A DNA stretch of 64,000 nt, from NCBI GenBank assembly GCA_006384855.1, contig VCJN01002430.1, positions 1-64,000 on the forward strand, given 5' to 3'. The position numbers and the translations under genes are program-made. Position 1 is the first letter of the stretch, and each line of letters opens with the position of its first letter. Below the pieces are notes generated by a model. That model ran no database searches. It was given only the letters and a program-made list of their open reading frames with translations, and was not told where the DNA came from. Of this stretch, positions 1-64,000 are shown piece after piece. This DNA is from Tetraselmis striata. Lineage: Eukaryota > Chlorophyta > Chlorodendrophyceae > Chlorodendrales > Chlorodendraceae.

Positions 1-2700
1 AGAGGTGGGAGGGGGGGGGGGGGGGGCCGGCGCACACCGGCAGGCAGGTAAGCATGTCAATAAGTTGCGTGCCAAACAGTGCTGAGTGCCAACCAGTGCT
101 GATTGAGTGGCGAGGCACTAAGCAGCGGCAGCGCATGTCTACCGACGAATTTGCGAGTAATAACAGTGCTAACTGTTCAGTGTACCGGTGAAATAATAAC
201 ACCACGCGGATGCCGTATTATTCAGGGCTATTATTTGAAATTTTCACCATCCTCCCCGCGCGCGCTGACATTTGTTGCTATGCCTCGCGTGTCCGCCGGG
301 GGGCGTGGCAGCCGCGGACGTGTTGTGCGGTGGGCGAGTGCAGTGACGCGTCGGCATCAGCGTCAGGGACTGCACCCGAAGGACGCGCGTACAGTGCACC
401 AAGTGCCGAGCCGCGGTGCGGCTCGTCCTGCCCGGGGTCAGGTGGGCCGGTCGGGGTGGCGTCCGCGGGGGCGGTGGAGCTCGACCGGTATAGTGGAGGG
501 GGGGGCGCGGCGCGCAGAATGCGATAGTATCTCCGCTGGACTCCAAGCGACTCGCGGCGCTGTGCGCGGTGCACTGACTGAACTATGCAGGAGAGCCGAG
601 ACGCCCGGGTTGAGTCGAGCGACCAGTCGTGGTCCGGAGTGGCCGCAGCAGCAGTGACTCCCCACGGGATGGCTGCTGACGTAGGCTTCTCTACCGATAC
701 CAGTACTGGAAGCGCTGCCGCGACCAGTGCCGGTGGCGATGATTACCGGTACCGTAGCGATGCCTAGATGATGACTACTGGTTTGAATTACAAAAGCGTA
801 AGCAACAAGAGCCTACCGTGTAGTACAACGTCACGGGCAACTTCAATAAAGCTGCCCGAAGCCCACGATGATGGCTACTGTTACTGCTCGTGGATGACTA
901 GATGGTTATGGATAGATATGGACTATGTGACTGCCAACGTGACCAAGTATTGGTTAAATGACTAGAGAGAGTACCGCGCCCAGGGCAGCAGGTCTCGGAG
1001 TCGACAGACCTAATTTAATAATGACATACACATAAATTTAGTACTTTACGCATTACTGTATCCCCGCACGTGTACATCATCCCCGCGCCGCCCCGCGCGC
1101 TACTCCCAGCCCCGGAGTACATCGATGACAGTATATCTGGTATGCAGGCGATACGAGATTACGAGTAATCCTTACAGGTAGGGGTACAGTCAGTGGGGGT
1201 GCAGGCAGTAGTCGGCTAGTACCCGTAGTCGCCGACAAGGATTGGACGATACCGCCTGATGTGGTAATCCTTAATCCTGAATCCTTACCAGTAGTCACCA
1301 ATCTCGCTGTATCAATCCTTAATCTGGCTAGTATTAATACTATGTCGCTCGCTAACCTCATCAGCAGCGAAGCCTTAATCCTTATTTTATTTCCGGCGTT
1401 CTGGTACCAGTAGCGATTACCGTACCGGGTACATTTGCGCCGCCGACGGTGCGCTGGCGCAGTGGGGCAGGGCGCTCATCCGCGCCATCATCCCGCCAGC
1501 AACCCGGCAGAATCGCAGAAAACCAAGGTTCCCGCACCCTGGACCCGGTACCAGTACCTCGTAACCGTATGGGTCGCCCCGAATAAGGCAAATGTTTATC
1601 GGGATAGCGACGATGACAAAGGCGCGTGCTGCTGTTGCTCGACTGCTCGCATCATCCAGAGTGCGAGCAGAGTCGGCGCACTTGGCGCAAGCCACAATGT
1701 AGGCCCCGCCGATGTGCGCCAGGCGAGCAGCGACACCCTGCTCCTGTTTCTTTACGTTATCGACTGCACTTAACTCATGTTGCCACAGCAAACGACGAGG
1801 GCGATAAACTAAGGGCAAGGAGCCGGGGGTGAGGATGATAGGAGCGGAATTTGAAATGGCAGCCATGGTAATCATTACTGCCTACAACAACAACTTGCTA
1901 ATGTAAGTATAATCCTTGCCAATACCATTAATACCAGTACGTGTACAAAGGTCGAAGAAGTTACGAAAAGCGCGCGCAAGCGGCGGGCAGGGGGTGGGGC
2001 CACAGCGGGAGGTGGTGTAACCTTGTTAGTAGCAACTGGTGAGATGTCCAAACGCTAGCGATGGGCCTCTCGTGGCGCGGCGGGTGTGATCCTATCTGCA
2101 TCAGTTGCTTGTAGACACCTGCGACGTCAGGTGCTGGTGATTTGATTCTGCTCGCTGCTTTCTGATGACAACGCCAGGTGGACGTTGCCATCGGCCGCCC
2201 CAGCGCCACGTCTGATAAAGCGCCGGTGCCGCGCGGATGATGTCAGCAGTACAGGTCGTACGAGTATACCTGAACCGGCCTGCTGATGGGTACTTGCCTG
2301 GGTTTGTTAGGGTTTACAACACCATACAGCCCTAATCTTCGTGCCAAGTACTACAGGGTACCTGTACCCGCCCCTACTGTAATCCTGTACGGGCAGTAAT
2401 GTACGGGTAGCTGCACACGAGTACAGGGTTCTTTCTGGCCCAGCGATACTCGTCGCTCGCTCAGCGAGACTCGGCCCGGTACCCCGGTACCGCAGCGAGG
2501 GTTCTTTCGCCTCAAAGAACTCCGCGAAGGCGTACGAGGGAGTTCTTTCAGACGAAAGAACTCTTCCAGCGATACTCGCGGTTCTTTTCCCCGCGCCCGG
2601 GGCGGGACCCAGAGTACAGGGTACTTGTACTCGTCGTAATCGTCGTCAGCGCGGCGGAGTACAGTCACGATGGTGCTAATGTTACTTAATATAGAGTACA
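1..2700. other. Region without supportable gene
   Basis: No frame here gives a recognisable protein. The stretch opens with a G homopolymer at about 10-26. It holds several copies of a short motif built around TAATCCTTAC (about 1165, 1265, 1315, 1375, 1910) that recurs elsewhere in the window, and a hairpin-rich block at about 2420-2600. I read it as intergenic repeat DNA. Confidence 0.5.
2420..2600. repeat. Block of small inverted repeats
   Basis: The motif GTTCTTTC and its reverse complement GAAAGAAC recur several times. The clearest hairpin is at 2550-2573, with 10-bp arms GAGTTCTTTC and GAAAGAACTC around a 4-nt loop. A second imperfect one lies at about 2499-2525. Function unknown. Confidence 0.6.
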
Positions 2701-2708
2701 GACAGGAA

Positions 2709-2805
2709 GCTGCTGGTCAACAGCAAGCAGATCGACGACCTGCGCGCGCCGGGTCCGGATCCGGCGCGCGCGGGTCGTCGTTCTGCTTGCTGGTGTCCCA
2801 GCAGC
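2709..2805. repeat. 97-nt imperfect palindrome
   Basis: The inner arms 2722-2752 and 2761-2791 are 31 nt each and pair with about two mismatches around an 8-nt loop. The outer arms 2709-2721 and 2792-2805 extend the pairing (GCTGCTGG against CCAGCAGC). It lies about 300 bp upstream of the transporter start. It could be a small foldback element, or a structured 5' region if transcription starts this far upstream. Confidence 0.75.
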
Positions 2806-3099
2806 ACCATCCTGGCACCTCACCCCGGCCGCGCCCGGTCGCCCGGGCCAGCCCACAGACAACCACCGACAGCTCAGGCGGCAATCCTAGCTGCGGCAGT
2901 CTTGGCTACCGCGCAGTCACACCAATCTGCTTCGTCAGGCCACGCCGAGGAGGCCTGCAAGGGCGCCCCTGGCGTGCCGGTTCCCGCGGCACGTCAGGGA
3001 GGTTCGGCAACAGCGGACGAGGGGCTGGTGCGATGCGGCATCTGCCGGCGGTAGGCTGACGCGGCGGGGGCTGGTAGTGCGGTGCGAGGCGATCGGAGC

Positions 3100-4751
3100 A
3101 TGACGCCCTCGGGGAAGGGCGGCGGCAGCGGGGGCAGCGGGGGCGGGAGCCACCCGCTACTGGGGCTGTCTTGCGCGCTGCTGTACGCCGGGACGGCGGT
3201 GTCCATGAATTTTGTGAACAAGGCCACGCTGGAGGTGCCGCCCCTCCCCCCCCCCTCCCTTCCCCCCCCCCCCCCTTCCCGCAACCCCCTTTCCCCAACA
3301 CCCTCCTTTACCTCTCGGCTGCACGGCTGCTGGTCCCAAGCGATTGGGCGGGCCTGCTGCACAATGTGGGCAGCGTATATCCCACTGGGGCCGGTGCCTT
3401 CCTGGAGATGGCGCGCCTGAGCTGTGTACCTCTGTCACCGCCCCATTCTGCGGGCGCCAGGTGTTCCCGCTCGCATGGACGGTGCTATTCCTGCAGATGG
3501 TTACCACCGTGCTGGTGATCCTGCCGCTGTGGATAGCGCATGTGGTGGTGTTCCCCCCCTTCTCGTGGGCCATGGCGAAGCAGCTGATGCCCATCACGGT
3601 TTTCTACACCTCCAACACCGCCTTTGCGCTCCTCGGCCTGCAGAGCATGAACATACCCATGTGAGTTTCCAGCCGCCCCTCTGCGTCCAGAAATTTTCAG
3701 CGGCTCAGCGCAGGCCGGGCGGTGGGCCGCAATGCTGTCCCAAACTACGCCTGCGTTTGGGGCGTGTCGGGCGCATCATGAGAGCCAACCGGCCACCGGC
3801 CCTCACACACACACGTCTGGCGGACTGACATGAGGGCCACCGGGCGCGCGCAGGTTCTCCACGCTGAAGCGCCTGACGCCCATGATCGTCCTGCTCTTCA
3901 AGGCCATATACACTCGCAGCTGGCCCAGCCGCGGCACGACGTACAGCGTGATGTTCGTCGTCCTGGGCTGCGTCGTGGCCGGCCTCGGCGACCTCACATT
4001 CCATGCGCTGGGGTACATGTACGCCTTGAGCAGCTGCTGCCTACAGGCGACATACCTACTGCTGGTAAGACCCTCAACCAAGTACCCGTTGCAGCATGTA
4101 ATGCGCATCTACTTGGCTTTCAACTGGATGGGCTGCCTGCCTCTTGCGCAGGTTGAATTCAAGGGCAAGGAGCGCAACGTCGGGTCGGCCGAGATGCTGT
4201 TCTACAACGGCATGCTGTCGTCGCCCTTTCTGCTGGTCATGATGCTAATGACCGGGGAGAGCAAGTCGGCGGTGCCCACCTTTCTCGCCGCGTCCGCCGC
4301 GCGGCCCGGGTTCCCGCTGCTGCTCGCGTCTTGCTCGGTGCTCGGCACTCTGCTGAACCTGTCGCTGTTTCTGTGCACCATCAACAACTCCGCGCTCACC
4401 ACAACAATCGTGGGCGTTCTCAAGGGGGTCGTGGCGACGGTGCTGGGATTTTTCCTACTGGGCGGTGTGCAGTTCAACGTGATCAACGTGATCGGCATCG
4501 CGCTCAACACCCTTGGCGGCATATGCTACACAACGTTCAAGTACAAGGAGAAGTCGCGGCAGGCCTGGGCTGGGCAGGCTGGGTATGCTGCCAGTCAACC
4601 GCTACAGATTGACGTGCGCACACCGCAGTCGTCGCCACAGAAAGACATACAGATGCCTGTGCTGCGCTCCCCGGCTCATCTTTCCACAGGCATGCATTTA
4701 TCAGAGCCCAGGGAGCGCATCCTTGAGCATCCAGCTGGGGCACCCCGTTAG
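3100..4751 (+). CDS. Nucleotide-sugar transporter, SLC35/TPT family (4 exons, 381 aa)
   Basis: Membrane antiporter expected in the Golgi/ER, exchanging a nucleotide-sugar for the matching nucleoside monophosphate. Proposed exons are 3100-3234, 3461-3660, 3854-4064 and 4152-4751, all bounded by GT-AG. The phases agree and give 381 codons. The protein has a Gly/Ser-rich N-terminus followed by about ten hydrophobic segments. The segment around FKAIYTRSWPS and the late helices around ALTTTIVGVLKG and NVIGIALNTLGG are typical of the GDP-mannose/UDP-sugar branch (Vrg4, SLC35D). The C-terminal ~45 residues after KYKEK are polar and probably cytosolic. The exact sugar cannot be told from sequence. 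The last intron is open in frame, so a naive ORF reads through it. TGTAA motifs at 4889 and 4916 could be green-alga-type polyadenylation signals. Intron 1 carries long C runs right after the donor. Confidence 0.92.
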
Positions 4752-5241
4752 CCCCCGCCGCACCCTTGCGGTTTCACTAGCAAAACACGAACGCCCCTCG
4801 TTCCATGGAGTCGCATGGTCGCCTATGCGTAGAACAATTCATATTGGTCCTTGCCCCAGTTGTTTGGTGATTGCACGCATTCCCGGTATGTAATCAGAGA
4901 ATCTTAACATTAAGTTGTAATGCTTCCCCTCCCCCCTCCTTTTCGGAACCAGTCATTGCCTTCAGCACTTTGTTTCATGCTGTGCTTTAAAATAGGGTCG
5001 AAAACGCCACTCTTGGAGCTTGCCCTCACTCTGTAAGATGTGTTGGATTTGAATGATGCAGACATATCTCACTGCGATTTTTACGCTCTCTACATATATC
5101 CACTGTGTGACATGACAATATGAAATAGAATTACAGATATTTATTTGTTTGCGGTCTGGCGCACAAAATAGGTCGCAACACGTGTGATCTCCACAGGCTG
5201 AGAGGACTATACGAAAAGCACTCTATATCTACCGAGCTGGT
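4752..5241. other. Convergent intergenic / 3' UTR region
   Basis: The tail-to-tail spacer between the transporter (+) and the von Willebrand A gene (-). It is AT-richer than the flanking genes and has no coding signal. It probably contains both 3' UTRs. Confidence 0.6.
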
Positions 5242-6458
5242 TTAGTATTCGCACCACTGCCCACCGCAGTACCCGCAACTGGTGGTGTTCGCATTGCAGT
5301 AAGGCTTGGTGGCAAAGTCACCGAGACACTCTCCACCGAAAAAGCAGTGAGGCTCGACGCGCTCGACGCCGGCAGCCACATCAAGGGCGTTCTGATTTGC
5401 GATATCTGACACGGTGTTTGCAAGCGCCTCGACAAGGGTGTGCAGCTGCGTAGCGTCCTGGGCCTCCAGGACGTACTCGGAATTGCCGGTGAGGTTGATG
5501 AGCCCATCGTAGTTTGGCTGAACGCCAATAGCTACGCCAATGATTGTGTAACCCTCGACAAAACGCATGCGGCGGGAGATCGCGATGATGTCGTCGTCAG
5601 ACTCGCCGTCGCTAACGACGATCACGATCTTCTTGGGGCCCTGGGTGAACTCCTTGCGGACCTCTGTAAGCGCGTGTCCCATCTTGCTGTTGCCGCCAAG
5701 GCTGGGGTACCACAGGCTGAAAAACTGGTGTACCGCTGGAGCAGAGTCGGCGCGCACGTCGTCGATTGGCAGCTGAACCTTGTACTCTTTCTTGTGCGAG
5801 TACGACGCAATACCCACGCGTAGGCACTCGCCAATCGGCATCTGCAGAAGCTCGGCCAGAGAGAAGGCGCGCACGGCCCACCAGTTGTTGTGCCCGATGC
5901 GCTCCATCTTGGTGCCGCTCCTGTCCTCGGATATGCTGCTGGAAAGGTCGTAAAGCAGCATCACCTGTGTTTCGCCACCCGCGATGTCGTTTAGCGAGTA
6001 TCAGGAGGGAAAAAACAAACTTGGGATGAAAATAAAATGGGAGGCGACGAAGCGGCGACTAGTCGCGAGAGAACACGTACCTGAGTGGCGGCGGGGCTAT
6101 AGCCGTCCTGGCACGCCAGCAACGCAGGTCCGCATTCGATCCACTCGCCATTGTTGCAGTAGCACTCCTGGTTATCGCTGCTGATGCCCCAGGCGCCATG
6201 ACGGGTGCGACCACCGACGTTGAGGCTCTCGCAGGGCTTATCGGGCAGGGGCTCGCAGCTGACCCAGCGGCCACTGCGGCACATGCACCGCTCGCCCGCG
6301 GCGTCGTACCACTCGCCGGGGTTTATCCACTGGTTGTCGCGCACGCATCGGCGGCTCAGATACTGCGTAAGGAAACGGCCAGCGGAGGCGTCCGCGTGTT
6401 GAGCCGTAAGTAATAGGACGGCGGCCACGCAGGCCGCAAGCGCGACAGGTGGGGCCAT
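5242..6458 (-). CDS. Secreted Cys-rich protein with von Willebrand A domain (2 exons, 366 aa)
   Basis: Two exons are proposed on the minus strand, 6458-6081 and 5964-5242, with a 116-nt GT-AG intron in phase 0. The N-terminus MAPPVALAACVAAVLLLTAQ is a signal peptide. Residues ~25-120 hold two small Cys modules of the form CxCxxGxWxxC (CMCRSGRWVSC and CYCNNGEWIEC), loosely like VWC modules. The vWA domain follows. YDLSSS supplies the MIDAS DxSxS, a Ser/Thr lies in the GGNSKMGHALT loop, and VSDGESDDD supplies the MIDAS aspartate. A Cys-rich tail (CFFGGECLGD, CGYCGGQWCEY) ends the chain. Such proteins are typically extracellular or cell-wall adhesion proteins that bind ligands through a divalent metal. 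The start was chosen because it opens the signal peptide; an upstream extension in the same frame looks like 5' UTR. Confidence 0.87.
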
Positions 6459-7068
6459 GACTTGTGGCGGCCTGGAACTCGACGGGAAGGCGAACGCGAG
6501 ACTCTGAGCGCCGGCGCGTCGTAAGAGTAGCGAATATGTAGCGCCGTACGATAGTCGGTGACAAGTTGGAAGGTGCTGGTGGAGGGTGCAGGGCCGAAAC
6601 ACTGTCGTCTGTGGATGAGGAAGGCGCTGGGTAGGGTACTGTGGTGACTGCGCAGGTGATGCGACTGTCTTAGTTCTTTACGAGCGGCAGGCACTTGTCT
6701 GGTCACTGCCCCCGGGCGGCGCCCAAACGTCGAGTGTCAGCGACTCCTCGAGGCCCAAGCAAGCGTCGCGAAACGGCGCGCGTGCTACGGGCAACACTCC
6801 GCCAACAGACTGCAATTTTTAACTTTTTGGTTATTACAGGGAGAGCGTCATGAAGAGAATGCACGGAAAGTACTGCACGGAACAGACTGCAACGTCTACG
6901 CGCGCGCCAGCATGCATGGCGTCGAAGTTGTACGGGTAGTAATCTCCTCAGTGCCGATGAAATAAGTCGATAATTTCAGTACATTTATAAGCAGTACATC
7001 CTTACAGGTACGCCCCACCGCTGAAAATGCTCTGGCGGTGAACTGGTTTCGACACGACTGTTGTCGCC
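6459..7068. other. Upstream region of the vWA gene
   Basis: No coding signal. Positions ~6818-6880 contain a segment (ACTTTTTGGTTA, then CAGGGAGAGCGTC, then AGAATGCACG) that is found again at ~26628-26680, so a dispersed repeat ends here. The TAATCCTTACAGGTA-type motif occurs near 6998-7012. Confidence 0.5.
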
Positions 7069-7464
7069 ATTTCAATCATGCATTCGAGTCTGTTTTGCCA
7101 AAAAAGGTGCGGAGGCTCTTTTACACGGAAAAGCGCCATTGTATGGCTAGGAAGGTTCAGCGAAAGGGAGGGAATGTCGGAGGAGGAGCCCGCAGGGCGG
7201 AGGCGGAAAACGGGAGGGCGCTGCCGAAGGCAGCGAGCTGGAAGATGGCAGACGAGCTGCTGGTGGCTGTCCTAAGTAGCTCCCCGGCCGGGAGCGCAGG
7301 GCTCGCGGGCGATGGGGCAGCCCGTACCAAAACCCGATGGTAACCGCTTGAAACCACGCATACGGAAGACCGTGCGGGTCGCACTAGGACAGTTTTAATC
7401 CGTTAGGAAACCCCATAAACACGTTTAGATCATTTCAATCATGCATTCGAGTCTGGTTTTGCCA
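7069..7464. repeat. 32-bp direct repeat flanking a 213-bp repeat copy
   Basis: The segment ATTTCAATCATGCATTCGAG, continuing to TTTTGCCA, occurs at 7069-7100 and again at 7432-7464. It brackets the first copy of the 213-bp repeat. This looks like a partial tandem duplication or nested insertion. Confidence 0.75.
7220..7432. repeat. 213-bp direct repeat, copy 1
   Basis: This copy starts GCTGCCGAAGGCAGCGAGCT, itself containing a small palindrome, and ends ACGTTTAGATCA. It is nearly identical to 9332-9544, differing by a few substitutions and two compensating 6-nt indels. It could be the terminal repeat of a small LTR-type element about 2.3 kb long; no target-site duplication is visible. Confidence 0.85.
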
Positions 7465-7499
7465 GTTTACACGCGGTTCGTTTACGACTGCGAGCGTAG

Positions 7500-9000
7500 G
7501 CAGTCGTCAGGCGTGTCGACCAGACGAAGGCGGAAGATGTCTTGAGTTGTAGAAGGGGTCTCGCGCCAAGAGGTGTTTCGGTCGAGGCGCAGGCGCATCA
7601 GACGCGGACGGGAGATGTTGACGCCGGCATGACATAGGCCGGACGTGTCGCAGAATTAAAGCGCCGTCTCCCGACGGCGCCCTATAGCATTGGCCGAGCG
7701 CCATGGTGGCGCGCGGCACGAGCCGGCGGAACTGCAAGCCAGTAGAAACATGGGTAGAAGTGGCCAAGTCGGCGACGAGCGCCCAGCAAAGCAGCGGCAC
7801 ATGCACCAATAGGACGAGTACAGCTGCGCGAACGAGCGCGCGAGCGCGCCGCGTACAGCCAGGTGCATTACTGGTGCGTTGTACCCGACGCGATGGTAAC
7901 TCTATACATGTACTGGCGATGCACGTTACGAGGGGTGGACACGCAACGCGCGATGACAGCGATGTATTGCTGCTGCCATCACCAGCGGTGGTTGTTTCGC
8001 CCCCTTGCGCGAGGAGCGGCGGGTGAAACGCACATCGCCGAGGGGCGCGGGAACGTGGGACCCTGTGTGGTCGTGTCGTACCGGCTCTTAGGTGTGCCGG
8101 GGTCGGTTGTCGGCGACGCCGCAGAAGACTCGCCGACTCGGTAAGCAGCTGTCGCCGTGGGTATTTCTTCGCGGAGAGCGGTGAGCCGGCCGCCGCTGCT
8201 GCACCAGCGGCGGCTGATGACCACCCCACAAAGCGCAGGCTTAGGATGATGCCACGAAACGCACGAGTCGCGTTAGGTGGCGGAGCTGTCCCCCGGCGGG
8301 CAGCTCGTGTTGTCACAGATGCGTTGCCGTGACGTTGAAAGCGGGTTGGCCGGCGTAGAGGCCCTTGTAGCCTATCTGGCACGTAACGATGCCAATGATG
8401 TCGGGGCGAGGGTGACGACGAGGCGGCCGCTGCTGCTGCGCCAGCGACGGTCGCCGAAGTCCCAAGCCCAGAGTTGGCCAGGGGTAGTTACGTACACCAC
8501 GAGACGCCAGGCACGCCAGGTGGTAGAGCGGTCCCCCGTCGGGCAGCTGCAGGTTGTCGTGGTCCTCGTGACGACGACGTTGCAGTATGTAGGAGGCGTC
8601 GGAGACGCATCGGCATGAGCGGCACAAACGCCTCCCACTGCAACCACAGCAAACGTTGCTGAAGCATGATTGGGGCGAGGGCAACGAGCCCTCTCAAAAC
8701 ACCGGCGTATGAGCGGCGCCACCCCCGTAACAGACCAATTACGCGAGTAGTTCCGGAAAACCACAGCATGTAACGACCGTTGATGCCACGACGCCCTGTT
8801 GCGAGGACACGCGGACCGGGTTGCAGTGTCTTGCGGGACAACAAGTGGTCGCCCCGACGACACGGACGTCCTCCTCCGTCCGCGCCGACTTGTTGCGGTG
8901 GGCGTAGTTGTCGTCGTTGACAACCGTGACGAGCCACGGCCATGGTGCCGAGCGCGTCCACCTCACCTAAACCTTAAGAGTTGACTACTGCGAGAGGGCG
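7500..9000 (-). pseudogene. Degenerate tandemly repeated coding-like region
   Basis: Two diverged units of roughly 260 bp can be aligned, at about 8155-8340 and 8400-8600, with fainter traces on either side. Read on the minus strand they give LQLPDGGPLYHLA and ELPAGGQLRHLT, repeated protein modules interrupted by frameshifts and stops. I do not recognise the family; the Leu spacing is faintly like a leucine-rich repeat. It lies between the two 213-bp direct repeats, so it may be cargo of that element. Confidence 0.35.
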
Positions 9001-9331
9001 CTCCCCTGCGGGAGCACCGAAGGCCTGTACTGCGACTCGCCTTCGGGTGTTGAGGTTTAAACCCCCACCCCCAACGGGGACCCCCCCAGCTCCAATTCCT
9101 TGCCGTGCGCATTGCTACCCGAAATCGTCCCAGCTGCAAAGCAAGGGCAAAAAGTAACGGAAAACGACCTCGGGCGCACGATTAGGGAAAACCACATCAC
9201 TGAGGGGCTGTCTGTCGCTGCCTGATGTTGTAACGCATGTGCGCGGCACGACGACTCACTACCATGTGGATGAACCTCGGTGCGGACTTGTTCAGCCTCA
9301 GTGACCCTCGCGCGCACAAGTACGCGAAGCC

Positions 9332-9544
9332 GCTGCCGAAGGCAGCGAGCTAGAAGATGGCAGACGAGCTGCTGGTGGCTGTCCTAAGTAGCTCCCCGGC
9401 CGGGAGCGCAAGGCTCGCGGGCGATGGGGCAGCCCGTACCAAAACCCGATGGTAACCGCTTGAAACCACGGAAGACCGTACGGGTCGCACTACCGGTAGG
9501 ACAGTTTTAATCCGTTAGGAAACCCCATAAACACGTTTAGATCA
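9332..9544. repeat. 213-bp direct repeat, copy 2
   Basis: The partner of 7220-7432. The left flank differs from copy 1, and similarity stops right after TTTAGATCA, which defines the repeat border. Confidence 0.85.
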
Positions 9545-9719
9545 GTCCGGTCCGTGGCCGGGGGCGAACAAAAGGATTAATCATTTTTCCATTCGTAAGT
9601 TTAGGGTTGTAGGGATGATTACTCCGTGAGAGGATTACCTTTACTGTACCAGGCGGAATCCTTACATGAACCAGGAGGGGGTAGAAAATTGAGTTGGACC
9701 ATGGGGGGTTATTTTCTGA

Positions 9720-9720
9720 A

Positions 9721-9751
<31 letters not shown>

Positions 9752-9840
9752 CGCCAAAAGGGCGGGTAGGGCGCCCACACTACTGCGTAATGTACTGAGG
9801 CGGGGTCATGGCGCGCGGGGCGGGGGGGGGGGGGGGAGGC
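9720..9840. repeat. C and G homopolymers
   Basis: A C run of about 26 nt (about 9727-9752) is followed by a G run of about 15 nt (about 9822-9836). They are among the longest homopolymers outside a recognised gene in this window. Confidence 0.9.
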
Positions 9841-9914
9841 ATCGGAGTATACACCGGTCCAGGCAATGCTTTCAATTGCAATGTAGATGTGTTTTGAGCA
9901 ATGTTAGGCATGCA

Positions 9915-10545
9915 TCAATGTGCTGCCGGATTGACCTTAGGCACTTGCAAATGTTGGGCCCAACAAATGCCACAACCACCACAACCATAGTCTCCACTTT
10001 CTGGTGGGGGCGGAGAATCTGCCGCACAACAGATCCCCGCATCGCTTGCATGTAGCTTCTGCGTGAAAACATCCATCGCCTCCTTCTCAGGAACCGTATA
10101 CTCCTCTGGCAACATCATCCCATGATACGCGGTGGCATAGTGGTTCCACATGCTGTCGTACATCCACCGCCGCACAGTTTTCTGGCAAGCAAAAAAGCAA
10201 GCCTAGCACGTGATGGGCACGTTGGTGCACTTCACGCCCCTCCGACTCGGCTTCTTGGTTGGCCCCATGCTGAAGACGTCGCCGAAGTACGGGCACAGAG
10301 ATGAGGCCTGCCCACCCACGTCCATGTCGACGGTATGTTGAGGTGGCTCCCTTTGGCGGCGGAGCCCGGCCGCCGCGTATGCGGCACTGCTCGGCTTGGA
10401 AGAGAGTTCTCCGTCGATGTTGGTGACGCAGGGTGGAACATTGCCACAGAAGCCACAAAGCGTTGCTAGGGATGTGATTGCGCAAGATGTGGGTCCCGAT
10501 ATATAGCCGCATCTTCTGCGCCACTAGAACTCGGTTGTCCTCCAT
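9915..10545 (-). pseudogene. Broken zinc-binding ORF, probably transposon-associated
   Basis: On the minus strand a frame begins MEDNRVLVAQKMRLYIGTHI. It shifts frame near 10460 into LCGFCGNVPPC, then runs through LCPYFGDVFSM and KCTNVPITC to a TAG at 10203-10205. In the same frame beyond the stop it continues ACQKTVRRWMYDSMWNHY to about 9920. Cys pairs (CGFC then C; C..C near the stop) followed by Trp and His suggest one or two zinc fingers. The layout (VGxHIL, CGFCG, a finger with W and H) resembles zinc-finger proteins that travel with transposons in protists and fungi, but I cannot assign a family. One frameshift and one stop make it a likely pseudogene; an unrecognised intron around the TAG is the alternative. 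Confidence 0.5.
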
Positions 10546-11370
10546 CCCCGGCTATGTTGCAGAGACGACCTTGCACTGAAACCGGAACACATTGCATCAT
10601 GGGGCCCACAACACTTCCCGAGGTAATCCGTACGATAGGGCGAAAACTACCCGAATGTGAGATCCGATATGCGATTCGCGCAGTTAGCGCAAAACAGTAG
10701 TATGTGTGCATCTGTAGCAACTCGACGCGCACATCGCGCAGCCCATTGCCCATGCTCTAGCCTCTAGTAAGCCCACGACTGCCAACCACCGACACCGCGA
10801 CTGCCCGTAGCGCCAGATAGAATTACCTCTTTATGCGGCGATGGTGGGCGGGTCGCAACCGCCTCGGCCACGCAGGCGGCGTGCTGCGGGATCTCCGCGG
10901 CGATCCCGCATTAACCGATCTGAGCGCCGCCCCAACCATAAACTTCGCACCGATGGCACAAGCTCCGTCGGACCAGCTAGGGGAGAACATACATTATTTA
11001 CGCCTTCTTTTTGAGTAAGCTGCCCTTCTATCCGAACGGTTTTGGCCCTAAAGGCGTATGGTGTCAGCAAAGCGCGAATCCTTATTGAAGGGGATAGTCG
11101 TCAATCGGGCGGCAGTCCCGAGGGTGGACCTCGCGGCCGCCGTCCCGGGACATATACGCGCGCCCCAAGCCAGCCGTTATCGCCATGTGTCCTCGAAGGG
11201 GTTACGGAACTACGGAGATAGAGCTACGGGGTGGGCAAGAGCTGGTGAGGTGAACGGGGGTGCGCTAGCGGATACATGATTCGCCGCCCGCAGCAGTGCC
11301 GGGCGGGTACTTCGGGCGGCGTGACGCGGACGATCCCTCGTCGCAGGGCCGCGGCGCGCGGACAGATTAT
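10546..11370. other. No supportable gene
   Basis: Short ORFs only, none with recognisable motifs. The minus-strand frame of the neighbouring zinc-finger pseudogene cannot be followed upstream of about 10580 because of stops. Confidence 0.4.
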
Positions 11371-14300
11371 TCATACCGTATTCGGATCGCGAAATGTCGT
11401 ACAGGCTACCGCATGAAGTGTTGTGCCGATCATCAGGACTAGCTTATGTGACGTCGTAAGTGAGGTCTTGCCCCACATTGCCGCCGTCGCCGAGGTGATA
11501 AGGAAACGGTCGTGGTACAATATGGAGGGGATGAAATTGGTCCGCCTCCCCATATGGAGATACAAGTATGATGATAACAGGTGAGCTAGGACAGACATAT
11601 TGATCATTTGGATTGGCAGATCCGCCGCCTTATCAAAGACAGTGAGCAAGCATTGGTTTACGTGCCCGAGCAGCGCCGCTGCTCTTTAACTCCGATCTAG
11701 CGACGGGCTAGCCTCAAGGTCCGCGTGGCCAGCCATGGTTGGCAAAGCGGCAAGATGCTCTGCCATGGCAATGGACATTGGCACATTCATCTTGTCGTTC
11801 GGGTTGAACAACGCATCAATGTTTGGGACACCCAGCATCACCATGAAGCGAACCAAGGTTGCGGGGGTAGGTACGGACAGCACTGTCAATCATCACACCA
11901 GACTCGCTCTACTTCTCTCAGGTGCGGAGCCGCTTTTTTAAAAGATTCTCGTCGAAGTTCACAATCGTGTTCCCATGACCCACACAAAGGTCCGGAAGAG
12001 ACAGTGGCGAAACTAGTGCGAAGAGAGGATCAGAAGAAGATAGCTGCACAGTCTCAAACAACTCGTACAACGCTGGTCTCCGGACTTGTGCGCCATCAGA
12101 CGCGAAGCTGTGGAGTGGTCCATGCGTTTGGTGCGGTCTACTTGGAGCCCACCACCACTCAAAGAAGTCACGAAGGAAACTAAGCTGGTCATTAGTTGTC
12201 CCGTGAGCGCATCAGTGCGCCGCCCCGGCGATGGGTATTCTATGGTAGTTCACTCTACCTAGGTTTGCCACTGCTAGGCAGGTGAGGTCCTTCGCAATAT
12301 CCAGCCGGCAGGTGAATGTTGCCGGTCGCTACCCGGTGTGCCAGCGTACGTCTCCATACGGAAGCGAGGTCAGCGAACCTCATGTTGCAAGAGCCACCAT
12401 ACATGTTGCAAGCGCAAGCATGCTGCGCAGTTGTCCCGGCTGTCGCACCGGATAGCGTTCTCAGCAGCGACACCGTCAATCACCGCAACCACTGGCAAAT
12501 AATGGGTTTTTGAGGTCGAGGGAGAGGAGATCGGCACTTTGCTGGGTGGAAAAAACTCCTTCATGTTCTCATCAACCTCTCCGTCATGGTTGAATCTGCA
12601 TATTGAATAATGCGTGCATATAAGAGATGATAACAAGGCAGCATAGAAAGGTAAGTTGCACCACGTGGATTTTTGGCATTGGGAAAGTGATGTCACATAC
12701 TCCCGTGTCGTCAACCAAGAGATTGCCTGGCGTTCTGGGTCCCAGACAACCTCGATGGATGGACATTGAAACCGCATATGGCACGAACCATCTGGCGACC
12801 GTCCAGACGCCACCCGAGAGTGATGATATCCATATCGGTCTGCTCGAAGCCCTTGGGCTTGTAGTGGCCAACGATGGCACGGTGGCCAACGATGTAGTGG
12901 CCAACGATGGCAATATAGTATCCAATATTGCGAGATGACTTTTTACTCGCCTGATGCATTGCACCAAAAGTTGACGGAGGCATGCATGGGACATCATTGT
13001 TTGACAAAAGAAAATTAAAGAATTTGCCTATATACAAGTCCACCACCCTCTGCAAGCGATGTTGCGGAATGAACATGTACATAGTCAGGCAGAAATCGCA
13101 AGCGCAGCAGCAGTGCCATCAAGCCACATAACACGAATAATACCCGGAGACAACAGCAACACCTACCTTGCTATCGTCATTCAAAGCTTGAAGGCGGCGC
13201 GCTGTGTCGCTACGATGCCTCGGATGTTGGATGGAGTCCATGAGTTGGGATGCTGTCCGATACCCGTCGCTGAAGGAGTGCTCGGGCAAGATAGTGCTAG
13301 CTCGGTCACAGAGGGCCATCAAAGCATTGTCTCAGGTTCTGGCACGGGGCACATGCTAATAGGCTGCTCGCCTAGTCCTGTAGAAACCAACCATCGCAGG
13401 GCTTGCTACGGGTAAAGCCGTGGGTATCCACCACGGTGCTTGGGGAAACATTCGCCTGCAGCTTGCCAGCGCGGGCGAGGGCATGAATGTAGAAACGACG
13501 ATAATAAAGCGCCAGAGGCTGACGCCATGAGTTGTCTTTCGGGGTGGCTGGCAATCTCCACAGAGGTGCACCGCGGCACACCCTCTTGTGGCCCTCATAG
13601 CCCCGTGACATATGGTAGACAACCAAAAAATGAATCAGAAACCATTTATGTTCAGATTTCCAAAAAATAGTTAGAACCATTCCAAAAACCCACTCTCTTA
13701 TCGACTGCGTTGCCGCCCAATCAATCGTAGATGGAGCAAGCAGTGGAGGCGTCCTTTCGGAATCTTGAGCTGTCTGACCATCATAGCCACCCGCGTACGT
13801 AGCAATGAATCAAGCAGCATTAATACCTCAACAAAAAATCGTTTGGAGCAGTTTGGAGGCTGATAAAACATGCATGTCATGGTATGCACATCATATATGT
13901 ATGTAAGAAACTGAAAACAATAACCACTGGTAACCAAGAGCTCAACATCAAGCGACATAGGCGGGGGCTTGTGGGGGTTACCTTCTCAGATGTGTTGGGC
14001 AAGATTGTCGCAGAGTCGACAGCAAGACCCGCATCCTCCCTTCCCCTCTGTCTTCATCTTATGTGTCCATGGCTGTGCGCGGCACATGAGATACATGTGG
14101 CTGAGGCTACTGGGCGTCGGCGTCCGGTAACTCGAAAGTCACTGGCGACTGGAGCCGGTCGGCTGACTGCAGTTGCTCGGCTGATGCCCCCCCCCTGAGA
14201 TTGCGTGGCCGACAGGCTGGCATGTCGGCTGAAAAGCGCGTGCAGAGTCGTCGCTCGAGGCGGCTGGGACATGGGATCCCCCCGCTGCCAGCCAGCACAT

Positions 14301-14461
14301 ACACCGTGCTTGGCCCTCAGGTGCTCCGCAATCCCTACAGGATTGCTTCCACGCCCGAAAGAGAGTGCGCAAAGTGTGCACTTGACAGGTAGGGGGGGGG
14401 GGGCAGCCCCGGCAGCTGCGTGTCGGCAGCCTCCTCTTGCTTCCGCGTAATGGCCTCGCAA
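11371..14461 (-). pseudogene. Decayed multi-exon or transposon-derived coding region with BED-like finger
   Basis: Minus-strand reading frames follow one another with splice-like joints. Near 14390-14310 a finger reads VKCTLCALSFG, then IAEHLRAKH, giving CxxC...HxxxxH as in BED fingers of hAT transposases. Further on are open stretches with possible donors after SATILPNTSEK (about 13990) and RRLQALNDDSK (about 13170), a stretch at 12370-13080, and terminal stretches at 11686-11889 and 11371-11649. No complete transposase signature (RW or DDE pattern) could be recognised. It may be a real gene with many introns or a decayed DNA transposon. Confidence 0.3.
12855..12930. repeat. Short tandem repeat, GGCCAACGATG unit
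   Basis: Four imperfect copies of an 11-18 nt unit containing GTGGCCAACGATG follow each other. On the minus strand this codes for repeated IVGHY. It lies inside the decayed coding region. Confidence 0.8.
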
Positions 14462-14741
14462 AAGCGGACTTGGGTGGCGGTGGCACCAGCGTTGCGTGGG
14501 AGGCTGACAGTGGCAGTGGCAGTGGCGGCAAGTGAGCGGAGCCCTGGGCCTCTCCGCCAGCGTAGGGCTGCCGCCACCCCCGCCTCTTCATCGCGCACGG
14601 CGTCTGCCCGGTTCCCCGTTCCGCTGTCGCAGGTTGGGGCGCCTTCAGCCAGGACACGGCCGCTACCGCTGCCACAAGAGCGAATCGTGCGTCGGCCGTC
14701 CATCACGCTCAGTGGCGGGTGTGATATCGGCCGCTAGCTGA

Positions 14742-15280
14742 ATATTGTACCCGCAGCGTCATCTTCATGCGAGCTTGTGCTGCCATCTTGGAAGGCGAGG
14801 CCACGCGAGGGCCGTGATAGCCGCGTCTTGTGCCATGCACGCCGACACATGGCTACGTAAGCCACGAATTGGAGAAATACACGAAATAAACACAGATGCA
14901 TAACGAAAATATTACGCAATAATGCTCAAAAAACTGGCCCTCTGGAGCCCCCCCCCCCCCCCCCCCCCCCCCCCCCCAGCTAGGGCATGACAGGGCTCCA
15001 AGAACACACAAAAATTGTCGGACTTATTTCGACGTCTATGGGCAAGATACAACTCTGGGACATGCCCAACGCCGCCCTTAAAATGTACCGGACTCCCATA
15101 TATATAGCCATCCCCTAGCTAGCGAAAACTACCCCCTCCTGCCTGAACTCATTTTTCCGCCGCGCCCCCGGGATGATGCACTACGAGATCCGCCGCCCGT
15201 AGTACTTTACCATTACCCGACTATACCTAGTCACCGCCCAGTGCAATAACTAAGAATTACGAACTAAACCCCGTCGCGAA
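14742..15280. other. Non-coding stretch with long C tract
   Basis: No gene seen. A C homopolymer of about 28 nt occupies about 14950-14977. Confidence 0.6.
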
Positions 15281-15437
15281 CTACAAACACGCACAGTTAC
15301 AGCTTTGAGAAATCGGTGGGCTTCCGTGGCTATTGAAGCGGGGGCGGTGCTCGACCGGGACCGCTCGGGAGTCGGCGACTTGACCCTTCATTGAGACGAG
15401 TGGGCTGCGCCCAGCGAACCGCTCGCGGCCGTCAGAT

Positions 15438-15821
15438 TTGACGCTGGCGGGGTGGGGGCCCGGCGTGCGATTGCATGATCGATTTCGCGTGCGTGTCCTC
15501 CACGATAGACCCCCCACTTGGGGCAACGACCCCCGCTGGTGCGCACCTCGGGGATCATTCGCGGCGACCGAGGCGGAGCACAACAAGCTGGCGGCGGACC
15601 GGGCGTCATCTCCCGCCCCGGTGCGGGGTGCTCACCGGTACTACCATATTGTGGTTGAGGACCACGGCCGCATCGGAAAATCCGCTTTGACGGTGGTCTA
15701 CATCTGCGGTGTTGCTTGCTGTGCGCAACTTCTTTGGCGGCCCTTCCCCCCCGACTTCATGCTTCCTTCGTGGTCAGTCCGTCTAGGCTCTTCGGAGCTT
15801 TGTCGCCAACCATCCCGCTGA
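15438..15821 (+). pseudogene. ORF fragment with VEDHGRIGKSAL motif
   Basis: A 127-codon open frame contains EHNKLAADRASSPAPVRGAH followed by VVEDHGRIGKSALTVVYICG. The second part gives me the impression of the C-terminal segment of algal reverse-transcriptase ORFs of the kind at 27.1-29.9 kb, but I cannot verify this. No start, promoter or neighbouring exon is convincing, so I treat it as a fragment. Confidence 0.3.
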
Positions 15822-16780
15822 GTTCCGCCATCACATGTCCCGCACGCAGCGGGGGTTGCGCAAATTGTTGTAGCGAATCCTTGCTTGAGTGCATGGTACC
15901 TTGGGCGGCATTCTCTCTGCCGGAGTTCAGACGGCCAAGTCTAGTGCGTCTGCCCGTGCACATTTCGCACCCTCTTGTGGTGGTGCTTCCACCTCGCAAT
16001 TGCTGTAGTTGACTTTTCTTATTGCCTTTTCGGGTGATTTCCTGATCGCCTTCTGCAAGCTAGCTCATGTAACTGTATTGCGAACTAAACCCATCCATTA
16101 CTGGCAATGACACATTACTCGTAATGACTACCTGTAGATTAATCATCTACTACATTGTGCGACTGCTAATCCTTACACGAGGAGCGGCCAGCTCGAGGGA
16201 CAATGGGGATGTATTTCATATTTGCATATTCTAAATCAATCAGGGCGGCATTAATCGGTTTTGACATGTGCAGGCGTAGTGCAGCCGTATTAATCGGATT
16301 GAGACCCACACGTTCATTGCTTTTGACGCCTGTAGTACACTTAGGTCTATGTGCGGGCGCGTACCGCGGACGTGTACTACTGTACCTGTACAGGGTACAC
16401 TGCGCATTGGCTACTACGGCATGTGGCTTGCTGGGGCGCCTCCGGATCACGCACCGCCAGCTACGGGCCCCACACACCGAAACACCAGTCACACAAGTAC
16501 CTACAGGCGGTCCACAGGCCACGCGCGCGGTTGAACCCGAGTCGGAGCCGTTTGGAAGTGGAGGCAGGGTCACCGCTCGGCGCAATATATATCGCCCGAC
16601 TGGCGCTTCGTCTATAGCGGACAGGGCGCGGCAGTGTCGTAGTCCGGGGGCGGAGACCGCCCGGACCGCGCTTTGCCACGTATCGGAGTGGCGCTGCTGA
16701 CTCCGCTGCGGACGAACTGCGGGCGGAGCTGGTTCAGCGGCTCAAAGTCAGCGTCGGGGCTTTGGCGACCGGCGTACAGC
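15822..16780. other. No supportable gene
   Basis: Short ORFs on both strands lack recognisable motifs. A TAATCCTTAC motif occurs at about 16169. Confidence 0.4.
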
Positions 16781-16787
16781 TGGCGCC

Positions 16788-17206
16788 ATGTTCCAGGCGG
16801 CGGCGGCCGTGAAGGCGGGACGACAAGAGGCGATAGGCGGGCGAAGGCGGCGAGCCCGTAAACGCGGCGGAATGAGCGACGAAGACGTGGCCTTTATAGA
16901 CGAGGCAAGGACCCGCGCTGGGAGGTTGCGGAGTGGACTGTGGCAACCTTTCTGCGAGCCACCCACTGGCAACCGCTTGCACCCTGGCTGGGGCCTGTCC
17001 TGCACTTGCAATTTCACTAGAGCGGCTCAGCGACGGATCGAATGGGGGGGGGGGGGGGGGGGGGGGGCATCAGGGTTCAAGCCCTGTACGCTTTGCGGTA
17101 AAAGCTGCGAATTGGGCAGCGAGCCACTGCGTGCAGACCACGTATGCTGCGCGCTCGAGTGCAATGGTGGATCTATTTGCTTTTCGTGCCGGGTACTGGG
17201 GCAGTA
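16788..17206 (+). other. Possible 5' exon(s) of the EF-hand gene
   Basis: A 139-codon open frame begins MFQAAAAVKAGRQEAIGGRR and contains MSDEDVAFIDEARTRAGRLR. It is interrupted by a 20+ nt G tract (17044-17067) that would sit in an intron, as other such tracts in this window do. After the tract it reads CTLCGKSCEL. Only its position argues for belonging to the EF-hand gene. Confidence 0.3.
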
Positions 17207-17272
17207 GGGTTGTCATGAAACTGTCGGTCCGCAACAGCCGGCAGGTGTACGTCCTTAACAACGCTTCATGCC

Positions 17273-17839
17273 ATGTGGCGATGCGTCCAGATCTGGGCGA
17301 AGTACGACTCCAACGATGATGGATCCATCGGTTTTCGGGAAGTCAAAGACCTGATGACGGAGATCAACGAGGACATTGCGCCATCGGACCGGGAAGTGAA
17401 GATGTTGGTTAAGGTTGCGGACGCGGATAATTCCGGCACCATCGACAAGCAGGAGCTCAGGATCCTGATTGGACGGTGGTTTGTGCTGGCTGGTGCGTGC
17501 CCGGCCGTTGCCTCTCTTGCCCCTGTTGTACGGCACCCACGCGCTGCTCCACCTTGCGGGTTGGTGCTGCGTCCCTTGACATTCTCGGCGACATTATCGT
17601 TACATTCCGTCCGGGTGCCTTCAGAGGAGAAGAACCGGAAGTGGAACCTCGCGAATTTCAACCGGGAGGTGAAGCAGGCCCTCCAGGGGTGCATGCATGT
17701 GGACCATGTGGAGCAGCATGCAGTCGTAAAGAGCCCGGGTGAAAAGGAGGCCAACTTCTGGAAGAACACGACGCACAACATGGTGCAGAACTACTCAAAG
17801 CCAAACACGGCCGCGCACTCGGAAATCGGGTCGGCTTAG
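17273..17839 (+). CDS. EF-hand calcium-binding protein (at least 2 exons; 5' end uncertain)
   Basis: Two canonical EF-hand loops are visible. The first, DSNDDGSIGFRE, has ligands at positions 1, 3, 5, 7, 9 and 12; the second is DADNSGTIDKQE. They are about 37 residues apart, a normal pair that should bind Ca2+. Proposed exons are 17273-17492 and 17625-17839 with a 132-nt GT-AG intron in phase 1, which joins RWFVLA to EEKNRKWNLANF. The intron length is a multiple of three, so a naive ORF reads through it. The tail is polar with no membrane segment. The start codon shown gives MWRCVQIWAKYD, but the CAG just before ATCTGG may instead be an acceptor. If so, the true N-terminus lies upstream, perhaps in the frame at 16788-16950 (MSDEDVAFIDEART). 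Such EF-hand pairs occur in many protist calcium sensors; no specific partner can be named. Confidence 0.65.
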   Translation: MWRCVQIWAKYDSNDDGSIGFREVKDLMTEINEDIAPSDREVKMLVKVADADNSGTIDKQELRILIGRWFVLAGACPAVASLAPVVRHPRAAPPCGLVLRPLTFSATLSLHSVRVPSEEKNRKWNLANFNREVKQALQGCMHVDHVEQHAVVKSPGEKEANFWKNTTHNMVQNYSKPNTAAHSEIGSA

Positions 17840-18460
17840 GCTGTGCGTCCTAGGTAATCATGCCGTCGTGCAGCCCTGGTCTTGCAAGTGCCTAGCTACG
17901 TGGGTCCGCATACTTGAGCGCGCTCGGACGTATCAGCGATGCTGAAAACCTGCTCCATTTCAAGGGCATGTAGAATATTCTTTCTTAATAACTCGATCAC
18001 TGCGCCCACCTGGCGAGGAGGAGCTTTGGATGCTGGCGCTGTGCTAGGCATGTCATGCCGGCGCACCCGTCTGACCTTCTGGGCGGTGACAAATGGGCGG
18101 TGATGCTGACATCTGGGAAAAGGGGTTGTATGCATAGAGTGGCGCGCAGGCGCCGGCTGACACCCCCCCCACCCCCCCCCCCCCCCACCCACAGTCCCAT
18201 ACGAGTACGAATCTAGTTGTATGTACGGCTTTCAGTCCCGTAGTTGTAGGAATCTAATGGCACGTCAAGAACGGGCCGAAATGAGATACTGCAATGCGGT
18301 AGTCAGATGGCATATATATATGCGTATATATGTACATATATATATATACATATACACACACATCTATACATATATGCATTGCCGGCGCCATAGTTGCTAT
18401 GATATGACGTATTGGATGTCAAATTCGATGATATGTTGAATCTCGATATTGAATTCGGCA
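17840..18460. other. Intergenic with C tract and TA-rich microsatellite
   Basis: A C-rich tract lies at about 18163-18186 and an AT/CA microsatellite at about 18310-18376. No coding signal. Confidence 0.6.
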
Positions 18461-18470
18461 GGTGAGAACG

Positions 18471-19058
18471 ATTGCGGACCAGTATCGTGGATTCGCCAGG
18501 ACGAGTTACACACGGATGTCGAAGTATGTCCAGAGTCTTAAGGCGGAGGATTCGTACGTTTTGGTACGCGACAGTACGTTTGGTGACGTGTCACCTACAG
18601 AATCAATCTGGGGGTGGGGGGGGGGGGGGGGGGGGGGGCAGTTGCAAACCAGTCAATGAGAAGCGCAAAGAGTGGAGGAGTGGCCCATGCTAAACTGTGC
18701 ACGCATCCATTGTACATGGTGGCCGCGGAGCTACGGTCTGGAGTCTCTCCAGGCGGCTGCCCATGGTGCGGCGTCCCCCCTGCTGTAATAGTGCATGAGT
18801 CGTGGTGCGTAAGAACCATTCTCTGTGCGTTGTTCAATCCATATCACACCGGCATTGGTGCGTGTGCTCTGTTTGGTAGAGAGGGGGCGGGGCAATCTGG
18901 CCAAATGGGACATCGAATCGGCATTTCGAGGCTCTGCCACGGAATACCGACACGTCAGGCGATGGAGTCAATCACCACGGGCGCTGCTTCATTCAGCTTC
19001 TACGACGGATTACCGCATTCCGTGCGTGTATCACAACGGGGCAGCATACGGAATGTAA
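18471..19058 (+). pseudogene. Possible decayed reverse-transcriptase fragment
   Basis: At 18825-19058 a frame reads LVERGRGNLAKWDIESAFRG, close to the RT motif A of DIRS/gypsy-type elements (LAKxDIxSAFR). The downstream residues do not continue into a recognisable motif B or a YxDD box. A separate open stretch at 18471-18608 (ADQYRGFARTSYTRMSKYVQ) precedes a 25-nt G tract ending in CAG, an exon-G tract-exon layout. The two parts may be unrelated. Confidence 0.3.
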
Positions 19059-19458
19059 GTATAGACACCCGTTTGCGCATCACAATATCAGGAGGCTTGG
19101 CACGGGACGAGGGGGGAGGGGAGGACGGGGGCAGGGGGGCTACGGCGCCGGGCAGCGGGGATGAGCTGAGCGGCATGCTAGAGGAGCAGACTGGGTTTGT
19201 GCGCGACCAATGACTTGCTGCATCGGCTGGTGGGGCTCCTGCTGGCGCGGGGGGATCGACAGCGGTGTAACTCTCGCCAGCGGGAGCGCCCACCCCCTCG
19301 TCAGAATGGCAGCCCCGGCAGGAGGGCCCCCGTCCGCGGCCCGTGCTTGAAGTTACCACGTGACAATGCCCAACTGTCCATCCATGCCGAGAGTGTGCCG
19401 GGAGCTGCGGCGTGTGGGGGTGGCTTGGCCGTTGATCGCGCTGCGGCACCGCTGCTAG

Positions 19459-20034
19459 CTAGTCCGCGCTGCTCAGCACCACCTTTTGGCTGTCCGAGCC
19501 GGAGGCCACGATGCCCGAGCTGGGGTGCCAGTCCACGCAGGCGATGGAGGCCTGCACCAGTGATGGATCGCGTGATGAGCGTGAGTAGCAGGCAAGGCGG
19601 AGGGAAGAGGAAGGGGAGGGGGGGAGGGGGGGGGGGTCAAGTGAACACTGTAGACAGAGAAACACGCGGAAGACTGGCAACTCAGACGGTACATGAATCG
19701 ACCTCATGCAAATGTCGATGGTGATCATTGCAATGCCAATCTGCATGTATCACGCTGCCAACCTAAGCAGTTGCTGGGTGCCTCCTACCACTGTTCCTGC
19801 GAAGACTTGGGTGTATAATCGCGACATGATGCCATACATCATGTGTACATATATTCAACAAATGAAGAAAGAGACAAGCAAAGTGTAGACGCATGTGCCC
19901 GCGGCACCGGAGGGCTTGGATGTCTGAACATGTCGAAGGCCAACATGGCCTGACACCCCCAGCAGCTCTATGTGGTAAGGCTACTCCCCCTCCCCCCTCC
20001 CCCCTATTCCTCCCTCTTAGTATACATACATACA

Positions 20035-20065
<31 letters not shown>

Positions 20066-23000
20066 TTATATACATATACATAACCTCACATAATACATCA
20101 CATACATTCATTGCGTATGTCCTTGTATACATACTTCTGCGCTTGTGTGTAGATTTAATCGTATGCACATTGGCGGTTAGGGGGGGGGGGGGTTAACAGG
20201 GAAGGAGGGGAAAAGTGGGGGGCTGACCGGGTGCAGCGCCACCCGAGAGGTACTCAGGCTCCAGCCCGCGCCGCGCCGCCTCGCGATGGGCAGCAGGCCG
20301 CTGTTGGACGTGAGTGCCACCGCCTGCGCGTCCGGGCTGACGGCCAGGTGGTGGCGCAGGTTGGAGCGGCTCTGCGCGCCGCCCAGCAGGGTGCTGCAGT
20401 GCTGCCCGACGTCGCACGAGGCAAGCAGCTGGCTGCTGCCGAGCAGTCGATGCAAGCCGCCGCCGCCAGCCGACGCTGGGCCTTTGGCGAGCGCCCACTC
20501 CTGCACGCATATGCACACGCAACAGCATGTGAGTAGGTGGCGCGCTAAAGCAGCGACTATCGGAGCTCTGGGTGAGCGATGATTTAGGAAGGCAGTGAAG
20601 GTCGGCCATAACTGCTAATGGCATCGACAGCATTCTATGTGTGAGGGTCGTCACGGCTGCCGCGCCCACCTGGAGCATGCCGTTGCCAGAGAGCGTGACG
20701 ACCGACTTCCCGTCGTCGGCAAATCGGAGGGAGGAGCAGGCGCCTCCGCCGTGCGACACCGTCCACGCCATAACCTGCGACCGCGCACCGGCCGCCATGT
20801 CGAACAGGCGCACGCTGCCGTCGCTGCATCCCGCCCCCAGCAGGCGCCCGTCGCGACTGAAGTCCAGGCTGACCACCGCCGTGTCCTCCGCGCCCATGCC
20901 GGCCGCGTCCGCGCTGGACGCGGCGTCGAGCGGCAGCGTGGCTGCCTGCGGGGGGCGACCATGGGCGCGGGCGCCATTGTCAGCTCTGAAATTCGGCGCG
21001 GAATTGTTGACACGTAATTGCGGCGCCGGTCGACTATGGGCGCAAGCTCGGAGTCGACAGCCGAGAGCTGTATAGCCGCGGGACTATCCGCGTCCGAAAC
21101 ATAGGCTGCGAGCTCGTTCTACCGCGAGACTTCCGGTGACGAGACTTCCGACTACGCTGCACTTATATACCCATATAGCGATGACTATCGTCTACAGGTA
21201 TGTAGACTGTTTTGAGGTAGTAAAACCAGGCACGGCTCTTTTAAAGCTGCCTTGCACAGCGTCAGATTGTTTACGGTATCATACTTAGTTAAAGCGACTA
21301 CCAGTACCTCGTACGATTAACACGGTCTTTGGGTCTATCTAAAAAGGGTTTGAAGGCAGGGCAGGGCGTGAGCACCAAACGAGCCCCTGCACTAGTGGAA
21401 CAGTCTAAGTAATAGCTGAAATTCTGAAGATTCCATCAACACCTGGAAGGGCATTGTAGTCATTGCTGTGCAGTCGGTGCGATATTCGGCAAGAGGTTTA
21501 TTATCTTGAAACTCGCGAACCGATTGTTGTATCTATCTCGAAAGACTACATATTTAGAAAGATGGATTGACTTATAGGCTCTTGATGCGTAGTCGAAGCG
21601 TCGGAAGTCTCGTCGGAAGTCTCGGCATTACAAGCTCGCTGCTTTTGTTGTGGATGAGAAGACTCACGCGGCTGTACAGCTCTCGGCGGTCGACTCCGAG
21701 CGTGCGCTCAGAGGTGGGAAAGCGGGAAAGCCAGGGCGTGCCTTGAGGAACGTGCGCATGTTCCACAGAGTCAGCCGCCCCGCTGCCTGCCACCCGGCGG
21801 CGGCGCTGGTGGCCATCGAGGCGGCGAACACCGCCTCCGTGGGGCTGGCGGCCAGCGCCAGCACGTGCCCCATCGGCTCCGACACCGCCTGCGGTCGCAC
21901 CTTCGCAGCACAGCCGCCAGCCGCACTCAGCAGCCACTCGGAGAGTTCCTAGCGCCTAGGCTATCCTGCCCGGGAAAAACCACCCCCTCGAATCGCATTT
22001 ACAGCGACTTCAGACAATAATCGATGGCCACCACCAAATCCTAAAATACCAATCGACAGGTTACGATACACATGCATCACTACATCATATATATGTATTC
22101 ATCTGAACGGCAGCGAAGGTAGCCCAGCGAAATGGTACGTGCACCGGAAAGTAAAGCAACTTGAACGACATACAATAAAAGTAAACCGCTACGACACGGG
22201 ACACGAGGATCGAGTGTGCATTTCGGGATATAAAACGTCCATTTTGGGAGCCGCTTCTGACCAATATCAGAGAGATGTGACACAGCTACCACTAACTAGT
22301 GAATACGAACAAGTTCATATTAGTACGTCTCATACGGATTTTTTCCTATTGTGAACAGAGAGATGCAGAATTATACCGCACTGTGCCGCTCACCTCGCCC
22401 ACGACTCGGCATGTGTCCAGGTGCCACGCCTTGACGCCCGCCATCGAGGTCCCCACCAGCATAATCTTGTTTGCCCGCCTGCTCGGCCGCGCCCGCCGCC
22501 GTCAGCCCGCCCATACATACACTATTTAGGCGCTACGAATGCAACACGTACGACGATTAAACGCCTATTATAATACATTACAATGCGGCATCAGGGAATG
22601 GTCTATACCGGCATTATTTAGCCGATATGATATGATTAAAAAGCGTTGTTTGGCGTTATAATGTGGCCGCATCAGGGAATGGTCTATGCCGGCATTAGTT
22701 AGCCGATCAGAGCATGTGATTAAGAAATCTTGTGGGTTGGTGTGTTGATATCATCGGCAGCCCAAATGTACCCAACAGCAGGGAAACAACTGGTTTCCCG
22801 CAAGTACATCGGAAACCAATAATAGTTAGGATTCATCAAACATTTGGGTCATCTCGGTGGTATCAACTCGTATAAAGACTGTTATCATGTTCATGTTCAG
22901 GACTTCAGAAAGGCATAACAGCTCAGGCAGTGCTGCTTGTCATGTGTTCGGTGTTACGCCGACGCCGGGCAGCAGCGCACCTGTCCCAGTCCAGGCTGAG

Positions 23001-26000
23001 GATGGGGCCGCCGGCCTGGAAGGACGCGGCGCGCGTGTGGCTGTCCGGGCCGTCGCGGGTGCACCCGGGCGCCCAGATGCGGACCGTCCCGTCCGCGGCG
23101 CCGCTCGCCACGTGCTGCCCCCCGGGGGAGAAGCGGCACACGGTGACGGCGGCCTTTTGGAGGCGGCAACCGCGCCAAGGCGTGCGAAGAGGGAGAGGGG
23201 GGGGGGGGGGGAGGAGGGGGGTTAAGGTTTTAGGATTTAGGTTGGGGATATTTAGGGTTTGGAGAGAGAAAGAGAGAGGGAGGGAGTCAGGGAGGCAGAG
23301 AGAGAGACCTTACACGGAGGTGCAGGTGTTTTAAGGGCATCATCGGGTCAGCGATGGTAGGCCCTCTATCTTAGGGTTTGAAACCTAAAACCCGGAAGAG
23401 GGGGAATAAGGGGATTCCAGGGTTTGGGGTTTAGGCGGGCAATGCTAAGTCACAACCATAGGGCACCAAAGGACAGCAGTGCGAGAAACGCCACCACGGT
23501 GTCAGTGAGTATAGCTGGAAATGTGGTGAATTTGTGAAAAGGACAAACATAATTGACAATTTGACATCCCTGTGAAACTGGCAACGCGATTTCTGAACTC
23601 ACCGTCCACGTTTGTATGTATGTTAGAATCAATCATTCAAATTGTATGAATGAATGATTGTTTGCCAAAGGCCCAATTCTCTGGAAACCCGTGCACTTGA
23701 TCCTTGGTCAGGCGGCCGCACTTGATACATGTCTCCGAGAAATGATCATTTACTGGCTAAGGAACAAAAGCAGAAGGGGGGGGGGGGGGGGGCACCTGGT
23801 GGCCGCTCATCGTCTCGAGCACCGAGGGGTCCACCTCCCGCGTGTCCTCCTCTGCCAGGCGCAGCGCCTCCAGCCCGGTTGCCCACGCGCCGCCGCTACC
23901 CCCCACCAGGCGATCGCCTGCCTCAGCGGCGCCGCCCGGGTGCGCCGAGTCAGCGCGGCCCGGAGGGCCGCTCGACGGCCGCCAGCGCTCGGTCGCCTCG
24001 CTTGACTGCGGGGCCGCCTTGGCTGTGCGCGGGGGCGCAGCGGGTGCGGGGCCCTGCGGGATGGGCGGCCCAGAGCGGGTCATGCGGCATGCAGTGTATA
24101 CCGTTGCGGCTCAGCACCGCCAGCGCCCCCTCCTCCGCCGCTCTCCGTCCGTCCCCCAGTCCTCGGAGTGCAAGGGGTGCAAGTCCCGTGCGTGCGGCCC
24201 TGCCTGCGGAGGTCGCACCTGCTGCGCGCCCCCGGCAGCCGGCCCAACCTGGCCGCCGCGCGCCTCCTCGTGGGCACGGTCCGCGTCCGCCAGCAGCCGC
24301 CGCAGCGCGCTGTTCTCCTCCTCCAGGATCTCCACCTGCAGCGGGGCGTGCGGTGATCCCTCAGCCCCCCCCCCCCCCCCCCCCCCCCCCGGCAGTCCCC
24401 CAAGGTGCACAGTCCCGCCGCCCGTCCCCTCCGCTGCACCTGCCGCTGCAGCTCCTTGCGCTTCTGGCGCAGCCGGCTGAAGCCAAGCACCGTGGGCTGC
24501 GGCATAGCCGCCAGCGCCTGCGCCAGAAAGTTGCGGAAGGATGCCTCCGCCAGCTGCGCCCACTCCGGCGTGAAGAAAGCCTGTCACCACCACAACCACC
24601 ACCCATCACAACCACAAGGAGGCACCCATGAACCACCAGCGGCAGTGGCGTCATCAGCCCCTGGCCGTCGCCCCTTCACATTGCAGAGGTACCCTGTCGG
24701 GCAGTTGATATCAAGGAGGTAAACCCGTGTAAACTTTAAGTCTGTCCAGCAGGGACCCGGTCTACGTGATGAACCAGATCCCCGCATGCCCCCCCCCGCC
24801 TCCCCCCAACATACACCCCGGGCGCATTGAGGCCGCCCGGGGGGGAGCACCAGGATGGGGTACGGGCCAGACAGCAGGCAGGCAAGCAGCAGCAGAGACG
24901 GTGGCTCGCCTTCATGTGGGGCTCGCCGGCGACCGCGGGAACGTGCGGCAGCGCAAACCAGCCGCGCCACTCCTCAGCATCCGGGCCCTGCCGCGGCAGC
25001 ACCAGCCGCCTCAGCACCTCTCTCCCCCTCCTCCCCCTGCCCCCCCCCCCCCCCCCTCCTGCATGATCCGCCACGTCCCCGATCCACGCCGCCTCCCACC
25101 TGCAGCAGCCGTGGCCCCGCGGTGGCAAAGAAGCCGGCGACCAGGTCCTCCCGCCCGGCGCGCCAGTGCGTGGCGACGTATAGCCGTAGCAGCGCGGTCT
25201 CCATCTGCTTCGCTGTAGGCTGCAGCTGCGGGGCCAGCCGGCTGCGGGGTAGTGGCAGGCGGAGCATGCAGCACTGGGTGAGTCGCTCTGAAGAGGGCGG
25301 CCACAGAAAGGGGCGGCGCTTGCAGCTGCATTGGGGGGAAGCGCAGGGGGGGGGGGGGGGGGGGGGAGGACTCCTCCCGGCTGATGCAGCGCTCCCTCAC
25401 CTGAAGAAGCGGCTGCGGAGAAAGTCGAGGATGTCCAGCAGCCCGGGAAGCTCCCCGGCAGGCAGCAGACGCTGGAACAGCAGCTCGCACACCGCTTCTG
25501 CGCGGAATCCTGGCAGGATTGGGTAGGCATTTGCTGGTGGTCAGAGCGCGTGGGGGTGGCAGGCAGGCAGGGGGAATGCTCTCTCCTTGGAGAGCTTGGC
25601 ACCCAGCTACCGGTTTCGTGGGATTAGACTGGGTATGACTCAGCAGTACTTAGAAGATGTCGATGCCGAGTTGCCGACAGGTGATGATTACCGGATATCC
25701 GCCCAGTGGCGAAAGCGGTGGTTGGACTCCTAGTCTTCGCATGGCCCCAAGTGGCGGGACTCCTCACATGGGATGATGAAAAAAGGGGTATAGCGTCTGG
25801 ATAAAGCGCAAGTACCAGTAGCGACTGAGACGCTACGTGCAGAGGGAAGGTCTGCACTGGTCTCCCCATCAGCAAGGAAAAGACAAACAACCGCTGTGGC
25901 GGCGATGGACTGAGCACCCCAAAACCAACGCTGCGTGATCAACTTGTCTCCCTCCTATGCCGATGGAAGAGGAGCACGCCCGCACCTGCCGTGGGCTCCG

Positions 26001-26214
26001 TCGCCAGCTCCTGCCCGAAGACCGCCAGCGTGGCGGTGAGGCCGCGGTAGGTGAGGTACTCTCGGAAGAGATTGTCGAGGTAGCGCAGGCAGTCGCCGCC
26101 CGGCCGCCCGCCCGCGCCGCCCGCTTCACCCGGCAGCGACACCGCCGGTACTGCGCCGCCCCGGCCGCTCCCGCCCGCCTGTGTCGCCTGCGCCGCGCTC
26201 GCGGAGCGCGCCAT
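19459..26214 (-). CDS. WDR91: WDR91 orthologue (LisH, coiled coil, WD40; 13 exons, 700 aa)
   Basis: In animals WDR91 acts with WDR81 on endosomes, restraining PI3-kinase and serving as a Rab7 effector in early-to-late endosome conversion. Proposed minus-strand exons: 26214-25986, 25509-25401, 25241-25100, 24987-24910, 24580-24440, 24335-24249, 24053-23796, 23153-22981, 22478-22394, 21900-21742, 20945-20670, 20500-20228, 19551-19459. All phases agree (2,103 nt). A LisH spans residues ~41-75 (YLDNLFREYLTYRGLTATLA). Next come the WDR91-specific blocks FFSRLAPQLQPTAKQME, EEWRGWFALPHVP and FFTPEWAQLAEASFRNFLAQ, then a coiled coil (VEILEEENSALRRLLADA) and a Pro/Ala/Gly-rich linker. WD40 blades follow from ~349 (ADGTVRIWAP, CSDGSVRLFDM) and end VDWHPSSGIVASGSDSQKVV. 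Human WDR91 is 747 aa with the same order. Introns 4 and 10 appear to use GC donors; exon 6 could extend about 30 nt further. Intron 10 holds a foldback element. Confidence 0.9.
20020..20080. repeat. (CATA)n microsatellite
   Basis: About eleven ATAC/CATA units lie in the last intron of the WDR91 gene. Confidence 0.9.
21039..21708. mobile_element. Foldback/MITE-like element in WDR91 intron 10
   Basis: Long terminal inverted repeats of about 110 bp can be aligned by eye. Left 21039-21150 contains GCTCGGAGTCGAC, GCCGAGAGCTGTA and two GAGACTTCCG boxes; right 21590-21708 contains the same in reverse complement. The 670-bp unit has no coding capacity and fills most of the 796-nt intron between exons 11 and 10. 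The ends are close to the proposed GC donor of exon 10. No clear target-site duplication was found. Confidence 0.75.
23221..23440. repeat. Interstitial TTTAGGG-like repeats
   Basis: Scattered TTAGGGTTT and TAGGGTTTGGAG units and the complement AACCTAAAACCC occur within the intron before WDR91 exon 8. They match the plant/green-alga telomere unit TTTAGGG in degenerate form. A purine-rich AGAG stretch is interspersed. Confidence 0.6.
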
Positions 26215-26990
26215 GGGAGTGCCGAGGCGGCGCCTTTGCCGGAGCGCGCCCCCCTCGCCCCCCTGATCTTTTCACAGACCTCCACAGAGCGTGCGCCTCG
26301 CGCCCGTCTAGTTGTTGCCCCGAGGCAGCCGACAGATCGCTTCCGGCGGCAGGTGGGAATGATTGCAGCGCGCCTGGGCACAAGCGATCGGCTTCCAAAG
26401 ATACGATACCGGGTGGGAAGATATGGCGTGGTGACCAGTTCTGGCGCGAGCGAAGGGCGGCAGTTGCGAGTTCCTACTGGTAGCGGTGGGGAGGAGGATA
26501 GCGGTACGACTTCGTCGACCACCGCCGAATATGTAGACGACTGATGCTAACGAGCGCAGAGCCGCAGACCTGATCAGCCGCGGCGGGAACAATCCCCAGT
26601 CGCTACCCTGTAGTCGCTACCGGCAGTGAACTTTTTGGTTACAGGGAGAGCGTCCGGAGAATGCACGCAAAGTACTGGGGGAGGAAAAAGCCTACATTTA
26701 AGCAGAACCCTCGCTACCGGCAGTCGCTAGTGATGAACAAATGTTGTAGTTATACAGGTACATGAGCCAGCTGCAAAAGGCAGTCGCTAATAATATCCCA
26801 ATAAATAATAATAATAATATACTCGGCGCTGTGATTATTCCGGCCGGCGGGGGGCCCACTCGCTAGCTCATGTAAGGATTACCTTGTAGTAACTAAAACA
26901 TTTCTACATCACTAGCGACTGCCGGTCGTAGCGACTAGAGGGGTAGCGACTACATCGCTAGCGACTAGGGATCGTTCCCGCCGCGGTGGG
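26215..26990. other. Region upstream of WDR91, dispersed repeat ends
   Basis: No gene. TAGTCGCTAC/CGGCAGTCGCTA units recur at 26598-26990. The segment at about 26628-26680 (AACTTTTTGGTTACAGGGAG, then AGAATGCACGCAAAGTACTG) repeats 6818-6880. An (AAT)n run lies at about 26800-26820. Confidence 0.55.
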
Positions 26991-27017
26991 TGCCAGCGAC
27001 CGCGCAGCATCTCCATC

Positions 27018-27150
27018 GTCTGCCGCGGGTACCGGTACTGCCGCGGGTACCGGTACTTGTTTGGTTTAGTACCAACACCAATACCAGTACTGGTACCCGT
27101 GGGTGTCCGGCGGGGTACCAGTACCAATACCAATACTGGTACCAGCACGT
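27018..27150. repeat. Short palindromic GGTACC/CCAGTACC repeats at retroelement 5' end
   Basis: GCCGCGGGTACCGGTACT is tandemly doubled at 27018-27058. It is followed by ACCAATACCAGTACTGGTAC and ACCAATACCAATACTGGTAC, each near-palindromic. A related segment (TAGTACCAA, then AATACTGGTACC, then GTGGGT) lies at 30035-30071 beyond the 3' end of the RT reading frame, so these may mark the element borders. Confidence 0.65.
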
Positions 27151-29983
27151 GGCGGCGGGGCCCTTGGGCATGCGCAACGGGTATCTCCGCTGCTTGGTGG
27201 GCGAATACGCCCCGGCGTCCGGGCCCGCGGCAGTCCGCGCCATATGTGTCGGAGGTTGCCTCCATGTACTTCCAAGGTCGCATGCCCGGGTGGTTCAACC
27301 GGCTCTTCGCCTCTGCTAGGCTCGTGGCACCTGTCAAGAAGCTAGGCGAGGGGAGGGCCCCGGACGTGCGGCCTGTGGCAGTCGGGGAGGCGGAGCGGCG
27401 CGCAGCGGAGCGGGCAGTGGTGGACAACATGAAGGAGGCTTACGTGTCGGTGCTTGCTCCATCTCAGCTCGGCGTTGGCATTCCCGTGGGCGACTCTATG
27501 CTCATCCACGGCGTCCGGCTCATCGCCGAGAAGCTTGGCCCACGTGCCGTCATATCGTTCACACCGACCTTCGCAACGCTTACAACGAGGCATGGCGCCG
27601 CACCATCATCCAACGCCACATCGATTGCTCTCCACTACACCTTGTCATCCCTGCGCTCCTAGCCTCCCTCTCCACGGATTCGTATCTGGTCCTGGACGAC
27701 TGGTCCGCCCCTCTGCGGTCGGAGGACGGCGTGCAACATGGCGCACCGTTGGCCACGACTTCCTTTTGCGTCGCGATTCACCCCGAGGTGCAGCAGTGTG
27801 ACAGCACGTTGGAGGTCACTGACGGGGCGGCGCGCTTCAACGCCGACGATGGGTTTTTGGTGGGCCTTCCGGAGCACTTTTGGCCGGCTCTTCACGCCTT
27901 CCGCACGTCCATCAAGGCGTCCGTGGGGCTTGAGGTGCGCTTCGACAAGATGCAGGCGTACATCGCAGACATGGAGGTCGCGCGGCGTGAGGCTCCGGCC
28001 GACATCGAGTGGCCCGAGCTAGATGGCCATCACGGCATCGCGGTCCTCAACGTGCCGCTCGGATCGCCAAAGTATGTGCATGCGTACATGCACGACAAGG
28101 CGGAGGAGCTACGAGAGGATGTGGACGCTAGCTTGAGCAAGCTCCTATCTGCCAAGCCCAGCCGTTGGTCCACCCACGCCATGCATCACCACGCATGGGC
28201 CCTGCTCAAGCATTGCATGCAACACAAGGCGGGGTGTTGGCTCCGCAATTGTCTTCCGTCCGAGGTGGAGGCCTTTGCGGAGGCGGTGGATGTCACCGTC
28301 CTTGCGGCGGTCGAACGGGTGCTAGGGGTCTCTTTTGATCCCTCCACGTACGGCACCGACACGCACCAATCCGGTGGTCACCGATTTCCTGGCGGAGCGC
28401 TTTTGCACTACCCCGACCCCATGGCAGCGGAGGTGGCTACCTTGAGCGAGGATGCAGTGGCCAGGGCGCGCAGCAGGCTTCACCTCCCCACTCGGTTGAA
28501 GGGCGTTGACATCCGCCGCATGGCTACCGTTCGTGATGCCGCCTTTATCGGCTGCATGAATGCCATCCTCCCAAGGTTCACGACTAAGAACTCCGGCACC
28601 AACACCCCCACCCCTGGTTTCTTTGACCCACAGCTCGGGTCCGTACTTGGCCGAGGCAGCTTCAACGCAACTTCTTCCGCCCGCCGGTATGACCACTTCC
28701 TCAACAATGCTCATGGGTCGGACAGCTACGCCGCGGAGATGCGCGAGGCGCGGGGCCGCCTCCGAGCGGCTACTGTTGGCCATCTCGGCGACGCAGATGC
28801 GCGCGTGATGGAGCGGGAAGTGGAGGCTGCGTCGGGCTCGCAAAAGGAGCTGACGGCATTTCTAGACCAGGCCAACAACTCTCGGCTTCGAAATGAGGTG
28901 TAGTGCGCTCTCCCTGTCACATGTAGGGAACGGATCTTGTTCAACCAGCTCGACGCAGCGTCAGGCATGTGGACAGTGGCCATCTCCACCGCGCGGACGG
29001 TCATGACTCCGCATAAGCTGCGGGAGGTCGCTGCCGGGTACTTCTTTCTGCCTAGCCCGTGCTTGGCCCCGGTGGTTGGGAGCCATATCATTCTGCCCTC
29101 GACGGAGCACAACCCCGTCACTGTTGACCTATACGGCGACGCGCTCATGAACCTCCCGGCGCCTGGAGACGCTCACTGGCGTGTACAACACGACGCTATC
29201 GCAGATGCCTTCCGCGATCACTGTGTTCACGACCTAGGTATCGCCGTACGGCGGGAGGTGGAAGACTTGTTCCAGCATGCAGTGCCTCTCGGCAACACCG
29301 TACCCATGGATGAACTCAAGGACCTAGTGCCGGCTGCAGAGCTCTCCCTTCCGGCATTCAACGTCGTGACCGGGAGCTACGATCCCCGGAGCTTGAAGTC
29401 CACGCTGGAGTTCAAGACTATGCGGTACGGGGTCAAGTACACTGCAGTGCCCCGGGCCACGGCTTTGGATCGGTTTGAGCGCTCCCTGTTGGGCGACATA
29501 CAACGGGGGTTGGCATCGCATGATGCGGCGTGGCAAATCACGGAGCCCGGACAGAAGGGTCCTCTTCGAGACGTCCTGGATATGTCGGAGTACACGGGCA
29601 TGGTCTTCGGCACAGTGGGTGAGGTGAGCAAGGGGGTGCGCCGCACAGAGCGCGGTGTCGCATGCTTGGCTACGGATCGGGGTGCCCTCTCATCGCGGGG
29701 CACTCGGTGCACCACCCGGGCTCACCTGGAGGCCTTGCTCGCAAGAGATTTCCTCGGGGTCCCGAGCTTGGTGGCCGCTCGAGAGCGCGCTCGCTGCCTC
29801 ATCAGACGGCGCAGATTCGTTTGCCATCCCGTTGCTGAAGCTGCACAGCACGTCCGAGGATCACCCACACACACACGTGCACGCGTGGCCCGGGCTCTGA
29901 ACCGTGTGCGCATCACTCATATTCATCCCGCCTCATGCGGGATGCGGGCCGCTTTTAGGCGGCTTGCTGTGTTGATTTTCTAG
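27150..29983 (+). pseudogene. Reverse transcriptase of a non-LTR-like retroelement, frameshifted and stopped
   Basis: Retroelement polymerase on the plus strand. The first part (to about 27550) contains WFNRLFASARLVAPVKK and VRPVAVGEAERRA, typical fingers/palm start of RTs, then LGVGIPVGDSMLIHGVR. A one-base frameshift at about 27550-27565 is needed to enter motif A, HTDLRNAYNEAWRR. It continues to motif B, EDGVQHGAPLATTSFC, and the active site FNADDGFLVG, so both catalytic aspartates are kept. The frame runs to a TAG at 28901-28903. Directly beyond it, in the same frame, comes RERILFNQLDAASGMWTVAI, continuing to 29983; the last ~80 codons look out of frame again. No endonuclease or RNase H domain is recognised, and I cannot name the clade. 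With one frameshift and one stop in an otherwise well kept frame, the copy looks young but dead. Confidence 0.85.
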
Positions 29984-30034
29984 TACTACTTTTTTGTAGT
30001 AGGTGGATTTGTTACTGCCCTTCTTGCAATTCAC

Positions 30035-30071
30035 ACTAGTACCAATACGAATACTGGTACCAGTGGGTCGC
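30035..30071. repeat. 3' flank repeat matching the RT element 5' flank
   Basis: TAGTACCAATACGAATACTG followed by GTACCAGTGGGT resembles 27067-27104 in the same orientation. It is a candidate terminal direct repeat or target-derived sequence. Confidence 0.5.
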
Positions 30072-31630
30072 TTTTAGGCCGTCGCAATGAGCAGATACCA
30101 CCGCCGGTATTGGTTGGTGAATGACGGGAGATATATACATGTAATCCTATTTTCAGGTATGTAATAGTGTGATTCTGTCATAAAAAGTGTGTGTGCTCCG
30201 GTACCGGATCTGACTGACCTGTACAGATGTGATACGTGGGAATCATGGTTGGACTGCAGTATCTACTGCACTGCATGATGCAAAAACTCCAGCCTGCAGT
30301 TAAGCTATTGCACTGCAACTTGCAGTACTTCCCGAAAAGGGGCTGCAGTGCAGTTACCCAAAGTGCCCCAAATCTCACTGGATAACGTTTGGATGGCGCC
30401 CGCCACTGATTATAAGCCATATGGCGACGGCTCCGGCGGTCGGAGCGCCGCGGATAGCACCGTACTCGCTCGTACCATCACATACACATCGCCGCATCGG
30501 GGCATAGACCATTAGACCACACACACCAGCCGAACGTATCCTCACTTCACGCTCACACAGGCACCACTACATGCCATCCTCCTCGCGTCACTCTTCGTCA
30601 ATTTTATGGAGGGAGACAATTTTATGCCGCGAAGCAAGGCGCAGCAGCGATGGCGGACGAGGGCACGAGGCGATGGCGGAGGACAGCACCGCCGCCGCCG
30701 CTGCCAGCACTGCAACGGAGTTGTGCTCCTGATCAAAGCCAAACCCTGTTGGGAATGTTTGGGGAATGGATAGTACTCGCGGCGCAAGTACAAGTTCCAG
30801 ACCGTACTCAAAAAATGCCATTATTCTGTGCGAGCATTCGCATGTCCCAGTAGCCGACGCGGGGGAATTGGCTGCCCATATAGAATGACCCCAAGTGCTT
30901 GCGGTACCTTCTAAGCCCACGTTCGAATTTCAAGGGAGAAATACAGAGAAATAGCCATTTCTCGTCCTGCTGCGCGGTGTAACTGCCTCATAGAGAAATA
31001 TTGTACAAACACAGCATTCGTACCGGACAAATACAGCACGCATTTACCAGTGTACCATTCCTAGATCGAGCGAGAGCCAGAGCGAGAGAGAGAGAGAGAG
31101 AGAGGGGGAGGGGGGGCGGGGGGACCTTACATGGAGTTGTAGATATGTAGAGGGTGTCTCCGCCTCCCAGTTGGGCAAGCAACTAGAGCCTATGACATTA
31201 TCATGTTAGCATGAGCAGTTCCGTACCCCGATGCGGATATGATACTTATAGTATTGGTTTGCTTTTGCGTGTCCCAATTGAAATTGAAATTGACGACTCA
31301 CAAGCAACGTGATGACTTACTCCTCTCCACCTTAAGGCCCGTTTTAGGCTGCGCATAAATTTGTCCCTCACCTTGCATGGCCCTGGATGACAGCATCATC
31401 TATTGACATATGCCGGTAACTACACTCGGGGTATGCTCGTACTCCGTTTCTGCTGTCATAGTTATTAGTGGTGAATACTGAATAAATTGTCATCAGTGAT
31501 ATGTTATTGTCATTAGGGATATTATATTCCGCCCCTGGCGGCGGAGGGGCGACAGCGCGCGAATTTTAGCGACTACTTTCGCGGGCGGATGACGATGACG
31601 CACGCGCAATGACGACGGCGAATAGCACAT
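30072..31630. other. No supportable gene
   Basis: Short ORFs only. A (GA)n run lies at about 31083-31103. The stretch 30250-30360 repeats CTGCAGT/ACTGCAG several times, making small inverted repeats. Confidence 0.5.
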
Positions 31631-31639
31631 AGTCGCTAG

Positions 31640-31900
31640 CGAATGTAGTAAGCGCATCAGCAGCACCGGCTACCCGGACGCCACAAGTGCCAGTATCCGG
31701 CCTTTTTGTATTTCACATGCACCACTATCTCCTTATCAGCCTCGTCGTGATGGGTGCGGGAATGATGCGGGCCTCTTTGGGCGGCTTGCTGTACTGAACT
31801 ATTGGTACCCGTATACTGCTTTTAGTTAGCGACTTAGCCCATTGTTGCTGGCCTTTTGTACTTCACATCAGTACTAATCCTTGCAGGTAGTCGCTATTGT
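31640..31900 (+). mobile_element. Second 3'-end remnant of the RT element
   Basis: GCGGGAATGATGCGGGCC, then GGGCGGCTTGCTGT, then TTTTGTACTTCACA resembles the sequence just after the RT frame (29930-30035: GATGCGGGCCGC, then AGGCGGCTTGCTGT). It ends with TACTAATCCTTGCAGGTAGT, the dispersed border motif. No coding part remains. Confidence 0.5.
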
Positions 31901-32731
31901 TAGCACGGCCTCATCCGCCCCCCGCGCGCTGCTTCTTGATGATGCTGACGCGCTGCTGGTTCGGTGATAATCGCCCCCACCAATACTGCCGTGCGCCACG
32001 CCGATGGCGAGCGTAACAACGCACGGCGCAGCAAGCTATCGGTAAGTGGCGGGACTTATCGTTCCCCGATACGTGCCCGCAACAACGGCGACCTCCGCTG
32101 GGCTGCGCAAGTGGGTGGAGCACTGTACGTCGCGGCGGCGGCGGTGATGCGGCGGCTGACGGCACTGGTCCGCCTCCACCCCCCTTTCCCCCCACTACCT
32201 CTCCTCCCCCCCTCTTGACATAGCATCTGTCGCTGGAAGCATACGGGCAGGGAGCTAGCTGGCGTGGGAGTGCACCCACGACAAGCAGCTGCGCCTGGCG
32301 GTGCCGGCTCGGTAGGAGGTGATTGCGCCGCATACTCTAGCTTCTTGGGCACCGGGAAGAGCGCAGAGCAAGCAGTCTGGAGGGGGAGAGGTGGGTGGGG
32401 TGCGGGGGGGGGGGGGGGGGGGGGGAGGGTTGGCAAGCCGCGTACCAGGATATGAAGAGGTGATTATATGTACGGCAGAGAGACGGAAAGAGAAAGAAAG
32501 CACCATCAGTGGAGTGCCTGCTGGCGGAGTTCTTACGGTGGCTGAAGGATGCGAAGGCACCTCATTGCATGTGCACATTGAATCCGGTCATATATTTCTT
32601 ACATGGTCCTGTCATATACATATGTGAATGTGTGTGTATGTGTGTGTGTGTGTGGGGGGGGGGGGGGGTGTATATGCATATTACACTCATATATATTACA
32701 TATATGATACATATAAAATATATGTATATAT

Positions 32732-32774
<43 letters not shown>

Positions 32775-33436
32775 GGGCTATTGGTGGTACTTGTATACTT
32801 GGGTATACTTGTTGCACCTCATCAATTCTCAGTACGCTGCATAATGTTCACAGATCTGGACGACGGCAATAATGCTTCGCCCGGTACCGATTCATGCCAT
32901 TCCTACTTTATACACCGTTTAGTGCTATATGAGGGTACCGTGGCGGCACCGTGGCGGCAGGGGGGTGAAGTGGGGGGGAAGGGGGGTGGGGGTAGTGGGG
33001 GGGTCAAGCAGCGGCACCTGATCCGCCCCTCGCGCCCTGCCCAGGTGCCGATGGAGGGCATGATGGCAGGCGGGCCGCTCGTGGGCAGCGGAGCCTGCGC
33101 GTTCACGGCCCTCGCAGCACGCCCTGGAGTGCTCGCCGGCGGTGAGGCCCCCCTTCCCGACACACCCCCATCTGCGCTAGGCTGCCTGGCTGCATGGCTG
33201 TCTGCTCCCATGGTGGAGCCCCTTGCCATGGGAGCGCCATGGCCCCACGGCTCCAACACAGGAATACCATCCTGAGGTCTAGCTCAGCAGTCAGGGCAGC
33301 TACTCGCAACGCCCCACCGTGGCATTCGGTGGGATGGCACCCCACAGCGCCCCTGCCAGCCCACCTGAGCCCAGGCCACGGCACGCCATTGCTCGGTGTC
33401 ATTTAGCATCTGGTGCTGGCTGATGCGCCTCGGCAC
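31901..33436. other. Upstream region of MSH1
   Basis: No gene seen. It contains a G tract (32405-32425), (GT)n followed by G tract (about 32625-32668), a TA-rich run, and (GA)n at about 32735-32771. Open frames at 33040-33270 are GC-biased and unsupported. Regulatory elements of MSH1 would lie here. Confidence 0.5.
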
Positions 33437-36400
33437 ATGCACCTTCCGCACCCAGCAGGCGCCCCCTTGCGCGGCCTGCACTCCTGCCGCCGCAGCTCCC
33501 ACAGCGGCCGCGGCTGGCCGTGGCCGTCTGCGTCACCAGCGGGAGGCGCGTGCCAGGGCGGCGGCGTGCTGGGCGCGGTGGGCGCGCTGCCGGAGCGCCT
33601 CACGCCAAGCTGGGGCCGTGCCGGTGGAGCGCGCTCTCTGCCATCGCCGCCGCTGCACATCGCACACGCGGCGTTGCAAAGTCGGCGGAAGGTCACGCAG
33701 AAGAGCGAGGAGCGGCAGAGGTCGGTGCGGCCTGCGTCTACACATTCAGGCTGCATGAGGACACCTGCCAGTATTGCATGGGAGCAGGGAGGGGGGGTGT
33801 TACGCAACTCCCCCCTCCCTGACTGGATCGTCCCTTGTTACATGGATCACTGACAGGCAGGATCCCGAGCTGCGGAGATACTGGGAGGAGGTGCTGGAGC
33901 ACGTAGACAGGCAAGCCCCGGCCCTGTGCCGGGCCCGCCTTGGGCTGCTGGCAGCGTGCGCTCATGACCCTATCAGAGGCGCTATACGTATAGATAGGAG
34001 GCCCTGGCAGCGTGGGATGGGAACTTAGATGGCAGCGGCGGGACGACCAGCCGCGTCCTCGCAACAGGCCATGTGGTGGCAGTACTCAGTAGCCCAATGC
34101 ACCGGCTCGGTCGGTCAAGATGCTACCATACTGCACTAAAGCTCCCGCTGGCCTCTGGACACTTGGGCTGCGGAGGCTGGGGAGGCCTATCGTACCATTC
34201 CAGCTCTGTACTGTTCCCTATAGTCCGATTGAGCCCCCCTAATATGAATTAAATACAAGTTTCGTTTATATTATTGATGCTCCAGTGATATTTTGCTGCA
34301 CTCTGTCCGAAACCCTCTGCCCATCCCGTATGTTTATGTGCAGTTGTGGCCTGTACAGCCCATGTGAAATATCATTTATAAATACGTATGTATATATATA
34401 TATATGTATAGTTGTGGCCTGTAACAGCCCATGTGAAATATCATTCATAATACGGATATATATATATATACATATACATATGTGTGTGTGTGTATATATA
34501 CACATATTCATATTTATATATACATGTATATGTATGTATGTATGTATATACCTTCAAACTAAGACTTGCTGTTCCAACGCTGCCGGCCTGCAGAAACTAC
34601 GCGCAGAAGTACGTTGCCGAGCTGGACATGGACTACCAATTTGGCTGCAAGCCAGGCGTGACTGCGGGCTCCATGCCCTGCTACGAGTACTACCTGGACG
34701 TGCGTGCCCTCGGCCTGGCGCCAGCCCTGAGCATGCGCGTGCCTCTGTGGTCGCCCCAGCCTCGACCTGACTGCTGCCCCGTAGGCCCTTCCCGGGCTTT
34801 TTACTGGTCTGTTTTATATGTAAAAAAACACGCAACATGGCCCCGCTGACTGCCGCACGCAGGTGAAGAGCAAGCACCCGCGGGCGGTCCATCTCGTCCA
34901 GATTGGCAAGTTCTACGAGGCCATCGGCGTAGACGCAATCCTGCTGATGAACTTCTGCAGCCTGAACGCAATGGGGAATAAGCCGCGCGCCGGCGCTCCC
35001 CTCAGCAACATAACGCAGCTCGTGAACGACCTCATATTCAACCGCGCCGGGATCACGCTGGATGTGGTAGGAGCCGAGCGCCGCCTTGGCCATGCACCGC
35101 TCAACCTCTTGCTGTTACATCAGACAACAAAATGCCCGTCTGGCCCCGCTGTGCAGGTCATATCCGAGGAGATTAGCGTCGACATGGACGGCTCCGGGAG
35201 CAGCTACGGCTTCAAGGGAAACGTAAGTCTAATTCTCATCGTGTCGTCGGACGCCTATCCTTACCCCCCTCTCGTGTTGGCAGAGATCGCGACATTATTT
35301 GTCTTCGGGCTTTGACGTTGTGAACTTAGATACACGCGCAGTCGTTCAGGTCCTCGCGTCCGTCGGTGGCTCTGCGGTACGGTGTTGTCGCTGTGACATG
35401 TCCTTCATCGACCTGTTCGTATTGCTGCGCGCTATCGTCGCTCTGGCGATTTTCGACGTTGTTGTGCTCTCTCATCCGCCGCGGTCTCTTTTCTAAACCC
35501 TGGGGCGAGTGCGTGGTGTGAAGCATGTTGATGCCTGGTCGTTGGGGTTATTTCTTTGTGTCGTTACTGCAGCGCGAGGGGGGCAAGACTCGCCTTTGAC
35601 GCCGCAACACATGCTGGGCACGGCAGCACGAGCGACCGTCACTGATCAAGCCGCTCCATGTGTGCAGAAAAACCTGAAGCACCGCGCCATTGTAGGGGTA
35701 TGCAACCAGGCCAGCCCCAACTTCGACCGAGGCCTTATGGCACGCGACCCCTCTGGCGAGAATCTCGCAGAGGCCCGGCCGATGATGGCGCTGGCGGCCA
35801 CTTCATCTGGCTTCCAGATATATGAGGTCGACATCGATATGCGGACCATCCGGGTACGCCCCCGCTCATTCTTGCTGCTGCTGCTCAGCGAAGAAGTGCC
35901 AGCGCTACCACTCGGCCGTCGCGGAATATGCCTGCATCGCCGCGCCACCGGGTTGCAGTGATATCATGGTGTGGCTAGCCCTGTAGGAACTGCCATGCGA
36001 CGAACGTACCGAGCGGGATGGTGGCCGTAACAGGAAAGTAAAGAACCCCCGGACCACGGCCGGCGGTGTTCTCCTGTAGAAATATGTGACAACCTTGCTA
36101 TTACTGGCGCGGGCGACGCACCGATTACAGTATAGCAGGAGCGCACAGAACCGCGCTGAGAGCAGGTCGCGCCCGGAGACGCGCGTCGGGAGCCGCACCG
36201 TGCCACTCCGTCGAGCTGCGTCCTCGCCACTACGTTAAGTTTGCCGACGCCCGCACGCAACAGCAGCGACGAGTACCGCCGCTAGGGTTTGCGGCCCATA
36301 TCACCCGCGCCGCGCTAACTGCTGCACGCGCGCGCGTCGCGCGTGCCGATGTATTGTTAGCGATAACATATACATGACCACTACAAAAATATTCCTCACT

Positions 36401-36620
36401 GCCGGCGCAGTCGCAAATATCATCATCGTTAGATATGTATACATGGTTGCGGACTCTTGAGTGGCGATACCAGAAGGTATAAATTACGGGATGTCGTGCT
36501 TTTTTTTGTAGACTGGTACCAGAACTCGGGCTGACGGGTATGACCTGGCGCTCAGGTCGTATCGTCGGTGTCGAGCGTTCGTAGTCGAGCGCGTATGGTC
36601 CGCAACTAATCACCATCATT

Positions 36621-36672
<52 letters not shown>

Positions 36673-39600
36673 ACGGCGACCCGTATGCGCGACGCCGGTG
36701 CGATAAAGCAGTCGCCGTGTTGGTAGTTTTTTGTCCCAGGGGTTACAAATACCGGTCATGGTAGTCGGTGACGGCGTGCTGCCTGTACCGCAGCAACGCT
36801 CGCCTGCCCGTAGCACGGAACAGTCGCATTGCCGAGCACAATGCGACCTGGCGACGTCGTCTGCTCACGCCGCGACGGCACTCGGCGTCGTGCGTCCGTT
36901 TTCGCGATATCGTCGCGGCTGGTCATCGGCTCGACACGGTGTTTACGCATCATCGCAAAACAGCATAAAATCGGCAGCCGCGAACCAAAATCGACAGCGG
37001 TGGGGCTAGGGGAGTTTCCCTATCGCAACGGCGAGATGTGTCCATCTTATTCTGAGCCACGTACACGCACCGGTGCGCGCGGCATGCGCAGGTGTCCAAG
37101 AACCAGACTCGCGAGACTGTTGACACCCGCATCCAGCGAGGCGGGATCTGCCCTCCCTTGTACTTGCACGAGTCGATCCACGCCAGCGCGATCAACACTG
37201 CTGGTGGCGCACGCACGCGGGACTCCCAGCTGGACTACGCCCGCATGCGAGACCGCTGGAAGCAAACGGTCCCTCCCTCTTTCCCATCTTCCCCCTTTCA
37301 TCTCCACGACCCCGTCATCCTCATTGTCATCCTTCTCCTCATCCTCCTCAGTCTTTGCCTCCCTCTCGCCGTTTATAAGTGTTGTTGCGGTCACACTGCT
37401 CCCCATGCAACGGTCACATCGTAGTTTACAGGTCCTCATGGCAACAGTTCCGTCAGTGTTGTGGCATCTGTTACGGCGATTAGTGGCATTAGTGGCATTT
37501 GTTCACGAATGCTCTAAATAATAAGGGTGGCAGTGCTGTCTGCCGCTGTTTGGCTCGACTCCTGATGCGCTCTGGGAGTGCGGCGCTCTGAGCTGATCAA
37601 TCTTGCCGCATCCCGCACAGGTGCCGGAGATCCACGAGTTTGGGAGCGCCAATGCGCTCCAGGAGCTGCAGAACCTGGTGGTCATGCGAATGGGGTGGGA
37701 CGCCACAGACACTGACAAGGTCCGGGCCTGCACCTGCATGTCCCTCTGGGAGTCGCGGAACCGGAATGCCGGGAGGTGCACCCTGGCCAGGCCCGGACCA
37801 CTCCGCCAAATATTTTCGCATCTGCTGCGGGCAAAGAAGTTGCTGAAGTTCATGAACTGCTCCGAAATCAGCGCCAGTAACTACTCGTCGCAAATCCGAA
37901 TTACTATGCTACACAGCGTCCCCCGAAATCACGCATCGTTGCGTTTGAGCCACCGCTGCTGTCAATCGCCGCGCTCACAAGTTACATATAGTTTCAATAC
38001 TGCTGCGGGAACATCTTTTTCCTCTCCAACCTGCCGGCATGTACGTGCGCTGTACCCCTCCTTTCCCTGTTGCCCATGAGCAGCCCTCTGCCCTTCTGAC
38101 AAAATAAACACCGAGTGTGCAGGGCTTTCGTGTGACAACCAAATCCACGGCCGGCGTGCCGTTGCCGCTCTACCTGTCCACCGCCAGCCAGCTGGGCCTG
38201 GTTGAGACACGTGGCGTCCCTGGCCTGCTGGACAGCATTCTGCCAAAGGTGATCTGGCACCAGCAGGCGGGCAACTCTGCCTCGCAATCCTTGTGCTTCC
38301 CGTCATTCTGTAGCGCGTGCGGGGATGGCTCTGACCGCACTGGTGTGTTGTTTTTTTTTTTTGGGGGGGGGGGGGGGGGGCAGGGCTCGAGACAGATGAT
38401 GAAGCTGTGGATGCTCAACCACCTGCTGGAGCCGCCCTCGCCGCCCGTCGCGATGGCGGTCAACCAGGCCACAAACCTGCTGCTGGAGGGCGACGCGCCG
38501 ATGCCGGGCTTCCCGCTGCTGCGCCCGCCGCTCATCAACAAGCTCATTATCGACCAGGAGGTGTCAGCGGTTGGGTTCCGGCTGCTCACTGACCTGTGCA
38601 CTGCGGTGGTGGACGTCTTTCAGGTCCGCAGCAGCCAAATAATATTGAGCCCTTCTCTCAGGGTTTAGGGTTTAAAGCCCTAACACCAGCACACGTCCGT
38701 CCCATCCAGGGTCACAAACACTTGAGAACTTTGCAACGTCATCCATAAACCTTGTGGCAATACCTGTGGTCCTCATGGTGTCCCCCTCTTTTCGGGCCTT
38801 CCATCTGACGCACCAGTGGGATCTGTGGTGTTTGCAGAACCCGGGGACCGCGCCGTTTGCGGAGCAGATGTTGGTGCCAACCAGCCGGCTGGCAGAGGTG
38901 CGGCGCGTGGCATCCCTTCCCTGCCAGCGGACCTGATCGGGCTGCTGGCTGCCATGTCACAGCGCCATCACAGGCAACTCTTTCGCTGATGCGCTGCGCA
39001 CGGTGAAAGCTGACGACAGGGGAGATATATTGCTATATTGCAACTGCAGAAGGGGGATCCTTTCAACACTAAATCGTACCTGTCGTACCCTTTGGAGCTC
39101 GTATTAAGAGGCATCAGCAGTTGTTGATAATGGGTCTCAATGCAATCCCACTGGCAGCGATATGTGACATCAAACACCCCCCCCCTGTGGGGATAGAAGC
39201 TGTACTCAAGCATGCTGTTATCGGCGGCTTCTCATTCCGAGTGATGGCTGTTCCGCTTTGATTGCCGGTTCCGGCTGACATGGCACAGATGGAGCTCAGC
39301 CGGCGCGGCCTGGTGGAGTCATGCCAGAAAGCAATCGCAACTATCAGCGCAGTGGTTCCCGATGAGAAGGACGCTGAAGCCGCGGGGCAGTCGGCCTATG
39401 CAACGGCTCTGCCTGCCGAGCCAGAGGAGCTGCAGTTGCGGCTGGGGGAGTTCTTTACGGGGTCGGAGGCCTGCTTCCGGGGGTGGGTTCGCAGGGAACT
39501 GCTCGAAGAAGAGCTCAACGCGGTGGAGGTGGGTGATGCATGTCTTCACATACTATGTACATGCTCTTACCCCCCTTGTATTCCTGCACTATCATCTCAT

Positions 39601-42600
39601 GCTGGCTCTTGTCGGCCAAGTCCTATTGCGCATGCTTGACTGTGATTTGGAGCGGTAGGAATCAGGTGATGTTTGTCTAGACACTAAACCTCGTAAGCAA
39701 ACTGCTGGTAATACGTGGAATCGGCGTAAGACCTCATCCGCGCTTGCATTGAATTTGCGCTGCCTTGTTGGTGTCGAGTGTTTTTTGTCAAGGATTGACC
39801 TTGCTACTTCTATCATGTGCTGGGGGAAGTATACCATCGGCTTTTACAGACAAAGCAGTGAGTATATCGCATGCACAGGCGGCTGCCAAGGTGGTCATCG
39901 ACGAGATGTGCCTGGCCATCGAGTCCATCAATGCCATCGCCGATGCGTCGAAGCTGGAGCCAAAGCACAGGGGATTCCAGGTTTGTGGCGCTGCCGATGC
40001 GCACTCAAGCATCGACATGCTCAATGACACGTTTGGCTTGCTTGTGCAGCTGGGCTGTGATGAAAGGTATCCGAAAGTGCTGAGCTCACCTCGATACCGC
40101 TTTCCGCAGATAACGGCCGACCCCGGCTTCCAAATGCTGTCAAAGTCGACGCTGAAGAAGGAGTTGCTGAAGGAGCGGAAGGAAGGCTCCGACCAGCGGG
40201 TGCAGCGCAGCAAGTTCCTCCATCCTCAAATCTCCAGAGGCAGCGAGAACGGAAAGGTGAGTCCAGCCCAGCAAGGGCGCATCAAGGCCTCGTCGAACAG
40301 AATGCACCGCAAGTATGTGGCTGGCGGGATCGCTCATGTGATGCGTCGCTAGTTCCGGCTGCTACAGCTAAACGGCTTGTCCCGGCATCAATGTGTTCAT
40401 TGACACCGTCACAGCTAGCAATGCTCCGTAACTAGCGATCTAGAGCCAGGTGTTCAGATTAGATTTTGCGCTGCTACCTACTGCTTCGGAGCCATTTACC
40501 AAGTTGAGATGACCCATCACTGCTGCTGCTCTGGTGCTTTGAGTCCATTGCTCCGAAACCAACCGTTGATTTGTTGTGGCTGCGAGGCGTGCATACTCGA
40601 GCACACTCACTCTGGGGAACTCCCGGCCTTTTATTTACCTCCATTGCTTCGAGACCGCGGCGATACATAGCGCCGTGCGCATGTATTCTCCAACACCCAA
40701 TGCTGACACATAAAATATGTGACGTCAGTCGGCATTAGCGCAGCCATGTTCCGGCGGTTCCCTTGATGTCTATATTAGCATTCGCACTTAGTTAATGCTA
40801 GTTAATGCTTGCATTGCGTTGCCGGCTCATTTGCAGTCGTATGCAGCTTATATCATGCTTCACTCGCGATATGTACACCCTCACCCGGCTGGCGCACAGA
40901 TGAAGACGAGCTCCGTGATAACGACGGAGCTAGACAAGGCGGTGGATGACTACCTAAGCGCGTGTGGCGCCGCCCAGAGGAAGGTTGTGAAGATTCTCAA
41001 GGTGCGAGCCAGCAGTGCGCCGCCCTCAAGCTTTCCGAAAAGACCTTGAACATAAGCTTTCCGCACGTATTCCTTGACAAATTTCGCATCGCCTGTAAAT
41101 TGATAGTTCAAATTCTTTTCAAGGAAAAAGATTTTGGTGAATGATGCGCAAGAAGTCGCCACCACATTACAGTTGATGTGTCTGTATGTGCTCTGCTGTG
41201 CTTCTGGCCGGTTGGCGGGGCAGACTCTGGCGAACGAGCTTCAGGGCGCCGTGCTCCTGCAGCTCATTGCGGCGTCGTGGTTCGCAGTGGGCTGCCAAGC
41301 GATGATCAGCCACGTGGAGGAGGGCCGACGCAGGAGGTGCGTCTTGCTGCTGTCTGGCTTTGCTCCTGCAGGCCCTAGACAATCCCCCCCCCCCCCCCCC
41401 CCACTTTTGGTCCTATACTGGCTTGCTTGCACTTTTCAGCGACGCCACTGCCGTTGCGCACTTTCATACTACGACAACGTGGACCCGTCGAGGCTCGTTG
41501 CATAATATATCCGATGTCGTATTCTGCGCCCAGGTTTTTAGTGCCGCGCGCTGGCTTTCGTCGTACGCGCCCTCTTACCGGTAATCGTGTGCGACGGGTA
41601 CGGCGACATCCACGACCGTTAACTATACAGCACCAGTAGGTACGGATAATCAGTAATTGGTCGATGCATTACGGCAATATCGTCCCGGCGTGTCCTGGGT
41701 TTACCCGGTTGATGCATTAGCCCTTTGGGGTTCGACTGAGGCAATGGTCTAAGGGCTATGCCAGACCTACGACCGCAGTTGGCGCACGAGGTCAAGTGCT
41801 GGGGCGGCTTCGGCCGATGTCACGGGGCGGACTTTACTTTAGGTACGGATTAGTAGGAATGCATCAATCCATCACGTCCGGATGTATAGTCGAAATATAC
41901 ATGGGGTAAACAAAAGTCGGAGTACGAGTATCTGTATCTCACTAGCAATTCAGCATATGCCTTCCTGATTGGTAGACGTAACGTATATTTAGCAAAGCAT
42001 ATATTTAGCTAGACATATTATATTGAGCAACATGAATTGCTGGGAGGTTAGAGGAACAAGCGAGGACAAAGTACCCCTTGACACTTTGTTATTGTGCAAT
42101 ATACTTATTGCAAAAGAACATGAAGTTTCACTTATCGGAACACTGTAGCTGCGACATGACGCCATGTTGTGCATGTAATGCGCACAGATGGACGCTGCCG
42201 ACGCTCGACCTCAGCGAGGACATTGCGATGGAGCGCACGCAGCAGCGGCTGGGGCCAACGCCAGGCCGCAGGCCTCTGGAGCTGCGGCACGCCTGGCCCT
42301 ACTGGATGAACCGCCTCGAGTGCGCCCCTCTCCCCTCCACCGGCATCCCCTCACCATGTACCACCAACACTGAACCAACGTATGACATTCAACGACTCCC
42401 TGTTCAATTGCGGTAAAAACGGCGTATTCAATATTGTTTCAACGGTGGAGGACATTTTACGCGTGCACTGTCGATTTCATTTCTGATATATATATCGATA
42501 GTCTACTACGTGATTTCATCGCCTCTGATAATAAAAACATCGCAGGGTACCTGTAGTATTGCGTGCGAGTACAATAATGATGCGACTACGCGCGAGCTGA

Positions 42601-45600
42601 TGCGCTGCTGCTGTTGCATTCTATTACTCCGTTCCATAAAACACGGCGTTCGAGTTTATTGTTTGACTTTTCTCCGCCTCAGGGCCAGGTGTCGTGCAAT
42701 TGGGGTTCGCCCTTCTACACCGATACTTAGGGTTGAGCGCATGGGTCTCAGGGTTAATCAAACCCTGTCAGCTTCTTGGATGGTCAGAATATATGCATCC
42801 TAGGTGAATTGTGCCGTATTGGCAGTCGTTTATTTTCGGGCTCCGCTTGCTGACTGCTTGCCGTCAAAGCCCTCGCCGCCCCTGTAACCCCTTGCCCCCT
42901 CTCACGCACGCCCTGTGCCTCGGCAGCTCCACAACGGTGCTGAACTCCGTCAGCTGCAACTCGATGCTGCTGCTCACTGGGCCCAACATGGCCGGCAAAA
43001 GCACCGTCCTGCGCACCGTGGCCGCCACCTCGCTACTGGGCGCGGCGGGCCTGATGGCGCCCTGCGAGTCGGGCCGCATCCCCTACCTCGACGCCTTCAT
43101 CCTGCGCACCTTCTCGCAGGACAGGTGGGTGCCACTGCGCGGCTGCTGCGGCGGCAGACTGCGTCTTGTGAACTGCGTGTCATTAAGCGTCATTTTGTTA
43201 ACAGAATTCGTGTGTTTGCGAATTAGGTCACGGGTTTTGCAGTCACGCACTGGGAATTAAATGTGGGAATTTAAGCTATCCGTTGCTGAACTCGATTGAT
43301 ACGCAGTACAAATCATGGAAAGTTCCCTCCAAACCTCTGAATGAAATCCCGGACATCGATGTGCTATGTATATATATATATATCGTATATATACATGTGT
43401 ATAACGTATATCTAGCTAAGTGTCGCTTGAATGATATGAATAGCAACAAGCTCGAATGTTTATTTATCATCGCGAGTTTGGAGTTATTTCCTGCCTTCTT
43501 GTGTGGATTCGTGGCGCGCCTACCCATCGGCATGATGTACTCGCTGAGCCGGCCCTGGTCCCCGCTGCTGTGATCACCGTTGGCAGCCCCGGCGACGCCA
43601 TGAGCAGTTACGGCGTGGAGTGCCAAGAGATGGCGGCCGTGCAGGTCAGCGCCGCGGCCTTCGCTGAAAGCGCTGCCGATGCCGCCGATCACATCAGCCC
43701 TTCCGAGAGAAGATTCCGGCAAGAAGGCAGGGGACGGTCGAGTGCTGACTCCGCCCCACGGGTGTGCTTGCGCTGGCACTGCCCAGGATGTTGTCACGCA
43801 GCACACCCTGCTGCTGGTGGACGAGCTGGGGAAAGGCACGGAGGTGGCGTCCGGGACCGCGGTCGCAGGTGACCCAAACCAGCCGGCCGAGTTATATCAC
43901 AGTACTCGAACAGAACCGCCACCGCCAGCCCCCGCGGCGCAGCGTTTCGACTGCGACCCTCGTGTAGCCCGTCCTGCAGTCGAGGCCGCAGTTCGTTATT
44001 ACACAACTGCGGGACTGAGAATGTGACGATACTCGACACTAGTCGTCATGAGTCGGGCAGCGGAGGCAGCGCCGGATGCGGATGTGCCACGTGTTCGCTG
44101 TGCTTTCGGAGGAGCGGGGCCAGCAATATATCCCTAGAGTGCGGTTGCTTACGATTGTCGGGAGTGCGACTGAAAAATCCGCCTCGACGTTTCAGCTCCG
44201 AAAAGCAGAGCACGATTGTGTGCCGGGACGATCCATCCGAGCCGCAGGGCTTCAGTACTCTGGGAGGGCACGTACACGCGCCTGAATGAATAACTTCCAA
44301 TTTTCGCGGCCGCTTTGCCTGGCGCCGCTGATCTCGGGAATTAACACTGCTAGCGTGCTATGAAGGGCGGGCTGTCCGGGGCGGTTGCAGCACTGGCCTC
44401 AAACCCGCCGCGCGACACAGTGCATGCGTCCATGCATGCGTGGTCTTGACACTATTTATTGCATAGTCTCTGCTGATTGGCATGTCACGAAGTTCGAGAG
44501 CGGAAGGGGGGGGGGGACAAGTATATGAGGTCGCGTTGGAACAAAACGAGGCGCCGGATGCATCATGCATCTGCGGTTCCATGTGCACGTATCGTTCGTT
44601 CGACTGTCACGTGTCTCTGGGTGCGAACCGACCCGCGAACCGCCGCAATGTTCCGCTGCCGTTCCGGCCGGGAGGGTGGCGGGCTGGGCCGCATTCCACA
44701 GCGGCTGACCGCCCCCGGCTGAGCCGCCCCGCTTGTCCCCCGCAGCGGCGCTCCTGGAGGACCTGCACCAGGCGGGCTGCCGCGGTATCTTCGCCACGCA
44801 CCTGCACGGCCTGCTCACGCTTGAGGGCCTGGACGCCCCGTCGCTGCAGCGCATGCAGATGGAGACGAGGCCGATGGGTACCCCCTCCCCCCATCCCCCC
44901 TCCTTTGCCTCACTCGCCGAAACCATCAAGGATCCGCATCAAGGGGCAGCAGCTAAGCATAAATATACTCCGTGTCTCAAATAAGGTCTTAATTGAGATA
45001 TACCGATGGTATTTTGATTGAGGCCGATTTCGTTGGCATTTTAGTTGACCATAGTACACGTCTATAGATTGCTATCCACAAATCTTTACTGAGTTTCTTG
45101 GCATTTTAATTTCTTGGGGTTGGCCTTGTACATCTACTGCTAAATTTCAACAGCCATCAATGGATTGAATTTTAGAGCAAAGAAGAAATGGTTGGGCATA
45201 AATTTGGTGAATTTTCGTTTACGAGAAGAAACTACTCATTCGAAAAGGTAAATAGCCATTGTCGGGATCATCGTCCATGCTGGTCCGCCTGATGCAGCAA
45301 GGGATCTGGGGCAGTTACCATCCAATGCACCGCCCGAATCGAGCCTCGATTGATTCCAGCGTCGGCGAGGGGCCAACTGCATTGACCCATTGGCAGCCTC
45401 CTTGGAGAGGTGCGCCAGTTCTCGGGGACCCCGTCCGAGCTTGCCGATCCATCAATGTTTCATCGTGCCGATTAATCTGGCCAGTCGCCGGTCCAACAAT
45501 AATGAGTTTTTTTCCTAAAAGAAGTAGTCAGAGATTCCGTAATGTATTCCTTCTGCATTATGATATATTCCCGGATAGATATTGTTGTTCTCTCGCCGGG

Positions 45601-48600
45601 GGCTTCAAGAGCAATTGGCGCGTGGCTACGGTATTCGGATACTTCGGCTCATCCGAGCAAGTGCCGCTTTTTATGCAGCAGCGTGTCCATGTGCCTGACA
45701 TTCTTGGGCTGGTGTATGTAACCGCACCCTCGCCGCCCCCCGTCCGCCGGTGACGCACCAGCGGAGGCCGAGATGGACGAGGAGCGGCGCGCGCTGGCGC
45801 AGCTGACGGGGCGGCCGCTGTCGGTGCCGACGTGGCGGATGGTGGAGGGCTGGAGCACCGAGAGCCTCGCGCTGAGCGTGGCGCTGGACCAGGGCATGCG
45901 CCCCGGGACCGTGCGGCGCGCCGCCGAGCTGTGAGCCTTCCCTGCCCCCCCCCCCCCCCCCCCACACACACACACAAAACGCCCCAACCAGGCTTGAACG
46001 TAAAAAGTCCATTTGGAGCCGACTGAACTTCACCGAAACATTTGTTATTTGGGTTCGTGGGTCGAGACATTATGAATTGTTTTGCAGCAACGAGTCGTAA
46101 AATCCGTTTAATATTCGTGTTGTATTCTGAATAATTTCAAGATACATATTTATTCCTGTCTTCGCGAGAGGGTCAAAAACGAAAATGGACCGCGACCCCA
46201 CAGCGCGGTTCACGGCACGTCATCACGTCGATTGAAGTCGAGTCCCGCTCAGGAATGTGCGTCCGTAGTATACCGCCATTTCACACTCTTGCCGGGGGTG
46301 AAGTGCTCTCATGTGGCACACCTTGGTGGACTCAGGGCCATTTGTGTCGGCTTTTTCAGGTTCCCGGGTCACAACATATTTAGGCGAAATGGCTCACAGT
46401 ACGCCTTTCTGCCGAACGCGAGTTGAGTTGTCGAACTTCAGTTGCGTTCCTAAGTTAAGGGGGGAACCTCGCTTGCTTTATGTGATGATTAAGTTACCCC
46501 CAAAAGTTTCGTATATTCCGAGGGTCTCTTCGAATGACTCGACTCAACTTGCATTTGAGTTGGCTTAATCGCATTGAAAAACTCGACCCAACAGTACTCA
46601 CGCACAATCCCGCCCCCGCCCGCCCCCGCCGGCATCCTCAATTCCGGCCCAGCCCCATGTCCATCCCGGTGCCCTCCACCCAGAAACCACAAATCGGCCC
46701 CGATCACTCCGACAAGTGGAAGCTGTCTTTACCTCCCGGCACCAATTCAGAGATCCGAGAACCGACTCTGCTCATGCATGCCGTCGCAACAAGTAGCCTG
46801 TCGGTTTCGGAATGGCCGCGTAATCCCCTCCCCCCCCCCCCCCCCCCCTAACTCTGCGAGAGAGAGAGAGAGAGAGAGAGAAACCCAAGTTGAAGCTGTC
46901 GGTGATTTCAGGGCATGTTCGCATCCCAATTGGGTGGGCAGCTAAGCTATCCTCGAGGGAGACAAATCCTGTGTCTGTCCCGCGGGTTAGCGCCGACCGG
47001 CTCCGCACCACATGACTATCCAATGTCCGCTAGCTGGGGCCCGGGGCCCCGTGGCAGCTCCGACACGGCGCGGCTGGCATTGCCGGCTCCGGGTGGCGAA
47101 GCGCCCTTGGGTCTCTGTTAGGCCGCTCCCTTTCTATTCGTTCCCCTCTCTATCCATCGTTGACCTCATTGGCCGAGTCGGCTGGGGCGGCGGCGGCCTG
47201 TAGCAGCCGGCGGCCATCCTGGGGGTCGCTTTGGGCCCCCACACGCACTCCTGGGTATCAGTCTTTGCATCCCTAACACAATCTTCGCATCATGCCTTTT
47301 TTTTGGGGGGGGGGGGGGGGGGGGGGGGGAGGGTGTGTTGGTGCATTTAGGGCGGTAGCTTTTAACCTAAGCACAACCCTAAAAGCACATTCTACTGTCA
47401 CGGTCAAGTGTTTATCGGTTCGCTCTGCCGCTCATCCACACATCCGCAAAGAGTCCCCTCTAGCGCTCTCCACATCACAGCCGCCTTCCTCCCGTCGCCC
47501 TCTGCCTGCGCACCCGCGTGCGCCCCCTAACGCGATTGCCCCTCTGACCGCCGCGCGCGCCCCGCCGGCAGTCAAAAAGCCATCCAGTCCTCCTTCACGG
47601 CGGCCGTGGAGGACAGCGGACTCGGTGGCGATGGCGGGGCGGCGAGCGCGCAGGAGCCAACGGAGCAGCGCCAACAAAGCCGTGCCTCAGCGGCGGCGGC
47701 GGCCAGGGTAGCCGGCCCCGTGAGCCGGCCCTCGACGGCGGGCGGGGCGTCGCCGCAGCGCAGCGCGTCGGAGCTGGCCGCCGCGCTGGAGGGCTGGGTG
47801 AGGGAGGAGGCGGCGGGGCAGCGGGTGCCCGCCACCGCCCCGGAGTGCCTCTCCCGCTTCCTGGGCGGGGAGTCGGTGGCGAGCGTCGCCGCCAACCGCG
47901 CCCGGCCCATCAAGGTGCGCGCGTGAACGTGGTTGGCATTGCATCGCGCATCGACACGGAGGAGCGGCGCTTCAATAGCACGCGGTGTACTCGCCCGGGA
48001 CTGTCATCTGCGTTGGCGGATCCAACGAACAACGAAATGTTTTTTTGCGACATCGAGCCGGGACACCCGTGAAGTGTGTCGTGGTGGATGCTGATGGGTC
48101 ACCCTATAGTAAATACACTTTATCTCCATGTGCGGCGGGGTCGAAACCACGTGCAGCGCAATAGCAAAAACCCAAAAGAATCTGCAGCAGTGGTATAGCA
48201 GGTGAGGAGTATATAGGTCGATGTATGTATGTATATATGTATGTATGTATGCATGTATTTATTTGTGTGTACATGTTTGTATATATGTGTGAATAAACTT
48301 ATCCATGTGTACAAAGTCAACTTGCACTCGCGCGGCCTTTGCCTCATACCTGCAATAAGGCTCGATTGCCCCCCCCCCCCCCCCCACACACACACCCACC
48401 CCACCCCTCTTCCTCCCTTTTCGGTAGTGGTATAGCAGGTGAGGAGCATATAGGTCGATGTATGTATGTATGTATGTATGTATGTATGTATGTATTTGTG
48501 TATACATGTTTGTATATATGTATGAACAAAGTTATCCATGTGTACAAAGTCAACGCCGTTGAGCGTGCACTCGCGCGGCCTTTGCCTCCTACCTACAATA

Positions 48601-51600
48601 AGGCTCGATTTCACCCCCGCCCTCTTCCCCCCTGCACAGCGCCGTGCCGGTCCTTCTTTGTCCGGACCATTGACACTATTAGCTCTAATAGCTCCTGTGC
48701 AATTTTTTTCAGTTGTTTCCTTGATCATTTCGGCCAGTCATCACTTTGCCGGCTCGCCTAGCTGTGAGCACCAAACCCGCTCAAACGTTGTCGCGTTGTA
48801 TACGGCATGCCCCAGTGGCATGCCTCCACCGATGACGTGAGGGATCGAATGAGTTGGGGGTTGACCCCCCCCCCCCTCCCCCCCCCCGGGTGTGCAGGAG
48901 ACCACGGTTGTGAGCTACATTCTTGGGCTGCTGAGCCAGAGCGTGGCCGAGGGGCAGGCAGGCGCGGCGCCCGGCGTCGACTGGGAGCGGCTGGCGTCTG
49001 AGGCGGGGCTACACCCGGGGCGCGAGGCCGTGATCGAGGCGGCCGTGCGCGACGGCGCCAACGCCTCCCTCAACGACGCGGTCTGCGTGGCCAGGGCGCG
49101 CGACCCCGGCATCACGCCCTCCCACGCCAAGGTGATTCGCGACGCCCGCGTCCACCCCGCTGTGCCCACCCTGCTGCCCGCCGCTCTGTGAGGCATTGAC
49201 TGATGGAGCGCGGCGACCAACTTGGGCTGCCCCCACAGTTTCTCGCGTCAGGGTCAGATCCCGGTCAAACGATCAAGAATACTGGTCCATTTGACATCAA
49301 GTTCCGGTTGGCATCCTCCGATCCAATACGACATATGATTGTTTCGCCTTATGTCGAGTGAGGAAGATCGATGCATACAACGAGTGGTTCACCTCATGGT
49401 GAAGATTAGAATCGTTCGTTTGTGATCCTCCCGCGAGACGTAACTGTGAGCAGCTAGGCGTTGTCACGTGCGTGATACTCGTGTGAGGCGTCTAAGTAGC
49501 CCTTTTGGCGGGCCTTATTTCCTGCTCGGAATTGATGGGGTGCCGATACGTGCAAGCTTCCGGAGCTCCGGGATGTTTTTTCCTGCCCCCGGCGGGACAG
49601 GACTGGCAACAGTGAGACCCTTATCGCAGCGTCTCTACGACGGCCGTTTACGCACCGATCCAGTCACTGACAGCCCTGGGTATAGGCGACACTCCACTAT
49701 AGTCATCGCCAGTCTCAGCCTGGTGTGCCTGCTGCACAAGTGATTGTCCCGGCCTTGGATCGATACTCAGTAGGCGGGTCCGTCCTTACCTGCGCATCAG
49801 CATGCTGAGAGTGATCGCTGTGCCCCGCGCAGCTGGTGGCGCTGAAGCTGATATACTGTCCGCCGGGGAGCCGGCCCGCTGAACCGGCATTGGTGGCGGC
49901 AGGCGGCTCATCGCACCCCGGCGAGCGGGACCCCCTTGCCGCAGCAGCGGAAGAGAGATTGGGTGCGCTCATGATTGACGCCTCCGGGGACGAAAAGCGG
50001 GGGGCAGGGGGGGGGGGGGGGGGGCATTGGCTTGATGCTTGGCTGGCATCTATGTGGAGGCCGCGCCATCGATATGACTCTGGGCGCCGCTGCGTTGATT
50101 GGGTGTTTACTCAGGTAGCAATGAATTCGTGCAATGAGACCGAATCACAAAGTTGCAATGGTCGATGATGTGCGGCTCTGATGACGACTATTCCGAAAGA
50201 GGAGCTCCGAAACCACCCTGGCAACTGTCCTAATCAACAACGCCGCTCTCCAAATTAACTATTCAATTATTCCGGAGTGGCTCACGGCCTTTATCCACCG
50301 AGGTCCGCAACGGTGAATCGAGAACAAGCAGGCTCACCTAGTGCTCCGAAATCACTTGTCCAGGTGACAATGGAGACATTGAGCAATTGATGAAACGCCA
50401 ACATCTGTTCAAATCAAAACTGCCCCGAATATTAGCCGAAGCCGATCACTGTCGAAAACCCAGCGGGTCCGGGCAGGCAGCGCCATATGCAGGCATGAGG
50501 TGTTTTTTGCCCCCGGGACAGGACAGGCACGGACCGGTGAAACCTTTGCAGTGTCTCTACGACGGCCTTTCACCAACAAATGGTTGAGGCAGCAATCCGG
50601 TTACGGAAAGCCCTGGACAAACCATAGCCAAAGGCGAAAACTGCAGCCGCATCGGCGTATCCATAAAAAGCTGTAGAGCGACGGTCCGTTTCACATCAAC
50701 CAGACGATGCCACACATGTGCAGTCGTTTGGTCAGCAACGTGCACCAAAAAAATGCAACTGCGATCCTTTTGCGTCCTGTCGTCGAGCCAACTTTGGCGG
50801 CGCATATCTTCTCAATCTCAAACTCCTGGCTGCCGGGGTCATCCTCAGAACCCGTGACAATTGACACAATTGGCCGCCGAGCGTGTCCGGCGTACAGCGT
50901 ACCGTGATATCCCGTTAGCTTCCCGTGTCGATCCAACAAGTCATGGGGGGAGGGGGGGGGGGGGGGGGAATCCTGATGGGGATGTCTCCCAAGCTACGAC
51001 ACATATACAATCCTGCTAAACTACTATGTTTTGGTGTCGCCTACTGAAGCACCGTGGCATATATAATCCTGATTGCCTGACAAGGTAAGGAGAAGTCGCA
51101 GAGCTCACATTCATTATCGTGATCCATGTCAGAGTGCAGGTCTTGGATGAATCATGGGGGGTGGTGTTGGTGTAGTAGATGTCGTCCGGGCGGTAGCCGT
51201 CGTACTTCACACAGGTGAGGTGATACTTGATGGGTCATGCTCACGCCCGCTCTTGCGGTTGCCGCCCCCGAAGTTCCTCCCCTCCCAGACGACCTCGACC
51301 ACGAGCAGCAGGAGTGGTACATGGAGCGCGAGCCAAGCAGCGCCCCGCCCAGCGAGCCGACGGCCGCGCCTCCAGCTTCCCCGGCGGGCACCGCGGTGCC
51401 GCAGTGGGTGCGGAGCGCGCCGGGCGAGAGCGCCACCTCGACGGAGGACCGGCGGGCGGGAGCCCGGCAGGACGACGCTGAGCCGTGCGACGAAGCGGCA
51501 GGGGCGGGCGTGGCGGGGGCCGAGCCGCGTGGCATCGCCGACGCGGGGCGCGCGCTGAAGGAGGTCTGCTCGCACCTGCGCGAGGCGGGCGCGCTGCCGG

Positions 51601-52693
51601 CGCAGCCGACGCCGGTGGTGACGCTGGCGCGCGGGAGGCAGCCGCCGCCGCGGCACGCCATGACGTCCTGCGTGTACGTCTGCGCCTGGGACAGCGGCTA
51701 CTTCTACTGCGGCGAGACGGACGACATCAAGGCCCGCCCCCCCCCCCCCCCCTCCCCCCCTCCCCCTAAACCACGCAGCCCTCAAAACCGAAGAAAGCCC
51801 TCTGAGTCTCCCCCCCCCCCCCCCCCCCCGGGCACGCACATCCACGCGCAGACGCGAATCAAGGCGCACAGCACCTCAGACCGCCACAACGTGACACGTG
51901 AGCCCCCCCCCCCCCCCCCCCCCCACCCCCTACGTCATCCCATCGTTGTAGCACCAAAGGCATTCAAAGCCATTGCGGCTGCATTCGCGGGTCGGGCGCG
52001 CTGCTTATTCTTGCTTTGCCGGGGCTGTTCACGGCTCGGATTACAACGGCGTTACGGTGGCGTGGCGCCAAGGTTTATCCCGCCGCCGTCCATATGGCCT
52101 CTGTTGGGACAGTTGCCCGTGGGGTGTGGTCCTCGGCCCGGTCCAGGCCGGTATACATACAAGCTCTACAATATCGGGTGATGACATCCAAGTTCGATCG
52201 GCCCCTTTTTCGAGCTTTTTTTGAGATCTCACCATGGTTTCGGAGCGACGCAGGGTGTGCCGCAGAATCGAACGCCGCGGGGCCAAAAAGTAATGAAAAA
52301 TTTCGCACCTTCGCGTCGGAGTATTCGTGCTGTGGTCGTTATGTATTCTGACTCATTTCTCCGTTTTGATAGTTTTTCCCTCTTCGCGGTGGGGGGTCGA
52401 AAACGTTATTTATCCGCAGACCGTTTGCGTTTCTACGGTATGGCGATGGCGTTGTTGGGGTGACGACCGGAAAGGGTGGGGGGGGGTGCTTTGGAGGCGC
52501 TGAGAGCATGTGTGCACGTATGGTCCGGCGTGGCGGGGCAGGCGGGCGCGCAATGGAGGTGGCGTACGTGCCGCTGGCCAGCAAGAGCAGCGCGCGCGAG
52601 GTTGAGGCGGCGCTGCAGCGCAAGCTGCGCCACGAGGGCTTCCCCATGCTGTCGACCGCCGACGCGGCGCACCGCAACTTCGGGCGCGCGTGA
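33437..52693 (+). CDS. MSH1: Plant-type organellar MutS homologue MSH1 with GIY-YIG domain (28 proposed exons, ~1,484 aa)
   Basis: MSH1 recognises mismatches or recombination intermediates in organelle DNA, and its GIY-YIG nuclease domain is thought to cut there, suppressing mutation and illegitimate recombination. Proposed exons: 33437-33720, 33857-33910, 34594-34699, 34863-35066, 35157-35222, 35668-35853, 37092-37268, 37621-37719, 38123-38248, 38384-38623, 38838-38897, 39289-39528, 39879-39980, 40110-40256, 40900-41001, 41224-41336, 42188-42319, 42927-43124, 43587-43644, 43787-43868, 44746-44877, 45762-45930, 47572-47914, 48898-49131, 49833-49962, 51289-51731, 51852-51890, 52505-52693; phases agree. 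The N-terminus is Arg/Ser-rich and transit-like. MutS domain I has GKFYEAIG (F165, E167). The P-loop is GPNMAGKST (831-839), Walker B is LLLVDELGKGTE (D910, E911), and the switch is FATHLHGLL. GIY-YIG has CVYVCAW and YFYCGETDD (1390-1403), R1411, and HRNFG at the end. Exons 23-26 add a region absent from land-plant MSH1 as I know it. Exons 1-2, 25, and the start of 28 are least certain. Confidence 0.88.
34380..34555. repeat. TA/TG microsatellite with duplicated flank in MSH1 intron 2
   Basis: TA and TG dinucleotide runs surround two copies of GTTGTGGCCTGTA(A)CAGCCCATGTG plus AAATATCATT, at about 34342-34378 and 34411-34449, a local tandem duplication. Confidence 0.8.
36620..36680. repeat. (GTC)n/(GGC)n trinucleotide repeat in MSH1 intron 6
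   Basis: About twelve GTC units are followed by several GGC units. It lies inside the 1.2-kb intron, which otherwise shows no coding signal. Confidence 0.9.
38350..38383 (+). other. T12-G18 tract at the 3' splice site of MSH1 intron 9
   Basis: A run of T is followed directly by a run of G ending in CAG at 38383, immediately before exon 10. It is the clearest case of a G tract abutting an acceptor in this window. Confidence 0.9.
38655..38690. repeat. Interstitial TTTAGGG motif in MSH1 intron 10
   Basis: CAGGGTTTAGGGTTTAAAGCC, just after exon 10, contains two adjacent telomere-like units. A matching motif lies at 57528-57542. Confidence 0.6.
48190..48611. repeat. Tandem duplication (about 180 bp) with GTAT microsatellite in MSH1 intron 23
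   Basis: Copies at 48190-48367 and 48427-48611 both run from GTGGTATAGCAGGTGAGGAG through a GTAT microsatellite to CAATAAGGCTCGATT. Copy 2 has a 16-nt extra segment around GTTGAGCGTGCAC. A C tract separates them. Confidence 0.85.
49550..50650. repeat. Diverged repeat pair around MSH1 exon 25
   Basis: About 49560-49690 and about 50480-50630 share GTTTTTTxCCCCCGG, GGGACAGGAC, GTCTCTACGACGGCC and AAGCCCTGG/CAGCCCTGG in order. They are diverged copies of an unnamed repeat. The second copy lies in the intron after exon 25. Confidence 0.55.
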
Positions 52694-53880
52694 GGGCTTC
52701 CGGCCCGACGCGGTGCTAGATTCCAGCCCCTGCCCTAGTAGAGACCGGGGCGTCCAGTAGGGCTGGGCTCGCACCACTCCCCTTGTTGGCACACCCACGA
52801 GGCGGAGTGGGCGGCAACGGCCGTGCATGATGGTTCTCATGTAACGGAGCCACGTTGATGCTCATCATTGAGGGACGGAACAGCAACGTCGTCTGCCTGG
52901 TCCACGGGCGGCAGTGCCTCATTCACAATTGCCATGGCAGGGCATCGGTGAGTGATTGGCTCCGCCTTGGGCATTTTAAAAATCAAATCGAGTCGCACAG
53001 GGGTACAGTACCGGAACGAGACCCATTTGCCAACGCCCTTGTCAATACACTACATGACACATGTCAATACACTACTATGCCCGTATTAATTTAAGGTTTT
53101 GATAAACCCTAGAAGCCTATAAACCATGAAATCACACACTAGGGTCATCCGTTGTACGCCCATTGCAGTGCTACATCTGCATTTGCATCTACCTCTCCGT
53201 TTGCTATGCTACAAGCTTTAATACGGCTGATGTAGCGCCGAAATATTCATGTTGGGTAATAAACTATTGAATGCTTTTTTGGAATCCTGGCACTGCGACT
53301 CAAGAACTCGCGAGAACGAGAGGGCGGAAATTTTGATCAGCATAGATATTGCACAGAGGAAACATAAAATAACTAGTTTAGTTTTGTTATTGGAATGCGA
53401 TAAGACGACAACGCCGTCGTGTACTCCTAAGGAGAGCATATGCGGCACGGAAGCTGTCATCTTGCTGCTGTGCTGCTGCCGGGAGTTGAATCCTGGTAAA
53501 TTAGTGCGCGTCGGGTGTCTACCGATGCGCGGATCTGAAACTTGAAATTTCTCACTTGTTTTCCAGCACTAGCTTAGTACAGCGCACGGATGAAGCAAAT
53601 CACCCTACTTTAAAGCTACGCGATCCGTGATTTATCCGTGCAGTAATCGGATATTTATTTTTAAGGAGTTTTGACATACCCTTTTAAGCAACTTGCACAT
53701 TTGAATTTCATCACTGCGAACATTGTCTTTTATAGCCAGAGATCGCCTTTCAGTTTTATTTCTTGTCAAACCTGTGTTATCTCGCGGGCATTTTGCTATG
53801 ATCGATGTTGTAAAAGTAGGCATATTATATCCCCCATATTAAAACCCTTATTAAAACCCTAAATTCCGTGCGCTGTGGTC
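52694..53880. other. Downstream of MSH1, no supportable gene
   Basis: 3' UTR and AT-richer intergenic DNA. Short ORFs only, with none recognised. Confidence 0.55.
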
Positions 53881-53990
53881 TTTGATGCTAAACAGGCCAG
53901 CTGTCGGCACGGACCTGTATGAGATCCATTGTATAAGATCCACTAATTTGATATTGCGTAGCGTGCCGCCCTCTGAAGACTGGGTCCCTC
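53881..53990 (+). mobile_element. Solo end of the TIR element family
   Basis: It starts TTTGATGCTAAACAGGCCAG and, about 75 nt on, has GCCGCCCTCTGAAG. It matches the terminal ~100 bp of the element at 56733-57118. No partner end was found nearby. Confidence 0.65.
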
Positions 53991-55040
53991 AGCTAGCGGG
54001 CACATCTCGTCTCCTTTGTATTTTCCTTTTTGATTTTTTGTTTACCCTCCTTCCGTCCGTCCCTACCCGTGCCCTAATCCGCTCTGGCGGGGCATTTCTT
54101 GTGCTTTTTAGGGCCCCGTACAAAGCCCAGGCGGTCTCCCTCCTAGTAGCGATAGCTGCCGCCCGCTATCCCGCCAGCTGATTTAAATATATGATGCTCC
54201 TTCCGCGCATCCGCCGTATGATGATAATGCGTATAAAACAACACACTTAACCAAGTAACAGTACAGTGACGTTACAATCTGACGCCACGATGATTTTCTT
54301 ACCGCGCTCCAGCACTAGATCCTCCACAGTCTCGCTCCCTGCGAAGCAACCGTCGCCGGCTGCCAGGCATCGTGCTGCGCTATCACATGTCTCACGCACC
54401 TCCTGATCACTGCCAGCAGTTTGCTGCTAGCCACTCGTCTCCTGGTTGGTGCCTGGGGTGAGCAACGCAAGTGATTAACACTTAGTTTCTCATAATGTTA
54501 AACATGTGTTCATATTCAGAAGAAATATATATCGCAAACAAACGCAACTGCTCCGAAACCGCTTGCTGCCCCTCCTGCGTCACCATCTTTGGAGGCTTGT
54601 ACGGGTACCGCCCGTTCCGGCGAAAGCGAATTTAACAGCAGCAGTTTGCGCTGGCCCGCTCGCTCGGACACCGGCCTTCTCTCGGCATCGACATTCTCTC
54701 GGCATCGACATGCACTTGTGCCGCTAGCCTGGCGCCCCGACTAGCGACTGCTGTTTGGATGTCCCGCACTCCTGCTCGGACCTCTATATAATTAAACGCG
54801 CTCGAGATAAATATAGAATACTAGCGTCGCGAACAACAGCCGCCGCTTCTGCGGCACTACCCATGCATCCTGCGCACTCGCGCTGTCGCAGATAGTGCCG
54901 ACCACGACGCGGAATGTAGCGGCTTTCGCCCAGCAGCAGCGCAGCAGTACCCGTTGCCGCTATCACTGGCCCATAACACCACTGCCCGTCGTCTCTGCTT
55001 TATGCCGTCGCGATTCCTCGCGCGCGCTAGCTCCTGCAGT
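53991..55040. other. No supportable gene
   Basis: Open frames are short and lack motifs. A minus-strand frame at 54857-55171 (DDECVVCVHNPETEATERAR) overlaps the first tandem copy and is not preserved in the second, so it is probably not coding. Confidence 0.4.
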
Positions 55041-56279
55041 CGTGCTCGCTCTGTGGCCTCGGTTTCTGGATTATGTACGCAGACTACGCACTCATCGTCG
55101 GAAATCTCATTGCCAACACCAGTTGTCGCTCCGAAACCATCCATCTTGCTCCCCGGTATCGTGCCGACCACGGCGAGCCGGGCGAGGGTATAGCAGCAGC
55201 TCTCGGTGAGCAGCGCAGCTCACGTCGCGGCTGCTGTCGGGCACCCCCAAGGCCCCACCGCCCACCACCTCCATCTCTCGATCACTGCCCCACTCAGTAC
55301 CTCTACGTTCTGATGAGTCGTAGCGACAGTGTGTGCTGGAAAATAATACAACAATACACGTCGGCGTCGTCATCATCATTTAGATGATAGTATTCCATAA
55401 AAAAATCTCATCTTGGTTTGAATCCCATTATTATATACCCAATCACAAAAAGAAAGGATATATTAACAACAGCTATTATGAGTTCCTTTACTTATTCCCG
55501 CCACATCGACATATGTGGTATCTGCCTCACTATCCATAATTATCATACCACATCAAAAATACGATTATATAGATGCATTTGCACCACTCCGCATGAAATA
55601 GACACGTTATTTACACACATGAAGTAGTTTATATCCAAAAAGAAAAAGCTCATGTACTCGTGTTTGCTCTGTGGCGCCGGTTTCTGCATTTCTGAGCGCA
55701 GATTACGGACTCATCGGAAATCTTGCTGCGAACAACAGTTGACGCTCCGAAACCATCCATCCTGCTCCGTGGTATCGTGCCGACCACGGCGAGCCGGGCG
55801 AGGGTATAGCAGCAGCTCTCAGTGAGCAGCGCAGCTCACGTCGCGGCTGCTGTCAGGCACCCCCAAGGCCCCACCGCTCATCACCTCCATCTCTCGATCA
55901 TTGCCCCGCTCAATACCTCTACGTTCCGATTGAGTAGCGACAGCGTGTGGTAAATAAAACAATTTACGTCGGCGTCTTCATCATTATTTAAATGATATAT
56001 CATTCAAATAATAATAAATACCATACATTGATTTGAACCCCGTTATGATATACCCAGCCACAAAACTAAGGTCGCGATCTGACATGTATATAACAGCTAC
56101 TAACAATGAATTCCTTTATCTATTCCCGCCACTGACATCGACATATGTGGTATCTATCTCTCTATCCATCACTATTATACCACATCAAATAATGAGACTA
56201 TGTAGATGCCTTTGCACGACTCAACATGATATAGACACGTGATTTACACACATGCAGTAGTTTATATCCAAAAAGAAAG
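55041..56279. repeat. Tandem duplication of a ~610-bp unit
   Basis: Copies 55041-55646 and 55657-56279 align over their whole length. Both start in CTCGTGTTTGCTCTGTGG-type sequence and pass through TCGTGCCGACCACGGCGAGC, GCAGCTCACGTCGCGGCTGC and CGACATATGTGGTATCT to GTAGTTTATATCCAAAAAGA. They differ by many substitutions and small indels, so the duplication is not recent. The GC-rich first half and AT-rich second half differ strongly in composition. No shared open frame. Confidence 0.88.
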
Positions 56280-56732
56280 TTCTTCTTCGTCGTCCATCAT
56301 TATCAGGCGGCCCAGCCGGCGGCGGCTCACATGCTGTTGCCGCATTTGCCCTGCGTGCGAGCGCCCGTACGGGGCATGGCGAAGCGCAGGTCCTCCCGCA
56401 CATGCCTGCTCCCATCCAGGTGAGCGCTAAAACGCGCTTTTTAGGTGATGGAAGCCCCCGAGGTGATGGAAGGTATCGCAGACTTCCGGCAAATGAGTGG
56501 ATTGATCGCAGCACAGTGAGACTTGCGCCTCGGTAGAGGCCACCCCGAACGGCAACACCCCAAGCCCGAGTCCGCTGGCTCTGTACTTTCAACCCATTTC
56601 CGGGGCGAAACACCCCATGATCAGCATCATTATCGGGGGTGCCGGGATGCGGATCCACATCTGGTTGCGTGCTCTGGAAGAACGAAACGCTCATGCGATA
56701 GAAAGTTCTCGCCACTTTGTTCCCGCTGAGTC

Positions 56733-57118
56733 TTTGATGCTGAACAGGCCAGCTGTGTAACGGCCCGGCGGCACAAACCCGCACAGGGTCCACTAAAGGG
56801 CCCCACATAGGGTCCGCAAACGAAAGCGCGAAGCGTGCATCCCTCTGACAGGCCAGGCCGCTCATGCCATCCCAGCAACGGTGCGCTACTCTCAGCCTGC
56901 GGATCGTGCAGATGCCTGCCAAACATGACCCTTGGTGGGATCTCCCCGAGCAACCCACTGCCGTTTGCGAATCAGCGCGCCGCAAGGCAAGCAGCTTTTG
57001 TCCGATCAATGCTCGCCGACCGGCCTTCAGAGGGCTGCACGCTGCGCACTTTAACCAGAGGACACTGCGCGGGTTCGTGCCGCCGGGCCGTGAGACAGCT
57101 GGCCTGTTGAGCATCAAA
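56733..57118. mobile_element. 386-bp TIR (MITE-like) element
   Basis: Inverted ends TTTGATGCTGAACAGGCCAG (left) and its complement ending AGCATCAAA (right) extend over roughly 110 bp each, with matching GGCCCGGCGGCAC and CCCTCTGA blocks. There is no transposase. A related solo end lies at 53881. A target-site duplication is not obvious. Confidence 0.78.
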
Positions 57119-57746
57119 GCCTAAGCGGGATCAAAGTCGTAAGACATCTCAATGTTGAACTTGCTCACCATCATCGAGAGCCACACGCTGCCGCCGCGCG
57201 TAGCCTGGGGCCGGTCGTGCCGGTGAGGACTGCCGGCGAGCGATGACGGCCCCCTTTCCCTCCCCGCGCCACGACACCCGGTGCCAGCGGAGCGCTGCCC
57301 ACCCGCGCAGCCGCTGTCTCCCCGTGCGGCGACCCGCGAGAGAAGATCGACAGAGGAGCCAGACACGCTCCAAAGCCGTGCTCGGCCGTACTCCCATCCC
57401 GTCCCAATGGAATGGTGCGCCGGGGCATCTCGCCGCTTGTGACGGGCTTAAAAGTAAGAAAGAGCGGGGCGGGCGGTTACATGCAGCCTGTCACAGCGGC
57501 GGCAACACGGCGTGGAACCCCCCGACAGGGTTTAGGGTTTAGAATTCACAACCACAACGTTGTCGTGCGGTTCTGCAGTCACCGGCATGCACTTCCGATC
57601 GGGATGAGGGGGTGGTACGGGCATTGCTTCCAGGCCATTCCCAGGGTGCAGGGACTCGGGTCCAACCCTCCCGGGGACGCCCCCCACCCCCCGGCTCCCG
57701 GGCGCCCCGCCCGCCGCCCGCCGCCCCCAGCGTGGCGGGTGCCCCC
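57119..57746. other. 3' flank of the UVR-ApaG gene
   Basis: No coding signal. An interstitial TTTAGGGTTTAG lies at 57528-57542. Confidence 0.5.
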
Positions 57747-60338
57747 TCACTCCTGCTCGTCCTGCCGGAGCTCGCGCTCCACGGTGAGCCCAAACTCCGC
57801 GACCTCGGCGTCGAACGAGTCAAACCACTCCCCCGTCTCGGAGTCCAGCACCGCCATCTCGTACTTTCCCTGCGAGCCGCGGCGACCAAGAGGCCGTCGG
57901 CTCAGTGAGGCTTTAGGGCGGTGGGCGTAGAGACGGCGGCGGCGGCGGGGGAAGTGGGGGTGAGTGAGGGGCGAGAAGGGTGTGCGTGTGTGTGTGGGGG
58001 GGGGGGGGGGGGGCTCACCCGCATGGAGCCGTACTCCGTCTTGAGCGGGCAGGCGGAGGTGTAGCTGAAGGAGGTGCCAGGGTTGAGGATGGGCTGCTCC
58101 CCCACCACGCCAGGCCCCCTGTGCATGCCCACCAGAGCAGTAGAGGGGGGGGGAGGGGGGGGGGGGGGGGGGGGCAGCCTTTGCTGTCAGCCCTGCAGCC
58201 GCCTTCGTGACAGCAGAGCCATGTGATGAAGGGTTAGAGGGGGGGGAGGGGGGGGGGGGGGGGGGGGGGGGGTCCGCACTTGACTTGCTCCTCGTTGCCC
58301 TCCGCGTCCGTGATCACCCAGTGCCGCGTGCGCAGCTGCACCGTCAGGTCCCCCTGCAGCCCAGGCATGCCGGGAAGGGATTAAAGGGGGCATGTTCAGA
58401 CGCACATCATCGTGTACATGCGAGACACACCGTACAAACACAAGCGGTCCGCGGACCAATACCGTCTTTGAAGCCCCCCCCCCCCCCCCCCCCCCCCCAA
58501 CACTCCCTGGCAAATAAGAGAGAAAAACTATAAAACCGCTTAACACTATTAATAAGTCAATATACAGCACGAAAGTTCCGATGCAAAGGTGCGAAACAAT
58601 TCAATGTTTGTTTGACTCCGCGGAGCGTATTCAATTGCACCGTATATCTATGCGGACATGCGCGCCAGATCACAACCAACGACCTTGATGCTCGATGATG
58701 CCAAGGACGCACCGCCCCGTTCTACGCAGCGAGGCTCACTCACCACTCCGTGCACTTGACTCGCAAGGGCGGGTGGCACTGTCCATGCCGGTGTGCGCAG
58801 AGGAAAAACGCGGTTGCGATGTCCAAGGTCACGAAGGGGCATCACGATAACCCTAGCTGTGCATAGCTGCAGCTCCCCATGGCCGCAGCCACCCCCCCCC
58901 CCCCCCCCGCATGACATCTACAAACAGCGCACATGTACACCCATAAGAGGGTTACATGCGGCGCTCCCTGCTGGATGACGATACGTATCATGGTGGTGGT
59001 GGTGACATTGGCCGTAAAGCGGGCGCTAAAATATGCCAAACTGTGGGGCAAAATTGTGCAAACGAAGGACACGCCGACGCAGGACACCCAGGGGACGCAG
59101 TCGCACCTCGTTGGCAATCGTGACTTTGTACGCAAAGAAGTACTGGCCCTGCGCTGGCATGGAGTGCGCCGGCACAAAGTAGCTCTCCACCTGGGGGCAT
59201 AAAGCGGGGGGAGGGGGCAGCGCGGGGCGCTCAGCGCTCAGTGCGGTGCGGGCGGCACTCTGGCGGCTGGCTTGCATAGTGAGCAGTGCGGGGATGATAC
59301 GCACCAGCACACGCACACCCCGGGTGATGGCCATGCTGCCGGGCGGCATCTCGATGGGGGCCGGCGGAGGCGGCGGCGCGATCTCCGCCAGCAGATCCCG
59401 GTAGCGCGCTGCGTCCTGCAGCCGGGGGGACGACAAGGAGTGGGGGGAAGGGGGGTTGCATCCACGTGAGAGGCCACATAACCACTGCTGCCAGCGGCGG
59501 AGATGGCCAGATCTGTGGCCTCCGTACCGAGGAATTCTGTCTACAACTAGCTAAATGTGTACTGTCTTGCAACATTCAAGCTGCCGATCTCATTTGGATA
59601 AGAATGTACCCGGAGAGGCCCCTGGTTGCATTGCGGATGCGTGAGGCGGGGGACTGCGAGGCTGAGGACAGGCGGGACTCGGTCGCCGGAGACCTCGCCC
59701 GCGCGCGCTGGCACGTACCTCGTAGCGCTCCTCCCGAATGCTGGCCTCCAACGCCCGCTGCGCGCTGACGACCGGGTCTGCCGCCTCGGCGGCCCGCAGC
59801 TGGTCGCGCAACACCGCCGCCGCGGTGTAGTCCTCCCTGCAGCGCCGCCCGCCGGGGCATGCCGTATGTTAGTCGGCGCCTGGCGCAGTGTGACGCCGGC
59901 GAGCTGGCCATGCGCTTCTAGGCGGCATGACCGAGCGCTGTACTGGTAGTATGGATATCATCGGCTAGTACCGACCGGCATGGTGGTGCTGCAGGAGGGC
60001 GGGCGGGCGGGAACACGGGAGAGCAGACATGGAGAAGACGAGAAAAAAAAGCCAATTCTCGTCCATTCGGCTTACTTTGCAACCGCGTCGTCCAGCGCGG
60101 CCGCCAGCTCCTTCAGGCTGGGGGCAGCCTCCACCACCTCGTCCTGAACCTCCTGCTCCAGTGTCTCGGGCCTGGCGGCGGCTAGCCTGGTGGACGGGGC
60201 GGCGCCGCGGGTGGGTGCCCGCCCTCGCGGCCGCCGGGAGGCGAAGCCGCCGCTCGCCACGCGCAGCTGCCCCGTTGGCCGAGGGTCCGCGCGGCTTCCG
60301 GCCACCGCACAGGTTGGAGACCTCAGTGCAGCCGCCAT
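57747..60338 (-). CDS. UVR-ApaG (DUF525) domain protein, probably plastid-targeted (7 exons, 286 aa)
   Basis: Proposed minus-strand exons: 60338-60076, 59836-59719, 59415-59317, 59190-59107, 58353-58280, 58118-58019, 57869-57747. All have GT-AG borders and agreeing phases (861 nt). The first ~55 residues ([20 protein letters not shown], then further Arg/Ala/Ser) look like a plastid transit peptide. A UVR motif follows at ~88-104 ([17 protein letters not shown]), then a second UVR-like stretch [12 protein letters not shown]. The ApaG beta-sandwich occupies ~161-268: [73 protein letters not shown]. The tail is acidic. The UVR motif mediates UvrB-UvrC contact in bacteria and docks adaptors onto Clp chaperones in plastids; ApaG is an Fn3-like protein-interaction domain of uncertain role. 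UVR with ApaG therefore suggests a plastid adaptor, which is inference. Long C tracts (coding strand) follow the donors of exons 5 and 6. Confidence 0.92.
58141..58273. repeat. Two long G tracts in UVR-ApaG intron 5
   Basis: G runs at about 58147-58174 and 58234-58272, each broken by one or two A residues, lie between exons 6 and 5. On the coding strand they are C tracts; the second starts about eight nt after the exon 5 donor. Confidence 0.9.
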
Positions 60339-60776
60339 GGCGTTGCAGGTGCAAAGATAGAGGTAGGGGCGGTCTTGTTAGAGGAAGTCGCGAGGTCGGC
60401 TGGCGCCGCGCAGTAAGAGGGTCGGTGCGATAGTGAGCACACGGAGGCGAAGCCGTGCGGCGTTTGGCGCGTTCGAGGCCAGCACCATTCACGTTTTCCC
60501 GATATATTATCCTTGATTCCTTTGTGCTGGCTCCCCGCCGCCCGCCGTTCCGGCAGTATCTCCTCGCTGGCAAGCGAAGACTACAGTACGAGTATATCCA
60601 TTATCCGTATGCATATCGTTGTTTATCATATCTATTCCGTGGCGATACTATTGACATATTTACCTAGTCAGCGCTGGGCGCTGGTTGGTATCGGGCAGAG
60701 CATGCTTCAGTTTTTAAATAGCAACTATATTCCCGCATGAACTACTAAACCACCGTTGCCTTGAATTATGCGAATA
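60339..60776. other. Upstream of UVR-ApaG, no gene seen
   Basis: Promoter side of the UVR-ApaG gene. The sequence turns AT-rich after about 60580. No recognisable coding frame. Confidence 0.5.
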
Positions 60777-61610
60777 TTATCCGATAATTTGATATTCGAT
60801 GGCCGGCAATGCCCATGATGTCGAATGGTGATGGCCTGCAGGAGAGGAGGAATAGTAACGAAATACGTGCGCGCGAAGCCCGTGAATAACGAGGAAATAA
60901 TGATCTAAACTAGTTTTAAGAGCCACAGTGGTACACAACGCCAGAGCCGCGGTTATCGCCTTGAACAGCTCCGCAGACGAAGCCGGAGAGGAAGCAGGAA
61001 GATCGGTGCTGTCCTCCACCAGGTCACGCAGAGGCTCCTCCGCCGGTGCCAATAGGTCCTGGATCTTGGAGATATCGTCTAGGTCGCGTTGAAGAATACG
61101 CGCATCAGCGGTATGGCGGCGGCGAACCTTACCATCTTTGTCGAGCCAACCATCCTCGGGTGCGTTGATGGTGCGAGACAGCACTTCTGCAGCCGGGGAT
61201 TGAGCTGGCCTCTTGCCCTTGCGATCGTAGTCGGCGTCCCCTTCCGCAACGGGTTTCGAAGCTGAAGCTGAAGTGGACGGACCGCTCGACGACGCGACCG
61301 CCTGCCTAAGCTCTGAAATCTCACGTTCGATACGGAGTAGAGCTACAGAGGTATCAGTTACTGCCTGTCTAGCGGCGACGAGAGGGGGGGACTCAGGTAC
61401 CTCGTTAGCAGGTGGAGTATCACCACCTAGGACAGTGAGATGATTTTAGCGCGTAACGAGTTGCTCACGAAGAGCTTTGCGAGACTCAAGTAAGTCGTTC
61501 CAAACGAGTTCAAACGTGTCCACCGCTAAAACATGGACGAGAAAGCACGGCGACAGCACCACGAGCGAGACAAGGAGCCACGCCCAAGACGGACTCGCGA
61601 AGCGAGCCAT
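60777..61610 (-). pseudogene. Unknown ORF with N-terminal membrane anchor, one in-frame stop
   Basis: From ATG at 61610 the minus strand reads MARFASPSWAWLLVSLVVLS and a further hydrophobic run, a signal anchor or signal peptide. A TAA stop lies at 61448-61446. The same frame then stays open to 60777: a Pro-rich stretch, a probable short coiled coil (LLRIEREISELRQAV), a Ser/Ala linker, DGWLDKDGKVRRRHTADARI, and a last mildly hydrophobic helix (ITAALALCTTVAL). The stop may be real decay, or a very short intron of about 31 nt (GTTACG to CCTAG) may remove it. I do not recognise the family. It is divergent to the recombinase element and may be its antisense partner ORF. Confidence 0.4.
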
Positions 61611-61739
61611 GGTGAGTGCCGGGATCACATACACGACAAAACGCAGAAGAGATTTGAATTCGGAGTTGAAGATGAAACGAAAATGTACCAGTCGTAGAAG
61701 AGAATATAGTCGGGTGCCTTCCAACAACTAAAGGCGCTC

Positions 61740-61789
61740 CCGGTCCGCGGCCGCCCTTTATACTCGGATAAAGGGCGCCGCCGGACCGG
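61740..61789. repeat. Strong 22-bp hairpin between divergent ORFs
   Basis: Arms 61740-61761 (CCGGTCCGCGGCCGCCCTTT plus AT) and 61768-61789 pair with about two mismatches around loop ACTCGG. It is followed by further GCCGGCCGG palindromes. It lies between the minus-strand ORF start (61610) and the plus-strand gag-like ORF (62367), so it could be an element terminus, a recombination site or a two-way promoter element. Confidence 0.85.
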
Positions 61790-62366
61790 CGCCGGCCGGT
61801 CTAGGCGGAACGGGCCGGCAGGGTCGTCACATAAATCTGACGGCGCTGCGAAAACCAGGGTTTCCTAGGTCGTTCCTCCCAAGGAAGCCCTACAGTTTCC
61901 TCCCTTGACCTAACCGCTTTTCAGCTACCGTACAAGTGCTGCTCAGTGGTACGGGAACTAGGCACCTGTCGTTGCGCCCTTTTTGGGTGCAGCACGAGTA
62001 GACATAAACGCAACCGTAACAGCTGAGCCTGCCATCTTCCAGTTTTCGCTGCGTTACACGCAGCGCTGTTAAAACTGTCTCGTAACCTGTTGCGAGTAAG
62101 GTCACCCCAGGTTGTTCAAGACCACACCCGGCTCACCACCCGTGTGTGATATTCTCATCCGTACGTCCGTGCGTTACCATCCTTGATGGAGAAGAACCCG
62201 TCGTCAAGCCGACGCTCGAATCGCTACACGCAGACGTGAAGGCCCAGTCTACATTGTTGCGCTAGCTTGCAACAGCGTTGGCCCAATTGACGGCTCGTGA
62301 CCGCGTTGTTGGTGGAGATGGGGCACATGGCTCCGGTTCCGGGCAGCGCATCGCGGGACAGCCAAC

Positions 62367-63233
62367 ATGCAACGGGGGAGCCGCAGAGAGCCCGACTTAT
62401 TGCTAGAGCTAGCCCAGAGCGGCCGTGTCGGAGCAAGACCCGTGAGTGACGAGGATGACTACCTCGCTGTGCCAGAGCTACTGCAGCGAAGAGAGTCTGG
62501 TTACGAGGCCATTCGACCGGTCAGTCGAGTGCCCGGACTCTTCCCCCTGAGCACCGACCCAGCCAACGAACGAGTACCTCAAGAAGGATGACCGGCGTCT
62601 GCCGGTCCAGGAGGAGTATCTATGGATGTCGTGTTTCGGCGCCCACATATGGCCGCACTTTTCGTACTAGCTCTTGACGAGCTGCTGCCCTACGTCCCCG
62701 CCGCAAGTCGGGACTTCACCCCCTACCTCGCGAGAGCTCGGAACCACGCCGAAGCCATCGACAAGGCGTTTCGCTTTCGTTTGGCCTTCCTACGGAGGCT
62801 TAATGAGGTCAAGCGCGTACACGGTGACCAAGGTGTTTCGGACGTGCAGCTGCGAGCCCAACACTTTCAGCCTGCTTCTGAGCATCTGGGTTCCGCGATT
62901 TTTGGGGACCTCATGAGGGACTACGAGCGTCGAGTCTTCGAGGCGACAGCTGCCAGCAACGCAAAAGCAACCGCTACTGCTCGGATTGCGGCAGCGGCTG
63001 CAGGGCGCGGGCGTGGACGAGGACGTGGTGGTGGACGCGGGCGTGGCCCCAAAGGTGAGCACGAGTGGTGGTGTGGGGCGCCTTTCGTCGGAGCTGCTGG
63101 AGCCTTGCGAAGCCACTTTTCGGTGACCGCCGCAAAGCGCACCCTAGCAGCTCAACGACGGAATGAGCGCCCTGTGTCAAAACCTGACCCCCCCTCATCA
63201 CCTTACAGACTCCATTTAGACCTTCCTCGGTGA
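62367..63233 (+). pseudogene. Gag-like ORF1 of a tyrosine-recombinase element, frameshifted
   Basis: Frame 62367-62591 reads LLLELAQSGRVGARPVSDED, then LSTDPANE. A doubled AACG at about 62561-62569 seems to shift the frame: the alternative frame continues EYLKKDDRRLPVQEEYLWMS before closing at about 62670. The original frame reopens at 62622 with MDVVFRRPHMAALFVLALDE, LPYVPAASRDFTPYLARARN and a predicted helical body, ending in an Arg-Gly-rich tail (GRGRGRGRGGGRGRGPK) like nucleic-acid-binding gag tails. The position just upstream of a tyrosine recombinase supports a DIRS/Crypton-like ORF1; identity as gag is inference. Confidence 0.5.
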
Positions 63234-64000
63234 GGCGCTTCTTACAGCTACATCCGAGTGTGGCTCAACCATCCGCACACCTGCACACGGCGGCTCAACC
63301 AACCGCCTCCCGTACCGCCATCTCAACACTGCGTCCGTCGGTTGTCACGCTGCGTGTTTCAACTGGTTCGCAACGACCAAGCTTCGCGCGTGTACGTTAC
63401 GCGCGTGACATGCGCTACGAACGCGAAGGGCGCGCGGGGCGGCCCTCTTACCTGAACATAGCCCAGAAAGCTCGTACTGGTGCTACTGCAAACCCGTCCT
63501 GCAACTACCGGCCAACCGCCGGGAACTTAACCGCTTTTGCCGAGTACTTTGCTAACAGTAGTCGCCCCCCTGTCACTCTGTCGGTAAAACGACGCACTTG
63601 CGTAATTGACGAGCCCGAAGTTGTTGCTCATTGGGCTGCTTCACTGTGATCTCGACTGCATGATGCTTTCGGCTCAGACGAGTTAGGGCAACGGACGCTC
63701 GACCTGCTCTCCAGCTCCCTCACCGCTCAGGCACTCAAGAGTTACGCCGGCAGACTGTCTCAGTTCGCGGAGTTCTGCCACGATTCCGAGAACATCAGCC
63801 CGCTGGAGGTGACCACTGCTACTGTCGTCCGATACGTTGCCTGGATTGGTGAGCGAGGGCACATTGGGGCTAAGTCGCTGCAGCCCTACCTGTCTGCGAT
63901 CAACACGTTCTTCGAGCTGCACAACCTCGACCCAGACGCCAAGGACAGCTTGCACCTTACTGCAGCTAGGCATGGGCTGATGCTGCGACAGCGCCGTCAG
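63230..64000 (+). pseudogene. Tyrosine recombinase N-terminal domain (truncated by window end; one stop)
   Basis: One plus-strand frame is open from 63230 to a TGA at 63647-63649 (just before it: EPEVVAHWAASL) and again from 63650 to the window end. The second part reads SRLHDAFGSDELGQRTLDLL, LTAQALKSYAGRLSQFAEFC, VTTATVVRYVAWIGERGHIG and AKSLQPYLSAINTFFELHNL. This is the SAM-like core-binding domain of tyrosine recombinases in algal DIRS-like elements: a repeated helix with Tyr-Trp/Phe spacing, then SLQPYLSAIN. The catalytic domain (R, HxxR, Y) would lie beyond 64000. If the TGA was once TGG, the two parts are one ORF. Confidence 0.7.

Follow-up and report, generated by a model that had tools for sequence, protein, structure and literature searches.

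The 64,000-nucleotide stretch of the Tetraselmis striata genome analysed here (the window) contains a gene that, judged from its sequence, encodes a plant-type MSH1 carrying an HTH_40-like module between two linkers. This description is based on the reading frame of the joined exons and on how the insert aligns with the HTH_40 domain in a RecQ-type helicase that the alga itself encodes. The position of the module within an MSH1 is well supported, and its relationship to a RecQ-type HTH_40 domain is supported by the sequence comparisons described below. Plant MSH1 (also called CHM) is a MutS homologue with a C-terminal GIY-YIG domain that functions in organelle genome surveillance.

The MSH1 gene and its insert

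When 13 exons are spliced in silico, they yield a single frame of 743 amino acids that begins ahead of MutS domain V and extends through the GIY-YIG domain. The features of the locus are as follows.

34848..35090, forward strand: MutS domain I with the GKFYE motif (Pfam MutS_I, E 3.6e-7, 30.8 bits against a cut-off of 20.6)
41224..45930, forward strand: seven exons (41224-41336, 42188-42319, 42927-43124, 43587-43644, 43787-43868, 44746-44877 and 45762-45930) encoding the whole matched MutS domain V together with a stretch ahead of it (joined frame)
47572..47914, forward strand: exon encoding linker 1 and the first HTH_40-like helices (AG/GT borders, frame, second copy)
48898..49131, forward strand: exon encoding ETTVVSYILGLL, the presumed recognition helix, and most of the remaining HTH_40-like domain (frame; Pfam HTH_40 match below the cut-off)
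49833..49962, forward strand: exon encoding the closing helix LVALKLIY (to 49856) and then the onset of linker 2 (joined frame)
51289..51731, forward strand: exon encoding linker 2, a pre-nuclease stretch and the onset of GIY-YIG, SCVYV...YCGETDDIK (frame; GC donor in both copies)
51852..52693, forward strand: last two exons (51852-51897 and 52542-52693) encoding the remainder of GIY-YIG, the HRNFGRA end and the stop (joined frame)

Eleven of the 12 introns among these exons are GT-AG and one is GC-AG, with its donor after 51731. Each of the three insert exons (47572-47914, 48898-49131 and 49833-49962) is preceded by AG and followed by GT. Together they encode FLGGESVASVAANRARPIK, ETTVVSYILGLLSQSVAEG, VDWERLASEAGLHP and ITPSHAK/LVALKLIY, the peptides that the original prediction had placed there. 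The spliced insert takes up roughly residues 384-495 of this C-terminal part of the protein. Linker 1 is a variable stretch of 88 amino acids within exon 47572-47914, and the HTH_40-like domain begins at 47837 with APECLSRFLGGESVASVAANRARPIK. Linker 2 is likewise variable, and the pre-nuclease stretch in exon 51289-51731 reads ADAGRALKEVCSHL...PPP.

The original prediction also held that these exons lie between the MutS ATPase and the GIY-YIG domain of an MSH1, and this is borne out by the single frame and by Pfam, which finds MutS_V at residues 97-236 of the joined protein (E 3.4e-31) and GIY-YIG near its end (E 1.9e-5, 25.3 bits against a cut-off of 22.6). NCBIfam matches only MutS and ATPase families in the joined protein and leaves the insert unmatched. 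Three features of a plant-type MSH1 are found: MutS domain I, which is assumed to belong to the same gene and transcript as the downstream exons, MutS domain V with the Walker A sequence GPNMAGKST, and an in-frame C-terminal GIY-YIG. Against short segments of Arabidopsis MSH1, the alga's MutS V agrees at 49% over 52 columns and its GIY-YIG at 35%; SCVYV, GxTDD and HRNFG are common to the alga and the Arabidopsis segment, and the stretch before SCVYV resembles, by eye only, its Arabidopsis counterpart.

A second, colinear copy of the gene is present on contig C1663, with frame and splice dinucleotides kept in 13 of 13 exons, the GC donor included. One in-frame indel of 3 nucleotides lies within exon 47572-47914. 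Four introns differ by 3.5-4.6% between the copies, and across the 118 codons of linker 2 there are 15 differences that change the amino acid. The helices of the HTH show no change in 45 codons, and the later part of the module has 4 amino-acid changes in 67.

Resemblance of the insert to HTH_40 domains

The insert was predicted to be a helix-turn-helix of the RecQ/WRN HTH_40 type. HTH_40 (PF14493) is indeed the sole Pfam family that matches it, but the four cuts and copies tested score 12.3, 13.7, 14.4 and 13.8 bits (best E 0.049) against a curated cut-off of 27 bits, and HTH_40 is unlisted when the full 743-residue protein is searched against Pfam at E up to 1. Because all scores lie under 27 bits, the module is called HTH_40-like and is not filed as a member of the family. 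A search of PDB sequences matched the insert to no solved structure; three matches at E 0.64-0.82 were rejected, the proteins being taken as unrelated. A PHROGs search at E up to 0.1 returned nothing.

The segments of the insert run in the order GESV, TV, W-x-x-LA-x-E-x-x-L and closing helix, which is the order in the HTH_40 domain at the C-terminus of RecQ/WRN-type helicases. The alga has such a helicase of its own (C2869), whose open stretches encode DEAD, Helicase_C, HRDC and HTH_40 domains, all above the Pfam cut-offs, and which was chosen by family search independently of the alignment with the insert. Local alignment of the insert with this HTH_40 domain gives a score of 83, reached by none of 5000 shuffles (maximum 66). 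The alignment supports the predicted relationship to RecQ-type HTH_40. A segment of human WRN gave no significant alignment with the insert (22 of 500 shuffles reach the score). BLASTP of the insert against the alga's helicase gave no match, whether composition statistics were applied or left off, and when the whole genome was searched with the insert, the helicase was not among the matches at E values up to 10. Two matches from that search (C2426 and C155, E 5.47) were taken as chance. The two domains also differ in detail: the loop after the third helix is about 8 residues longer in the insert, and the module is split by two phase-0 introns, whereas the HTH_40 of the helicase lies within one open frame.

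From 39 bacterial HTH_40 loci, 33 were used after removal of five that fell below the family cut-off and one (L047) cut near a contig end. Three of the 33 sequences align with the insert above all 500 shuffles (z 7.0, 6.5 and 5.9), and the other 30 do not. A model built from the 33 domains gives the insert 2.3 bits, with 1 of 2000 shuffles scoring higher. In profile-profile comparison with three profiles, the insert outscores all 100 column shuffles every time; the Hhalign probability is 37% at best and 4.6% with bacterial sequences alone, in which case the WERLASEAGLHP part, rather than the proposed HTH, is placed on the bacterial HTH. Amino-acid composition as the source of the HTH_40 resemblance was rejected after the shuffle tests.

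Proposed role of the module and alternatives

The reading that we favour, and consider probably correct, is that the gene encodes a nuclear plant-type MSH1 which carries, between ATPase and nuclease, a module homologous to HTH_40; this module is proposed to act as a DNA grip that places the GIY-YIG nuclease. The MutS part, with its ATP-driven clamp, would locate a mismatch or a recombination intermediate. The module, tethered by its two long and variable linkers, could then take hold of duplex or branched DNA close by at a second point and thereby position the nuclease to cut. Recombination would mend the break, as has been proposed for plant MSH1. As the source of the module, a RecQ-type HTH_40 domain captured by the MSH1 gene seems most likely. 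A bolder version is rather doubtful, namely that the captured RecQ C-terminal domain made a three-part enzyme (clamp motor, DNA grip and GIY-YIG) that recognises branched organelle DNA much as RecQ does and cuts it.

The module may instead be widespread in green-algal MSH1 and have been overlooked by standard searches as a match below the cut-off, an explanation that we rate at somewhat under even. Arabidopsis MSH1 speaks against it, with about 90 amino acids from the end of the ATPase to the nuclease versus 360, module included, in the alga. A HMMER/CDD survey of MSH1 in green plants gives coding lengths of 1040 to 1584 amino acids (PMC10487979); as the alga's own copy scores below the Pfam cut-off, such a survey would probably miss similar modules.

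It is unlikely that the module, while homologous to HTH_40, serves for protein docking or dimerising, for example with a recombination or replication partner, rather than for gripping DNA. The helix-turn-helix that ends MutS domain V takes part in dimer contacts. HTH folds in general often make protein contacts, and the terminal helix-turn-helix of MutS domain V is itself described in PMC12292046. On the other side, HTH_40 occurs in helicases that work on DNA, and the basic residues RARPIK directly precede the presumed recognition helix; neither point is proof. The changes between the gene copies, with 4 of 67 codons affected in the later module and none in the HTH helices, are compatible with docking and DNA grip alike.

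That the insert is an alanine-rich linker whose few helices resemble HTH_40 by accident is improbable. The low Pfam score, the empty BLASTP result, the single shuffle that beats the bacterial model and another genomic frame from the whole-genome search that scores 75 (versus 83 for the helicase) would fit such an accident, but none of the 5000 shuffles equals the score with the independently picked RecQ domain, and the HTH helices are unchanged between copies whereas linker 2 is not. Finally, it is very improbable that the insert exons make up a gene of their own or are left out of the mature mRNA: the flanking introns are 1.6 and 1.3 kb long and exon joining is predicted from the DNA sequence, but the frame continues with matching phases from MutS V to GIY-YIG in both copies, and this continuity, together with the kept splice dinucleotides, argues that the three exons are real.

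If the module is indeed a RecQ-type accessory domain, its place between motor and nuclease would point towards branched DNA being a target, and such a natural MSH1 would be a ready-made variant for testing. The MSH1 linker would then also seem to be a site where domains can be inserted.

Comparison with other MutS proteins

According to the review PMC12292046, purified MSH1 binds nucleotides and is active on recombination intermediates, and mismatched DNA is not preferentially bound; MSH1 is also reported there from giant viruses and gammaproteobacteria. Five scans of viral contigs found no MSH1. The MutS V segment query gave 14 loci from 20 candidate stretches, all matching on the MutS V side alone (E up to 0.01) and several ending soon after, and none was obtained with the GIY-YIG alignment (0 of 34 stretches), the insert (0 of 55), the MutS V alignment (0 of 36) or the C-terminus (0 of 76). 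In bacterial and archaeal genomes, a single scan yielded seven loci from 154 candidate stretches, none with a MutS match at E up to 0.01. The match at locus L041 looks like chance, because a long open frame (6808-8130) in another reading frame spans the matched place.

The HTH_40-like module of the alga sits in a MutS protein, whereas HTH_40 ends RecQ/WRN-type helicases. The mtMutS/MutS7 proteins of octocorals and giant viruses, in which MutS is joined to an HNH nuclease, are not known to carry an HTH_40-like module. Like the alga's MSH1 they are MutS-nuclease fusions, but the two differ in the type of nuclease, HNH in the one and GIY-YIG in the other.

The MSH1 gene and its genomic setting

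The C-terminal part of the MSH1 gene is modelled as 13 exons that join in a single frame of 743 amino acids with a terminal stop codon. Pfam matches both MutS_V (E 3.4e-31) and GIY-YIG (E 1.9e-5) in the joined protein, which bears out the original prediction that the insert belongs to an MSH1. The introns are GT-AG in 11 of 12 cases. A GC donor, common to both copies of the gene described below, stands after 51731 and is followed by a long C run; its intron lies inside the GIY-YIG domain.

Features of the window
27345-28855: open stretches upstream of MSH1, by eye resembling a putative reverse-transcriptase remnant (DGVQHGAPLATTSF), three pieces of which gave no Pfam match at E <=1
34848-35090: MutS_I match upstream of the 13-exon model (Pfam E 3.6e-7)
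41224-52693: 13-exon model of the C-terminal part of MSH1
47572-47914, 48898-49131, 49833-49962: exons of the insert
48225-48321 and 48458-48554: direct repeat of 97 nt (93%) that includes runs of ATGT, in the intron between the two HTH exons

The genome searched comprises 224 Mb in 2903 contigs. It contains a present and intact rbcL frame and 63 matches to PF00504 (chlorophyll a-b type light-harvesting proteins). One of these proteins, compared with solved structures, gave 71 matches at E <=1e-100; the best 60 of the 71 include chlorophyll a-b binding proteins, LHCII and siphonaxanthin LHCII chains, and the top two are long LHCI chains that we take to be euglenid. On these grounds the genome is assigned, as a working reading, to an alga of the green lineage.

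Constraint on the module

A second copy of the gene lies on contig C1663. It is colinear over about 34 kb of the compared stretch in blocks 87-97% identical, with 91-97% identity in the large blocks round MSH1. We read this copy as the other haplotype, although it may instead have arisen by recent duplication. Frame and splice dinucleotides are kept in all 13 exons, and exon 47572-47914 differs by one 3-nt in-frame indel.

Changes between the window and C1663 (synonymous; amino-acid-changing; codons)
MutS V part: 4; 0; 295
Linker 1: 3; 4; 88
HTH helices: 0; 0; 45
Rest of HTH_40-like domain: 3; 4; 67
Variable linker 2: 2; 15; 118 (two of the 15 are counted from a single codon)
Stretch before nuclease: 0; 0; 41
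GIY-YIG: 3; 0; 89

The four introns measured diverge by 3.5, 3.8, 4.3 and 4.6%. At the rate of the two adjoining introns, about 6 changes would be expected in the 45 codons of the HTH helices and none is observed (Poisson about 0.003), which argues for constraint; such a result is unlikely otherwise. The remainder of the module is weakly constrained. In the C1663 copy, the intron that separates the HTH from the GIY-YIG exons carries a minisatellite (positions 4999-6765 of the locus L022; unit about 139 bp, 12.6 copies), whose units are matched in the window by a single stretch of about 150 bp (50204-50355).

Relationship of the module to HTH_40

The original prediction assigned the insert to HTH_40, and this is indeed the sole Pfam family that it matches; however, the scores (12.3 to 14.4 bits, E 0.049-0.21) lie below the cut-off of 27, and HTH_40 is absent from the Pfam matches of the whole 743-aa protein at E <=1. 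By the curated cut-off, the predicted module is HTH_40-like and not a Pfam HTH_40 member.

Two HTH_40 matches in the genome exceed the cut-off. On contig C2869, same-strand open stretches in line match DEAD (E 7e-17), Helicase_C (4e-7), HRDC (1e-11) and HTH_40 (3e-8), and are read as one putative RecQ-type helicase gene. The second domain is at C1826:56223-56366 on the minus strand (37.6 bits). The insert aligns with the C2869 domain at a score of 83, against a maximum of 66 among 5000 shuffles (z 10.2). The alignment covers the HTH helices (LSRFLGGESVASVAA-NRARPIKETTVVSYIL with LRRFTSGESVEDIAVKGRMKPIQVSTVLGYLS) and extends through WERLASEAGL / WGKLAAECDL. Because the family search had preselected just two domains, this likeness is read as homology. 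The margin is real but not large, since C2869 was absent from the matches when the whole genome was searched with the insert, and another frame brought up by that search scores 75 with the insert. BLASTP between insert and C2869 domain gave zero hits with composition statistics on or off.

A model of 33 bacterial HTH_40 domains gave the two MSH1 copies 2.3 and 2.1 bits, with one of 2000 shuffles higher; when C2869 was included, the copies reached 5.2 and 4.6 bits, above all 2000. In profile-profile comparison, the probability was 37% (E 0.00035) when both HTH_40 domains of the alga were part of the profile and 18% when C2869 served as the master, but a bacterial-only profile gave 4.6% in hhalign and was out of register, the WERLASEAGLHP part rather than the proposed HTH being placed on the bacterial HTH. 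With each of the three profiles, the score was reached by 0 of 100 shuffles.

In pairwise comparison with 35 HTH_40 sequences (33 bacterial, C2869 and a human WRN segment; 500 shuffles each), four scored above all shuffles, namely C2869 (z 9.7) and the bacterial L057 (7.0), L058 (6.5) and L056 (5.9). The other 31 did not, and the score of the WRN segment was reached by 22 of 500 shuffles. The score of this segment with C2869, both HTH_40, was itself reached by 195 of 1000 shuffles, and pairwise comparison is therefore blunt in this family. A PDB sequence search with the insert gave no match recognised as related.

Possible role and comparison with described MSH1 proteins

A plant MutS review states that MSH1 keeps organelle genomes stable, that it has been proposed to break DNA at mismatches, with recombination then repairing the break, and that the purified protein is active on recombination intermediates without preference for mismatches (PMC12292046). 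The module's site between motor and nuclease, together with the variable linkers on either side, fits a RecQ-type domain that would make a second contact with DNA and so position the nuclease. The main rival is that the module is a protein-docking element. We consider it reasonably probable that this MSH1 carries a module homologous to HTH_40 between ATPase and nuclease, which may act as a second DNA contact; the BLASTP miss and the out-of-register bacterial alignment count against this reading and lower its probability slightly.

The original prediction knew of no MSH1 with such a domain, and no description of one with HTH_40 was found in the main texts of the literature searched. Neither 'HTH' nor 'helix-turn-helix' occurs in the main text of a green-plant MSH1 survey (PMC10487979) or of a paper reporting that red algae of the Stylonematophyceae have an MSH1 with GIY-YIG (PMC10250338). 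The green-plant survey used HMMER and CDD, an approach that would probably miss an HTH_40-like module such as this one. Two helix-turn-helix mentions in the plant MutS review refer to where MutS domain V ends (PMC12292046), and HTH_40 appears as a domain name in a human RecQ helicase review (PMC7947261). Depending on its spread among algae, the module may be a local gain or an overlooked standard part of MSH1. Judged by domain content, the gene is a plant-type MSH1; its GIY-YIG part aligns with a segment of Arabidopsis MSH1 with 29 invariant columns (35% identity), and SCVYV, GxTDD and HRNFG are common to the two.
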